64,000 nt of DNA from Chrysophaeum taylorii (Eukaryota > Sar > Pelagophyceae > Pelagomonadales > Pelagomonadaceae). Of this stretch, positions 1-64,000 are shown piece by piece. How positions within the stretch are numbered: the stretch's first letter is position 1; each line of letters begins with the position of its first letter. The notes under the pieces were generated by a model. It was given only the letters and a program-made list of their open reading frames with translations, made no database searches and was not told the DNA's origin. Where the stretch lies: the NCBI GenBank assembly GCA_029834535.1, contig JAQMWT010000007.1, positions 1 to 64,000 on the forward strand, read 5' to 3'. A program made the position numbers and the translations under genes.

Positions 1-97
1 TGTCTGTCTGTTTGTTTGTTTGTCTGTCTGTCCTCGATTTAGGGTAAGGATCAGGTAGGCGCGAGAGTAAGGATCAGGTAGGCGCGAGAGCCAGACA

Positions 98-689
98 GTG
101 ATCCTCCAAGCCGTCTACGGCGACCTCGCAGACTATTTCCACGACCCGCGGCGGCTCTTTCAGCGCGCCATTCTCACGCCCCGTCGAAACGATGTTGTCG
201 ATGCTGACAACGCGCGCATGACCGCGGCCTTTTTTTCCCGGAGACGAGGCGTCGGAGTTCTTTTCGGCTGACTAGGCTGGGTCGGAAGACGACGCCTCGC
301 TCTTTACAGTAGAGTTTTCAACTCCCTGACAACCAACGGCATGCTGACTTTGATCGCGAGCTTAAAGTCTTCGCAACCTCGACCCGTCGCACGGCCACTG
401 CAACGGTACCAGATACATGATCGATCGTGTCGTTGTCACCGAGGCTCCTCCAACCTGTATCCCTTAAGGCCCGCCGACGCCAAACGATCAACAAGAGCCA
501 GGGCCAGACGCCCCGCGAGGTCGGCGTCCTCTTGGCGAAGCCCGTCTTCTGCCACGTCCAGCTCTACGTGGCTCTCTGTCGATCGGCAACCCCGAGGATA
601 TCCTCTTCTGAGTCGACGACTCCACCCTACCCCACACGTGCTGCGCAATACCGATAAGCCCCCTCCCGGCGTCTACACGCGCACGGTAG
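98..689 (+). pseudogene. Helitron/PIF1-like helicase C-terminal fragment, copy 1
   Basis: In three frames this copy reads RRLFQRAILTPRRNDVVDADN, LRNLDPSHGHCNGTRYM, and then TINKSQGQTPREVGVLLAKP followed by CHVQLYVAL. The first two correspond to the 'ILTPRN..VDxxN' and 'LRNLDP..GLCNGTR' blocks of Helitron and PIF1 helicases. The last is helicase motif VI, normally SHGQLYVALSR. At least two frameshifts (the T run near 230 and one near 575) and an in-frame TGA before VDDSTLPH break it. The family stop is TAG at 687-689. The helicase core and the ATPase Walker motifs are absent. Confidence 0.85.
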
Positions 690-970
690 GTGAACTTACT
701 GGGACCAGGTGAACTTACTGGGGTTGGAGATTGGAACTAGGTGAACTTAGTGACCAGGTGAACTTACTGAGACCAAGAGAGCTTACTGGGGTTTTTAGAG
801 TAAACGCAAAGGTTAGCGACGTGTGCGGATCAAAGCAGCTTAGATTGGCGGGGGTGAGAGCGACGAGCTCAAAGGAGAGTGGGGTGAGTGGATGTGAGCA
901 CGAGTGGGTTTACGCCGAACTTACTGGGGTTAGAGATTGGGACTAGGTGAACTTACTGGCCTGCACTTGT
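690..970 (+). repeat. Clustered AGGTGAACTTACTGG motifs, Helitron 3' region
   Basis: Directly after the helicase stop, the 15-mer AGGTGAACTTACTGG and close variants recur many times, often joined by GGACC or GGTTAGAGATTGGGACT. A conserved segment (GTAAACTCAAAGGTTAGCGG to AGCTCAAAGGAG) lies in the middle. The same arrangement follows every helicase copy (1662-2008, 2698-3052, 3945-4255, 4953-5273, and inverted at 11110-11416, 12210-12536 and 40955-41326). I infer a subterminal region of the element, perhaps a protein-binding array; function unknown. Confidence 0.7.
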
Positions 971-1069
971 AACTACTAATCGACAGATGTTTGTCTGTTT
1001 GTTTGTTTGTCTGTCCCTCGATTTAGGGTGAGGATCAGGTAGGCGCGAGAGTAAGGATAGAGCCAGACA

Positions 1070-1661
1070 GTGATCCTCCAAGCCGTCTACGGCGACCTCG
1101 CAGACTATTTCCACGACCCGCGGCGGCTCTTTCAGCGCGCCATTCTCACGCCCCGTCGAAACGATGTTGTCGATGCTGACAACGCGCGCATGACCGCGGC
1201 CTTTTTTTCCCGGAGACGAGGCGTCGGAGTTCTTTTCGGCTGACTAGGTTGGGTCGGAAGCCGACGCCGCGCTCTTTACAGTCGAGTTTTCGACTCCCTG
1301 ACAACCAACGGCATGCTGACTTTGATCGCGAGCTTAAAGTCTTCGCAACCTCGACCCGTCGCACGGCCACTGCAACGGTACCAGATACATGATCGATCGT
1401 GTCGTTGTCACCGAGGCTCCTCCAACCTGTATCCCTTAAGGCCCGCCGACGCCAAACGATCAACAAGAGCCAGGGCCAGACGCCCCGCGAGGTCGGCGTC
1501 CTCTCGCCCAAGCCCGTCTTCTGTCACGTCCAGCTCTACGTGGCTCTCTGTCGATCGGCAACCCCGAGGATATGCTCTTCTGAGTCGACGACTCCACCCT
1601 ACCCCACACGTGCTGCGCAATACCGATAAGCCCCCTCCCGGCGTCTACACGCGCACTGTAG
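1070..1661 (+). pseudogene. Helitron/PIF1-like helicase C-terminal fragment, copy 2
   Basis: Nearly identical to copy 1, with the same seven-T frameshift and the same motif blocks. Small differences (CTCTCGCCCAAGCCC for CTCTTGGCGAAGCCC) show some divergence since duplication. Non-functional. Confidence 0.85.
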
Positions 1662-2105
1662 GTGAACTTACTGGGACCAGGTGAACTTACTGGGGTTTGA
1701 GATTGGGACTAGGTGAACTGAGTGACCAGGTGAACTTACTGGGACCAGGTGAGCTTACTGGAGTTTTTTGACAACTCAAACTCAAAGGCTGGCGGCGCGT
1801 GCGGATCAAAGTCAAAGCAGCTTAGATTAGCGGAGGTGAGAGCGACGAGCTCAAAGGAGAGTGGGGTGAGTGGGTGTGAGCACGAGTGGGTTTACGCCGG
1901 GATAGAGATTGGGACTAGGTGAACTTACTGGCCAGGTGAACTTACTGGGACAAGGTGAACTTACTGGGGTTAGAGATTGGGAGTAGGTGAACTTACTGGC
2001 CTGCACTTGTCCTAACTACTAATCGACAGATGTTTGTCTGTTTGTTTGTTTGTCTGTCCCTCGATTTAGGGTAAGGATTAGGTAGGCCCGCGAGCCAGGC
2101 AGGCA

Positions 2106-2697
2106 GTGATCCTCCAAGCCGTCTACGGCGACCTCGCAGACTGTTTCCACGACCCGCGGCGGCTCTTTCAGCGCGCCATTCTCACGCCCCGTCGAAACGA
2201 TGTTGTCGATGCTGACAACGCGCGCATGACCGCGGCCTTTTTTTCCCGGAGACGAGGCGTCGGAGTTCTTTTCGGCCGACTAGGTTGGGTCGGAAGACGA
2301 CGCCTCGCTCTTTACAGTCGAGTTTTGAACTCCCTGACAACCAACGGCATGCTGACTTTGATCGCGAGCTTAAAGTCTTCGCAACCTCGACCCGTCGCAC
2401 GGCCACTGCAACGGTACCAGATACATGATCGATCGTGTCGTTGTCACCGAGGCTCCTCCAACCTGTATCCCTTAAGGCCCGCCGACGCCAAACGATCACC
2501 AAGAGCCAGGGCCAGACGCCCCGCGAGGTCGGCGTCCTCTTTGCGAAGCCCGTCTTCTGCCACGTCCAGCTCTACGTGGCTCTCTGTCGATCGGCAAGCC
2601 CGAGGATATCCTCTTCTTAGTCGACGACTCCACCCTACTCCACACGTGCTGCGCAATACCGATAAGCCCCCTCCCGGCGTCTACACGCGCACTATAG
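2106..2697 (+). pseudogene. Helitron/PIF1-like helicase C-terminal fragment, copy 3
   Basis: Same gene remnant. Here the last coding block is better preserved and reads DILFLVDDSTLPH without the stop seen in copies 1 and 2, which clarifies the original C-terminus. The seven-T frameshift is still present. Confidence 0.85.
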
Positions 2698-3074
2698 GTT
2701 AACTTACTGGGACCAGGTGAACTTACTGGGGTTAGAGATTGGGACTAGGTGAACTTAGTGACCAGGTGAACTTACTGAGACCAAGTGTGAACTTACTGGG
2801 GCTTTTAGAGTAAACTCAAAGCTTAGCGGCGTCTGCGGATCAAAGCAGCTTAGATTGGCGGGGGTGAGAGCGACGAGCTCGAAGGAGAGTGGGGTGAGTA
2901 GGTGCGGGTTTACGCCGAACTTACTGGGGTTAGAGATTGGGTTTACGCCGAATTTACTGGGGTTAGAGATTGGGACTAGGTGAACTTAACGGGAACAGGT
3001 GAACTTGCTGGGGTTAGAGATTGGGACTAGGTGAACTTACTGGCCTGCACTTGTCTTAACTACTAATCGACAGA

Positions 3075-3119
3075 TGTTTGTCTGTTTCAGTGTTTGTCTG
3101 TTTGTTTGTTTGTCTGTCT
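3075..3119 (+). repeat. TGTC/TGTTTG microsatellite
   Basis: Simple repeat of TGTTTGTCTG type between array units. Equivalent tracts lie at 1-33, 989-1014, 2030-2058 and 4287-4318. This is the sequence context in which the LINE 3' ends sit. Confidence 0.9.
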
Positions 3120-3276
3120 TTAAATGTCGACTGCTAAGAGGGGGGGGTGTGTGGGGGGAGCATGAAGGATGTGGGTGGGTTTGTGGGGTATGAGGGATGT
3201 GCCTGACGGGCGGAGATAAGTACGCGGGACCTAGTCGGGGTCATCGCCGAGGCGTGGGGCAGGCGAAGAGAGGACG
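3120..3276 (-). mobile_element. RLE-type LINE 3' end, 5'-truncated
   Basis: The complement matches the last coding bases and 3' UTR of the LINE at 41960-47435: ACCCCGACTAGGTCCCGC, then GTCAGGCACATCCC, then CTCTTAGCAGTCGACATTTAA. It sits inside the microsatellite between array units 3 and 4. Short, 5'-truncated copies are typical products of target-primed reverse transcription. Confidence 0.85.
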
Positions 3277-3352
3277 TTTGTCTGTCCCTCGATTTAGGGT
3301 AAGGATCAGGTAGGCGCGAGAGTAAGGATCAGGTAGGCGCGAGAGCCAGACA

Positions 3353-3944
3353 GTGATCCTCCAAGCCGTCTACGGCGACCTCGCAGACTATTTCCACGAC
3401 CCGCGGCGGCTCTTTCAGCGCGCCATTCTCACGCCCCGTCGAAACGATGTTGTCGATGCTGACAACGCGCGCATGACCGCGGCCTTTTTTTCCCGGAGAC
3501 GAGGCGTCGGAGTTCTTTTCGGCTGACTAGGCTGGGTCGGAAGACGACGCCTCGCTCTTTACAGTAGAGTTTTCAACTCCCTGACAACCAACGGCATGCT
3601 GACTTTGATCGCGAGCTTAATGTCTTCGCAACCTCGACCCGTCGCACGGCCACTGCAACGGTACCAGATACATGATCGATCGTGTCGTTGTCACCGAGGC
3701 TCCTCCAACCTGTATCCCTTAAGGCCCGCCTACGCCAAACGATCAACAAGAGCCAGGGCCAGACGCCCCGCGAGGTCGGCGTCCTCTTTCCCAAGCCCGT
3801 CTTCTGCCACGTCCAGCTCTACGTGGCTCTTTGTCGATCGGCATCCCCGAGGATGTACTCATCTGGGTCGACGACTCCACCCTACCCCACACGTGCTGCG
3901 CAATACCCGTAAGCCCCCTCACGGCGTCTAGACGCGCACTGTAG
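3353..3944 (+). pseudogene. Helitron/PIF1-like helicase C-terminal fragment, copy 4
   Basis: Same remnant, in the unit that follows a LINE 3' insertion. It reads DVLIWVDDSTLPH near the C-terminus. Carries the shared seven-T frameshift. Confidence 0.85.
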
Positions 3945-4361
3945 GTGAACTTACTGGGACGAGGTGAACTTGCTGGGGTTGGAGATTGGGACTAGGTGAG
4001 CTGAGTGACCAGGTGAAACTGTGACCAGGTGAACATACTGGGGTTTTTAGAGTAAAGGGTTTTTAGAGTAAACTCAAAGGTTGGCGGCGCGTGCGGATCA
4101 AAGCAGCTTAGATTGGCGGAGGCGAGAGCGACGAGCTCAAAGGAGTTGGTGTGAGCTAGGTGAACTTACTGACCAGGTGAACTTATATGAAACTTACTGG
4201 GACCAGGTTGACTTACTAGGGTTAGAGATTGGGACTAGGTGAACTTACTGGCCTGCACTTCTTCTTCTTAACTACTAATCGACAGATGTTTGTCTGTTTG
4301 TCTGTCTGTCTGTCTGTCCCTCGATTTAGGGTAAGGATCAGATAGGCCCGCGAGCCAGACA

Positions 4362-4952
4362 GTGATCCTCCAAGCCGTCTACGGCGACCTCGCAGACTAT
4401 TTCCACGACCCGCGGCGGCTCTTTCAGCGCGCCATTCTCACCCCCCGTCGAAACGATGTTGTCGATGCTGACAACGCGCGCATGACCGCGGCCTTTTTTT
4501 CCCGAAGACGAGGCGTCGGAGTTATTTTCGGCTGACTAGGCTGGGTCGGAACACGACGCCTCGCTCTTTATAGTCGAGTTTTCGACTCCCTGACAACCAA
4601 CGGCATGCTGACTTTGATCGCGAGGTTAAAGTCTTCGCAACCTCGACCCGTCGCACGGCCACTGCAACGGCACCGGATACATCATCGATCGCGTCGTGTC
4701 ACCGAGGCTCCTCCAACCTGTATCCCTTAAGGCCCGCCTACGCCAAACGATCAACAAGAGCCAGGGCCAGACCCCCCGCGAGGTCGGCGTCCTCTTGCCC
4801 AAGCCCGCCTTCTGCCACGTCCAGCTCTACGTGGCTCTCTGTCGATCGGCATCCCCGAGGATATACTCATCTGGGTCGACGACTCCACCCTACCCCACAC
4901 GTGCTGCGCAATACCGATAAGCCCCCTCCCGGCGTCTACACGCGCACTATAG
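4362..4952 (+). pseudogene. Helitron/PIF1-like helicase C-terminal fragment, copy 5
   Basis: Last plus-strand copy. It ends in TAG at 4950-4952 and is followed by AGGTGAACTTACTGG motifs to 5273. Carries the shared T-run frameshift. Confidence 0.85.
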
Positions 4953-5273
4953 GTGAACTTACTGGGACCACGTGAACTTACTGGGGTTTGAGATTGGGAC
5001 TAGGTGGACTGAGTGACCAGGTGAACTTACTGGGGCCAGGTGAACTTACTGGGGGTTTTAGAGTAAAGGGTTTTTAGAGTAAACTCACAGGTTGGCGGCG
5101 CGTGCGGACCAAAGCAGCTTAGATTGGCGGAGGCGAGAGCGACGAGCTCAAAGGAGTTGGTTAGAGCTAGGTGAACTTACTGAGTAGGTGAACTTATATG
5201 AAACTTACTGGGATTAGGTGAACATACTGGGGTTAGAGATTGGGACTAGGTGAACTTACTGGCCTGCACTTGT

Positions 5274-5403
5274 ACAATTTACAGAAAAAAGTGACACATA
5301 CAAAATTTTATGTACATAAAATGACACTTATAACAATTAAATGCACTAAAATTTCACATATAACAAATATTATAGTTCATATGACACATATAGCCACTGC
5401 GCT
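5274..5403. other. AT-rich spacer
   Basis: AT-rich stretch with loosely repeated TGACACATA / TTCACATATAACA units between the Helitron array and the gypsy mini-element. No gene seen. Confidence 0.5.
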
Positions 5404-5587
5404 GATAGAAAATTCCATTTAGGGTTAGGACCCCCCTCTCCCCCTAACCTCACACTCACACTAAAGTCTGAACAACCCAAAATCGCTGTGTCGAACACCG
5501 TGCTGCTCTTTGTGTCGCTAGAGACAGGGCAATAAGAGTGGCACTACCACTGCCACCATTCTCTACCAGAGGCACAGTGATTTTTAC
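5404..5587 (-). repeat. LTR of gypsy mini-element (3' LTR)
   Basis: Direct repeat of 6549-6723. Both begin GATAGAAAATTCCATTTAGG and end in GTGATTTTTAC on the plus strand. As gag reads on the minus strand, this is the 3' LTR. The core (GAACACCGTGCTGCTCTTTG) resembles the gypsy LTRs at 39604-39782, 47445-47585 and 53036-53203. Confidence 0.75.
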
Positions 5588-5593
5588 TGTTCT

Positions 5594-6521
5594 CTAGTGG
5601 CGCATATAATCTATGTAGTGCGCGGGTTCATGAATCTCCGGGTTGAACGGCGTGTCCAGAAAGGCATTAAAGACGTAACGCGCATGATGGACGTGGTTCT
5701 GGCCCGTGTGCTTGTCAAGTGCGAGACGGACTTGTAGTGCGAATTCGAGTCGGATCGAATTGGAGGATCCGAGTGCATCTATCTCGTCGTATGCCGGGTG
5801 CTTGACGGCGTCGCGGCCGGCGTGAAGGAAACGGCGAAAGAGGGGGTGTGCGGTCTCGCGGAGATACACAATGAAGTCGGCTTCTTTTCCTTGGAGATGG
5901 GGTTGTGTGGTCGGATACAACTTTCCGTTTGTCGTATCGGTCGCATCTTTGTCTTGGTCTTTGAGTTCTTGGAGTTTTGGTTCGTATACTGTTTCAAGGA
6001 AGTGTTTGCCGAACTTGCGGTAGACGCCCTTGTAGTAGACGAAGCGGCCTTGGAAATCTTGAGTATTGCCGGCTGTGGCATAGTTGTCGGGGTCCTTGTC
6101 GTACTCCTTGCTGCAGTGGCTTAGGAGGGCGTCTGCTAGATCGTTAGATCCGCGTAAGACGGACTCCCACGTGTAGAAGCCTTGCCGGAAGTATTGCGTG
6201 ATGCCGGTTTCAGGCATGAGATGTTCGACGAACAACTGCATAACGCGAAACTACAGCATCTGGGGGGTGACTTGAGCGCCGTCCATGGATTTGAGGACTG
6301 AGCTTGGTGGGTCACTGAAGGTGTTGGCTTTGTTTATTCTTGGGGTCTTGTTGGGCTGGAGTGGGGGGAACAGTCGCTGCGGCGACGGCAGGTGGTGTTG
6401 CGATGTTCGTAACTTGTATTTGCCTGATCATGTAGCGAAGGTCTTGAATGTCTTGTTGGTGGATGGCTGCTTGTGCTTGCATGTTGGTCAACTCTTTTTG
6501 GAGTTCTTGATTCGTTGGCAT
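5594..6521 (-). pseudogene. Ty3/gypsy-type gag remnant
   Basis: Starts with MPTNQELQKEL at 6521, as in the gag of the larger gypsy element (start 39520). After a frameshift it continues from 6241 as MQLFVEHLMPETGITQYF and ends ...PAHYIDYMRH. The segment QELKDQDKD to NAFLD, about 110 residues, is present here but missing from the gag at 37990-39520, so this copy preserves the longer gag. No protease, RT or integrase follows before the LTR. The element is therefore gag-only and presumably depended on an autonomous gypsy relative. Confidence 0.75.
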
Positions 6522-6548
6522 CTTGGTTTTGGTTGGTCAGGAACTAGA

Positions 6549-6723
6549 GATAGAAAATTCCATTTAGGGTTAGGACCCCCCCCCCCCTTGACCTCACACT
6601 CACACTAAACAACCCCAAATCGCTGTGTCGAACACCGTGCTGCTCTTTGTGTCGTTAGAGGACAGGACGAAAGGCAGCTTTACCACTGCCACCATTCTCT
6701 ACCAGAGGCAAAGTGATTTTTAC
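6549..6723 (-). repeat. LTR of gypsy mini-element (5' LTR)
   Basis: Partner of 5404-5587. The stretch from its inner edge to the gag ATG (AGTTCCTGACCAACCAAAAC then AAGATGCC) resembles the leader of the larger gypsy element. Confidence 0.75.
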
Positions 6724-7257
6724 ATCTCCTTGATGATCATGCCACCTACGGCCATGACGGCCCGGCACCGTCATCCCTGACCAAGCCCCCACCGCGGCTC
6801 AAGCTCCTGCCGCCCCACTGTCGGATTCCCTTGTCCGATATCCATCATCTTCCGCAAGTCGCTCTCCTCAGGACTTTCCTCTCAATCCACAAGACCATGC
6901 CACCTACGGCCACGAAGGCCCCGGCACTTCCATTCCCACCCCAGCTCCTTCCGCGGCTCAAGCTACTGCCGCCCAACCATCGGACCCTCCTGACAGACCT
7001 TCCTCACCTTTCGAAAGTCGCTGTTCCCCCGATTTGCCCCTCCACCCGCGTGACTACGCATTCCACGACTACGACCATTCCTCCGTCTCCACCCAAGCAA
7101 CACTCCACCTCCTTTCTCCAAGTTCCAATGCACCTCCGTCTGCGCTCCAACGCGAGTTGGCCACCACTAAGGCTGCATTCCGCTCCCAAACCGCTGAATT
7201 GGCCGCAACCAAGGCCATGCTCATTCGCAAGGATGATGTGGCGGCAACTCCTGGCCG
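6724..7257 (+). pseudogene. Pro/Ser-rich 3' ORF remnant of LTR family A
   Basis: An imperfect duplication (GCCACCTACGGCCA near 6740 and 6900) is followed by a frame reading DHATYGHEGPG, then DLPLHPRDYAF, then ALQRELATTKAAF and ELAATKAMLIRKDD. The last part is a short predicted coiled coil. The frame ends a few codons inside the LTR (stop about 7258). It is apparently the last coding piece before the 3' LTR of a family A element whose 5' part is missing. I recognise no domain. Confidence 0.45.
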
Positions 7258-7559
7258 CTAAGGCTTACCCCCCCTCTCACGAGGCTTGATACCCGTTCAA
7301 CGGGACACCTTTCCCTATCTTCCTAGTGACATCATACCTTTCTCTAGTGAGAAGCACTCTTGCAGTATTCTTGTAGCATTCTTGCTATCATATACCATCT
7401 CTCCATCTTGTTGAGGGGCTTGGTGAGCGTGGGCAAGGTGTGTGGCGAGCATACCCGACCCCGAGTCCGTGTTTTCCTCGTTCAGTGAGGTCGAGGACGA
7501 GTCGGTGAGTACCCCCTTTGTCACCCGGGGGTCGGGAGTGGTTTTTCTGTGCCGCCATA
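7237..7559 (+). repeat. LTR, family A (copy 1)
   Basis: Begins TGTGGCGGCAACTCCTG and ends TGCCGCCATA, so the ends form a 10-bp inverted repeat with TG at the start. The interior (TACCCGTTCAACGGG, TTGCTATCAT, GGTGAGCGTG) matches 15352-15671 and 29002-29365. Directly downstream is a Helitron fragment (7560 on). Confidence 0.8.
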
Positions 7560-7856
7560 CGTGCGACGGGTCGAGGTTGCGAAGACTCTAAGCTCGCGCT
7601 CAAAGTCAGCATGCCGTTGGTTGTCAGGGAATTGAATACTCGAGTGTAAAGAGCGAGGCGTCGTCTTCCCAACCAAGTCGGCCGAAAAGAACTTCGACGC
7701 CTCGTCTCCGGGAAAGGCCGCGGTCACGCGCGCGTTGTCAGCATCGACAACATCGTTTCGACGGGGCGTGAGAATGGCGCGCTGAAAGAGCCGCCGCGGG
7801 TCGTGGAAGTAGTCTGCGTGGTCGCCGTCGACGGCTTGGAGGATCAGTGTTTGGCT
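7560..7856 (-). pseudogene. Helitron helicase fragment
   Basis: Minus-strand copy of the helicase C-terminal region. It reads RRLFQRAILTPRRNDVVDADN and then TAAFPGDEASKFFSADLVG. The T run has three T's here, so this copy keeps the reading frame that the array copies have lost. It stops at the LTR at 7559, inside the LRNLDPS block. Confidence 0.8.
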
Positions 7857-7930
7857 CGCGCTCCTACCTGCGCCTAAACCCTCAATAGACGAACAAACGT
7901 TTCGCAACGGACCTCTACATGGGAACAAAC

Positions 7931-8283
7931 TAACTTAACTTCAGACCTCTCCCGGGCATGGGAGCCAGGCCGGACCGACAGGTGCCAGTCCGGAATCACG
8001 GGCCTGTAGACGGGGAGCGCCGAAAGGTCGGCCGGCGGAGAGTGACCATCAAGCTTGTCGCCATGCGACGAGGAGACCGCGATGTGACTGACAACCAACT
8101 CGTCGATAACCTTCCGTCTTCGCCCCCCGGCCATACCCCGTCCCACTGCGAACGTTCCGGCTGCCAACCGGCCCGCCCGGGAGGCGAATAGGTGCCAACC
8201 TACGCCGGGAGGGCGGATGCCTCGCAAGGCTCAGGATTCATGAGGCACCGTCCTCCATCGCAACCCCAGTCGGCGATCAGGGT
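7931..8283 (-). mobile_element. SINE-A, copy 1
   Basis: A 353-bp element flanked by a perfect 12-bp target duplication, ATGGGAACAAAC (7919-7930 and 8284-8295). On its own strand it starts with GTTGCGATGGAGGACGGTGC and ends with GGCTCCCATGCCCGGGAGAG and a GTTAAGTTAGTTT-type tail. Both ends match the APE-type LINE at 48069-51524; the body differs. A second copy lies at 20579-20926. Confidence 0.85.
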
Positions 8284-8315
8284 ATGGGAACAAACCGACA
8301 GACAAACATAAACAA

Positions 8316-8370
8316 ACCCACCCACATCCTTCATGCCCCCACACACCCTCTTAGCAGTCGACATTTAAAG
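8316..8370 (+). mobile_element. RLE-type LINE 3' end fragment
   Basis: Reads CACATCCTTCATGC...CTCTTAGCAGTCGACATTTAA and continues into AGACAAACAG. It is preceded by ACAGACAAACATAAACAAAC, so it is again embedded in ACAG/ACAA repeats. Confidence 0.7.
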
Positions 8371-8523
8371 ACAAACAGCCCTTTTAGAGTTAGGATGTTC
8401 GATACCAAACGGATCGCAAAAAACGGGAAGTTCAATGTGCGCCCCGTCTGTCCTGTCAGTCTTCCATATTCTCTTTTTAGTTCAAACAGAAAGAAAGAAG
8501 ACAAAGAAAAAAGATAAGCCGTA

Positions 8524-8549
8524 CAGGCGGGTCGACATTAAAAATTACT
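8524..8549 (+). repeat. Left terminal inverted repeat
   Basis: CAGGCGGGTCGACATTAAAA, then ATTAC. It pairs with the complement of 11047-11088, which reads CAGGCGGGTCGACACTGAAA. A second CACTAAAAATTAC block lies inside near 8710 and matches the inner part of the right end. Confidence 0.9.
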
Positions 8550-8862
8550 TTTTTGTTGCAAGGGTCGTACCATGGACCGAACTCGACCAACGAGCGATTT
8601 GAGACGCGCAGGATTACTCCCGACCACTCTTCTTTCGGACCTGGGGCACGCCATACCCCAGTTTGACGTGATCGTGGCATGGTGTGGGGCAATGTCTAGG
8701 AGTACCCGCCACTAAAAATTACACGGCATGATGAAGGGGAGGATGGCTCAGTAGGGGCACTAGGTGTCGAAATAAGCATGATCGTAGCACCCGGAGTGTC
8801 GGTGGGGTCCCTGGGAGCTGCTTTGGGGCGGGTCTAGGTAGCTGGTTGGTTCGTGGCTGGGG

Positions 8863-11023
8863 TCACCAACGGCGGCGACGACCGAATTCGGCGTCGTTGT
8901 CCTCCTCATCTTCAGCATCAGCATCATCCGGCACGGCAAATGCAAGATCCTCCAGCGCCTTTTTGCACGCCTTCTTACTGCACCGCTTCCGTTTGAGGTC
9001 CCCGCAGATTTCGCAGTACTTGAGTTTGCTGGCGTCGCAGACGGCGCCATTTTCTTTACCGCCGACGCAGCCGTCCTTGCAGCGCTGCCACGCCTCGAAG
9101 CGTGCCGAGAAAGCCGCGTCCATCTCGGCCCGCTTTTGCGTGCGGGCGATGGCACGTCTGCGCTTGGCATCGTGTTCCTCAGCTCGGGCGGTCTCCTGTG
9201 CTTTGCGCTTGACAAGCAGGTCCGACAACTCGACCGAGCCGTGCCCGTCGGTGATGCAGATGCGGGACATATTCGGCTTCGTCGTCGTTTTCTCGATGGT
9301 CATGATGCCTGCTTCCTTGGGGTCGACCTCGCGCTCGCTTTGGGCCTTGATGATGGCTTCGGCCTGGTCCAGCTTGGCCTTGATGTACTGGACGGTGCCC
9401 TTCGGGACACCCTCGGGTGACGTGATGGTCGTGCTGAACATTTCGTTCCCACCGACCTTCGGCGGCGACATCATGGCGAACTTGGACTGGTCCACATTCT
9501 TCGGTTCAAGTTTCGTCTGCTCGATGCCGACCTTACGGAAGGAGTGGACGCGATCGTCTAGGTCGCTCCAGAACCTGTGGAAGCTCGGATACTGGATACA
9601 AATCTAGAAACAAATCGAGACACACGCACGGCCAGATTTCAACGAGTATCCGGAGCTGGTCGGAGGTGTTCAGGGGCTGAGGCGAGGACCGACGCTTCTG
9701 AAGTGTGACTTGGCCTTGTTGTAAGCCTCGTGGAATTTTTTGCTGTACTGGTCGAGGGCATGGAGGAAGCCCGACGTGTTGGACGGTTCGAAGAACAGAC
9801 GGAAGCCAACTGACGGGCAGAACTCGAGGACGGCAACGTCCTTGCGGCTTGCGTGGTTGTCAGACATGATGACGATGGGGCGAGGAATGCCGCGTGCCGC
9901 GACCTCCTTGTCCAGTATCTTCATCCGATCAAGGAAGGACACGGCGGTCTGGACGCCGCACCCTGTATTCGAGATGAGGCCGAACGTGCTGTGCTGAAAC
10001 TTCTCGTAGATTTTATTGTCGAAGACCTGGAGTTCCTCCAAGGCGAGGCTCTCCGTGGTGGCTTTGAGCGCAACGATATACTGGAGCCGTAGTTCATGCC
10101 GCACAGGCCCCAGCACATAATGACGGTGTTGCACTCGCGGTTGTCGTAGACCTCGGCCAAGCAGACGTCACCGTTGCCGGCCCCAAACTTGGTCCTGGCG
10201 TTCCCATTGTTATCGGCGTAGTCCACGAACAGGGGCGTCTCGTCGAGGTTCAGTATACGGCGGGGGTCCGATATGGCGCCGTGCTCGTCCATAATTCCCG
10301 CGGCCTTGAGCTCGGCGCGAAGTCCGTGGATGCCCGCGAAGTGCTCTTCGACAATCTCGTCGCAGTTCACGGCGGCACGTTTCGCCTCGATTTTTTGCTT
10401 GATCTTCGTGCTGATCCGGTGCGAGTTGCGAGCGAAGAAACCTACGAAGGAATTTTCCGAGGGCGAATGCCGCACACAAGTTTGTAGTTGGCATTGTTGA
10501 ACGGGATTTTCTTGCGGCCGCCGCGCCGGTTCTGAAGTCGACGATTGCGTAAAACATGGCGCACTTTGACTCCGATCTCTTCGTAGCTTGGCGCGGCGCG
10601 GGCCTTGTTGCTCTCAACGATCCACTTCCAAGCGCCTGCTCCTCCTTCGGCGTGAGCAACGTCCGGTCCGAGCGAGTGTGCGTAACGGCTGTTTTATCAA
10701 ACGAAACACGCCAGTCTATCGTCGAGCTGTCTCCAGATGATAAGCTCAATCCATTCTGGGTGGTCAGTCATGCACTTCTTGGCCCCGACTCCTTCTTTCT
10801 CGCAATACGCCAAGGCCTCCGCGAAGACTTTCTGCTGCTCGCGTTTCCTTTCCGAGTCCATCGCAGCCGTTTTCTTGTTGAAAACTCGCGTCGGAGTCGG
10901 TTTTTCTCGCTGCCGCTTCTCCCGGGCTGTCATTGGGGGCGGCCCTGGCTTCTTCCGTACCTTGGGGTGCTCGGCCACCTTCGGCTCGGCTCTGGTGGCC
11001 TTCCTCGCCGCGGAAGTGACCAT
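8863..11023 (-). pseudogene. pogo/jerky-like DDE transposase, frameshifted
   Basis: Pieces in order on the minus strand: a basic N-terminus (from 11023, MVTSAARKATRAEP); a helix-turn-helix-like region (LLTPKEEQAL, then SYEEIGVKVRHVL); the catalytic core with ILNLDETPLFVDY (first Asp, about 10215-10255) and PIVIMSDNHASRKD (second Asp, about 9845-9885); and FEPSNTSGFLHALDQYSKKF (third Asp, about 9735-9795). The last is the usual 'LPANTSHLLQPLD' block of this family. A charged C-terminal region ends in a Cys-rich segment (CKDGC..., then YCEICGDLKRKRCSKKAC; about 8950-9080) that may bind zinc. Frame changes near 10700, 10480, 10100 and 9650 disable it. The three acidic residues are intact. Confidence 0.82.
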
Positions 11024-11046
11024 TTCGCCCAGTTTCGAAAGAACGG

Positions 11047-11088
11047 GTAATTTTTAGTGTCTGGTGATTTTCAGTGTCGACCCGCCTG
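11047..11088 (-). repeat. Right terminal inverted repeat
   Basis: Ends GTGTCGACCCGCCTG, followed by TA. Complementary to 8524-8549 over the outer 14 bases, with an extra inner GTAATTTTTAGTG block. Confidence 0.9.
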
Positions 11089-11098
11089 TAAGTAAGAA

Positions 11099-12078
11099 AC
11101 AAGTGCAGGCCAGTAAGTTCACCTAGTCCCAATCTCTAACCCTAGTAAGTTCACCTGGTCCCAGTAAGTTTCATATAAGTTCACCTGGTCAGTAAGTTCA
11201 CCTAGCCCACACCAACTCCTTTGAGCTCGTCGCTCTCGCCTCCGCCAATCTAAGCTGCTTTGATCCGCACGCGCCGCCAACCTTTGAGTTTACTCTAAAA
11301 ACCCTTTACTCTAAAAACCCCAGTATGTTCACCTGGTCCCAGTTTCACCTGGTCACTCAGCTCACCTAGTCCCAATCTCCAAACCCAGTAAGTTCACCTG
11401 GTCCCAGTAAGTTCACCTACAGTGCGCGTGTAGACGCCGTGAGGGGGCTCATCGGTATTGCGCAGCACGTGTGGGGTAGGGTGGAGTCGTCGACCCAGAT
11501 GAGTATATCCTCGGGGTTGCCGATCGACAGAGACCCACGTAGAGCTGGACGTGGCAGAAGACGGGCTTGGGAAAGAGGACGCCGACCTCGCGGGGCGTCT
11601 GGCCCTGGCTCTTGTTGATCGTTTGGCGTAGGCGGGCCTTAAGGGATACAGGTTCGAGGAGCCTCGGTGACACGACGCGATCGATGATGTATCCGGTGCC
11701 GTTGCAGAGGCCGTGCGACGGGTCGAGGTTGCGAAGACTTTAACCTCGCGATCAAAGTCAGCATGCCGTTGGTTGTCAGGGAGTTCAAAACTCGACTGTA
11801 AAGAGCGAGGCGTCGTCTTCCGACCCAGCCTAGTCAGCCGAAAAGAACTCCGACGCCTCGTCTCCGGGAAAAAAAGGCCGCGGTCATGCGCGCGTTGTCA
11901 GCATCGACAACATCGTTTCGACGGGGCGTGAGAATGGCGCGCTGAAAGAGCCGCCGCGGCTCGTGGAAATAGTCTGCGAGGTCGCCGTAGACGGCTTGGA
12001 GGATCACTGTCTGGCTCTCGCGCCTACCTGATCCTTACTCTCGGGCCTACCTGATCCTTACCCTAAATCGAGGGACAG
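11099..12078 (-). mobile_element. Truncated Helitron unit, inverted copy A
   Basis: Complement of the 1-5273 unit: 15-mer cluster (11110-11416), helicase fragment (11417-12007, seven-A run at about 11871) and the CTAAATCGAGGGACAGAC edge at 12064-12080. The seven-base run groups it with the array copies. Confidence 0.82.
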
Positions 12079-12081
12079 ACA

Positions 12082-12142
12082 GACCCACCCACATCCTTCA
12101 TGCTCCCCACACACACCCCCCTCTTAGCAGTCGACATTTAAA
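12082..12142 (+). mobile_element. RLE-type LINE 3' end fragment
   Basis: CCCACCCACATCCTTCATGC...CTCTTAGCAGTCGACATTTA, followed by (AGAC)n/(AAAC)n to about 12178. It lies exactly between the GGGACAGACAGAC edge of one Helitron unit and the CATCTGTCGATTAGTAG edge of the next. Confidence 0.8.
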
Positions 12143-12205
12143 GACAGACAGACAGACAAACAGACAAACAGACAAACATCTGTCGATTAGTAGTTAAGAT
12201 TAATA

Positions 12206-13185
12206 CAAGTGCAGGCCAGTAAGTTCACCTAGTCCCAATCTCTAACCCCAGCAAGTTCACCTGGTCCCAGTAAGTTCACCTAGTCCCAATCTCTAACCCC
12301 AGTAAGTTCGGCGTAAGCCCACTCGTGCTCACACCCACTCACCCCACTCTCCTTCGAGCTCGTCGCTGTCGCCTCCGCCAATCTAAGCTGCTTCGATCCG
12401 CACACGCCGCTAACCTTTGAGTTTACTCTAAAACCCCCAGTAAGCTCACCTGGTCACTAAGTTCGCCTAGTCCCAATCTCTAACCCAAGTAAGTTCACCT
12501 GGTTCCAGTAAGTTCACCTGGTCCCAGTATGTTAACCTATAGTGCGCGTGTAGACGCCGGGAGGGGGCTTATCGGTATTGCGCAACACGTGTGGAGTAGG
12601 GTGGAGTCGTCGACCAAGAAGAGGATATCCTCGGGGTTGCCGATCGACAGAGAGCCACGTAGAGCTGGACGTGGCAGAAGACGGGCTTCGCCAAGAGGAC
12701 GCCGACCTCGCGGGGCGTCTGGCCCTTGCTCTTGGTGATCGTCTGGCGTCGGCGGGCCTTGCTCTTGGTGATCGTTTGGCGTCGGCGGGCCTTACGGGAT
12801 ACAGGTTGGAGGAGCCTCGGTGACACGACACTATCGATGATGTATCGGGTGCCGTTGCAGTGGCCGTACGACGGGTCGAGGTTGCGAAGACTTTAGCTCG
12901 AGATCAAAGTCAGCATGCCGTTGGTTGTCAGGGAGTTGAAAACTCGACTGTAAAGAGCGAGGCGTCGTCTTCCGACCCAACCTAGTCGGCCGAAAAGAAC
13001 TCCGACGCCTCGTCTCCGGGAAAAAAAAGCCGCGGTCATGCGCGCGTTGTCAGCATCGACAACATCGTTTCGACGGGGCGTGAGAATGGCGCGCTGAAAG
13101 AGCCGCCGCGGGTCGTGGAAACAGTCTGCGAGGTCGCCGTAGACGGCTTGGAGGATCACTGCCTGCCTGGGTCGCGGGCCTACCT
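12206..13185 (-). mobile_element. Truncated Helitron unit, inverted copy B
   Basis: 15-mer cluster (12210-12536) and helicase fragment (12537-13159). An eight-A run (about 13021) continues the expansion. A tandem duplication of about 33 bp (GCTCTTGGTGATCGT...GGCGGGCCTT, 12726-12790) is private to this copy. Confidence 0.82.
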
Positions 13186-13220
13186 GATCCTTACCCTAAA
13201 TCGAGGGACAGACAAACAAA

Positions 13221-13264
13221 TGCTCCCCACACACCCCCCCCCCTCTTAACAGTCGACATTTAAA
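13221..13264 (+). mobile_element. RLE-type LINE 3' end fragment
   Basis: TGCTCCCCACACACC...CTCTTAACAGTCGACATTTA between GACAGACAAACAAA and AGACAGACAAACAGAC. Very short, and again inside the microsatellite. Confidence 0.7.
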
Positions 13265-13595
13265 GACAGACAAACAGACAAACAGACAAACATCTGTCGA
13301 TTAGTAGTTAGGACACTTGTATAGGACGCAAGATTGCTTATGTTGTTATGGTTCATGGTCGAATATGCTTGTATATGACGCAAGATTGCTCTTGACGTGT
13401 TCCGGTTTTTCTCGCGGTAAACCGCGTCGTGGCTCCCCCCTTCGTGGAGAGCGACGGCGGACAGCCGCGCGGCTCGGGATGACGAGACAAACCGTCCGGC
13501 GCTCGGGCGAGGCGGGAGATCGTGCCGGAAAACGAAAGAGGCGCAAGTTCCTTTGAAAAGGAACTGGTACTCGAGTGTCCTCGCCCAGGAGTGGA

Positions 13596-14116
13596 ATGGT
13601 TATCGAGCGCGAACGTGCGGTCCGTCGCGACAAGATGGGGCGCTTGCGGGCCGCTCGTCGTGAAGCTGTTGCCGCCGGCGACAAGGATTCGGCAAGCTGC
13701 TTGAGCGTCAACGCGAGGCCAAGCGTATTGCAATTGCACAGCGGCGTGATGATCGTCTAGAAGAAGCGCACGCCGGCGACGAGGACGCGCTGCGCGCGCT
13801 CGAGGACGAACGCGAGGCTGATCGTCTGCGCCACGTCGCAAGGCGCGACAAACGTTTAGAAGAAGCGCACGCCGGCGACGAGGACGCGATGTGCGCGCTC
13901 GAGGACGAACGCGAGAGTGATCGTCTGCGCCACGCCGTATGCCGCGAGAGTCGCAGGGAAGCTAAACGACCTGGAGACGAGGCTGCGATCTTGCAATGTC
14001 AGCGGGAAAGAGAGGGCAATCGTCGTAGTCACCAGCAGCGCTCCTCGCCCCCCCTTTCCAACTTTCTTTATTTTTTAAACCAAAGCCCTGCCGCGCCGGC
14101 CCTAATTCGACCATAA
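13596..14116 (+). pseudogene. Arg/Glu-rich helical repeat ORF remnant, copy 1
   Basis: Reads ERERAVRRDKMGRLRAARRE. After a frameshift near 13692 two units follow, each containing RLEEAHAGDEDA and ALEDERE.DRLRH. The product would be a highly charged helix. A related copy with one unit lies at 24010-24450. Both end with CCCTGCCGCGCCGGCCCTAA. The composition resembles the charged N-terminal repeats of Helitron proteins, and the Helitron ORF at 30040 starts similarly, but I cannot prove the link. Upstream, CTTGTATAxGACGCAAGATT occurs twice (13315 and 13368). Confidence 0.45.
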
Positions 14117-14600
14117 ACCGCGACAACATGTGAGAGGGTTTTGTGTCAAGGTCGTTGATCGGCCATCAAGGAGGGTTAAATGCGCTTCGATGGGCGTCCC
14201 AGGCTACGCAGGATGCGTCGATAGCACGCATCTAGACTAGGACGAAAAACAACTTTTGTCTGTAGAATCTGCTCAGCGTTGCTATTGCCGAAGCCGAGGA
14301 CACCGATTGACGCGCCCACGACCTCTCTTTGACGTCCGATATCAATTTAACCCAAAACCCTCTCAGGAATGTGTGAAGGTCGGGTCAGGGTGAGTTGGTG
14401 AGCACGCCTGGAGTTCAGTGGCTAGGAGTAAAATTTAAGGGTAAGGAGATAATTAAGGTGGTATAAGGGAGAAAATTTCAGTGGTAAGGGAGAAAATTGA
14501 AGGGTAAGGGATTAAAACACAGGGGTAAGGGTCTGCTTTTTTTTTTTTTTCGCGTGGCGCTTGGTTGCGCGTTGCTGAGGAGCTGAAGAGCGCGATAACA
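14117..14600. other. Spacer with purine-rich short repeats
   Basis: No supported gene. Between 14420 and 14530 a degenerate unit resembling AAGGGTAAGGGA / GAGAAAATT repeats several times on the plus strand, ending in a run of about 15 T's (14538-14552). Confidence 0.5.
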
Positions 14601-15230
14601 GGTCGGCTGCGCGTGTACTGGAAGCGGTTCTGGACACTCCTGCAACTATTGATGGCCTCCACGGACGAAACGCGTGGCTCCACGGGTTTTGCAACTCGGG
14701 TGACAAGCATGACAAGCTTCGCCAAGTAGCGACCAACGTGCCAGATCCCGACGTTTACGACGAAGACAGCGACGACGGCGACAACGATGTCGACCTCACG
14801 GTCGATCCGACAATCAAGCGCGCTTTGATAAGGTCTTCCTATCTGAGCGCGGCGGCGTCAAGTGGTTCCTGTCTCTGGCTCTCCAGACGCTCAAGATTGG
14901 CAAGCAGCACGAAGGCTCCTGGGACTCGGACAATTTCCTTCTTCGGGTCGAGGATGTCAAAAAGTGAGACGGCGCGCCGGCAATGTGAGCGCGTCTTCGA
15001 CTGCTTTGGCCCCAATAACCTTCCGCCTCTCCGGCTCACGCGGTTCTCTCGCGTCACCCGCGAGTACAAACTCGTTTACCGCTCCGAGGACGCGGGCATC
15101 ACCGAGTTGATGCCGAGTTCTAACACGCCAAAATCGAGCGACAAAGGGAGGCTACGCGTATCAAGCGCAAACACTCCTTCCATCACGCGATCGACGCGTC
15201 AATTCAATCCGCACTGATTCTGGTGGATAA
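14601..15230 (+). pseudogene. Unrecognised decayed coding sequence
   Basis: One frame reads DTPATIDGLHGRNAWLHGF, then an acidic stretch (DVYDEDSDDGDNDVDL, about 14752-14800). After a frameshift near 14838 it continues as FLSERGGVKWFLSLALQTLK and SWDSDNFLLRVEDVKK, then stops. Alternation of plausible protein text across frames suggests a broken gene, probably part of a mobile element. No domain is recognised. Confidence 0.35.
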
Positions 15231-15351
15231 CGTCGCTGACTAGCTATATGCATGACTCTGATGATGACCCCGGCACACGAAAAGCGTGGTGAGACTAGGA
15301 ACAGTCCCCTCGCGTATCGGGGCCGCTCTGCGGTCCGACTTGTGTCGCTTC

Positions 15352-15671
15352 TGTGGCGGCAACTCCTGCTCGCTGAGGCTTACCCCACTCCTCAAGGCTT
15401 ATACCCGTTCAACGGGACGCCTTTTCTTACTTTCCTTATGATGTCATGGGATTTCATCCTATTGGCGTGACACTGGCTCTCGAGAAGACAGTATCTTGCT
15501 ATCATAAATAAATCAACTAGCCATCCTCAAGTTGAGAGGCTTGGTGAGCGTGAGCAAGTGTTGTGGCGAGCGTATCCGACCCATTACTGACCTCGAGTAG
15601 AGAGGTCTCCGGCGTGTTGACGAGTTACCCCAGCGTCCGCGGGTCGAGAACTTCTTTTTTAGTGCGCCACA
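15352..15671 (+). repeat. LTR, family A (copy 2)
   Basis: Begins TGTGGCGGCAACTCCTG and ends GCGCCACA. Shares TACCCGTTCAACGGG, CTTGCTATCATAAAT and GGTGAGCGTG with 7237-7559 and 29002-29365. As gag follows on the same strand, this is a 5' LTR. Confidence 0.82.
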
Positions 15672-16116
15672 AGCGGTGGAGTCTACGAGATCGCGCGACT
15701 ATACCGGTCGCCGACGAACGAGTGCCCGCGTTGCACTACTATCTATTACGTGGTCCGAATCCACGTGAACGCCCTGATCGAGCGTGCCGATTCCTGAAGG
15801 CCGATTTGCGTTGGAAAGTTCCACGCGAAATTTGTTTCGTTCGTGCGTCCCGAGAGACGACGAACACGCGCGAGTCGGAAATCGCAGCGCGAACCCCATA
15901 ATTTTAATCCTAACCCCATAATTTTGTGCTGAACGGCGGAAGCTGTTGGTTAGTGGAGTCGCTATCCACACGGCATCAATCGAATTGCCGAGCGGATAAG
16001 AGTTCCGCGACCGTTGTCCCAGATTTGGATTGGGCAGCGAAGGATCACGTCAATGTCGAGGACGTGTGCTACGACGAGTGAGCGAATCCTAACTGACTTG
16101 GAGATTCATCATCGAC
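15672..16116 (+). other. Family A leader
   Basis: Sequence between the 5' LTR and gag. It aligns with 28655-29001 (complement), for example GACGAACGAGTGCCCGCGTT and TGATCGAGCGTGCCGATTCC. A short direct repeat, AACCCCATAATTTT, occurs at 15893 and 15912. No gene seen. Confidence 0.6.
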
Positions 16117-16511
16117 ATGGAGGAGAGAGCTGACGAGCATGAAGAAGAACAGCCTCCATTGCCTCCCGCAGCCGCTGAAGCGAGCCGCGGAGAAGGAGAA
16201 ATTCGCGACGACGAAAACGTCGACGCTATGGAAGTACCTGCAGAACCCGCTATTTTTTCGCCGTTGAGCGCGGAAACCCCCGACCGCGGCGAACGCGCTA
16301 CGATCGAGCAGGAGACGGACCGCAGAAGACGGATTCGAGAAGACCTCGAACGGATCCGGCGCGAGAATGAACGATTAGCCGAACGATTCACCCGTGAAAG
16401 GGCAGAAGCAAAAGAACGAGAGCGTCATCAAGAACTTCTCGAGTTAAGTTAGGAGCTCCGCCAGGAACGCGAAGCCTACATGGCTTGCGCGAGCAGGTCG
16501 ACCAGTTTCGT
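16117..16511 (+). pseudogene. Family A gag, N-terminal part
   Basis: Starts MEERADEHEEEQPPLPPAA and continues through a charged helical segment (REDLERIRRENERLAERF). A stop at 16450 interrupts it, after which LRQER and REQVDQF text continues to about 16511. The start matches the minus-strand gag at 28654 (MEGADEHEEG). At about 16511 the sequence switches abruptly to the copia integrase, so the rest of this element is lost. Confidence 0.65.
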
Positions 16512-16800
16512 TCTTTGAATACGATAAGATGTGTGAAGCCTCCCCATTCTGATGGGATGGTCACATAGCCGCCGTCGCACGCCCAGACTTCGCCGGCTTT
16601 GTGAGTTTGCTCAAAAGAGGGCTTGGTCGGATTGAAGTGCTTGTGCGGGTGGCGCTTGTTGTGTGCGATGCAGTCGGTGCATAAGTTGCGATACGGTATG
16701 TCAGAGGCAGAGAAGCCAGGGCGAGCCAGTACGTTGGGGGCCTTGGCAGCGACGTTGTCGGGGCAGTGGTGCACCCGGTGGAAGCGATTGGCACGTTCTT
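16512..16800 (-). pseudogene. Copia integrase N-terminal fragment
   Basis: HHCC-type zinc-binding region (RFHRVHHCPDN, then LCTDCIAHNKRHPH), followed by VWACDGGYVTIPSEWGG, whose Asp matches the first catalytic residue of the integrase core. The core is truncated soon after. It is in a different frame from the preceding domain because of a frameshift near 16780. Confidence 0.7.
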
Positions 16801-18930
16801 TGGCGTTGAGGTACTCGGCAGATCCGTGTGCGAAGGACTTGCGAGGAATGGGATGAGCGGGAATATGACGTTTGCGCCGAACATGAACTTGAGTTCGGTG
16901 TCCAAGGCAGGGGGCGGCGGTGCGTCGTCATCCTGGTGCGCAGCAGGGTTACTTGGAGGTGCATCCTCATCATCACGAGTAGCGAGAGTATCTTCGTAGG
17001 ACGAAGATATGTAGTTTAACGACATTTCGGTCAAGCAGTTGCTGGAAATGGACATCATTAAAGCTTGTGCCAAAGACAAGGTATCTGTACTGCACGTGGT
17101 GGGGGCCTGATCAAGGGTCATAAAGTTGGATACATAGGATTTCTTCGTCACGGCCGCAGTATGTTGGAAGGTAGGGTCCAACATAAGAGATTTAATATCG
17201 GCAACGAGGAGCGAAAGGTGCTTGTACAGTGTACTGTACGTACCGGCAGACAGAGCATTGCTGAGCATGTCGCAGCAAAGGTCGTGGCGAAGAGACAAGA
17301 GGAAAGATTCCTGTTGTTTGGTGTGGTTGTTAGCACGAATCAACTCCGGTCGAGTGGGGTAGCGTAATTTCCCGTTGCGAGGGTCGAGTAAAACAATGTT
17401 GGCATACCCTCGGACGGTGGGCAATGGAGCAAGCATGGAGTGGATTTTAGAGCCGAGTTTGCGGTCACTTCCACGAAGATGCCCTATATAGCGACTATGA
17501 GATAAGTGGTGATCTTCCAGAGCAAAATGAGAATCTTTTTTGTCGAAAGAGTTGTCGGTGGCCTTGTAGGTAAGGCAGCCAGGCATTACAAGAGAGCATC
17601 TGGACAAGAGCTTTTGTATGGCGGTGCCATAGGTGGCAGCGGAGCCAACTTGAGGAAGGGCTTGGATTATCCACAAGTAACCCATAAACGGCTCCAAATA
17701 TATAGATCTGTCCCTGTCGCGGGGGACGTTGGAGGCAGTAAACGTATACGTGCTTCCAAACGCGTCAATGGAAGCATGATATTTGGTGGCGGCGTTCTCT
17801 ATGGTGAGGTTGCCGTCAGAATGGTGGCCACCGGTTAGGAAGTAGGTATTGTGTGATGTTGATGAGGTTGTAAGTAGTAACCTATGTGACGGTTGGTCAG
17901 TTTCGAAAACGGTTATGTAATAGGACACAGGAGTGGGTGAGTTAGTGTGCAATCTGGCAAACACGTTATAGAGGATTGTAAAAGCCTTGACGTGTAGTGG
18001 GTTAGTGGCATGAGGCAGCGGCTCCATGGAGGAGCGTTTGAAACACAGCTGATGATAAGTACACTCGGATTGAACAGAGTGCGTGCGTTGCTCGTGAGCC
18101 TGTTGTGAGTGAAGGCGCAACAATAACATATTGAGTGTTTCAAGGTCAGCCATAGTAAGCTGAACAGAACCTGTGCGAGAGTAAGGTGCAAACGTTTTAG
18201 GAACGGGGACATATGGAGGATCGTCGAACACCCGGATCCAATCTTTGGAGATGTGTTTGGGTAGCCAAAGTCGCTTAGGAATGGCTTGTAAGTCATCAAC
18301 GATCTTTAGGAAGGGGCGTGGATGGAGGATGGGCCATGACAATGTGTTAATTGGTCCAGTAGAATACCTGCGTGCGATGCAGATCCATCTTCCCCTAGAT
18401 TGGTAGTCGCCACATAGGTAGGTCGGGAACCTGTCAACAACATCAACACAGTAACCGAGTGTGGAATGGATGAGATTGGCCACAGTTATGTGGTCTTGAT
18501 GACAGTACTTGTGCGGAGGCGTCATCTCAGCCAGTAGTACCAGGGGTTGGAGTAGCTTGATGACAGACAGCATGCTGTCGAAAAGAGAGTCGTCCAGCAG
18601 GCTGTGTAAGTCTTCGGTCTTATGCTGCTTTAGTAGATTCCTGTTCGTGCAGGAAGGAGTAATCTCAATGATATCACAATAAAATTTGCGCCTTTCCTCT
18701 GGTGAGATTAGGTGAAGATGGTTAATAAAGGCGGGGTGAGATTCAAATAATAATACTGTAGGGAAACGGTCAAATAATAATACTGTAGGGAAACGGTGGC
18801 GTAACATACGAACAAGCGTATCGTCAGACTCAACAACAACTTTTTACATTGATATTTAAGCCTAAGTCATTAGTGGCTTGAGACAGGGACGCTGGGGTTG
18901 ACAAACCAGAACAAAGTAACATGACAGAGG
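16801..18930 (-). pseudogene. C5-cytosine methyltransferase-like domain of copia element 1
   Basis: Motifs along the minus strand: VMLLCSGLSTPA (motif I, about 18889-18925) and VVVESDD (II); PSCTNRN (IV, about 18640), where copia 2 has the canonical Pro-Cys order; AEMTPPH (VI, replacing ENV, about 18520); CGDYQSRGRW (VIII, about 18390); PELIRANN (IX) and LSNALSAGTYSTLYKHL (X, about 17225-17320). A large variable region lies between VIII and IX, where family members place target recognition. It sits between protease and integrase. A frameshift near 18835 and a 27-bp duplication (RFPTVLLF twice, 18752-18806) damage this copy. SNCLTEMSLNY follows at about 17011. Activity is doubtful here. Confidence 0.75.
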
Positions 18931-18979
18931 GTTTGCGAAGATTGGGCTCTTGCGAGAGAAACACTGGGCGAGATAGCAT

Positions 18980-19930
18980 TCAGGTCAATGGCGGTGTGTT
19001 TTGCTGGACAAACTTGTTCTGTTTCCGAAGATTAAGAACCAAAGGACGAATCCACGGGCGATCTGGTAAAACTCTTTTGAGGAGATAATTGTAATATGCC
19101 AGTAGATCCCTGTTTTCATGGTATCGCTTGAGCGGAAATGCGAGGGAGCGAAGTTCGAGTTGCTTGTCGCGAGAGATGTTGTAGGTGAGACGAGGGAGAG
19201 CAGGTAAATTAGCTGCTATGTCGTGTATGGGAATACGTACATCTTTGTCTATGCGGCTCGTGACAGCGCTGAGCTTTGGCTCTGATCGATCATTGAACAC
19301 AGTGGTCAGGTTCGACTGGTTCCACTCGAGCATGCTCAGGATAGCGAGATGTCGGTCGTGCACTGGCTGAAGACATAAAGCGAAATCGATCTTGACATAG
19401 CCAATTTGTGGATGATCTGGTAGGGGAACAACTATGTTACGTGTTAGCATCATGTGTGAGGCACGTTGTTGTCCAGTGGCAGTTTGAATAACAATCGGCG
19501 CGTATTTGGAGTCCACTGGAATAATGTGATTTGGTATTGCAAAATCGTACGTGGACATCAAGGATATGGTAGCACAAGAGTCAAAATATAAAAAGGAACA
19601 ATGTTGAGGGACACTGTTTACCTTCATATAGTTGGTTAGGAGTGCATTTTCCGAATGCGGGCAAGTAGTGGAGAGGCTGGCAGTGAAGAAGTTCTCCAGA
19701 AATAACAAGAAATTTGGAATGATAATCGGTTGAACAGGTGGTGATGGTTCGTCAGCCTCATCAGCCATGCTGTGCTTCTCCTCAAATGACGATAGCGAAG
19801 TCTGATCGACATCCCTTTTGGTTTCGGCTTGTGGTGGTTGGTTGATGGCAGATTGGACCTGTGAAGATAGCGAGGACAGTAACGCTGGTGGTAAAGCCGA
19901 TATGGCGGAAGCAGCAAAGAAGTTTGGCAC
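18980..19930 (-). pseudogene. Copia protease region
   Basis: Contains FLYFDSCATISLMSTYDF (about 19540-19590), the aspartic protease active site in the D-S-C-A variant, also seen as DTCAS in copia 2. It is preceded by Pro/Ser-rich text and ends PPLT with TGA at 18980-18982. The frame is open after that TGA into MLLCSG of the next domain, so the stop separates protease from methyltransferase in the same frame. Confidence 0.75.
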
Positions 19931-19943
19931 AATATTGGAGGGA

Positions 19944-20560
19944 TTACCCTGTGTGTTGGAGGCATCCTTGGTATCTGTAGTAGGAGGAGTTGCCTGCTAC
20001 TGGGGTGGGAGCAGTATCAACAGTATGATGTTGTGGCTCCACGTAGTTGAACGACTTTTCGGTCGAGGATAGATGAACGTCTACATCATAAATGATGTCT
20101 TCTGCGAACATGAGTTGTTCGTTTAGGCTAAGTAAGTCACTGTTGTCCTCCGTAGATGTCGTTGACGGAATGTCAGCGGATTGCAATAGAGTCTCAAATA
20201 ACTTGTTGATATTCTGTTGTAGCTGAGCCGTGGTATCATTATCTGTCACATGCTTCGTAAGTTCGCTACACTGCTCTTGCAGTGTGTTTGAGGTGTGCTT
20301 CGTTCGATCTAATAGATTCATGCTCGATCGAGAGGACCTGTCAAAAGTGCGGGGGTAAATTGGGCGATCATGGGACCGTCCAGTAGTTTTCTTGGTGACA
20401 TAAGAATCACCAGAACGATAGTATGATAGATCGCTGCGAGAGAAAGGCTGGCGAGCATCATTAGAGTTACGCAAGCGTCTAGCATTAAACGTGGAAGATG
20501 TACCAGATTGAGACGAAGTAATGAACGCGAGTGTGTTAGCAGTTTGAGTCAGACTTTTGT
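19944..20560 (-). pseudogene. Copia gag C-terminal region
   Basis: Polar region containing SSRSSMNLLDRTKHTSNTL and ELTKHVTDNDTTAQLQQN, probably coiled coil. It parallels SNMSLMDRATYQVDRLRHLF of copia 2 (about 55490). It ends in STEKSFNYVEPQ, a variant of the LTEMSLNY peptide found elsewhere in the window. Confidence 0.6.
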
Positions 20561-20578
20561 CTGCTAAACTAACTAACT

Positions 20579-20926
20579 AACTTCAGACCTCTCCCGAGCA
20601 TGGGAGCCAGGCCGGACCGACAGGAGCCAGTCCGGAATCACGGGCCTGTAGACGAGGAGCGCCGAAAGGTCGGTCGGCGGAGAGTGACCATCAAGCTTGT
20701 CGCCATGCGACGAGGAGACCGCGATGTGACTGACAACCAACTCGTCGATAACCTTCCGTCTTCGCCCCCCGGCCATACCCCGTCCCACTGCGAACGTTCC
20801 GGCTGCCAACCGGCCCGCCCGGGAGGCGAATAGGTGCCAACCTACGCCGGGAGGGCGGATGCCCTCGCAAGGCTCAGGATTCATGAGGCACCGTCCTCCA
20901 TCGCAACCGCAGTCGGCGATCAGGGT
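20579..20926 (-). mobile_element. SINE-A, copy 2
   Basis: About 95% identical by eye to 7931-8283: same start (complement of TCCTCCATCGCAACCGCAGT) and same end GGCTCCCATGCTCGGGAGAG with a (GTTA)n tail at 20565-20582. Inserted in gag of copia element 1. No convincing target duplication is visible. Confidence 0.82.
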
Positions 20927-21249
20927 AAGGGTAAAGCTGCCAAATCCAGCGTGTTTGTAAGTAGTAACTTTGGCTTTGGTTGAGGTGTCCATCCTTAAAC
21001 ATAGGGTTGCTAAGAAACAGGCCGTTCTAAGCGTCTTTTGTTCGACCCATTTGATACTACATTATATGAGTCTAATGCGTATTCTAAGATATAGCTAGGG
21101 TTGGTAGGGCGACACAGTCGTTCAGCGTCTGGCACAGGCCGAGATGAAGATCGAGTTTCATACATACAACACCAATCTACCCAACCACGATCGTAACGAT
21201 TGTTACTGGTATTATCGGCATAATGCTGATGTATCTCTTCATAAATTTT

Positions 21250-22152
21250 TCAACAAAGAGTACCAAAGTCGAATTGAAGGTCAGTCTCTTCCTGGTTAAG
21301 TCGGTAAGAGATTTGCCTGAATGCTAGGACAGCTTCGATAAAGACATGGACATACCAGCTAGGATTATAAACAACAGAGTTAAACTGCTGTTTCAAGTAG
21401 GACACATCAGTAGTCGTAACAGACTCGTAGTGACTAAAGGCAATGAGCATAATGGCTCGAGCCTTGTTGGGCAAATAACTTTTGTTATACACCTCATTGA
21501 TGGCGGGCCAGGCCACAAGTGCTGGTTTTCCTACACTTTCAAGATAGAAATAAGTATGCAAGAATGTAGCATACGTATTCTGACAAGTGTGCCAGTCAGC
21601 AGCAGTTAACGAAAACATAGTAACAGCGGCACGAACACGGGTGTCAAAAGCTAATGCTTTCGGCTGCGCGCGATTTAAGATTCGTTCCTCTTCTAAGAAA
21701 CGAGGATGGATTTCACGGCGTAATGCCTTGACTTCATTGTCGTAACAGACAGTAGCTAGCTGAGCTACTTCTGCATCAGGTAAGTTGGGGAAAGCTTCGT
21801 TGGTGAAATGCCATTCCTGATACTCAGGGGGCAATTCATCAACAGCTAAACGGAGATCAGCAGCCCTATCGGTCTTCCATTCCAGGAAAACGCGATCGAG
21901 AATTTGATTCCGGAGGATCTCGTAGTCCTTGCATGACCGAGTGTATGCTTCGTACGAGTCGTACTCGAGGAAGGCATCGGCATGACTGGACCGTAATAAT
22001 TGTTGAATATGCTTTATTTGCAAGGATACCTTGCGGGTTTGAAGCTGAAAGCGGTTTCCTTCGTTAAGAAACTCAACTACAGGAGCTTCGAGCTTCAATA
22101 TATCCGCACCTGTGATCGCCTTGGGTGCGGCTCGTGCTGCGTGTTCTGCCAT
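21250..22152 (-). pseudogene. Copia gag, N-terminal part
   Basis: Begins MAEHAARAAPKAITGADILK at 22152. Conserved with copia 2 gag: KVSLQIKHIQQLL/KVSLQIEVLRRHM, SYEAYTRSCKDYEILRNQI, YATFLHTYFYLESVGKPALV and PNKARAIMLIAFSHYESVTT. A TGA at 21250-21252 interrupts a frame that continues KIYEEIHQHYADN, matching EEIYRLYAN of copia 2, so this is a nonsense mutation. No zinc knuckle is seen. Confidence 0.75.
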
Positions 22153-22252
22153 AGCAGTTGACGGGGAACCTGTGGGTTCAGTCACGCAGTTGACACTGTC
22201 TAGACATTCTAAGGGGGTCTGTCTATCGGTGTCTATGTACACTCATTCGTTG

Positions 22253-22659
22253 ACGATTGAAAAATGTCTATTTGACAACTGTGCAGGCTGTGAGCCCAGA
22301 GTAGTGTCGCTGAGCGTAGTCACTCATGGCAGCTGGTTATTTTTGGTGCTCTCAAGGAGCTTGTTTGGTGCATTGCCATGGAGTGTACGAGAGGACGTAC
22401 CCAGAATATTCCATAACATGTGTGCAAGAGTACAGGCTAGCCAACTTACTCACACATCAACATTGACATGACAATACGATACTATGAACAGGTGCACACA
22501 AGGTTACACGATCACGTGTGCAAACTATGCTATGTACAGCCCAATGGTAATGGCGTTATATTGACAAGCGTGTCTGTGTGGCGAGGCTGGACCGGCGCGG
22601 TAACTGTCCAAAACGCATAGGTTACGTGCACGCAGACACATGGTTTCTCAGGGACCCGC
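22253..22659 (-). other. Copia element 1 leader
   Basis: About 400 bases between the primer-binding site and gag, similar in length to the leader of copia element 2 (53614-54040). No ORF of note. Confidence 0.6.
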
Positions 22660-22673
22660 CTGGGCCCATAACC
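22660..22673 (-). other. Primer-binding site, half tRNA-iMet
   Basis: The minus strand reads GGTTATGGGCCCAG immediately after the LTR end. This is the complement of CTGGGCCCATAACC, the anticodon arm of eukaryotic initiator tRNA-Met. Drosophila copia is primed the same way by a tRNA-iMet half molecule. Identical to 53600-53613. Confidence 0.85.
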
Positions 22674-22988
22674 TGCAGAGCATTTAGCATGCAGTGGCAA
22701 GTCACCTGGGAAACCATCCCGTCTCATCATGAGCGTCTGGAAGTATTTAATTCGCGGAATGAAAAGGTATGTTCCCTATACCCTCAGAACACGACAGGCG
22801 GCATCTAGAACTACACGAGAAAGGTAAAGTGCATAGTGCTACGTACCTTGGGACGCGCTAGACCATGATGATGAGCTTAAGCACAAATCAGAGGACTAAT
22901 TGACTGTGTGGGAAGGAAGAAGAAGGGTAAGGAAGAGATCGCGTTCTCAACGGACGGATAAGGGTAAGAGGCAGCAGACTTCTCTGCA
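22674..22988 (-). repeat. 5' LTR of copia element 1
   Basis: 315 bp, starting TGCAGAGAAGTCTGC and ending CTCTGCA. Matches 23696-24009 in opposite orientation. Confidence 0.85.
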
Positions 22989-23551
22989 ACAGATCTACAG
23001 GCTGCCATTGCTTCAATCACCTCCCTGGAGAACCGGCTCTTTCCTCCTACAGCCAACGCGCACGTGTTACTTATAACACTGTACAAGATCACAGAGCTGT
23101 TGTCTCGCTTAACTCTTACCGCTCATGACCAATATGCCGCCAACCACTCCTCCCCGGACGATCGCCTCCTTCATCTGCGTGACAAGTTGCTCTCATGTAT
23201 ACAGAGCATTCCGCTCGCATGTGAATCGGAAGACTCTTCTATCTTCTCGGATCCGTTCGCTGAGTCCAACTTCTTGGAAAACCAACTGGACACCCTACAA
23301 CTTGACTCGTTGGTGCCATCCATACTGAATGCTTTACTTGCACTCACGTTTCGTATGGTACCACACCGTTCTGCTATTGGTGTTCACCACCTTACAGCAG
23401 AAGATGACGACGACGATACCGATACTCTCGAACCAGTAACGATGTCCACCACCTCAGATAGCCCTAACACACTGTCTGTCGTACCTGTGTTTCGTAATGC
23501 TCTGTTCAAAAGCGTCAAGTCGACTCTCAGCTCCACCAAGTCCAAGCCCTA
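22989..23551 (+). pseudogene. Copia ORF3 (coiled-coil accessory protein), 3' part
   Basis: Open from the LTR junction: LQAAIASITSLENRLFPPTA, then LLHLRDKLLSCIQSIPLACE, an acidic tract (AEDDDDDTDTLE, about 23400) and a Ser-rich end. It lies just before a polypurine tract and an LTR, as ORF3 does in copia element 2. Similarity to that ORF3 is weak but the layout is the same. The N-terminal part is missing. Confidence 0.5.
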
Positions 23552-23695
23552 AGACACCCTGCTATACTCTTGATGCTTCGTACGTGACCTCTGCGACCAT
23601 CAAGTCTGTATTCTCCTTTTTTTCTTTTCTTCATCATCCTCTTTCTCAAGAGATGTTCTATAGTCGCACCTTGCGCTTAAGACATCTCGAGGGGG
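23552..23695 (+). other. Copia 3' UTR and polypurine tract
   Basis: Ends CTCGAGGGGG directly before the LTR, the expected plus-strand primer. Confidence 0.65.
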
Positions 23696-24009
23696 TGCAG
23701 AGAAATCTGCTGCCTCTTAACCTTATCCGTCCGTTGAGAACGTGATCTCTTCCTTACCCTTCTCCTTCCTTTCTACACAGTCAACTAGTCCTCTGATTTG
23801 TGCTCAAGCTCATCATCATGGTCTAGCGCGCCCCGCGGTATGTAGCACTGTACACTTTGCCGTTCTCGTGTAGTTCTAGATGCCGCCTGTCGTGTTCTGA
23901 GGATATAGGGAACATACCTATCATTCCCCGAATTAAATACTTCCAGACGTTCATGATGAGACGGGATGTTTTCCCAGGTGACTTACCACTGCAGGCTAAA
24001 TGCACCGCA
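23696..24009 (+). repeat. 3' LTR of a copia copy
   Basis: 314 bp, TGCAGAGAAATCTGC to CACCGCA. Same family as 22674-22988, in the opposite direction, making a head-to-head pair. Confidence 0.82.
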
Positions 24010-24450
24010 TGGCGAAAAGAAAGTGTACAAGCGCGCTTTTGATGCGTGGAAGCGCTTGTGGCGTGTTCGAGACGGTCGTTTTCTCGAGCGCGAACGTGCG
24101 GTCCGTCGCGACAAGATGGGGCGATTGCGGGCCGCTCGTCGTGAAGCTCTTGCCGCCGGGGACGAGGATGCGGCGATGCTGCTTGAGCGTCAACGCGAGG
24201 TCAAGCGTATTGCAATTGCAGAGCGGCGTGATGATCGTCAAGAAGAAGCGCACGCCGGCGACGAGGGCGCGATGCCGCGCTCGAGGACGCACGCGAGAGT
24301 CATCGTCTGCGCCACGCCGTATGCCGCAAGAGTTGCAGGGAAGCTAAGCGAGCTCGTCGTTGTCACCAGCAGCGCTCCTTCCCCCCCCCCCTTTCTAACT
24401 TTTTTTTTTTACCAAAGCCCTGCCGCGCCGGCCCTAATTAAATACTCATA
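24010..24450 (+). pseudogene. Arg/Glu-rich helical repeat ORF remnant, copy 2
   Basis: MAKRKVYKRAFDAWKRLWRV, then ERERAVRRDKMGRLRAARRE, GDEDAAMLLERQREVKRI and RRDDRQEEAHAGDEGA. A single unit follows before a frameshift. Same 3' end (CCCTGCCGCGCCGGCCCTAA) as 13596-14116. Helical and charged, with no recognised domain. Confidence 0.45.
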
Positions 24451-24499
24451 TTTGAGGAAAGTTGGAGAGTTCAATATGTTTGAGCAAGGGTTGAAAAAT

Positions 24500-26220
24500 T
24501 AAAGGGGTCGTCGCAATTTTTTTCCCCAACGACGCTGAGTTAAATGGGTTCATTTTAGCTTGATTTGATTCATATTGGCTTAATTCGAAAACTTAGTTGT
24601 ATGTGACTTAAGTAGGGCAACTTTTCGTCTTAGACAGAGCACTAATGACTTAGTTACATCGATTTTTTGTGCTTAGTTAGAACCATTTAGTTGGTGCACG
24701 ATACTAACCCTTAAGTTGATTCTAACTTAGCTTTGCGATGCATCAAATTAAGCTAAATAGGTCACAGTTAAGTCGTTGTTGTCTGGGTTCCCAGCGGGGT
24801 GGCTGTGAGTACCTTGTTCGTGACTTCGATCTCGGTCTTCTTCTTGCGGTTGCCGCCTTACTGGCCCTCGATGGATGCTAGGACGGCGTCCTTGAGAATA
24901 CTTTCAATATGCCTGGCCGTATAGTTGGACTTGGCCTGGGTGGCCGTTGGCATGAAATCCCCAGAATCGAAGGTACGGCGGCCGTGCACGTGCCGGCGGG
25001 GCCGTCACACCCGCGTGGCACCTGGAAGACGCGTAAGAGCTCGCATCCTTTGACCTTGCAGACAAGGTCCATCCGCCGCTTTGTGGGCCTAGAGCTCTCG
25101 AGAAGGTGGCCGTCTTTCTCGGCTTCCTCCAGGACGTTTAACTGAAAGTCCCGCTTTGACTTGAAGCCATTCCCCACGGTCACCTCGTGGGCGATCTCCC
25201 TCAGATGAGCCAATTTCCGCGGCTCGCGGCCTTCGCGGCCTTCGAAGTGTCGGTGCAGTCGCGAGACTTGTCTGTCCTCCTAACGGGCCTTTTCCTCCGG
25301 TCTTCACCCACTGCCTTCTCGAACGCTAGCTGAATATCGTCTTCGTCGCTGTCCCGAACTCCATCGTATACCCGAGAGACTCCCGCCGTGACTCCATGGC
25401 GCTCCCACACTCCCCGACATGTCAGCCTCGCGAACAGGCTACGTTGTCGCGTGTCGACCTCCTGCAACTTCTACTAATACAACATGTACTAGGTTTCCCG
25501 GACAATCTTTAGGTAGGCGCGTTGGTTATTCTTCCTTACAATATGCTTTGTACAAGTACCGGTACTACTAGTAGTAGTTACAATAAGTTGAAGTAGTACT
25601 ACTATACTACTAGTCTAGTAATGGTTTTGTTTGAAGAAAGTGCGGCGCACACGGGTGTAATCCAGGGTTAGTGCGCGGTGCCGCTCATCGTCGCGTCCGA
25701 AGACTATCCGAAGAACACGACACTCTCGTCGTATCCCGCATGAATCGCGAGTCCATCGAATAAGCCCGCGCGCAGTACGGACATCTCCTGCGCGGGCGCC
25801 TCAAGAAAGCGTCGGAGATCCCCTCGGAACCGAACGGAGAGCCACCCGAAGACCTATAACAAGTGCGCGTGGGCGGCCTAGCGATTTTAGTACATAACTT
25901 CTGTGAACGCGCCATGCAGCTTTCGGGGCGGCACGGTTTCACCGTGCCGTGCGGATGTGGCGGGTGGTACGGCACGGAAACTGGCGTGCGGGTTATTTAG
26001 GTGCACGTCCCAACGCTCCAGCTTAGTTTGAACCACTTGGGCTTAGTTTGATATCATTTGAATCAAACTAAGCCATCGACGTTGCCCCAACTAAGTCATG
26101 ATGAAGCTCTAATTAAACAACGGAACAGTTGGATCTAGCTAATCCGCCCTTGCCCTAATTGCGATTTCCCCAAATTAAATGTTCAATAAAGCTTGAAACC
26201 GTTCAACGGCCAAAAAATTG
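24500..26220 (-). mobile_element. Probable MULE-type transposon remnant
   Basis: Both edges carry scattered CTTAG/CTAAG words (AACTTAGTTG, GACTTAGTTAC, GCTTAGTTAG at 24590-24680; GCTTAGTTTG twice and AACTAAGCC at 26025-26095), resembling subterminal repeats. The inside encodes a broken N-terminal transposase-like domain. Terminal repeats and target duplication could not be fixed. Simple repeats of TACTAC/ACTAGT lie at 25550-25620. Confidence 0.35.
24800..25213 (-). pseudogene. MULE-like N-terminal domain fragment
   Basis: Reads NGFKSKRDFQLNVLEEAEKD, then LVCKVKGCELLRVFQV. After a frameshift it continues DFMPTATQAKSNYTARHIES and ILKDAVLASIEGQ, then a stop. The Cys-x5-Cys followed by a HIESILKD-type helix is reminiscent of the DNA-binding N-terminus of MuDR/FAR1-like transposases. 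No catalytic core is found. Confidence 0.35.
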
Positions 26221-26640
26221 CAAGAATCGATGGAACGCAAAAACCCTCATCGCATTCATTACAACAGTACAGCCCCACAGCATTAGCCCTACGTCGCGTC
26301 ATTCGCAACGCACTTACTAAACGGATAGCCCCCATCAACAGCCCCAGCATTAGCCCTTCTTAATTGCCCCTCCTGACGTATTTTCACCTCTCCTGACCTA
26401 TTTTCACCTCTACGCTTCTCCTCTTTCTTTTGGCACCTGGTACTTACCCCTTCTTCCTATTTCTTTCTTTTGCAGTGTGAGGAAGCTATGACACTTACCC
26501 CTGCGCCACGTATCTAGCATCCCTACGTCATTCCCTTATCGCTAGTAACGCCCCATCGTAACATCGATCGCTCGACCAAGCACACTTTGAGTCACTCGAT
26601 CCTACACTGCTACAGGCTACTGTCTCACTCATAGCTGATG
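26221..26640. other. Spacer with short direct repeats
   Basis: No gene supported. CCTCCTGACGTATTTTCACC / TCTCCTGACCTATTTTCACC is tandemly duplicated (26364-26410), and CAGCCCCA..CATTAGCCCT occurs twice (26270, 26338). Confidence 0.5.
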
Positions 26641-27305
26641 CACCCCATCCGATTGATCAGTCCTTCAGACATGTCCCGCTCGCAGAAGCATCACCGCCGG
26701 ACGCACAGGCACATCATGAAGATACGGGTAAGCGCACCGCGACTACGCGCACTAGCGTATTGCGCCTATCCGATCACGACGAAATGAAGCTACAGCTACG
26801 TTCGCTCCCTTCGCCGCTGGAAGACAAAGGCCGCCTTCCAGCCTCCCCGGTACCTGACCCGCCCCTGCCGCTGCAATCCGCGCCAGCACGGACGATCTCG
26901 CCCCCCTGCATGACTACAGATCCGGCAATAGCCAATGTGAGCACTCGCCAGAGTTATGCGCACCCGCTGGTATCTCATCAGCACGGCTACTTCAGCCAGG
27001 CAGGTCATTGCACCACCTCGGTCTCCCCTGATACCAGGTCGGTGCATCGCTCCTTCGCGACCACTTCACGTCATCTATTGGACGACTATGATTTCGAGCA
27101 CGAACTCATCGCAACGTTTGACTCATCTCCGAGCAGGAACCCTATTTTGGATGCAACTCTGTCTATCCCACAGGAACCTCGGCCACCAGACGCGACCCAT
27201 GTGCTCATGGTTTCCCCATTGGTTTCCTCCATAGCTCTTGACTGCAGCAGAGACAAGATGCAACCATCCCATGTGACTACACTCGCATTCTCGTTTGGGA
27301 TATAA
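26641..27305 (+). CDS. Unrecognised Pro/Ser-rich ORF
   Basis: Open frame including RLSDHDEMKLQLRSLPSPLE, PPLPLQSAPARTISPP, FATTSRHLLDDYDFEHELIA and RPPDATHVLMVSPLVSS. The frame is open upstream with no clear ATG; the first near start is a TTG at 26760. Low complexity at the start and more globular text at the end. Probably a gag-like or accessory ORF of an unidentified element; no domain recognised. Confidence 0.3.
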
Positions 27306-27823
27306 GCATTTCCTTCATGTCAGATGTTTACGCTCATGGTACCGCCATGTACGGCAACCAAGATCGACGTGAGCTGCATTCCACCCTCCTCTTCGAGCGT
27401 TACCCCCGACATGCCGCTCCCCGCACTGTTAGCCAGCTCGATCACGTCTGATTCAGCTACCATCGCCTTGTATGACGTCATACGCCATATTCCGATTACA
27501 GCCCAGACACTGCAAAGGCTCCTGCGCACTCGCGACGGCACGCTCGCCGCCCCTCTCGGTTTAGACTACCCACATAGCGCCATCTTCACGGTACACTCAC
27601 GGTCAACTGAGATGCACGATCGCTTGTTGCACAGTACGATACCCGAACATCTATTGTTTCAGGTTCAACACTGCACTAGTCACCGCTTACGGGCCCCCTC
27701 CGACCGCCGCCCGGCTCTGCGCTTGTTCCGCAACCACGGTCTCTCCGCCTCACTGGCAATTCGAAGATTCCACCAAGTTCAAATTACGAGGGCGCATTCG
27801 TTTCCCACCGCAGAAAAGACCTG
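27306..27823 (+). pseudogene. Unrecognised ORF remnant
   Basis: One frame reads TLMVPPCTATKIDVSCIPP and ATIALYDVIRHIPITAQTLQ, ending near NHGLSASLAIRRFHQVQ. Beyond about 27824 the open frame is the antisense of the family A gag. Coding status is uncertain. Confidence 0.25.
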
Positions 27824-28654
27824 TTACGACTCATCGAGCGTAGCAGCGGCGGGTCCATTCCTTTGGGCGTCATCGGCTGCGCAGGGCTCGGAAATCGAAT
27901 TCAAACATAACTCCGGCGCGTCGTCAGAACCAAGGGCTGTGTTAGCTGACGACAAATCATATCTTGCCACATACGGTGACACCGGGTCAGAAGCGGTTGT
28001 TGGCTTCGGCCCGTAGTTTAACGACGCTTCGGTCAGATTCTCCGGTCCTGTGGGGATTTTGGTTTTTGTGAGCTTATTCGACTTGGATTGCTCTTGCCCG
28101 TAGTTTAACGACATTGCGGTCAGGTCCGAATTCAGCAGGAACTGCTGCTCATGGGAGGTTGCGCATTCCGCGCTCGAATGACCGGAGTGGCCGCCGCAGT
28201 CGTAAGCGCATCGGCGACCGGGAAATCGACACACCCTATCAGGGTCGTAGTCGGCGTCCGCGTAGGCAGTCCGCTCCACGAGTGGTCGGTGCTCCCGATC
28301 CGTATTGTTCGAACGTCTCGCGGTCCGTGCGTTGCTGCTCGATCGTCGAGCTGCTCGTCTTTCTTCGTTCTTGGCTTTCCACGCTTCATGCTGGCGCCGA
28401 AATTGATTGATCTGCTCGCGCAATGCCACGCTCTTGGCTTCTTCCTGGCGGAGCGCTTCTTCCTATTCATCTTCCAATTCACAAAACTCTTGTAATTCAG
28501 TAGCGTCGACGTTCTTGTCGTCGCGCATTTCTCCTTCCTCGCGGCCTGGTTCAACGGCTGCGGGAAGCCTCGGAGGTGGTCCTTCTTCGTGCTCGTCAGC
28601 ACCCTCCATACTATCGATCATGCTGAATCTCCAGGTCCTGCTGGGATCCGCCAC
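27824..28654 (-). pseudogene. Family A gag with zinc-knuckle-like motif
   Basis: Starts in MEGADEHEEGPPPRLPAA (28606 on its strand). An in-frame stop at 28463-28465 is followed by EEALRQEEAKSVALREQINQ in the same frame. A CAYDCGGHSGHSSAEC segment (about 28175-28225) resembles a CCHC zinc knuckle with one extra residue in each of the first two spacers. The tail holds two copies of an 8-residue peptide, LTAMSLNY and LTEASLNY. Typical of retroelement gag proteins, with no pol behind it. Confidence 0.65.
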
Positions 28655-29001
28655 TCTTTGTTAAAAGCACGCGTTATAATTTTCAACGCGGCTTCACTGC
28701 CCAATCGGATCTGGGAACAGTGGTTGCGAACTTCCCGTCCACTGTGAGTAGCTAACTCACACGCTCGACAGCTTCCGCCGTCCTCGCGATTTTCCCGGGT
28801 TTGCGCGTCGGTCTTCCGAAACGCGCGAAAAAAAAATCAAAATCCGCGTGGAACTCTCCACGCCACTCGGTCTTCTGGAATCTGGCTCGCTTGATCAGGG
28901 CGCGCACGTGGATCCGGACCGCGTATTAAGTAGTAGTGCAACGCGGGCACTCGTTCGTCGGAGACCGACATAGTCGCACGAATCTCTTGTGCTCCACCAC
29001 T
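28655..29001 (-). other. Family A leader (minus copy)
   Basis: Aligns with 15672-16116. Begins beside the LTR with AGTGGTGGAGCACAAGAG; the TGGTGGAGC part could be a primer-binding site, but I cannot assign a tRNA. Confidence 0.5.
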
Positions 29002-29365
29002 TGTGGCGGCAAAAAAAAAAAATCGAATCTCATATCCTCCACCATTTGTGGCGGAAAAGAAAAACGCTCCCGACCCTAAGGTGACAACGGGCGTTTCAAC
29101 AACTCGCCGGAGACCTCACCGATCGAGGCCAATACGGATTCGGGGTCGGCTACGCTCGCCACAACACTTGCTCGCTCCCTCCAAGCCTCGCAACTTGAGG
29201 ATGGAGAGTTGATTTATGATAGCAAGAAGCTCTCTCTCGAGAGAAAGGCATGACATCACTAGGCAACTGTGACATCACTAGGAAAGTAAGGAAAGGCGCC
29301 CCGTTGAACGGGTACAAGCCTTAAGGAGCGGGGGTAAGGCTTAGCGAGCAGGAGTTGCCGCCACA
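29002..29365 (-). repeat. LTR, family A (copy 3)
   Basis: 364 bp. On the minus strand TGTGGCGGCAACTCCTG to TGCCGCCACA, a perfect 10-bp terminal inverted repeat. As gag follows on the same strand, this is a 5' LTR. Confidence 0.85.
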
Positions 29366-30039
29366 CTTGACCCGCAGCGAACTGCAATCTGAGGGTGTCG
29401 GTGGGGGGGCGTGCCGGACTTCACGTTGTCGGCGGGGCAATTATCGCGTGTCTTGACCTTAAGTAAAACTCGATTCCGCTAATAGGTTTTTTATTTTAGT
29501 TGCTTCATAAATATGTACACGGACGGATGGACGGATGGATGGATGGCTGGCCTCCCGGATTATTCGATTCATAGCTCTCTCTGGAACTCCGTTCCATCAA
29601 CAGTACTATTCGTTTTGTAGCTGTCTCTGGAACTTCGTTCACCTGGAACTTCGTTCCATCAACTTCGTTCCATCAACAGTATTATTCGATTTGTAGCTGT
29701 CTCTTGAACTTCGCTCCTCTGGAACTACGCTCCATAAACAGCTGTGGGCCGCACTAACTTTTTGCCCTAATCCTTAGCCGTTATTATCTGAAACCTTTTA
29801 CGTCAAATCCTGCTGATGGAATCAACAGCTACAAATCGAATAATCCGAGCGGCAGTCTACATATCTATGACGCTAGCCGATGAAAACAGCAAAATAGTAT
29901 AAAAAACACAAACTTTCGGTTTGTTTATATATATATCTAGACGTTAATGGCATGTTTGAGCAAGGTTCCCACTTCGTTGAAGATTCTACTGTGAACGAAG
30001 GTTCAAACCCTTGAACGGTCCAAAAATCAACAACCGATG
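29366..30039. repeat. Spacer with (GGAT)n and 46-bp tandem repeat
   Basis: (GGAC/GGAT)n at 29522-29548. Then about three imperfect copies of a 46-bp unit (CTGGAACTTCGTTCCATCAA, then CAGTATTATTCGATTTGTAG) at 29573-29745. No gene. Confidence 0.7.
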
Positions 30040-32070
30040 GAAAGGGCCGAAGAAAAGATGGCGACGCCTCAGGAACTCGCGCACCGGCGACGGCGTCTCC
30101 TCCAAAAAGAGCGACGCGATCGCGCGAGACACGCGCGGCCTGCGCGGCACCGCCCAAGCGAAGCTGAGAAACAGCAGGAAGCACCGCGAGGTCGACGCCG
30201 ATAAAAAACGCCAGCGTCGTGCTAGCGCGCAGCCGCAGGCCAAGGAAATGGAATGCGAGCGGGCACGAGAGCGTCGGGCGGCAGAGAGGCACGAAGATCC
30301 CGCGAAGAAAACGGCGCGGTGTCGTCGTGGTCGTGAGGTGCAACGGGCGGAGCGACACGAAGAGCTTCGAGATGACCCCGCGGGCCTCGAGCATCTTTAC
30401 GACTGCGATGCGAGTGCCGCTCTTCGAGAAGTCCTGCGACTCCCGTACCTCGAGGCCGAGCTCGAGAAGGCCAACGACCAGAAAGCGGCGCGCGACGCTC
30501 GGGCCGCCCAGGAGAATCGCCCCGTCGAACGTGGCGAGGTCGACGAACGCGTTGACTTCTTGCAGCAATTGGTTCACGACTGTGTTCAAGATTGCCGGCG
30601 TGATCTTCACCACTTTGGTCACGTCGACGACGATGTCAAACTCGCGTGTTACGACGACTTCAAGAACGCGCGCGAGCAGTTCGCCGGAAATCATCGCGCT
30701 TGCGGATCTTGTTTTGTTCGCGATCCCACCGAAACATACGAGACGATCGACGTTTTTCGCGATGCCAAGGGAACTGGGCTCGAATACTCGAAAGATGACG
30801 AGGACCTCCTCGAAAGCCGCGAACTCCGCACTTTCGAACTCGTGAGAGAGAAGATCGTTGATGGACATCGCCAGGAAGAGATCGTGCACGCCGATGCGGC
30901 CGCCTTCCACAACTCCTACGAGGCCTCAAATGGCGAAGGCCGATTCCACCTCATCCCAGAAGCTGTTCGTGAAATGGTACCGTGGACGTCTGCTCCAAGT
31001 GCTATCATCAAGCTTTAACTTTAGATTCTACACGAAGGCAAGTTGCGCCCAAAAACACGATCGCGTCTGGTGCAGATTTTGGTCGTCTCAGAATCAAGCT
31101 TGATGATGGAAGCGATCTCGACATGTCGCACCCATCCGACATCGAGGTTCTGCTTCTAGCTCGAGCACGTGCCTACTTGCGCGTACTCAAGCCGCTGCAA
31201 CCGGGCGTCGTTCTCGTCTACGCGGTCAAACCATCACTTTCCCGCAACACGTCGTCCTGGACAAAGCCGACGAACAATTTGGTCGCCGCATTGACCGTAA
31301 GGCCACTGATGTCGCGCTCAACGACGTCCTCGTATTCATTGTTCGTCCAGAAGGCACACAGGGCCAACTCGAGCGTAAAGCGTTTCACATGTTCGACACG
31401 CGCATCCGACGGTCTGATTCCGACCCCACGTTGTCTTCAGCTTGATGCAAGTGCAATTTCACGTCCCGGATCTGGACGTGCGCGACGAGAATATCCTCGA
31501 ACCTGGCGACAATGACTCCTTCCAAGAGAACTTTGGCGACTTCTTGCGAATTCGCCAAGGTCAGACGCGCAGCGACGCCGAAACTTACGTCGCTGAGGTC
31601 CTCAAACAAAAAGCGCGTCGCGTGCAAGACACGAAACTTGATGAAGTTGCGATGCCATCTGACGTCGCGAACGTCCGGGCCATTGCCCGAAGCGACCATC
31701 ATCGTGCAGTAGACGAAGGAAGACGACCTCGAGGCAACGCCGAACAATTGAACGACAACGATGACGACGTCGCGAACGAGGACGACAACTCAACACAAAC
31801 GGAAGTCGGTCACGTCGGTATTTTTTACCCCGACCGGAGCAAACCGCGACGGTCATCCTTGAAAGCATGGAGGCGACGGCGAAGGACATCATGCAGAACC
31901 GTGTCGACGAGTCTCCGTCAAAAGAGACCCGAATCATCGAAGACAAGCAACGACGCTACGAGCTACGCCGAGGCATCGTCCCCCTTGATGATTATGCTGG
32001 ATTTCCGCAAGCGCTCTACGACGCATTCTTCACCCTATTTGTTACGCGTCGCGGTATCACCCTCAACAGG
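30040..32070 (+). pseudogene. Helitron-type protein, N-terminal half
   Basis: ATG at 30040 opens MERAEEKMATPQELAHRRRR. After a frameshift comes a charged helical region, then NHRACGSCFVRDPTETYETI (about 30690-30745) and GRFHLIPEAVREM (about 30940). After another frameshift follow VDVCSKCYHQALTL (about 30984) and IASGADFGRLRIKLDDGSDL, then VLLLARARAYLRVLKPLQP, SRLRGQTITFPQHVVLDKAD and VFIVRPEGTQGQLERKA. These match the Cys-containing region that precedes the Rep domain in Helitron proteins (DUF6570-like). The sequence is cut at about 32070 before any HUH Rep motif. It may be the missing 5' half of the family whose 3' halves fill 1-5273, but no copy here contains both. Confidence 0.65.
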
Positions 32071-32082
32071 ATCCTCCCAGAA

Positions 32083-33189
32083 CATGAACATTGCTGTGCT
32101 TACCCCTACAGCTGAACCTCTCGATAACGTTCCTGCAACTTTACGACTTCTAAAAGAGGAAATCCAGTCACTTTCTTTGCACATCGCCAAGCGTGATAAG
32201 CAACTATCAGAACGTGACCAACGAATTTCCGATGCATTGGAGACCATCACTCAACTTCAAAGTGCAAATGATGCTCTCAATCTAACTAACTTCAGACCTC
32301 TCCCGAGCATGGGAGCCAGGCCGGACCGGCAGGAGCCGGTACGGAATCACAGAGGAAAATCACGCAGTTGGGGCAGAGGCGAGGGACGAGGACGGACTTG
32401 TTGATGGTGTACCGCCACTGCGCGCGGTCTTATGCGAGGTCGTGCAAAAGCGTCGCAGGCCGCGGACGTGTTGGTCCACGAACAATCGACCTGTCCGTCG
32501 CGTTCTGCCCAACCGAGCGAACCCCATCCCAGCGCGGACTTTCCGGGTGCTAACCGGCCAGCCCGGGAGGCGAGCAGGCACCGTCTCACTCCGGGACGGC
32601 CGGGGCCGCCGCAGGGAGCAAGCGTGTTAGGCGCCGTCCTCCATCGCAACCAACGGGTAGCGATCGCAGGGGTGCTCTCACCGCGCAATTAACTGATAAC
32701 ACCACGCATGTGTCACTCTTGGATGATTTGCTTTCTAACCACCAGATGTACCAGGATGCCACATTGTCCACTCTTGCTGTTTTAGCTCACCTCGTTTAAA
32801 AGTCACTCATCACTTCATTTGGACAGTCTCCTCCAAACACCTTTGCGGAGGCGCAACGACTTATAATCGAAAATACCGCTGTTGGTTTACATACCGCTAT
32901 GTCTGATGCACAGGAACGTGTTATCCCTGCAACAGAGTCGCGTACTCTACCACCTGCTGCTGCTATGTCCTACCTGACTTCCGTCATTTCTCCACTTGCT
33001 GATCTCTGTGACGCGACGGCTGTGAACAAGACTACTAATAACGATGATCTCGAAGACCATGTCACGTCTTCCCCGGAATTAAAGAAACTTGACGAAAATA
33101 GTGAAGATGAATTGGACCATACGTCCGACACTATGGATGCAGACTCGTTACGTAACGTAACGACACGTCCAACTTCATCCTCATCATGT
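32083..33189 (+). pseudogene. Copia ORF3 remnant split by SINE-B
   Basis: Starts MNIAVLTPTAEPLDNVPATL, then LLKEEIQSLSLHIAKRDKQL, parallel to QLKEEVRSLSLRLTNTEQHL in copia 2 ORF3. SINE-B interrupts it at 32280-32672. Past the insert it resumes LTDNTTHVSLLDDLLS (copia 2: IENIKHVSLLDNILS). After an in-frame stop (about 32798) it continues MSDAQERVIPATESRTLPPA to SEDELDHTSDTMDADSLRNV. The conservation of this ORF between copies argues that it was a real gene. Confidence 0.75.
32280..32672 (-). mobile_element. SINE-B, copy 1
   Basis: 393 bp with a perfect 8-bp target duplication TGCTCTCA (32272-32279 and 32673-32680). Its 5' half (complement of CGTCTCACTCCGGGACGG...CCTCCATCGCAACCAA) equals the APE-LINE 5' UTR (51290-51524). 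Its 3' half (CCGCCACTGCGCGCGGTCTT in complement, then GGCTCCCATGCTCGGGAGAG) equals the APE-LINE 3' end. Tail of GTTAG type. Confidence 0.88.
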
Positions 33190-33370
33190 TAATTGTAATG
33201 TAACCTCATCGTTTATGTTGTTGTCATCCGCATCATGTTAATTGTAATGTAACCTCGTCGTTTATGTTGTTGTTTTTGTTTAAGTTACTCGATGCTTTCA
33301 TGTATCGTACACAAGCTTCACACTCAAGAACGTCTGGAACGCACAAAGCCTTTTCCACACGCTGAGGGGG
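33190..33370 (+). repeat. Copia 3' UTR with 51-bp tandem duplication and PPT
   Basis: CATGTTAATTGTAATGTAAC...TTATGTTGTTG is repeated twice (33185-33280). The polypurine tract GAGGGGG lies directly before the LTR. Confidence 0.7.
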
Positions 33371-33788
33371 TCCAGAGAGCTACAGCTACACTATAATGTG
33401 TACGACACTGGAGTTCCTCGCACCTCTTTTCACACTCCTTCTACATGAGGGTTTTCTCTCCGTAATACGGCTTTCCCTCCTATCTCCCTCTTCCTTACCC
33501 TCCCGCATTTATTACTTTCAAGACTATGAAGAACTAGGTCTGAAGCTTTCTTCCAACAAGGAGAAATCCTCCAGGTGCGTACCGTTGGGTATGGGGTCTT
33601 CTGCTTAATTAGCAGCAGCTTCGTTCCTCGTTGTCAGTGTAAAAGCTTCTATGGGACCTAATGTCCTTAGGGAGTTAGGGCCGAAATCCCTACCTTGTGT
33701 AGTAGCATGTGACAAGCGGAATGGTCTGTACACGCCTAAGTCCGCACGCGGTCTCTACCATGTACCCGGAGAGGGTCAAATCTCTCCA
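33371..33788 (+). repeat. 3' LTR of copia 2 family
   Basis: TCCAGAGAGCTACAGC to CAAATCTCTCCA, matching 53204-53599. It has inserted into an RLE-type LINE: the next bases (ACTGC..CGCCCCGCGGATGGA) are LINE coding sequence. Confidence 0.82.
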
Positions 33789-34396
33789 ACTGCTTCGCCC
33801 CGCGGATGGACTACCTCGCGCAACACTGCTACCCCACCAATGCCTTGAGCGCGCTCCGCCGCTTCGACGTTGCCGTCCTCAGCTTCGTCACCACAGCACT
33901 TGGCGCTGAGCCGCGTCAGGTTTTTGACTCCACCGGCATCGTCCTCCAGCGCCTCCGCCTTCCTGCTCGAAGTGGGGGTGGCGGCATTCGCTCCTGCGCC
34001 GACCTCAGCCCCGCCGCCTTTGTTGGTACGGCGGCCCAGGCCCTCCCACACCTCGTCGACCTTCGCGATCCTACGGGTGCCGTGGAGGTCCCTGGCTACC
34101 TCCCCCGCCTCGCCTCGGTCCTGGGTGCCACTTCTTTTTGCACAGGTAACGAGTTGCACCGTTGGCACCACCTCCTCGCATCCGGTTGCCGCCTGGGGCG
34201 AGCACTCGAAGCTGCGTGGGACGGACTTCGGGCTGATCTCCGTACCACGCTGGCTTCCCACGGCGGCGCTGGTTCCGGCGACCCCGCCGACGTTCATCTC
34301 GTCGACGGTCCTCTCTCCCACGAATTCGTCTCCTTGGGCGTCCTCGTCGACCCCACCATCTCGACACCCGTGCTCATACCCCAACTCCAGCGTGTG
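33789..34396 (+). pseudogene. RLE-type LINE pol fragment
   Basis: Reads MDYLAQHCYPTNALSALRRF through VSLGVLVDPTISTPVLIPQL, nearly identical to 45551-46138 of the large LINE. Covers the thumb/linker after the reverse transcriptase. Truncated on both sides, by the copia LTR at 33788 and by unrelated sequence after CAACTCCAGCGTG at 34393. Confidence 0.85.
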
Positions 34397-35386
34397 TAGT
34401 GGTTTTCTCAGATACCCGCCCCTCTTGGCCAGGCGAGAGGCCTCAACAACCCTTTCTCCCAACCCGAACCGCGGGTGAAACCACCACACGCCCGATCTCA
34501 GCGCAAACACCTCACGCCATCATAAAATCGGACAATCAAATGAGGGTAATAGCAAGAAGACAGCAAGAAAGCAATACAAATGCCTGGTACATTGGGTGCA
34601 GTGGAAGCGCAGGTGAGGATGTCAAGATGACACCCCCCCCATCATTGCAAGGTCAGTACCAAGGCAACAATCAGGGTAAGTCAGGTGGCAGGCATGCAAG
34701 TGGGGGGGATGGGCGTTACTGCCACGGGAGCCCCCTACTTGAGATGAAGTCGTCCTCGACTTCAAGGGTGACGAAGGTCACGCTCGCGAATGGTACGATA
34801 AGCTCGGTTAGCTACATCAGCAGGAACTTTGTTGCAGTGGAGGCCGAAGTTACTGACGAGGACGTCGATTTCATCCGGGCGAAAATCAGTCACACAGGGC
34901 TCGCAGCTCTCCATGTTTGGTCGTAGGCGTGTGAAGCTACGGTCCTTGAATTCTGGTCTTAAGCGTCGCTCGGCCAGGGGCTTAGTAGGACAAAAACACG
35001 AGGATCATCGCGCGGTCCCAAATCGGCATAGTAGTGAAGCGCAACTGTATTGTCCTGATCGTATTCTTAATACTGCATCTCAGACTCTTTTAGGATACCA
35101 TAATCATTTGTATAGAAGTACCTTTTGTTAATTTTCAATATCACAGGTACAGTCCGTCTTTACTATGATTTTTATCTATTTTTAGCAATTTTAACCTGAT
35201 TTTCTCTACTTTTTTACACATGAATGATTTTGAATTCGTTTTTCTTCTCATTTATCTATATTATTACTCATTTCCATAAATTTTGAAATTCCTAAATATA
35301 TTTATTTTTTTATTTAATATAAAAAGAGAAAGAAGAATATTACTTCTATCTCTTTATATACCAAAACTACATTAATTATTAATCTA
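34397..35386. other. Unassigned stretch, AT-rich toward its end
   Basis: No supported gene. A possible decayed frame (about 34740-34930) reads SSTSRVTKVTLANGT and EVTDEDVDFIRAKISHTGLA but matches nothing I recognise. From 35110 the sequence is strongly AT-rich. This is where a 3' LTR of the neighbouring gypsy element would be expected, but none resembling its 5' LTR is seen. Confidence 0.4.
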
Positions 35387-37097
35387 TTAATAGACTTCGG
35401 CAACGTAGATACGCTTCTTCCACGCGTTGGATCGTTCTTTAACCCTGAAAATCGCGAATTTACCATGATTGAAACGGTCGCGGTCTGAAGGTACATGCAG
35501 AGGGGCTGAAGAAGTGTCGATGGTTGGCACTTTCAAAGGCACAATCTGTCGTACAGATACTACAACCGACTCAGTATCATCGTCGTTGACGTCCTGAATT
35601 TCGCAAACGACGGGAGAGATCTTTCTGGTAACCATGTAAGGCCCGCGCCAAATGGGCCGTAGCTTGTGGCGCGTCTTAGGCACGAAACGCAGAACATAAT
35701 CACCTGGGAAAACTGGATGTCAATTTGGTGGGCATCATAGTTGAGTTTTTGGCTCTCCTGTGCTTTGCGGTGAGCTCGTGTAACGAGTCGACTATAAAAT
35801 TCAAACTTGTTCTTAAAGTCAATCAAAATCTGCTGACGTGATTGCGGTAGATCACGACGTTCACTCAAAAGATTGTAATCGGGTGGCAACAGGGGTTGCC
35901 TGCCAGTACGCATCATGAAAGGCGAAATCTTCGTTCCCGGAATGTACATCCAATTGTACATGAATGCCACATATGGAAATTCGACCAATCTGGCTGACGC
36001 TGTTCATCGATTGCAGCTCGCAATAAGGCTTTGATAAACCGGTTGACACGTTCAGTGTGGTTACTCTGAGGGTGATACGGAAGGGTAGTACGATAACGCA
36101 CGTTGAATTGACGAACAAACGTGCGCAATAACCAGTTCGCGAACTCATTTCCATTATCCGTGACTATGCACCGTGGGAGACATCCCTCAAGTAAAATCTT
36201 GTCCACAAGCGCGTTCAAAATTGAATAATCATGCTTGGTGTTGATCAGAGCCAATTTCAAGAAATGCGACGCTGCATCGTACATCGCGAGTATGTACGTG
36301 TACAGGTCAGCGCCTCGCAGAGGTCCAATCAGATCCATACCTAGGACATAGCAATCTCCGACGCGATTCGGTTGACAGAGCAAGCCATGACGCCTAGGCA
36401 TGGTGGGTCGAATCTTCTGGCAAATAATGCGGGCATTGACGAACTCATTCACTGACGATGAGACGTTTGGCCACCAATACCGTTCTAAGATTTTATTCGC
36501 TGTGGAGTCTCGTCCTACATGGCCTCCGAACAATCCTCGGTGATGCATGGCGATTACACGCTTTCGCATAGACTGAGGGACCACAATAAGACGTTGAGAA
36601 TCCGAATCATCGACCTTATACAACACGTTGTTATCAACTTCATACGGTACGGATGACTGATCATCTTGATCTTTCTGCTCAGAATCGAGATTTCGTTTGA
36701 TTCGCTTGCATGTGTCATCTTCAGCTTGTTCTTTCGCTATCTCATCGAGAGTGGTCTCATCCTCCGCGTGATCCGCAAAAGGGAGACGTTCGACGGAGTC
36801 AACTGGCTCGGACTCGTACGAGAATTGAGGCGGTTGTACGTTGTGTCGCGTACTAACTGCTGCCATAGCTGCGGAGGGTCCGCTGTCCGTCGGTATAGGC
36901 ATCGTCACCGAAGAGAAGGTGAAACAGGTTGTGTCAGGTACATCGGTGGGGGGTTCTTGGAAGATCAAATAAGCTTCATTGATCGGCTCCCCGTCTTCGT
37001 CTTTCATTGTCGATAGGATTGCGCGACAGACAATCCGGGATGCGCATGCCAGGGGAATTTTCAGGCTTGTATCAGAGCTCCCGGTCGAACGCAGCAA
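35387..37097 (-). pseudogene. Gypsy integrase
   Basis: Zinc-binding H2C2-like region (MHHRGLFGGHVGRDSTANKI, then ARIICQKIRP). Core with VLGMDLIGPLRG (first Asp, about 36345), IVTDNGNEFANW (second Asp, about 36155) and NHTERVNRF (Glu, about 36045). After frameshifts near 35970 and 35700 the C-terminal GPY/F-like region appears as RPIWRGPYMVTRKISP. The three catalytic acids are intact. The protein is broken. Confidence 0.82.
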
Positions 37098-37300
37098 GCC
37101 GCATAGCCCATCGCGCTATCTGTCCAGACGCATGGTTTGAATCCCGAATAAATGTCAAATTACGATGATCCGTCTCTAATTTCATCTGATGACCTTCGAT
37201 ATAAAATCGGAAATTTTCAAGAGCGGAGAGTACTGCGAGGAGTTCCAAGCGCCGAGGATCATACTTCCACATCGACTTAGGCACGGTTCGACTCCAGTAC
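37072..37300 (-). pseudogene. Gypsy RNase H fragment
   Basis: YDPRRLELLAVLSALENFRF (Glu of the active site), then ETDHRNLTFI (Asp) and ASGQIARWAMRLAAFD, all classic Ty3 RNase H blocks. The N-terminal first Asp is gone because the deletion that removed RT ends just upstream. Confidence 0.8.
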
Positions 37301-37682
37301 TCAACACCTCTCTCTTCTGTTCTTTCTCTTCCATCGTCGTCAACGACGGTTCAACACCGATGAAGTAGCTGGTAAGGGTGCCTCGTCCCATATGAATGGT
37401 GTGTTCGGGAATCCGGCGTATGGACTCGGGAACAAAGTGTTGTATTGTGCGCGTAAAGCAAAAAGATGCGCCACCGTCAATCAATGAAGTTTCAGTGCCG
37501 GGTCCATTGCATCCGTGCAGCGAGTTAGTCTTCTTTGAGGTCTTTCCTGGAGTGTAAGTTGCACAAATGAAATCTGCGACTCTGGGTGAGATGGTTGATG
37601 ATGTCGGGAAATTCGTCATCGTGAGGCTTGGTGCCTGATTGAGTAAGATGTGGTTGGCGGCACAGGCGTCGTCGGCAACCAT
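37300..37682 (-). pseudogene. Gypsy protease region
   Basis: Contains ETSLIDGGASFCFTRT (about 37455-37500), an aspartic protease site with DGGAS in place of DSGAS. It runs to VEPSLTTMEEK and then joins RNase H text directly, marking the RT deletion point (about 37330). Confidence 0.65.
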
Positions 37683-37993
37683 CAGCGAAAAAAACGACTC
37701 TGGTGGAGAGCACGCATGTAGTCACTGTGACGTTGTGCGTGGTCTTCGGCGGAGTCATCTTCATCATTGATTTCGGGAATGGTGTCGTCGTAGAGGTCTA
37801 GCTGACCGTGGTCGTCATAGAAACCGAGGTGCCCTTTTTCATCTTGTTCATCGGTTTCGGCTTCGCCCTCATCAGGTGGATCGTCCTGGGGATCGGACGA
37901 CAACATCTGGCGAAATTCGGCGGTATCGTTTTCGGCTTCGGAGAGAAGTATCTCGTATGAGATGGTGGTGATGAGGTTGATCAGCTTGCTCAT
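37682..37993 (-). pseudogene. Gypsy acidic linker ORF
   Basis: MSKLINLITTISYEILLSEA followed by a long acidic region (DDPPDEGEAETDEQDEKG). It lies between gag and protease, in a frame different from gag. Confidence 0.5.
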
Positions 37994-39520
37994 GCGCTCG
38001 GAGCTGCACGTATGTTGGCGACCGGCTTGGCTAAGATGCCGTGTGGTTTGGAGCTTGCGACGGACTTCACGAAGGGGGACCTTGAGGCGTTGGTCAGGAG
38101 TAGATGGTTTGGGTGGATGCGGTTGAGTGGGAAAGGTGACCCTGCGAAGGTGCGGGTGCTCGCGTTTGTCAGGGGTGACAGGAGTAGCACGGGCATATGC
38201 TTGTTCTTCGTTGGGGTGACAGGGGTGGCCTTGGGCTTAGGATTGTCAATGATGTCGTAGTAAGACGGGGAGCGAGGATTGGGAGGCTTTTTGTTAGGAG
38301 GGGGCTTCTTGGGGTGCCGCGAAATTTGCTTTTTGCGGTAGGCGTGGAGTTGGTGAATGAGGTCATTGTCTTCATCTTGATCAAGGTTGGCCTCCGTGAG
38401 AAAAACAGCGACGGGGTCGGTGTCTTCATTGGAATCCGGAGGGGTGTCATCTTCGGAACGAGAGGTGTCATCATCGTCTTCGGTTAGGTGGAGACCACGA
38501 CGGCGGGAGCGAAAGCGGGGGTTGTCTTTGTCCCTTGTCGGCAGACGACCAACGTCAGTGACTAATCGCACCGGCTTGAAACTTAGAGTTGGGTGAGGCT
38601 TGAGGTGAGCCCAAAAGTTGCGCTCGAAGGTGGAGACGACGGAAATCCGGGCGATGAGCTTGGGAAGGTGGTTTATCGCTTCCTTGTCTTCGTCGAGTAG
38701 CAAGGAGTCGTTGGAGGCACGCAAACAATTGGCAAGACGCGTGAAGCCCTTGACGTGCGATGAGGCGCGGGAGTCGAGTAAACTTGGGGGATACTTGCAC
38801 CGGAGGATTTGGTGTGTTTCTTGGAGGATCTTGTCATCGGAGAGTTGAAGAGAAGAGTCGCTAGTGATCTGGCGCAGTTGCTGTTGTACATGACGCATGT
38901 AGTCAATGTAGTGAGCAGGCTCATGTATTTCCGGGTTGAACGGCGTGTGGAGCTTTGGCTCGTAGACGTTCTCCAGGAAGTGTTTGCCGAACTTGCGGTA
39001 GACACCCTCGTGGTAGACGTAACGGCCTTGGAAATCTTGCGTGTTCCCGGCGGTAGAGTGGTTGTCGGGGTCCTTGTCGTATTCGTCGATACGGTGGCTT
39101 AGAAGAGCGTCAGCGAGATCATTAGATCCGCGCAAGACGGATTCCCACGTGTAGAAGCCCTGTATAACGTATTGAGCTATGCCTGTTGCAGGCATCCGAT
39201 GTTCGACGAACAATTGCATGACGCGAAACGAGTGCATTTGGGGTGTGAGTTGCGCGTTGTCCATTGACTTGAGGACGGCGCTAGGTGGGTCACTAAAGGT
39301 GTTAACCGTAGTCTTGTGATCTTGTTGAGCCGGAGTGGGAGGCGGAGCCGCAGCAGCGACGGCAGGTGGTGGTGCTTGCGTTGCTTGCACTTGGGCGGAC
39401 AGCGCGCTTAATTGAGCCATCCAGCGAGCTTCTTGGTCTTGCATCTCTTTTTGATGCCTGGCTTCTAAGCGAGCTTCTTGTTCTCGAATCTCCTTTTGGA
39501 GTTCTTGATTGGTTGGCATT
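37990..39520 (-). CDS. Gypsy gag
   Basis: ATG at 39520, MPTNQELQKEIREQEARLEA. Intact frame of about 510 residues: coiled-coil N-terminus; capsid-like region (FRVMQLFVEHRMPATGIAQY, FYTWESVLRGSNDLADALLS); acidic stretch (LTEDDDDTSRSEDDT); basic Pro/Lys-rich C-terminus. Relative to the gag at 5594-6241 about 110 residues are missing in frame between YEPKL and TPFNPEIHEP. No CCHC knuckle is seen. The same start occurs at 6521 and 51531. Long enough to be a functional capsid gene, but the element lacks RT. Confidence 0.75.
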
Positions 39521-39603
39521 TTGCTTGGGTTCAGGAACGTCAGTGAGCGGGACTCGTCTGGAAATCCTGAGGCTCTGCTGATACCGGGACTGGTGCCCAA
39601 TAC

Positions 39604-39782
39604 CTAGAAAACAGCAATTTCAACTGTGTTATCCTTCAGCAGAGCGCGAGAACAGTGGTAGTCTGTCCTCGAATCTGACTCCTAAACGAGGACAGCCGGT
39701 GTGAATAACGCAGCGTTTTCTTAAATCAAAAGGTGGCAAAGTTAAGGGAACTAACCCTAGAATGTGGGGTACTAACCCTAAT
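39604..39782 (-). repeat. Gypsy 5' LTR (partial)
   Basis: Minus strand: TAGGGTTAGTACCCCACATT, ..., TTATTCACACCGGCTGTCCT, ..., TAACACAGTTGAAATTGCTG, TTTTCTAGG. Similar blocks occur at 47445-47585 (plus) and 53036-53203 (minus). Confidence 0.65.
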
Positions 39783-40021
39783 TCAGATTTTCTATCTCTA
39801 CGTGATCTGCATCATACCGGAGGCCATCGTCGTCATGTACAATGTCACCGTTGTTGCGGTGCGAACCGCAAGACACTGCCGCCAAAGTCCACGAGACAAA
39901 TGACATCGCGCTATACGACACCAAGCACGAGACTCGCACTCACACCACCACTTCAAGCGTGCCACGGCTACGAGCCCGGCGCGCCACGCGATGAGCCCCT
40001 CACACCCCCCATGTAAATATA

Positions 40022-40390
40022 AATAACTAACTACCTAACCAGCCATGGCGGGTGGGAGTAGGGTCACTGGGCGATGAGACGGGGTGGGTAGAGTGGGGGA
40101 TTGAGGACGAGTTGAATTGTTGTCGCCAGTTCTCACCGGTTTGAGCGAGGGAGTGCCAGGTCTTTGTGAGTATATTGAACTTGCGGAGTGCCTTGTTGAG
40201 ACCACGGCCGTACGTGTGATGTGGGGACCCGCGAGGACGTTTGGAGGCGCACCGGATGGTGAGCATTTTCCGAGTGAGGCGATGCGAGGGAATGCGGGCA
40301 ACGTGCATGTATAGACTACGTCGTATGCATACATATAGCTCCACCACGGAGTACTGCCCCGTGGCTCCACACACCAAATCTAGAGTCTAC
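40022..40390 (-). pseudogene. APE-type LINE 3' end, second family
   Basis: Reads HVARIPSHRLTRKMLTIRCA, SKRPRGSPHHTYGRGLNKAL and WHSLAQTGENWRQQF, matching the C-terminus of the LINE at 48151 (RPPGAPQMTYGRTLAKALRK, WHDLAQDRAQWRSAI). Ends in a GTTAGGTAGTTAGTTATTTA tail (40020-40042 complement), so it is a separate, 5'-truncated LINE. Confidence 0.75.
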
Positions 40391-40487
40391 GTCAGTAGAG
40401 CTCTACATATCATAAAAAAGACATGTATATCAAAAAAAGCAGATGTATGGGTACTGGAAAAAAAATAAAGTCTGCGCCTCTCAACTC

Positions 40488-40866
40488 GTTGCGATGGAGG
40501 ACGGCGCCTACCACGTTTGCTCCCTGCGGCGCCCCCGGCCGTCCCGGAGTGAGACGGTGCCTGCTCGCCTCCCGGGCTGGCCGGTTAGCACCCGCAAAGT
40601 CCGCGCTGGGATCGGGTTCGCTCGGTTGGGCAGAACGCGACGGACAGGTCGATTGTTCGTGGACCAACACGTCCGCGGCCTGCGACGCTTTTGCACGACC
40701 TCGCACAAGACCGCGCGCAGTGGCGGTCCACCATCAACAAGTCCGTCCTCGTCCCTCGCCTCTACCCCAGCTGCGTGATTTTCCTCTGAGATTCTGTACC
40801 GGCTCCTGCCGGTCCGGCCTGGCTCCCATGCTCGGGAGAGGTCTGGATTTAGTTAGTTAGTTAGTT
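40488..40866 (+). mobile_element. SINE-B, copy 2
   Basis: GTTGCGATGGAGGACGGCGC to GGCTCCCATGCTCGGGAGAG, ending (TTAG)n. The first about 20 bases of other copies are missing or diverged. Same LINE 5'-plus-3' make-up. Confidence 0.85.
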
Positions 40867-40898
40867 GGCTATTCTCACTTTTAATTCAGACAAGTGCA

Positions 40899-40946
40899 GT
40901 CATGCACCACATACACACCCCCCTCTAAGCAGTCGACCTTCAAAGA
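40899..40946 (+). mobile_element. RLE-type LINE 3' end fragment with target duplication
   Basis: About 48 bp ending TAAGCAGTCGACCTTCAAAG, flanked by CAGACAAGTGCAG (40887-40899) and CAGACAAGTGTAG (40947-40959), a 13-bp duplication with one mismatch. It shows directly that this LINE tail inserts at CAGACA-like sequence. Confidence 0.75.
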
Positions 40947-40949
40947 CAG

Positions 40950-41950
40950 ACAAGTGTAGGCCAGAAAGTTCACCTAGTCCCATTCTCTAACCCCAGTAAG
41001 TTCACCTCTTCCCGCAAAGTTCACCTGGTCAGCAAGTTCACCTAGTCTCAATCTCCAACCCCAGTAAGTTCGGCGTAAACCCACACCCACACACCCCACT
41101 CTCCTTTGAGCTCGTCGCTCTCACCCCCGCCAATCTAAGCTGCTTTGATCCGCACACGCCGCTAGCCTTTGAGTTTACTCTAAAACCCCCAGTAAGTTCA
41201 CCTGGCCCCAGTAAGTTCACCTGGCCCCAGTAAGTTCACCTGGTCACTAAGTTCACCTAGCCCCAATCTCTAACTCCAGTAAGTTCACCTGGTCCCAGCA
41301 AGTTCACCTGGTCCCAGTAAGTTCACCTACAGTGCGCGTGTAGACGCCGGGAGGGGGCTTATCGGTATTGCGCAGAACGTGTGGGATAGCGTGGAGTCGT
41401 CGACCCAGAAGAGGATATCCTCGGGGTTGCCGATCGACAGAGAGCCATGTAGAGCTGGACGTGGCAGAAGACGGGCTTGGGCAAGAGGACGTCGACCTTG
41501 CGAGGCGTCTGCCCCTGGCTATTGTTGATCGTTTGGCGTCGGCGGGCCTTAAGGGATGCTGGTTCGAGGAGCCTCGGTGACACGACACGATCGATCATGT
41601 ATCTGGTACCGTTGCAGTGGCCGTGCGACGGGTCGAGGTTGCGAAGACCTTAAGCTCGCGCTCAAAGTCAGCATGCCGTTGGTTGTCAGGGAGTTGAAAA
41701 CTCGACTGTAAAGAGCGAGGCGTCGTCTTCCGACCCAACCTAGTCGGCCGAAAAGAACTCCGACGCCTCGTCTCCGGGAAAGGCCGCGGTCATGCGCGCG
41801 TTGTCAGCATCGACAACATCGTTTCGACGGGGCGTGAGAATGGTGCGCTGAAAGAGCCGCCGCGGGTCGTGGAAATAGTCTGCGAGGTCGCCGTAGACGG
41901 CTTGGAGGATCAATGTTTGGCTCGCGCGCCTACCTGAGCCTTACCCTGAT
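40950..41950 (-). mobile_element. Truncated Helitron unit, inverted copy C
   Basis: 15-mer cluster (40955-41326) and helicase fragment (41327-41913). The A run has three A's (about 41780), giving the in-frame TAAFPGDEASEFF, so this is the older, unexpanded subtype. Its CCTGATTCGGGGGA edge abuts the 5' end of the RLE-type LINE. Confidence 0.82.
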
Positions 41951-43893
41951 TCGGGGGACCGCCCTCTGTCGAGGCTCCTGGCTCGTCGCACGCCCCCCTA
42001 CCGCGTCTCCACGCCTTGCCTACCGGTCGTGCTCGAGCCCGCACGCACCCCACTTTGCCAGCGGTCGCCCGCGCTGCACGCGCCCAACAACTACACGCTC
42101 AGGCGCGTGCAGCCCGGCTGAACCTCGTCGCAGCTCGGCGCCAAGATCCTGGTCAGTCTCGTCACCACGCTGCAACTCTTCTCCAGCGCCAGTTTCGCGC
42201 ACGGACTCAACCCCAGGCACCTCTCGCTACCGACAGCCCTCCGTCGTCTGCTGCGGCCACACCGGCTCACTCGCCGCCCGCCTCCGCGACCCAGAGCTCG
42301 TCAACTCCCCCTCAGCCACCACAGCCGGCTCTGCCTCCGACCCCTGCTCAGCACTCTACTCTCTCGTCCACCGCTCGTGCTGCCCGAAGTCGCGCTCAGC
42401 ATACTCTGGCACGTGCTGCCCGACAGAACCTCGTTGCGGCCCTGCGCCGCGCTCCTGGTCAGCCACGTCACACCGCCGCGATCCGTCTTCAGCGCTTTGT
42501 TCGCGCTCGGCAGCACCACCGTGCCCGTCGCTCACCTGCTACGCCCACACAGTCCGTCACACCCACTGCCACCAGTACTTCCCCGCCGTCTGCCACACCC
42601 ACGCCAACTTCCTCGCCACCCTCGGGCCCGTCACCTACCCCTCAGCCACCGCTATCTGCCTCGCCTTCACGCCCATGCACAAACTCTGCACATCCGGATG
42701 TCGCCCGCGTTATACGCACCCGCGCTCAACACGCTCAAGCACGTGCAGCCCGGCAGAACCGCGTCGCGGCCTTGCGCCAGACTCCTGACCCGCCACTCCA
42801 CTACGCAGCGGCCCTTCTTCAGCGCCGATTTCGAGCCTGGAAGCGATTACGTGCTCGTCGGTCCCTGGCAATCATCCGCCGCCTCCTGCGCCACACGGCT
42901 GGCCGCTATGTCAGCTACCTACGGGACCGCGCTTGTCCTATATGCTCCAGCCCTTGCTTTACCCGTTGCCAAGTCCGCTGCTGTCGCGTGGTCCTGCACC
43001 ACGCCTGCATTGGTCAGTGGGCCCTAAGTAACCTCGCCGGCGACCAAGGCGACCCTGACGTGGCGCCCACCAACCGCGCGCGCCTTCCGCCGTGCCCCAA
43101 CTGCCGCAGTCCTATACGCATGGTCCGCCCTCATCAGCGCTGGGTGTCTGTGCACTCTCTCCCCCAGGTCCGCGATGCCGCACCCCATCGCATTTTCTCA
43201 TTTGCTGCAGCCCTTGCCGCCACCACCGCCCGATATCGCATTCGAGCGCGTATGCGCAACGCTGCCCTTGCCGCTCGAGCCGCTGCTGCTGCGGAACGCC
43301 ATCTCGCCGCTATGCACGCTGCTGCTGCCGCTGCTGCGGCACTCCAACTCGACGCGGGACGGGCCGCCGCCGCTGCTGCCAGCGCCGACGCTCACCTCGC
43401 CCATCGAGCTGCCGCCCACGCTGCCCAAGCTGCCCGTGCCGCCCGCCTCTCCCATAATGGCGCTCGCACGCGATCCACTGGCACCCGCAACACCCCTACC
43501 ACCCCTCCCGCTGGCAACCGCCGCACCACTGCGTCTGGCAACCGCCCTGCACATGCAACAGGCAACCGCAACACCCCTGCCGCTGGCACCCGCAACGCCC
43601 CTACTACTAGCACCCCCTCCACCCCCGCCGCTGCCGCCGGCAACCGCCGCGCCCCTGCCCCTGCCACCAGCCACGGCAACACCCCTGTCACGGCTGTAGC
43701 CTCCACGAGCGCGTCGCCTGGCACTTCTCCCATTGGGCCACGGTCACATTCGGCGAGACCGTCTGTCGCCCCCGTCCAGCCTACGTCACCCGGGCCAGCC
43801 CCCTCCCTCCCGACACGCCTTCCACGCGACCTGGGCGATTTGCGCTCTGCGATCGACGAGGTCTCCATCAAAGACCTCATTATATCGCCGTGA
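41950..43893 (+). pseudogene. LINE N-terminal region: IQ-like repeats and RING-like finger
   Basis: Open from 41950 with no early ATG (TTG at 42016). Three related blocks carry RARAQHAQARAARQN-type text followed by AAxxLQRxFRARxxxRARRS (about 42165-42215, 42475-42535, 42805-42865). The LQRxFRAR part resembles an IQ calmodulin-binding motif. Next comes ACPICSSPCFTRC...RCCRVVLHHACIGQW...PPCPNCRSPI (about 42935-43125), a RING-like cross-brace finger. Long Ala-rich helical and Thr/Pro/Asn-rich segments follow. TGA at 43891-43893 interrupts a frame that continues into the pol part. Confidence 0.65.
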
Positions 43894-44541
43894 TCGTGCA
43901 TTCGCAACATTCCCGCCCAATTCCGCGAGGCATGGGCGTGCGCAATGGCCGAGGTGTGTTCGTGGTTTGAAGACGCCACTTCCGATGACGCTCGTGACCG
44001 TGCCCTCCTTTGGTACATGAGCCTTCACAGCCTACTTCTTCGGCGAGCACCACGAGGCGGCACCCGTCGGCCCGACGTGCTCACTGACCGCATTGCAGCC
44101 TTCGCCGCTGGGCGTTACGACCTCCTCATTGACGGCTACCTCCACGACGTGACTCGCGTGCGCTCCCATGTACGCTCACGGGCGGCCCCCGACGATGACG
44201 CGGACGCACTTCGTGCATTGCGACTCGCGGAATCTGGCGACCTCTCTCGGGCATGCCGTATCCTCACCAGCCTGGGCATCGCCGACCCATGCCACCCAGA
44301 AGTCATACGCCAACTCGTGTCCAAACATCCTGCTCGCAAGAAGGACCTTCACACTTCCCCAAAACACCCGCAAGGGCTCGCCACACTCTCGGTCGCCCTG
44401 CGTGAAACTTACCGCACGCTCCGGCCGAAGGCTGGTGTGGGCCCCGACCAGTGCCGCAATGAATTCCTCTCCGTTTTCGCCCAGCCCTTCCCGAGCAACG
44501 TCAAGGCACGCTCGGCGATGGACAAAATCGACAACCTTTAG
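43894..44541 (+). pseudogene. LINE linker before the reverse transcriptase
   Basis: Same frame as its neighbours: CIRNIPAQFREAWACAMAEV, LHSLLLRRAPRGGTRRPDVL, PKHPQGLATLSVALRETYRT, KAGVGPDQCRNEFLSVFAQP. The last part is the start of the RT domain (the 'GPD..rNE.l' block). Ends at TAG 44539-44541, again in frame with the downstream sequence. Confidence 0.7.
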
Positions 44542-47250
44542 ACCTTGTTCGTTCGTGGAGCCCTTCCTGACTGGTATTACTTCATCACCACCACGGTAAC
44601 CCTCATTCCGTTGGTGAAACGACGCGCCGCTGACGCTAACCAAGCACCTGACGTTCGACCTATCGGCATCGGCACCGTCCGCCGCCGTGCCACTGGACGG
44701 TGCCTTGTGCGTAGCCTCCACTCCGAGATCTCCGAGGCACTGTGCCCGATCAACGTTGCCGTTGGGGTCAAGGGCGGCCCCTCGCGCCTCGTCTTTGGCG
44801 TCCGCACCCACGCGGAGCAGTACCCCGACCAGGTCATCATCAAGCTGGACAAACGCAACGCCTTCAACGAGCTCAAGCGCCGGACCGTGGTGGACAAACT
44901 CGCAAAGCACGCCAACGCGAAGCTGCGTGCCTTTGGCCACTTTATGTTCGAGCAATTACGGCCGGCATCCTGGGTGGCCCTTGATGGCCCCACAGGCCTC
45001 GATCGCGCCCCCTTCGACTCTCAAGAAGGCGGCCAGCAAGGCGACCCCACCTATCCACCGGCGTACTGTCTGGCAACGCATGACGCCGCACAGGCCCTTG
45101 ATACCCGCTTACGTTCATGTGCCGGCTACGCACGATTTGGCATGTACGACGGCGTCATCTCTGGTTCCCCTCGTGAGGTTGTCGACGCCCTCCTGCAGTA
45201 CGCTCGCGACATCCAAGCTAGCGGCGAGGAGCTCCGCCTCGACAAGTGCGTGGCATTCTGTCCGGCACTTGGCATGGGGCTTCTCGACCACCCCGATGTT
45301 CACGACCACGTCCAAGTTGCGCCTGACGGCACGCCTACTCTTGCTGGTATCCCCGTTGTCGCCGACGGCCTCGTAATCTACGGTGTGCCCATCGGCTCCC
45401 CCGGCCACGCCGGAGATGCCTATGTCGAAGCTACCTTGCAACGCGAGGTTGACGCTCAGGTGAGCTACATGAGCACCATTCGCACCAAGCTCCAGAACGT
45501 CTCCCTCCACTGCATGTACTCGTTGGGCCGCTACTGCATCGCCCCGCGCATGGACTACCTCGCGCAACACTGCTACCCCACCAATGCCTTGAGCGCGCTC
45601 CGCCGCTTCGACGTTGCCGTCCTCAGCTTCGTCGCCACAGCACTTGGCGCAGATCCGCGTCAGGTTTTTGACTCCACCGGCATCGTCCTCCAACGCCTCC
45701 GTCTTCCTGCTCGACGTGGGGGTGGCGGCATTCGCTCCTGCGCCGACCTCAGCCCCGCCGCCTTTGTTGGCACGGCGGCCCAGGCCCTCCCACACCTCGT
45801 CGACCTTCGCGATCCTACGGGTGCCGTGGAGGTCCCTGGCTACCTCCCCCGCCTCGCCTCGGTCCTGGGTGCCACCTCTTTTCGTACAGGCATCGAGCTG
45901 CAAAGTTGGCACCACGTCCTCGCATCCGGTTGCCGCCTGGGGCGAGCACTCGAGACTGCGTGGGACGGACTTCGGGCTGATCTCCGTACCACGCTGGCTT
46001 CCCACGGCGGCGCTGGTTCCGGCGACCCCGCCGACGTTCATCTCGTCGACGGTCCTCTCTCCCACGAATTCGTCTCCATGGGCGTCCTCGTCGACCCCAC
46101 CATCTCGACACCCGTGCTCATACCCCAACTCCAGCGTGCTCTAACCTCCCAGCGCGAGACAGCTCGGGCCACTGCACTCCAGCGCCTTGCGGCCACCCTC
46201 CCCATCACCGATGCACTTCGAGTAGCGGCGTCCTCATGGGATCGCTTCTCGACCACGTTCATCAGCTCGTGGCCCAGCTCTGCCCTTCAAATCCCCAACC
46301 GCTGCTGGGCTGAGATGTGTGCCCAGTACTTTGGCTACCCCTCTCCAGCTTGTTCGGGCCACGTGGGCACTCGCATTCTGGGCACTGACGTCGTTCTCGA
46401 CGCTCACGGCAATGTGCTTCTCACGCAGGCCAACCTTGTCAACCGTGGAGGACGGCGGACCACCTGGCACGACAGCCTGCTCGAGTGCGTCCTCTGCATC
46501 ATCAAAGAGGCCGGCATCCCCGCCCTGTCCGAGGTTTTCGGCATCTTTGCTGACGTCGTCGCCCCTACCATTCGCACGCACCTCTACGGCCGGTACCGAC
46601 GCTATCTCGCACGACGCCAAGTCGTCCCAGACATCCTCACCCTGCTCGACAACAAGGAGCAACTCTACGACCTCAAAACTCTCGCTTGGGGTTCGTTATA
46701 CACCGCCCACGCCCGCCATCCCTCCCATCCGTCGCCTGTCGATCGGCGCGCAGCGCAAGTCCACTCCGAATACCTCGCTCACGCCCGCGGCATCGACGCC
46801 ATCATCCCCCAGCCGGGTACAGCACCACCGCCTGGCTTCTTGGGCCCTGTCGAACAGCGGCTACGTAGCTACGGCACCGTCGCCGGCCTCGTCTTCGGTG
46901 CCTTCGGTGAGGCCAGCGCGGCGTGCCACGCCCTCGCCCAAACATGCGCAGAGCGCATCGCTGCGCGAACCTGGGTGGAAAGCGGCTGCGCCAACTTCAC
47001 AGAGGCAAAGGCGGCCCAAACTCGCCGCATCTACCGTGAGTGGGGGATCGCCAACGCATTGGGCCGGGCGCGCTGTGCCCTCACCGCCCTCACCCATGTC
47101 GCCGCCTCGGGGAGCCCCACCCAGGCCGCCCGATCCCAGCAGGACGTCACACTTCGTCGCACATACGTCCGGCGGCAGCATGCGTACGACCTACGGGTGG
47201 GGCCCGTCCTCTCTTCGCCTGCCCCGCGACTCGGCGATGACCCCGACTAG
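44542..47250 (+). pseudogene. LINE reverse transcriptase and restriction-like endonuclease
   Basis: RT blocks: LIPLVKRRAADANQAPDVRP (44605-44664); VIIKLDKRNAFNEL with the first catalytic Asp (about 44839-44880); EGGQQGDPTYPPAY (about 45025-45066). The third active-site block, expected as [FY]xDDG, reads GMYDG with Tyr at 45145-45147, so one catalytic Asp appears lost. After a long thumb/linker come CWAEMCAQYFGYPSPACSGH (Cys/His) and the nuclease core TTWHDSLLECVL, ALSEVF and PDILTLLDNKEQLYDLK (PD...DLK, about 46629-46680), then LRSYGTVAGLVFGAFGEAS. This is the R2-like layout. The two upstream stops and the Tyr mean this copy is dead. Confidence 0.82.
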
Positions 47251-47350
47251 GTCCCGCATACCTATCTACGCCCGTCAGGCACATCCCTTCTACCCCACAA
47301 AACCACACACACCCTTCATGCACCACACACACCCCTCCCCCCCTCTTAGC
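47251..47350 (+). other. RLE-LINE 3' UTR
   Basis: GTCCCGCATACCTATCTACG...GTCAGGCACATCCC...CTCTTAGCAGTCGACCTTCA. Defines the sequence found in all the short 3' fragments. Confidence 0.8.
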
Positions 47351-47394
47351 AGTCGACCTTCAAAGACAGACAGACAGCAGCAGTCGACCTTCAA

Positions 47395-47433
<39 letters not shown>

Positions 47434-47435
47434 TA
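47351..47435 (+). repeat. (AGAC)n tail with an internal copy of the 3' end
   Basis: AAAGACAGACAGACAG, then AGCAGTCGACCTTCAAAGAC again, then (AGAC)n. The repeated GCAGTCGACCTTCAAAGACA suggests template slippage or a second priming event during insertion. Confidence 0.75.
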
Positions 47436-47444
47436 TCTGCCAAT

Positions 47445-47641
47445 TAGTAGTAAGGAAAAACGCTGTGTTATTCACACCGCACTGTCCTCGTTGTTAGAGC
47501 ACAGGACGAGGGCAGACTACCACGGCTCTCGCTCTACGGAAGGGTAACACAGTTGTGATTACTGTTCTCAAGGTCACGGGCACCAGCCCGGTCTCAGTAG
47601 AGTACCAGGATTTCCAGTCGAGTTCCGCTCCCTGACGTTCC
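47445..47641 (+). repeat. Gypsy LTR end and leader (plus copy)
   Basis: TGTGTTATTCACACCGCACT, GTCCTCGTTGTTAGAGCACA, ..., TTACTGTTCTCAAGG, then leader CACGGGCACCAGC...CCTGACGTTCCTGAACC. It continues at 51525 (AACAAGATGCCAACAAATCA) after two nested insertions. Confidence 0.75.
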
Positions 47642-47650
47642 TGAACCAAA

Positions 47651-48055
47651 CTAACTAACTAACTAACTTCAAACCTCTCCCGAGCATGGGAGCCAGGCCG
47701 GACCGGCAGGAGCCGGTACGGAATCACAGAGGAAAATCACGCAGTTGGGGCAGAGGCGAGGGACGAGGACGGACTTGTTGATGGTGTACCGCCACTGCGC
47801 GCGGTCTTATGCGAGGTCGTGCAAAAGCGTCGCAGGCCGCGGACGTGTTGGTCCACGAACAATCGACCTGTCCGTCGCGTTCTGCCCAACCGAGCGAACC
47901 CCATCCCAGCGCGGACTTTCCGGGTGCTAACCGGCCAGCCCGGGAGGCGAGAAGGCACCGTCTCACTCCGGGACGGCCGGGGCCGCCGCAGGGAGCAAGC
48001 GTGTTAGGCGCCGTCCTCCATCGCAACCAACGGTTAGCGGTCGCAGGGGTTAGGG
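47651..48055 (-). mobile_element. SINE-B, copy 3
   Basis: 405 bp with a perfect 9-bp target duplication TGAACCAAA (47642-47650 and 48056-48064). Nearly identical to 32280-32672. Inserted in the gypsy leader. Confidence 0.9.
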
Positions 48056-48150
48056 TGAACCAAAACAACTAACTAACTAACTTCGGACCTCTCCCGGGCA
48101 TGGGAGCCAGGCTGGGCCGGCAGTTGCCGGTCCAGGTTCACAGAGCAAAA

Positions 48151-49460
48151 TCACACAGTTGGGGTAGAGGCGAGGGATGAAAAGGCGTTGATGGCGGACC
48201 GCCACTGCGCGCGGTCTTGTGCGAGGTCGTGCCACGAGTTGAAGGGGATGTCGCATTTCCGGAGTGCCTTGGCGAGCGTCCTCCCGTACGTCATCTGCGG
48301 AGCCCCCGGTGGGCGCTTGGAGCGGACCCAAGACGAGAGCATCTTGCGAGGTAGTCGGGAGAAGGGCATGCGGGCGACGTGACCGGCCCAGCGGAGCTGG
48401 CGGTGCGTGACGTAGACGTCGATGGACTCGAGGCCGAGGCGCCGCAGCAGGATCTCCGTCGAGATGTGGTGGAGCCAGGTGTGTTTCCGGGTCACACGAC
48501 ACATGACGCGGGCGCACTGCGCGTGGAAACACCGCAGCCGGCGGAACAGGACCTCGGTGAGGCACCACGATTCCGCACCGTGAAGGAGGATGGCCAGGAC
48601 GAGCGAGACATAGACGAGGCGCTTGGCGCGAGCAGAGACGGACTTCGAGGCGAAGATGCAGTCCCGCAAGGCACCGAAGGCCTGAGACGCCTTCTTGATC
48701 CGCGCGTCGACGTCTGAGTCGTCGCGGCAGTCGCGCGAGAGGACCGAGCCGAGGTACTTAAACTGGTCGACGACCGGTATGAAGCGGCCGCGCCCGAGCT
48801 CGATGTCCGAGAGGTTCGTGTCGTCGAACGACTTTGGGTCGCCGTACAGGTGTGCCGGGCGAGCGACGAACAGCATCTCCGTTTTGGACGCCGCCTTCGT
48901 GTGTCGGTTGCCGCAATGCACCTCCATGCCCCAGGCGTCGCAGTGTTCGATGAGGCGCGGTGTCTCGCTGGCGGCGATGTGGCGGTCCCAGAAGAGAAAG
49001 GCGACGTCGTCGGCGTACGCCGATTCATCGAAGGGAAACTCGTCGCCGCGAGCGGACCAACCCCGGTTCGTCATCTGAAAGTCTTTCCGCGTACGGTAGA
49101 CACACGGGGCGCGGCCATGGCGTCGTCGAAACGACGTCGTCAGTGCCGCCATGAACAGCACGAACAGGAGGGGACCTAGGACGTCGCCCTGCTTGACGCC
49201 GATGATCGAGTCAACCGAGGCGACGACACCGCTGACCGAGAAGTGGACCTGGATTCGGTGGAGGCCCTTGATGACTTCGACGAGCTTCGGCGGGACGCCG
49301 AACTTCAGGAGCACCTCCCAGAGAAGCTCTCGCGGGACGCGGTCGAACGCCTTAACGAAATCGATGAACAGTACCCACGAGTCCTGACCGTGCCACGCCG
49401 CTTCTTCAGCGCTAGCTTGAGCGAGAAGGTGGCGTCGGACGTACCGCGCTCGGGTCGGAA
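48151..49460 (-). pseudogene. APE-LINE reverse transcriptase, C-terminal part
   Basis: Contains WVLFIDFVKAFDRVPRELLW (first catalytic Asp), GVKQGDVLGPLLFVLFMAAL, ESAYADDVAFLF (YADD intact, about 49015), FKYLGSVLSRDCRDDSDVDA, LLHGAESWCLTE and LRWAGHVARMPFSRLPRKML, then the C-terminal WHDLAQDRAQWRSAI. Separated from the N-terminal half by one frameshift near 49400-49440. Confidence 0.85.
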
Positions 49461-51284
49461 TCCACATTGGGACTCGTGATCGAGGGCCTCGCAGATGACG
49501 CTGAGTCGCGCACGGACGATGTTCGAAACGATCTTCTGCGCGACCTCGAGCATCATGATCCCGCGGTAGTTGCCCGGCAGGGAGAGGTCCCCCTTCTTGG
49601 GGAGAATCCCGAGGAGGCCTACGTCCCACTCGGCCGGCTGGACTTCGGACTCCCAGAACTCGAGGACTACATGCTCCAACAGCGGGAGCGTGCGAGCGTC
49701 GGTGGCGAGCGCCGTCCAGACCTCCGCGCGCAGGCCCGATTCGCCGGGCGCGGTGCAGTTCAGCTGACCAACGGCCCGTTTTATCTCCTCCTGCGTCGGT
49801 GGTTCCCCGAGTTCCGGACGGATCGGCAACTGGTCAACGTCGTTGATCACGGTGGGGTCGTAGCGAGCTTGTCGACTGTAGAGCTGCTTGAAGTGCGCCT
49901 TGAATACGTCGGCGTTCTCCTGTGGCGACGAGCACCTGGTACCGTCGGCCTTCGTCATCTGCACCTGCCTAGCCAATGTGGTCTTCGTGAGACCGCGTCG
50001 GAGCCGTCCGACCGTATTCCAGTATTTCGAGGTGCCGCCGAGCGACTCGCTTCCCGCGTTGAGTCCGTCGCACAGACGAGTAATCCATCGCTCGTTCGCC
50101 CGTGCTACGGCCTTCGCGAGCCGCGACTTGATCGCCCGAAGGTCGTCGAGGACCGTGGACGCCGAGCGAAGACGGCGCCGGGCACCGAGCGAGAGCACAA
50201 ACGCGTGGAGGGAGTTGCGTCGCTCGATCAGAGGCTGGTGCTCTTCCGCCGCGTCCTCAAACCATCCGGGTCGGAGGCGTCGGGTCTTCGGCAGTAAGGC
50301 GTCAGAGGCCGAGGCCGCCGCCCGCGCAAGGCGGGAGTACGGCGAGGACGGCGAGCCCTGGTCGGCGTCGGGTACCCCGTCCGTGGCGTCGGTCGGTGCG
50401 TCGTCGGTCGCGTTGTCATGTGACCCACGGCCCAAGCCGAAGATGTCGAGCACTTTCGAGCACCACCGGCGCCGGAATACGAAGCGCGTGCTTTCTGAGC
50501 GCAGGGGAGCGTAGTCGAGGCGCGCCAGAGAGGGCCGTGTGCCAGGAGGCCGTGCGAGGCGGACTTTGACGCGCAGGATGCACTTGAGAGCGCGGTGGTC
50601 CGAGTCCACGAGGTTGCTGGTCAAACCCACATCAGCGAACCGGTGCACGTCGCGCCGCCGTGCTATCATGTGATCGAGCTGGTGCGTCGTCCAGGAGCGC
50701 GGTTGCAGCCACGACGCGTAGGCGCGCTTGCGGAAGAACGTGCCGACCGACGCCAGACGCCGTGTTGCGAGGAACGTGTGGAGACGGCGGCCAGCGTTGT
50801 TGACGTAAGGCGCCCCGTAGGGCCCACAGGGGCCGTCGACGACGTACTTGGAGCGCACGCCGAGAGCCGCGTTCCCGTCCATCCCCAGGACGAGGATGTC
50901 GTCCGGCCGCCGCGCTTGAAGCGCAAGGTCAATGTCGTCGAAGAACGTGTCCCACTTCTCGTCAGGCGCGGTTCCGACTGGAGCGTAAGCGCTCATGACG
51001 AAGAGGCCGAGGTCTCGATCGTCATCGTCCTGGACATCGAGTCGCAGCGCAATAACTCGCGCAGATGCGCGGATAACGGTGCTGCCGCTCGCGTGCCACG
51101 CCTGTTGCGCCGCAGGGGACAGCACCACGGCCACACCCTGGCTGCCGCGGGAAGACTGCTCGGAGGCTGCCAAACCGGAACAAACAGCGACGTAGGCGTG
51201 GCGCTCGAGCGACTCGTTGCCGGTGAGCCATATCTCCTGCAACGTGGCCGCGAAGATGTCCCGCCGCCGTAAAGATGCGAACAA
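49400..51284 (-). pseudogene. APE-LINE endonuclease and RT start
   Basis: AP endonuclease blocks: FAATLQEIWLTG (Glu), ALRLDVQ..., FVMSAYAPVG, ILVLGMDGNAALG (Asp/Asn), TTHQLDHMIARR and VDSDHRALKC (Asp-His). Linker, then RT start LGILPKKGDLSLPGNYRGIM and CGFRPERGTSDATFSLKLAL. The frame opens at a TTG after a TAG (51285-51287), so the N-terminal part of the endonuclease or an ORF1 is missing or shifted. Nuclease active-site residues look intact. Confidence 0.85.
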
Positions 51285-51524
51285 CTATTCCTTCTTCTCG
51301 TCGCGTCGCAGACCGCGAACGTTTTGGTCCACGAATAATCGACCCGTCCGTCGCGTTCTACCCAACCGAGCGAACCCCATCCCAGCGCAGACTTTCCGGG
51401 TGCTAACCGGCCAGCCCGGGAGGCGGGCAGGCACCGTCTCACTCCGGGACGGCCGGGGCCGCCGCAGGGAGCAAGCGTATTAGGCGCCGTCCTCCATCGC
51501 AACCATAAGGTTAACGATCGCAGT
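51285..51524 (-). promoter_or_regulatory. APE-LINE 5' UTR, shared with SINE-B
   Basis: On its strand ACCTTATGGTTGCGATGGAG, GACGGCGCCTAATACGCTTG, ... It is the same as the 5' half of SINE-B; its GGTTGCGATGGAGGACGG core also begins SINE-A. A shared 5' sequence kept by autonomous and non-autonomous copies is likely an internal promoter (inference). Confidence 0.55.
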
Positions 51525-51530
51525 AACAAG

Positions 51531-52165
51531 ATGCCAACAAATCAAGAACTCCAAAAGGAGATACAGCAACATGCTCAAGCAATGAAAGATCAAGAAGCTC
51601 GCTTAGAGGCAAAGCATCAAAGGGAGATGCAAGCAGAAGCTCTAGCGAACGACGCTCGCTTCCAAGCAGAAGCTCGAGCGAACGACGCTCGCTTCCAAGC
51701 ACTCGAAGCACGATTTAATGCCATGCAGCCACCACCTGCCGTCGCCGCAGCGACTGCTCCCCCCACAGCTCAACAAGACCCCAAGAACAAGGCCAACACC
51801 TTCAGTGACCCGCCAAGCTCTGTCCTCAAGTCCATGGACGGCGCTCAAGTCACCCCCCAAATGCTCTCGTTTCGCGTTATGCAGTTGTTCGTTTAACATC
51901 TCGTGCCCGAAACCGGCATCACGCAGTACTTCCTGTAAGGCTTCTACACGTGGGAATCCGTCTTACGCGGATCTAACGATCTAGCAGACGCTCTCCTAGA
52001 CCACTGCATCAAGGAGTATGACAAGACCCCGACAACTATGCCACAGCCGGCAATACTCAAGATTCCCAAGGCCGCTTCGTCTACTACAAGGGCGTCTACC
52101 GCAAGTTCGGCCAGCACTTCCTTGAGGCCGTATACGAACCAAAACTCCAAGAACTCAAAGACCAA
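51531..52165 (+). pseudogene. Gypsy gag (plus copy)
   Basis: ATG 51531, MPTNQELQKEIQQHAQAMKD, with a duplicated ANDARFQAEA/ANDARFQALE segment, then SDPPSSVLKSMDGAQVTPQM and FRVMQLFV. Stop TAA at 51894-51896, then HLVPETGITQYF and GFYTWESVLRGSND in frame. Frameshifted later and cut at about 52165 after AACTCAAAGACCAAGACAAG. Confidence 0.75.
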
Positions 52166-52169
52166 GACA

Positions 52170-52495
52170 AGGACGAGCCGTAGATAATGGGCGGGCAAAC
52201 GGCGTTTTTCGCCTCCACCACCACACAAAGCGCCATCTGTCCAAACCAAAGCCGAACGTCGGGAGCGCAAGGATGCAGTTTACTCACAAACGTCGCAGTT
52301 GGCTTTACACACGATGTTTGCAACCGTGAAGCTGACAGCCCAATATAGGTATCCCTCGAGGTTGTCACTGCGGTCTGACTTCAAGTTAGAATGCGGCCGT
52401 GCATTTCGCGAGTCGGTTGCCATGTTTGCCGGTGGCGATATTGTCGCCCATTTTCAATGCTCGGGAGAGGTCTGAAGTTAGTTAGTTAAGTTAGT
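52170..52495 (+). mobile_element. Chimeric SINE-like element (SINE-C)
   Basis: The 3' end CAATGCTCGGGAGAGGTCTG, then AAGTTAGTTAGTTAAGTTAG, is the APE-LINE/SINE tail. The body (CCACACAAAGCGCCATCTGT, GGCTTTACACACGATGTTTG) is unlike SINE-A or SINE-B. The 5' boundary is uncertain; no target duplication found. Confidence 0.45.
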
Positions 52496-53035
52496 TTCAA
52501 TCGGCGGCAGCGTCGGCATCTAAGGTCATCGTGTATGTTTAAAGAAGACCGCCCATCGGGTTGGCGCGGGATAGGCACGGGTTTAGGAGCAAACTCAAAT
52601 GACAAGGGGCGGAGCGTGCGCTGAATAAAAGTAGCCTAGATTAGTCCGAGCGTCGAGCGGAAAGGAGAACTGTGGTTAGCACCGGGTTAGTCTAGACTCG
52701 AGGGTTGTGTCGATAAGTGGTGCGTTGATGACCTGAGGGTCTTGAATGAGGACTTGTGCCGACTGCGGGAGGAGCCTGGTGCCCGCAGCAGTTGGGGTCG
52801 AAGGCGCCGGAACTGGGTCGTCGAGACTGAAAGCGGGTGCGTTGGACGCCGATACAAGGGCGACCTGATTCCAAATGAGAGACAATTGTCCGCTCGATTC
52901 ACGGAAGGCGTCGCCTCATCGCACCACGGCTCGCGGAGAAGTACGATTTCATCACGAATCGACGACGTCGCGTCCGGCGCTGACTCCGCGGTGTTTTGGT
53001 GATAATGGACATACGCAGGTGCTCCATGTGATACT
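52496..53035 (+). repeat. Spacer with diverged Helitron 3' region
   Basis: GAGCAAACTCAAATGACAAG, ..., AGCCTAGATTAGTCCGAGCG, ..., CGAGCGGAAAGGAGA (52588-52670) aligns loosely with the conserved middle of the Helitron 3' region (GTAAACTCAAAGGTTAGCGG, CAGCTTAGATTGGCGG, AGCTCAAAGGAG). The rest (52690-53035) shows no gene I can support. Confidence 0.4.
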
Positions 53036-53203
53036 AGAGAACAGTAATTTCGACTGTGTTACCCTTCAGCAGAGTGAGAGCAGTGGTAGTCTGCCCTCGT
53101 CCTGTGCTCTAACAACGAGGACGGCACGGTGTGAATAACACCGCGTTTTTCTCAATTTAACGTGCTAGAAGTAAGAGAGCTACCCCTAGGATAGGGGGGT
53201 ACT
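53036..53203 (-). repeat. Gypsy LTR fragment
   Basis: Plus strand: GAGAACAGTAATTTCGACTG, TGTTACCCTTCAGCAGAGTG, ..., GAATAACACCGCGTTTTTCT. Complement of the LTR at 47445-47585. Interrupted at 53203 by copia element 2. Confidence 0.7.
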
Positions 53204-53599
53204 TCCAGAGAGCTACACTATTAAGTGTGCGACACTGGAACATTTTCACACCTATCTCTACACGAGGGTTTTCTCTCCGTAATACGGCTTTCCCTCTCCC
53301 TTCCTTCCTTACCCTTCCGCCCTTTTATCTCAGATTATGAAGAACCCAGTCTGAAGCTCTTTTCCAACATGGAGTAGGCCTCCAGGTGCGTACCGTCAGG
53401 TACGGGGTTTTCTGTTTAATTAACAGAGGCTTCGTTCCTCGTTGTCAGTGTAAACGCTTCTATGGGACCTAATGTCCTTAAGGAGTTAGGGCTTAAATCC
53501 CTACCTTGTGTAGTAGCATGTGACAAGCGGAATGGTCTGTACACGCCTAAGACTGCACGCAGTCTCTACCATGTACCCGGAGAGGGTCAAATCTCTCCA
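53204..53599 (+). repeat. 5' LTR of copia element 2
   Basis: 396 bp, TCCAGAGAGCTACACTATTA to CAAATCTCTCCA. Matches 33371-33788 and 63813-64000. Inner blocks CTTTTCCAACATGGAGTAGG and CCTCCAGGTGCGTACCG. Confidence 0.85.
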
Positions 53600-53613
53600 G
53601 GTTATGGGCCCAG
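53600..53613 (+). other. Primer-binding site, half tRNA-iMet
   Basis: GGTTATGGGCCCAG directly after the LTR, complementary to the anticodon arm of initiator tRNA-Met; identical in copia element 1 although the LTRs differ. Confidence 0.85.
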
Positions 53614-54040
53614 ATGCGTAGGTGTGTCAGCCCAACTGTGTTGTACGTCTAAATGGAGTGATCAATTTACGCCTGATCACGAGTACAATGCGACAATGTG
53701 TTTGGCGGTGGTCTACTGTACATATTTGTTGTGTGACGGTATGTGCCCACCAGTTAATTTGGTTTGTGACCGAGTTGGGTCGGTCACTGGTCACATGCAC
53801 TCGCATAACCAATAAAATTAAAATTTTTCCTATACAAGCCGCGGAAACTTGTACGGGTTTTTCCTTCCATTCCCCAACAAAAGACTGACTGCTCGAGAAC
53901 TAATCCATTCTTCAGTCTCAAGTCACCCTGTTTTAAATAGCATGTTGATTTGTTTGGTCTTGTCAATAAGCCCACGTTTAAAATAGCGTACTGTACATAG
54001 AACCCGCACTTGAGAAACCTTTCATTCTTATGTGTCGAAT
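53614..54040 (+). other. Copia element 2 leader
   Basis: 427 bases between primer site and gag. Short palindromic words (GTGACCGAGTTGGGTCGGTC, 53766-53785) could form hairpins, as packaging signals do. No ORF of note. Confidence 0.5.
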
Positions 54041-56002
54041 ATGTTTATCAATCCTATAACCTATTTCTCAATAGGTCACAGTCATGTCAAAACAAAAACA
54101 ATATCTACCACTGATATCTACAAACAAGAACAAATCCTCGTTGATAAAATTAACGCAGGATTGCGTTTCCAAGATAACTCAACCAAGGTGAGCTTGCAAA
54201 TTGAGGTGCTTCGCAGGCATATGACAAGTCCATATGTGGACGCGTTATTCTGCTTCGATTCATATGAAGCTTACACCCGGAATGCTCCGGAATATAATCA
54301 ACTTCTTGAACAAGAAGTTGATATCATCTTCGCTCAATGGAAAGCTGAACAAGTTAACGATTTAAACTTACCTGATGAAGATGCCCTGCCCGAACATTTA
54401 AAGACTTGGCACGTCAACTCTTCCCATCAACTAACAGTTGATGTCCGTAATAATCTTGAACGACTTTACTACCAAGAGTCGTATAATCTTGTTCGTCCTG
54501 AATTAAATAAGGATGTCAAACGTGTCCTCACTTTATTAGATACCCGATTCCCTAAATCAATTGTGTATGATTCATCTTTAACTAACATATCCTTTACAGG
54601 TCTCTCTAATGCCGATTGGATCAAACACTGCGAAACTTATGCTGGTTTCTTGTACACATTCTTTAATTTGGAGTCACAGGAAAAGCCCGCTCTCGCTATG
54701 TGGCCTCAACTAAAGAAAATTTATGCAATTACTGCACATCCCAATAAATTACGTGCTGTAATGCTTTTAGCCTATCATTACTATGAGACAGTGTCTTGTA
54801 CAGATGTAACTGAGCTTAAATCTCAGTTTAATCGAATGTCTCTAAATGTTAATTGGTATGCCCATGTATTTGTCGAACAACTCCTTGCCTTTCAATCTCA
54901 GGCAAAGCAATTAAATAATGATGAAGCATCAATCCAATTTAATAACTCCATAATCACTCTTAAAGCTCACGAGGAGATCTACCGTCTATATGCTAATCCC
55001 TCGGATCACGAGCGCTATTCTCAATCTTTATTGGAATGGTGTAAACTCTACGAGACACGCTCTGGTAACAACTCGAGTCACGATCCCGAATTGTTAAAGC
55101 TAGTTGATCCTAACGACGTTCGTCCACTATTGGAATTCTTGTTAAAGATATACAATGAGACAAAGTTTTCTTCTAACCGACGCTTGGATAAACCCGCTTC
55201 CTGGATCCCTTACATCCCTGGTACTACCGCTACCAAGCCACCTAAGGTTTTATTGATGGATACTATTCATCAATCCCACGACTCTCTAAACAACGCTTAC
55301 TCGTTGTTAGCTACTGTAGCTGGACAGTCTGGCTTCAACGCTCGTAAGCTTCGTAATGCAAAAGATAAAGCATCGACAATTTCACCTCGTGACACGTCGT
55401 ACTATCGTCCACCTCAAATTATAACGTCAAAGGTACCAGCTTCGATCGTCCTGTCTACTCATCTTCCTCTAACCGTAATGCACGCTCTAATATGTCTCTT
55501 ATGGACCGGGCTACTTATCAAGTTGATCGTCTTCGCCACCTGTTTGGTAAATTACAGGAAGCGAATCCCAATCCTTCCACCGACTCTAAAATGGTACAGG
55601 AGGAAATGAAAAGCTTATTGAGTACCCTCTGGACAACCGCTTCTCAAGCTTCGACACAGTCCTTAGATCCTGATGAAGCCACCCAAGTTCATCTCTACTT
55701 ATCTCGAGTTGATACTATGTCCAATACCATATCGAACCTCTTAGAAGCCGATAAGGAATCTCTTGTTTCAGAAGAAAAGTATCAAACTGAAACATCTGCT
55801 CCTGAAGCGTCCCCAGTGATGCGGAGCAGAGGGGGACTGCTGATACAGAGAAAATGTTCCACACTTTTCTGTCCATTAAAGATGATGAAATCGATAACAT
55901 CCCTCAGCCGCTATTGCAGCACATAAATGCTAAAGCTCAGAATGCTATCGTTCGTCGTCAAGCTCGGGAAACTTCCTCGCACTCTGAGCTCCCCAGTAAT
56001 TA
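54041..56002 (+). pseudogene. Copia gag
   Basis: ATG 54041 (an in-frame GTG lies at 54032), MFINPITYFSIGHS. Conserved blocks with copia 1: KVSLQIEVLRRHMTSPYVDA, CFDSYEAYTRNAPEYNQLLE, YAGFLYTFFNLESQEKPALA, PNKLRAVMLLAYHYYETVSC, EEIYRLYAN. Long (over 600 residues) compared with ordinary copia gags. Frame changes near 55500 and 55830. The C-terminal part has MDRATYQVDRLRHLFGKLQE and KMVQEEMKSLLSTLW, probably coiled coil. A TAA near 56000 precedes protease. No zinc knuckle. Confidence 0.75.
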
Positions 56003-56630
56003 AGATAATGAAGATGGATATGCTGACACATGTGCTTCTCAACATGTAATTAACTTTAAACGTTATGCTGATCCTATCCACATCGTAAAGCTACCCGAGT
56101 CCTTATCACCTGCTATCCAGACTGCTACGGATACGCAGAGAATCACACATGCTATGATTATAAGGACCGTCATTCCCGCTCTCCCAAAGCATCCAAATGT
56201 GGGATATGTAAAGCTAGACGTTGCGCTTTTTCTACCCAAGCAAAACGACCATAACGATCCCGATCTGCACATCATCAGTATGACTCAATGGGGAGAAGAT
56301 AAACTTGGTATACATCTTTATGGAGTTGAATTTAAAGGACAATCATCTATCCAGAGTAAAATTGATGATAATGTCAAGATTACTTTGTTTAGACTCAGTA
56401 ACCTGTTGCCAACTCTACCAATTTACTCGCTACAACAAGCAAAAGCGCGTAAAATGGAACTTCGCTCACTACAGTTCAGACTATGTGCTTTTAATGAACA
56501 ACGCGAAATGCTCAAACTATATTCCACCCTCATGGAACGAGTAATTTACGTCCCATGGCTTAAAACCATCCTGGAGTCAATGCATTCGCAGCTGCCTTAC
56601 ATACGCAAGCATTTCCCACCTCCTGTATGA
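56003..56630 (+). pseudogene. Copia protease
   Basis: DGYADTCASQHVINFKRYAD (about 56010-56070) carries the active-site DTCAS, a D-T/S-C-A variant shared in kind with copia 1 (DSCAT). IIRTVIPALPKHPNVGYVKL and LHIISMTQWGEDKLGIHLYG match copia 1 (IVVPLPDHPQIGYVKIDFAL). Ends PPPV with TGA at 56628-56630. The frame continues open past it into the methyltransferase domain. Confidence 0.72.
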
Positions 56631-58440
56631 CGCAAGGTTACAACACGTTTGCTCCATACAGTAACTTCATCTCCTAGCCCACGAATACCTACAGTAACTT
56701 TACTTTGCTCTGGGATGTCCACTCCTGCATTCTTGGCTTGCGCTTCTAATGACTTGCAAATCAACATCAACGTTAAAGTTCTTGTTGAGAGCGACGACAA
56801 TATCACGCACATGCTACGAAGACGTTTTGGTAATTCCATCGAAGTTTTCCCATCCTTACCTAAGTTTTTGACATATCTCCATCGAGCATCGGACGTTGAA
56901 CGTGCACGATATTACACTGACATAGTGGAATTGACATCACCATGCACAAATCGCAACATAATCAATGGGAGATCCATTTCCACCTTCGAGCGCGATATGG
57001 ATGATTCCTTGTTCCCAAGTGCTCTAAGTGTACTTGAGCTTTTAAAGCCGCTTGTTCTCTTCATGGAAATGACTCCACCACACTCCGCATCGTATGAAGA
57101 TCATATACGAGTTGCTAATCTCATCTTCTCAACGATGCACTATACGGTGGACATATGTGACCGATTTCCATGCTATTTATGTGGAGATTATCAAGCCAGA
57201 GAAAGATGGATCCTCGTCGCACGCAAATATAACACCGGCCCTCTTGATCTGCTTTCATGGCCTAATAAACGAGTCACTTCCTTTCTGGATATTGCAGACC
57301 ACGCTAATTCCATCAGTCGCAAGTTAATAGTCGACGAACCTTGGACGCAGGTCTTTCCTGACATACCATTCGTGTCCACACCTAAAACCTACAATATTTT
57401 CAGTCGTACAGGATCCGTGCGCTTAACTGTGACTGAGCTTGAAACCTTAACTATGCTGTTCCTTCGTCTGCACTCTAATAAAACAGTCGAACATCCCAGT
57501 CAAGATGAAATGGACGGCATTTCCAACTTTCGCCTGGGATTCTTGACTAATTCAAGAAAACCACTAGCTTGCATGAGAATCCCTATTGAACTCAAAGCTT
57601 TTGTGCTCCTCTATAATATTATGGGACGATTATTCCCTAAATCCATCACATTACCTGTGTCCTTTCGTATTACAACTATCGAATCTAACCAACCATCTCA
57701 CAGGTTATTCTTAAATAAATCCTCTACTTCATCTATCATTTACATCACTGGTGGAAGACGTACAGGCGGAGACACAACAGTTTCTAACTCTTCTTCTAAA
57801 TACCAGGCACACATAAATGCTTTTGGCGAAACCTACGCCCTTTTAACACACGATACCGGAATCGACAAGACTGCTTCTCTCGAACCAGTTGCCGGTTTTC
57901 TTTGGCTTTGCCAAACATACCATCATCATAATGAATATCAAGACACGCGTCGTCTAGTACAAGCATTGGTTCCCTATACCTCTCCTGTATTTCACGATTC
58001 TTTCGTCTTCTACCCTCAGGAAAGTCGTCTTGAATTTATCGACAAAATATTTGCTTTAAGTGACATGCATTTGTCCCAAAGCAGATATTCGGGCTTTATA
58101 ACATCAAGCGATAGGAAGATGGGTGCCAAAGTTCATTCTATAATACTCCCACTCCTACCATTCGTGGATTTGCTAATATGCTGGTGTACGATCCACGACT
58201 CGATCGCATTCGACACTACTCAACTCGCGAATTGGCACGCGCCAATAACTTCACAGCGTACCAAATCAATTTTCTTTTGTCTTTGTCCCCTGACCTATGC
58301 TGTGATATCATCGCAAATGCTATTCCAGCTGGAACATATCATACAATTTATAAACACTTGTGTCAGCTTGTTTACGACTTGCGTACATTAACGCTATCAC
58401 CATCGTTTGACCCTGATCACGCTCCTCTAACCAAAAACTA
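56631..58440 (+). pseudogene. C5-cytosine DNA methyltransferase-like domain of copia element 2
   Basis: Probable DNA cytosine-5 methyltransferase. Motif I PTVTLLCSGMSTPAFLACAS (56686-56745). Motif II KVLVESDDN. Motif IV ELTSPCTNRN with the catalytic Pro-Cys (about 56930-56960). Motif VI LFMEMTPPHS (Glu of ENV kept; about 57060-57085). Motif VIII CGDYQARERWILVARKYNTG (about 57180-57235). Then a large recognition-like region (SRTGSVRLTVTELETL, FITSSDRKMGAKVHS). Motif IX STRELARANNF (58217-58250) and motif X CDIIANAIPAGTYHTIYKHL (58303-58362). One frameshift near 58160. All key residues match copia 1 apart from its Ser before the Cys. Expected role (inference): methylating element DNA or cDNA. 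Confidence 0.8.
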
Positions 58441-59364
58441 TAGGTCAACCTTCTTCACAAATATATTCCCAACAGATACATCCTTAACATTACACCAGAG
58501 TTCCATTACAATGTTCTACATCTCCAATAAAAAACTCTTATGTTGTGATACTATCACTTCTAACCACGAACTTCCTTCTTTTCATACTGATTCAGTAGCT
58601 CATGCTTTCCTCTCTAACATCTCATCCGCAGATATATCATCTCCTACTAAAGAAAAACAAATACCCCTTATAACGCCAAGACAGCTCCATGAGAAGCATG
58701 CGCCCTTCGATAAGAAAGTCCATGCCAGGGGCACCCTTGCATTTCGAGATGCGCAACAACGAGCTACCAATTTTCACAACATTCACCATTCCAGTGATTC
58801 TCAAGCCATAAAAGCTGTTCAGGTTATTGCCAGTCCTGGACACCACCCATCTGACGTACCCTACCGTAAGTTCTGTGTGGATTGTACGATTCATAAAAAC
58901 GCTTTCCTCATCCACACCACCTTATCAAGCAACCATCATTCGAAAAATTTTTCAACCTGGTGCAGCTTCGGCATGTGACGGTGGTTATGTCTCTGTGCTC
59001 TCGGAATGGGGATCCTTTCGACATATCATTTTTCAAGTGTCTCATTTCTAAATTTCTGTTAGTGTACTTTTGTCGTAGCACTAACTCCAGCGAATTTTGT
59101 AACGCCCTTGAGTTTGTCCGCAATTTTTGCTCTACTTATGTTCATGTACAACTAAAACAAATCTATTGTGATTCCTTTAAACCCTATTTATCTCAGCATG
59201 TTACAACCCCCTTCCGTGTGGAACATGGTATTAATATGTCCGCGTTCCCCCCTTACTTACATGTCTTTAATCATGAAGTCGAAGCCGCTGTTGGTCACAT
59301 AGCCACTGCCGCGTCTACACGACTCGGCATATGCTTAATGTTTCCTATAAAGGTCACCCCCTAA
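58441..59364 (+). pseudogene. Copia integrase
   Basis: After a linker, NFHNIHHSSDS and YRKFCVDCTIHKN form the HHCC zinc region (about 58770-58905). Core: ASACDGGYVSVLSEWG (first Asp 58978-58980), IYCDSFKPYLSQH (second Asp 59170-59172), FNHEVEAAVGH (Glu 59275-59277, 35 residues later), the D,D-35-E pattern. Frame changes near 58950 and 59050. Confidence 0.78.
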
Positions 59365-60330
59365 CAGATCCGGCACCACACTACCCGTGGGCTGTTATAC
59401 ATGCTATCCAATCATATAATCTCCTCCCTAACGTTTCCCTCGAACGTATTTATAATAAAGTCCTAAGCCCCCAACAAGTTTTGTTAGACCAATGTAATGT
59501 TCCCCAACAAGACTACCTCAAACCTTTTGGTTCTGTTTGTTATTTGCATTTGGAACCTAACGAATTTCATAAATATGAACCCCGATGTCGTCCCTACATC
59601 TACTTATGCGGTGCTAACGTTATAAACCCTTTAATAACACCCCATGTTAATCATTTAGCCGATGTTGTCCTTAATCCTGAAAACGGTCAAGTCCGTGTTT
59701 CCTCTAAACTGACTTTTCCCCATCTTATTTCTAAATCTCCTCCTGATTATGAACAACATCCACCTCCCGCACCTTCACCCGACATTCCCTTCTCTGTTCA
59801 CAGCACCCCCAATGATGCGGCGCAGAGGGGGAATGCTATGCCTACCGACACTGACCATGAGAGGGGACTCCTTCTTCTCATCTCCATGCTCCCTCTCCCG
59901 CTCCCGCAAGTCCAGCTGCTCCTGCACCCGCTACTTCCGCCACCACACCTACATCTGAAGTGTCTCCCGACACTCTGCCACTTTTACCATCTTATCGGTC
60001 TCTCTATTCCCAGGATGTCCTCCGTCTCACCCGTGGTCCTCATCACCCTCAGCCTCGTCGCAAAACCAATCTCAAGGATGTTCTTACTCGTATTGCTTCG
60101 CCTACTGTTGCCGCTTATAAACAAGCCGGTGGTACGCTTGCCGACTTCAAGTATGACCTCTCCAAGCAGTACATAACATTCTGCGACCCCACCCTCCACT
60201 CCCTTCATCTCGCTCATGGCATCCACTGGACGGCTATACCTCCAGAGGGGGTTTACACCATCCCTTCATCACCATGTGCACCAAGCGATTTCACAGTCCT
60301 CTTCAGTTATGTGTCATAGGAGCCATAGCC
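59331..60330 (+). pseudogene. Copia integrase C-terminus and linker
   Basis: SYKGHPLTDPAPHYPWAVIH, LSPQQVLLDQCNVPQQDYLK, FGSVCYLHLEPNEFHKYEPR (the usual 'FGc.ay......K...r' region) and YIYLCGANVINPL, then a Pro-rich linker. Changes frame near 59830 and 60180. Confidence 0.7.
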
Positions 60331-61060
60331 ACCCATCGCCTGATGCTCCTCATGTCCACTTCTACGACGACGTCAACCTTGCCGATTTTCACCTTCCTCA
60401 AGCTCTCGTTCATTTAATTTCTGAACATGCTCACGCCTTTCAAGTTCCTCCCGCTCAATATGCTTATGCTTTGGTCACGCCCCACTCCATTTTGGATCAT
60501 AATGACGCTTCTTATGGTGCTTCCGAGCCTCATCTCTCCGCCATCGAAGACTATATCACCGTGCAATCGCATTACATTGAAGCCCACCTTGGTGATGCTC
60601 CTCTACTAGTCGTTCAACTCATCGAAGATCCCGATCACGCTCATCTGCCAGATAATGTCGCTTCTTACGCAATTACTCATCTGACGACGACTCATGATCC
60701 CAGCACGGTTGGTTCGGACGAATACAAGATTCAAGCCAAAGATATCAAAATTGATGAATATGAGTTGAACTGCCTCAAAGGTCTCTCAGACGCTGATCGC
60801 AAAGCTTATGTTGCTGCCATCTCCAAAGAGATTTTTGACATTGTTAAGTTTGGCTGCTTTAAACTAGCGCTGCCAATGGTCAACTCAAAGCCTATTGACA
60901 CCCGCCTCGTCCTACGTATAAAAACCAACGCTGCTGGTCAGTACATTAAACATAAAGCACGCCTGGTCCTACGAGGATTCTTAGCCTCTCTGGGCACCGA
61001 TTTCTTCAACACATTCAGCCCTATGGCACAGCTTACTGGCATCCGTTGTGTTTGGCGCTA
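60331..61060 (+). pseudogene. Copia reverse transcriptase, N-terminal part
   Basis: ADRKAYVAAISKEIFDIVKF, GCFKLALPMVN, RLVLRIKTNAAGQYIKHKAR, LVLRGFLASLGTDFFNTFSP: the standard copia RT entry blocks. Joined by a frameshift at about 61050 to the next ORF. Confidence 0.85.
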
Positions 61061-62638
61061 GCAGCTCATCTGCGACTTCCCGTCTATCATGTCGACGTCC
61101 CTAACGCTTTTTTTCAAGCTCCCATCGATTCGCATGTCTACGTTAAACTGCCACAAGGCATTTACCTTCTCGATCCCGAAGATACTAAATACCAAGGCCG
61201 CCGTCTCCCAAAGCTACTTAAATCTCTCTATGGATTGCGTCAGAGCCCTGCCCTTTGGAATCAAACCACAAACAGCTTCTTTGATTCATTAGGCTACACA
61301 CGATTTCGAACAGACACATGCATTTACGCTAAAGTCCAAGCTGACGCTACATTTATAATTTGCACGCTCTCAGTAGACGACGTCGTCATTACTTGTACTT
61401 CGGAAACTCTACGTCGTGAGTTCCAGCAAGCCCTGAAAAAGGAATACTCAGTCGACACCTTCGAGGAAGTCCATACTCTCCTAGGCATGCGCATAACGCG
61501 TACAACAGATGGCTCTATATCACTGGATTGTCAGGCTAAACTTGACGCATTGTTCGAAGAGTACCCCATTTTAATGCAATTACGTCCCACTTCTACACCG
61601 ATGTCACCATCAACCACGTATAAAACTGGAGAGCCATCTTCTGATATGGACAAGTTCATCCTTCATACCTTCTCTACGCTACTCGGCAAGCTCACGTTTG
61701 TTCAATTGGCCTGTCGCCCTGATTTATCCCAAAGCCTTAGTCGTTGCTCTCGAGGAATGCATAATCCAGCATTTCTGCATGTTCAAGTACTAACAGGAAC
61801 GCTCCGCTACTTGCGTAAGCCCGAAAATCGCAATCTTCGCCTCTGGTACTACTCTGGTTCTTCCGCTCTAATGGACCATCTTCGACTTCTTATCGGTAAT
61901 CGTACTGACATGGCCACCATGTTGGACTACACTAAAGAACAAGTTAATTCAGGTAATTTTGATCCACTGGTCGCATTCGTTGATGCCGATAATGCACCTT
62001 CTTATGAACAAGACCGCAAATCTACAACAGGCTACGCCATCTTTTTGTTTGGTTCTCTCATCACTTGGAAGTCTAAGCTACAGCCTATAACAGCTACTTC
62101 TACGCATGAGAGTGAACTTATCGCCCTCAATATGTGTGCCGATGATGTGATTTGGTTACGCAAATTGCAAACGGAAATGGCCTTCGTTATATACCCACCC
62201 TTCTATCTTCGCCAACCTTCAGGGAAAGATTTGCTACTAGATTATGATGCTCAAGACAATCCCCTCCCATCGGACATGTCGTTCATACGTAACAGTCCCA
62301 TACTTGGAGATTCGGCCTCTGCTATTCATCTATCAAATAACCCCGACAGCGCGACTAAGGCTAAAGCTATCAGCACACGCTGGTTCCGTATACGCGACTA
62401 CGTACAGTTAAAACGAATCCGCCTACATCATGTTTCCGGTACCCATAATATCGCCGATGGATTTACCAAACCCTTTGGAGCTCCACTTTTTCAGCTGATT
62501 TCGCACGTTACTCGGCTTACAACAACCCATAGCTCAACAATATGGTTAATCATTACCCTCCATTATGTCCGAAATGACTTTAAACTAACCCTGCTATGCA
62601 CAGGATACTGGCTTGCTAAAATGCGAAATGCTACATAA
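61046..62638 (+). CDS. Copia reverse transcriptase and RNase H
   Basis: Open 530-codon frame. RT: YHVDVPNAFFQAPIDSHVYV (Asp 61094-61096), LPKLLKSLYGLRQSPALWN, TLSVDDVVITC (two Asp, 61376-61381), then the connection LLGMRITRTTDGSISL. RNase H: VAFVDADNAP (Asp 61982-61984), RKSTTGYAIFLFGSLITWKS, STHESELIALNMCADDVIWL (Glu), KAKAISTRWFRIRDYVQLKR and VSGTHNIADGFTKPF (last Asp). All active-site acids are intact. Confidence 0.92.
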   Translation: MCLALAAHLRLPVYHVDVPNAFFQAPIDSHVYVKLPQGIYLLDPEDTKYQGRRLPKLLKSLYGLRQSPALWNQTTNSFFDSLGYTRFRTDTCIYAKVQADATFIICTLSVDDVVITCTSETLRREFQQALKKEYSVDTFEEVHTLLGMRITRTTDGSISLDCQAKLDALFEEYPILMQLRPTSTPMSPSTTYKTGEPSSDMDKFILHTFSTLLGKLTFVQLACRPDLSQSLSRCSRGMHNPAFLHVQVLTGTLRYLRKPENRNLRLWYYSGSSALMDHLRLLIGNRTDMATMLDYTKEQVNSGNFDPLVAFVDADNAPSYEQDRKSTTGYAIFLFGSLITWKSKLQPITATSTHESELIALNMCADDVIWLRKLQTEMAFVIYPPFYLRQPSGKDLLLDYDAQDNPLPSDMSFIRNSPILGDSASAIHLSNNPDSATKAKAISTRWFRIRDYVQLKRIRLHHVSGTHNIADGFTKPFGAPLFQLISHVTRLTTTHSSTIWLIITLHYVRNDFKLTLLCTGYWLAKMRNAT

Positions 62639-62646
62639 AATGTGAT

Positions 62647-63695
62647 GTGGAGATTCCTCTCATGATGAACCCCACTAAAAACAAAGATGCTGCGAGCCGA
62701 CGCCACTCTACCATGAACCGTGGTCGCGGTGGTGGTATACTGTCACTGTCTCCACCTTTTAATGCTCTAACTCCAAGCGTTGCACCGACTAGTTCCCCTA
62801 ATCGGAAACATCGAACCAATTTAACGCAATCTCCTTGGAGACGTTACCGCCAATGCTTAATTATTTTCGTCAACTATCACCTGTACAGCAAGCTGCCTTT
62901 AACAATGTGCTAATCCAGGTTGGCTACCCTTCGGACATAAGTGATGTCTTTTCAGATGATACTTCTTCTGAAAATGTTTCACCAGCGCCGATCGACAATC
63001 CACCAGCACCCACGCTATATGAAACTAACGATAATATGACTGATTCTTTACATCAATTAAAAGAAGAGGTTCGGTCTTTATCCTTGCGTCTCACTAATAC
63101 CGAACAGCACTTGATGGCGCAAGATCAACAGCTATCGCTTGCATCAACATCTCTCACACAGATGCAAGAGACTTACGAAAATTTAAACACCCAAGTGATT
63201 GAGAACATCAAGCATGTGTCTCTATTAGACAACATCTTGTCAAGTCTTCAGATGCATCAGGACATCATAATCCCGTCCTCTGCTGTATTTGTCCATATCA
63301 TTTCTCGGTCACTTATCTCATCTATTGGCCAGCTCCCTCCAGCTACGTATAATGAGGCTCAGCAAGTTCAAATCGACGCAGCAGCTCATCATCTCCATGC
63401 AGCTATGTCTGATGCAAATGATCGTGTTATTCCTGCATTGGATCTACACGCTCTTACACCCGACTCTGCTATGTCTTTCCTTTCATCTGTCATATCACCC
63501 TTGGTTACCTTGAGTGATGCAATGACTACGCACAATACTAACACTACTAACGACCCACCATCTGATGTTCATAATTTATCTTCTCCAGAGTTAAAGGAAC
63601 TGGATGATAATAGCGAAGATGAATTGGACCACACATCTGATGTATATACTGATACAGCTTCTTTGCGTAACATTACAACACGCTCGACATCATAA
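62647..63695 (+). pseudogene. Copia ORF3, coiled-coil accessory protein
   Basis: Separate ORF between RNase H and the polypurine tract. The first part (MEIPLMMNPTKNKDAASRRH, Arg/Ser-rich) is joined by a frameshift near 62840 to an intact 286-codon frame (62835-63695). This frame contains MLNYFRQLSPVQQAAFNNVL, a heptad-like region (LHQLKEEVRSLSLRLTNTEQ, about 63045-63200), HVSLLDNILSSLQMHQD, SFLSSVISPLVTLSDAM and the acidic SSPELKELDDNSEDELDHTS. No membrane segment or signal peptide, so it is not obviously env-like. Conserved in the copy at 32083-33189. Function unknown. Confidence 0.7.
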
Positions 63696-63812
63696 TTAAT
63701 TTGTCCTGGTCTGTTGTCGCTTGTTCCATTGTCCACTGTTTTCTTGTATATTGCACGAGTTCCGCCTCAAGAACGTCTGAAATGCATAAACCGTTTCCAC
63801 ACGTTGAGGGGG
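63696..63812 (+). other. Copia element 2 3' UTR and polypurine tract
   Basis: Ends ACGTTGAGGGGG at 63801-63812, directly before the LTR; the same GAGGGGG occurs before the LTRs at 33371 and 23696. Confidence 0.75.
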
Positions 63813-64000
63813 TCCAGAGAGCTACACTATTATGTGTGCGACACTGGAACATTTTCACACCTATCTCTACACGAGGGTTTTCTCTCCGTAATACGGCTTT
63901 CCCTCTTTCTTTCTTTTCCTTACCCTTCCGCCCTTTTATCTTTCATGACTATGAAGAACCCAGTCTGAAGCTCTTTTCCAACATGGAGTAGGCCTCCAGG
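63813..64000 (+). repeat. 3' LTR of copia element 2, cut by window end
   Basis: TCCAGAGAGCTACACTATTA...AACATGGAGTAGGCCTCCAG. Nearly identical to 53204 on over the visible 188 bases, indicating a fairly recent insertion. Confidence 0.88.

Follow-up and report, generated by a model that had tools for sequence, protein, structure and literature searches.

A C5-methyltransferase-like domain in the Pol of Ty1/Copia retrotransposons of the pelagophyte Chrysophaeum taylorii

Elements 1 and 2 and family B of the alga Chrysophaeum taylorii (Pelagophyceae) are Ty1/Copia LTR retrotransposons. Pol of these elements starts with a C5-methyltransferase-like domain, in elements 1 and 2 in the order protease, UGA, methyltransferase, integrase, reverse transcriptase (RT) and RNase H. 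The observations comprise this order, the homology of the domain, conserved catalytic residues and a conserved UGA, as well as purifying selection and a high number of copies. The best explanation, which is drawn from sequence and is given a probability of about 0.6, is that a Pol-linked methyltransferase is made by readthrough of the UGA and methylates the element's own cDNA. An element might in this way place marks on the DNA copies that it makes. The window, i.e., the whole stretch of DNA analysed, comprised positions 1-64,000 of contig C7 (JAQMWT010000007.1), and the assembly searched held 70.8 Mb in 697 contigs. The published genome of C. taylorii has 702 contigs and 71 Mb, and the strings 'transpos' and 'repeat' are absent from the main text of that paper (PMC10366177). 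A RuBisCO large-subunit gene on contig C697 has its best PDB matches among entries that appear to be diatom enzymes, in keeping with this host.

Element 1 lies on the plus strand of the window. Its 5' LTR (53204-53599, 396 bp) and its 401-bp 3' LTR share 96% identity in an alignment of 401 columns; the 3' LTR starts at 63813, reaches the window end at 64000, continues to C7:64213, and is preceded by a GAGGGGG tract. The 14 nt adjoining the 5' LTR (53600-53613) are complementary to the anticodon arm of the host tRNA-Met(CAT) and are likely to be a primer-binding site; their complement was found in two tRNA-Met genes of the host predicted by ARAGORN (L071 and L072). Drosophila copia is primed by part of tRNA-Met. 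The sequence 3' of the family-B LTR differs from the primer site of element 1. The gag-like frame (54014-55606) gave no Pfam match and was named from its position 5' of the protease-like region. A C-terminal gag-like piece follows in another frame (55393-55923) and is the same protein as part of an open frame in copy L055. The protease-like region (56004-56627) likewise gave no Pfam match; in L055 it is read in the same frame as the C-terminal part of gag. Copia proteases usually read DSGAS at the active site; at that place element 1 reads DTCAS. The variants recorded for individual copies were DSCAT (L029), DTCAS (L055) and DGGAS (L059).

The in-frame UGA between the protease-like region and the methyltransferase of element 1 is located at 56628-56630. 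The methyltransferase frame (56631-58388) holds motifs I, II, IV, VI and VIII and the long region between motifs VIII and IX, and is out of frame past approximately 58140. Motifs IX and X and a zinc-finger-like region of the integrase are read from the next ORF (58115-58975), followed by pieces of the integrase core with an SH3-like domain (58897-60173; PF25597 with an E-value of 5.8e-6, just under the cut-off; rve with 0.0058 in copy L055). The Copia-type RT and RNase H region occupies two frames (60177-62635), with RVT_2 (PF07727) matches of 7.7e-8 and 9.2e-27, both above the cut-off. The window copy contains several frame changes; other copies keep the methyltransferase open from motif I to motif X.

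Element 2 lies on the minus strand and has the same order as element 1 as far as its sequence reaches; by eye, the likeness stops in the integrase near 16.5 kb. It consists of a gag-like ORF without a Pfam match (21253-22242), placed as in element 1, a protease-like ORF (18983-19996), an in-frame UGA (18980-18982), the methyltransferase N-terminus with motif I (18844-18979, motif I at 18896-18919), and the ORF with motifs II-X (16564-18843), after which the integrase is in another frame. A frameshift at approximately 18843 separates motif I from the remaining motifs, and the copy seems to be interrupted near 20.6 kb by another repeat. The first-pass annotation had proposed a diverged second motif series in the window, and it was recovered at 16564-18979. 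From methyltransferase through integrase, elements 1 and 2 share 47% identity over 1007 columns; between the RT of element 1 and that of another element-2 copy, identity is 57-64%. Just beyond the window, at C7:69669-70337 on the minus strand, another RVT_2 match, which falls into the score class associated with element 2, probably marks a third Copia copy on this contig.

The assignment to Copia was examined by RT, domain order and LTRs. RVT_2 was matched at 9.2e-27 in element 1 and at 1.6e-38 in family B. SH3_retrovirus and rve pieces were found upstream of RVT_2, i.e., integrase precedes RT; the rve matches were weak (E-values of 0.0054-0.0061) and SH3 was under the cut-off. In addition to the LTRs of element 1, the LTRs of family-B copy L059 were 89% identical over 208 alignment columns. 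Inspection of the flanks of the elements for a target-site duplication gave no clear one.

All motifs quoted in the first-pass annotation were located in element 1 in the order I, II, IV, VI, VIII, IX, X. The positions, which were counted by hand from the ORF translations, are 56700-56723 for LLCSGMST (I), 56784-56798 for VESDD (II), 56937-56957 for SPCTNRN (IV), 57066-57083 for EMTPPH (VI) and 57189-57209 for YQARERW (VIII). After the frameshift near 58140, RELARAN (IX, 58226-58246) and NAIPAGTYHTIYKHL (X, 58316-58360) are encoded in the ORF 58115-58975; in 13 of 20 element-1 loci, motifs IX-X share one open frame with motif I. A pattern scan covered 51 loci, namely 50 loci of elements 1 and 2 (L009-L058) plus L066, and one locus could match more than once. 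It returned 46 matches for motif I, 47 for IV, 49 for VI, 50 for VIII and 49 for X; strongly altered motifs would escape such a scan, and the pattern for motif IX, with 21 matches, fitted the element-1 form only. The catalytic Cys was present in 46 of the 47 motif IV matches (Phe in the remaining one) and Glu in all 49 motif VI matches. Both Arg residues of Q.R.R were found in 50/50 motif VIII matches, the second being demanded by the pattern itself.

Pooled NG86 omega was 0.09 for element 1 (13 copies) and 0.18 for element 2 (11 copies), values that are biased low because the best-scoring and open-frame copies were taken. By part, omega was 0.07 for the core, 0.09 for the VIII-IX region and 0.08 for IX-X in element 1 (13 of 20 loci, open from motif I to X), and 0.12, 0.24 and 0.09, respectively, in element 2 (11 of 30 loci). 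Since the motif series recurs over the 51 scanned loci and omega is low, the series is not attributed to chance. Motif VI reads EMT instead of ENV in elements 1 and 2, and approximately 290 residues separate motifs VIII and IX; both features bear out the earlier suggestion of an unusual, diverged branch. The VIII-IX region evolves faster than the core in element 2. In C5 enzymes the target-recognition domain lies between motifs VIII and IX, and by analogy the long stretch probably serves as such a domain.

A genome-wide search with the PF00145 profile gave 57 matches. One locus (L001) is a host Dnmt2-type gene with 100% identity over 360 residues to CTAYLR_008533, and another (L002) is a further host DNMT, which may be DNMT5-like, judging by a motif and its 2086-aa frame. 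Six further PF00145 loci examined (L003-L008) align as one Copia family, family B. All five family-B loci scanned (L003-L007) matched PF00145 with E-values from 5.1e-12 to 6e-9; three neighbouring ORFs of the scanned loci gave no PF00145 match. The 1952-aa Pol frame of copy L059 contains, in this order, a protease-like region, DNA_methylase (1.1e-7), rve (0.006) and RVT_2 (1.6e-38). Family B also matched TIGR00675 (7.5e-11 and 8.7e-9, both below the curated cut-off) and a PHROG DNA methyltransferase (2.5e-12), and its best match by sequence in the structure database was M.HhaI, at an E-value of 0.11 only. IIAGGLH, LPCQH, IVEN(V/A) and SK.RY were present in 8/8 family-B loci, motif IX in four and motif X in five of the eight. 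A perfect 217-bp tandem duplication lies between 5' LTR and gag in L059 (positions 957-1390).

The domain of elements 1 and 2 is almost certainly a relative of C5-methyltransferases, as judged from the comparisons with family B and a host DNMT and from its position at the same place in Pol. Direct searches were negative. The first-pass annotation had treated a missing DNA_methylase match as evidence against its own reading, and at E<=1 Pfam indeed gave none for either window ORF; this result is overridden by family B. Pfam, NCBIfam, PHROGs and PDB sequences returned nothing for the methyltransferase of elements 1 and 2 when window ORFs or intact copies were compared, and viral contigs held no relatives of these methyltransferases. 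Searches of 5.8 billion proteins gave no relatives for the element-1/2 alignment among the 7998 scored candidates sharing most words, and none for residues 130-330 of family B among 331 scored candidates.

Profile comparisons connected the families. A hidden Markov model (HMM) built from family B and L002 recovered nine of nine element-2 copies with E-values of 1.8e-7 to 1.9e-3, the best of 902 decoys reaching 0.23; none of 13 element-1 copies scored significantly. A model of all the methyltransferases collected gave a best E-value of 0.006 (decoys 3.0). Models of the Dnmt2-type alone and of family B alone failed to separate real from shuffled sequences (best real scores of 2.6 and 0.2 bits, decoys of 3.4 and 4.2 bits), and a Dnmt2 core model gave real scores of up to 13.2 bits against 10.2 bits for one of 984 decoys. 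The best E-value should be read with caution, because four profiles were tried and only the two mixed-family ones separated real from shuffled sequences. With hhalign, the combined elements matched the mixed profile with a probability of 81.8%, an E-value of 1.1e-5 and a score of 50.5; 60 column shuffles scored 24.9 or less and the reversed profile 20.6. Element 2 alone reached 87.7%, 3.4e-6 and a score of 53.6 (shuffles of 23.2 or less). A single target was used in these comparisons, so that the E-value equals P. Element 1 alone, at an E-value of 0.51, was inside its own null; it is linked through its 47% identity to element 2. Shallow profiles missed the link between the families (P of 0.08). 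Without shuffle controls, the combined elements gave a P of 0.0031 against the Dnmt2-type, 0.011 against family B and 0.099 against L002 alone.

BLASTP also connected family B to element 2, in a stretch that begins in the motif IX region and includes motif X and the integrase (23% identity over 541 columns, E-value of 1.1e-18; 2e-19 in a second comparison). In a MAFFT alignment with 29 proteins from a Dnmt2-type search, motifs IV, VI and VIII of both window elements fell on those of the proteins; motif I was aligned for element 1 only, the element-2 row beginning after it. AlphaFold gave a useless model from the window rows only (pLDDT of 30.8). With Dnmt2-type rows in the alignment, pLDDT was 73.5 and pTM 0.74, and the top Foldseek matches of this model were DNMT1, with DNMT3, M.HhaI and Dnmt2 lower; since Dnmt2-type rows had been included, the model is a test of compatibility and no independent proof. 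With its RVT_2-bearing carrier and the family-B link, the earlier view that a Copia element has a C5-methyltransferase-like domain inserted after the protease and before the integrase is upheld.

In element 1, 19 of 20 loci have a TGA at a distance of exactly 24 codons upstream of motif I, followed by CGC in 17 and CAC in two. In element 2, this distance is 21 codons in 18 of the 22 loci whose motif I was readable (it was unreadable in 8 of 30 loci), and the TGA shares the frame of both the protease-like region and the methyltransferase. The 18 contexts of element 2 were TGA CTA (11), TGA ATG (5), TGA CTG (1) and TGA CCA (1); TGA ATG is also read in the window copy of element 2. TGA CTA is a strong readthrough context; as the following codons are mixed, the context in element 2 is not uniform. 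No stable RNA structure was detected after the UGA in five of five stretches (z of -0.51 to 1.27). Family-B copy L059 is arranged otherwise, its gag and pol lying in different frames that overlap. The first-pass annotation had placed the enzyme in a gag-pol polyprotein; its linkage to Pol was retained, and the single open gag-pol frame was replaced by a junction with a conserved in-frame UGA. As possible alternatives to readthrough, translation might start anew at an ATG close by, or the UGA might be bypassed in an unusual manner, as was concluded for the Candida element Tca2 (PMC2194720). Like elements 1 and 2, Tca2 is a retrotransposon with an in-frame UGA; in Tca2 it lies between gag and pol, no methyltransferase is mentioned for it, and the UGA-flanking sequence alone gave no readthrough in Saccharomyces cerevisiae (PMC2194720).

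Genome-wide, at least 75 places were scored for element 1, at least 59 for element 2 and at least 68 for family B; these counts are lower bounds, except that one place per family was counted twice via contigs C10 and C297. A first look had given 1545, 1741 and 830 candidates, respectively, and the place counts resulted from merging neighbouring pieces by hand (84 element-1, 67 element-2 and 79 family-B rows). On C10 and C297, all three families match at nearly equal offsets, and the assembly therefore seems to hold duplicate or haplotype contigs. Three RVT_2 loci, chosen from 150 listed for differing profile ranges, all had methyltransferase sequence upstream; one belonged to family B and two to element 2, one of them decayed. 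A fourth, on C483, was chosen for its long frame and is an element-1 copy. A methyltransferase-free Copia element was not found among these four loci. The ratio of observed to expected CpG was 0.90-0.99 in the elements, 0.92-1.42 in bins of the window, and 1.26 and 1.46 at two host DNMT loci; as the elements are only slightly under the host stretches, there is no strong sign of long-standing CpG methylation.

The proposed course of events starts with a minority of ribosomes that would read through the UGA. The methyltransferase made in this way would enter the particle together with integrase and RT and would methylate double-stranded cDNA before or at integration. New copies would consequently arrive already methylated, and might pass as host DNA or be shielded from a defence against unmethylated DNA. 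Activity of the domain on DNA is considered probable. A precedent is provided by DIRS-borne DNMTs, which methylated CG de novo in yeast (PMC5890265).

Several other readings were weighed. The domain might be an RNA methyltransferase with Dnmt2-like chemistry, acting on the genomic RNA of the element or on the tRNA-Met primer instead of DNA. The C5 fold serves DNA and RNA alike, the element shows complementarity to the tRNA-Met anticodon arm, and an RNA target has been proposed for a LINE-borne DNMT (PMC5890265). This is nevertheless quite improbable: the long VIII-IX stretch is unlike Dnmt2, and family B has M.HhaI as its best sequence match in the structure database, at that E-value of only 0.11, and keeps PCQ and ENV, which is a weak point since Dnmt2 has both too. 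Loss of catalysis, with the domain retained in Pol for nucleic-acid binding or as a structural component, would fit the replacement of ENV by EMT, the lack of library matches and the extreme divergence. It is rated as rather improbable in view of the conserved Cys (46/47), Glu (49/49) and Q.R.R (50/50, second Arg required by the pattern) and a core omega of 0.07-0.12. The reading as a chance series of motifs in an unrelated insert of Pol would explain the failure of direct profile searches; it is contradicted by the family-B link (HMM, hhalign and BLASTP), the MAFFT motif alignment and the motif conservation, and is extremely improbable.

A reading that has readthrough, packaging and cDNA methylation in common with the preferred one differs in the last step: self-methylation would recruit host silencing to new copies and so restrain the element and limit damage to the host. 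DNMT5 methylation represses young Copia elements in the diatom Phaeodactylum (PMC9998398), and in C. taylorii a minimum of one more host DNMT exists (L002). An element would, however, presumably be under only weak selection to silence itself, and the copy numbers are high; self-restraint is regarded as unlikely. The repression in Phaeodactylum, together with the heavy linker-DNA methylation shown by a pelagophyte, indicates that hosts among related algae actively use methylation as a defence, as far as described in PMC9998398.

DNA methylation is one of the main eukaryotic host weapons against transposons, and elements that carry the enzyme reverse the roles. As the first-pass annotation had stated, retrotransposon-borne DNMTs are known, namely from LINE and DIRS elements of Symbiodinium and Gypsy elements of Klebsormidium (de Mendoza 2018, PMC5890265); none of those described there is a Copia element, and Copia elements of Symbiodinium are reported to lack a DNMT domain. 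SymbioLINE-Dnmt and SymbioDIRS-Dnmt3 resemble the C. taylorii elements in having a C5-methyltransferase within the retrotransposon coding sequence under purifying selection and in their abundance, with hundreds of copies (PMC5890265). The carriers differ, being LINE and DIRS in Symbiodinium and LTR/Copia (RVT_2) in C. taylorii, and the SymbioDIRS copies are of the Dnmt3 type. KnitGypsy-Dnmt3 of Klebsormidium nitens likewise is an LTR-type element with a DNMT in Pol; it is a Gypsy element of a charophyte with a Dnmt3-type enzyme and fewer copies, whereas the C. taylorii elements are Copia elements of a stramenopile with a very diverged enzyme (PMC5890265). DIRS elements with Dam-like N6-adenine methyltransferases also combine methyltransferase and retroelement, but with another enzyme class (PMC5890265). 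PMC12344493 names DNMT3 in 'LTR Copia and DIRS' elements, without data in the passages concerned, and refers to the 2018 paper, in which the LTR element is Gypsy; its own main text contains neither 'stramenopile' nor 'pelagophy'. Among the matches listed from the open-licence PMC literature, neither a Copia case backed by data nor one from a stramenopile was found.

The C. taylorii elements are a further lineage of methyltransferase-bearing retroelements, in another superfamily and another branch of eukaryotes, and they are abundant in the 71-Mb genome of a cultured alga. Self-marking of cDNA by retroelement methyltransferases would be readable there from native methylation on copies of different age. 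A wider reading is put forward tentatively, at slightly less than even odds. A whole Copia clade, of such age that RT identity between its families is only approximately 35%, would have carried the C5-methyltransferase as a standard module of Pol since its common ancestor, with its own variant of motif VI, a greatly enlarged target-recognition region, UGA readthrough and methylation of cDNA in the particle. Retroelements would then have captured such an enzyme independently once more, for the first time in Copia and in stramenopiles, and the clade may account for much of the host's Copia load.

Some minor observations were made. The element-1 copy on C483 (L064, C483:22400-25500) has a long open Pol frame that starts inside the VIII-IX region; over the 3.1 kb examined, this frame is without motifs I-VIII and open through the integrase. 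Positions 1-5320 of the window hold five tandem copies of a unit of approximately 1 kb, which recurs in inverted orientation at 11.1-13.2 kb and 41.3-41.8 kb. The tRNA-Met pattern had six exact matches in total. Four of these hold only the 3' half of the tRNA, from the anticodon arm onward: L068 (C130:33771-33891), L069 (C441:84860-84980), L070 (C407:109420-109540) and L073 (C671:201915-202035). No tRNA was predicted in L068 and L069 by ARAGORN and Rfam, nor in L070 and L073 by ARAGORN. All four end in CCA, which is not encoded in the full genes L071 and L072, followed by TGTGA or TGTTA, and they look like reverse-transcribed tRNA halves inside a repeat.
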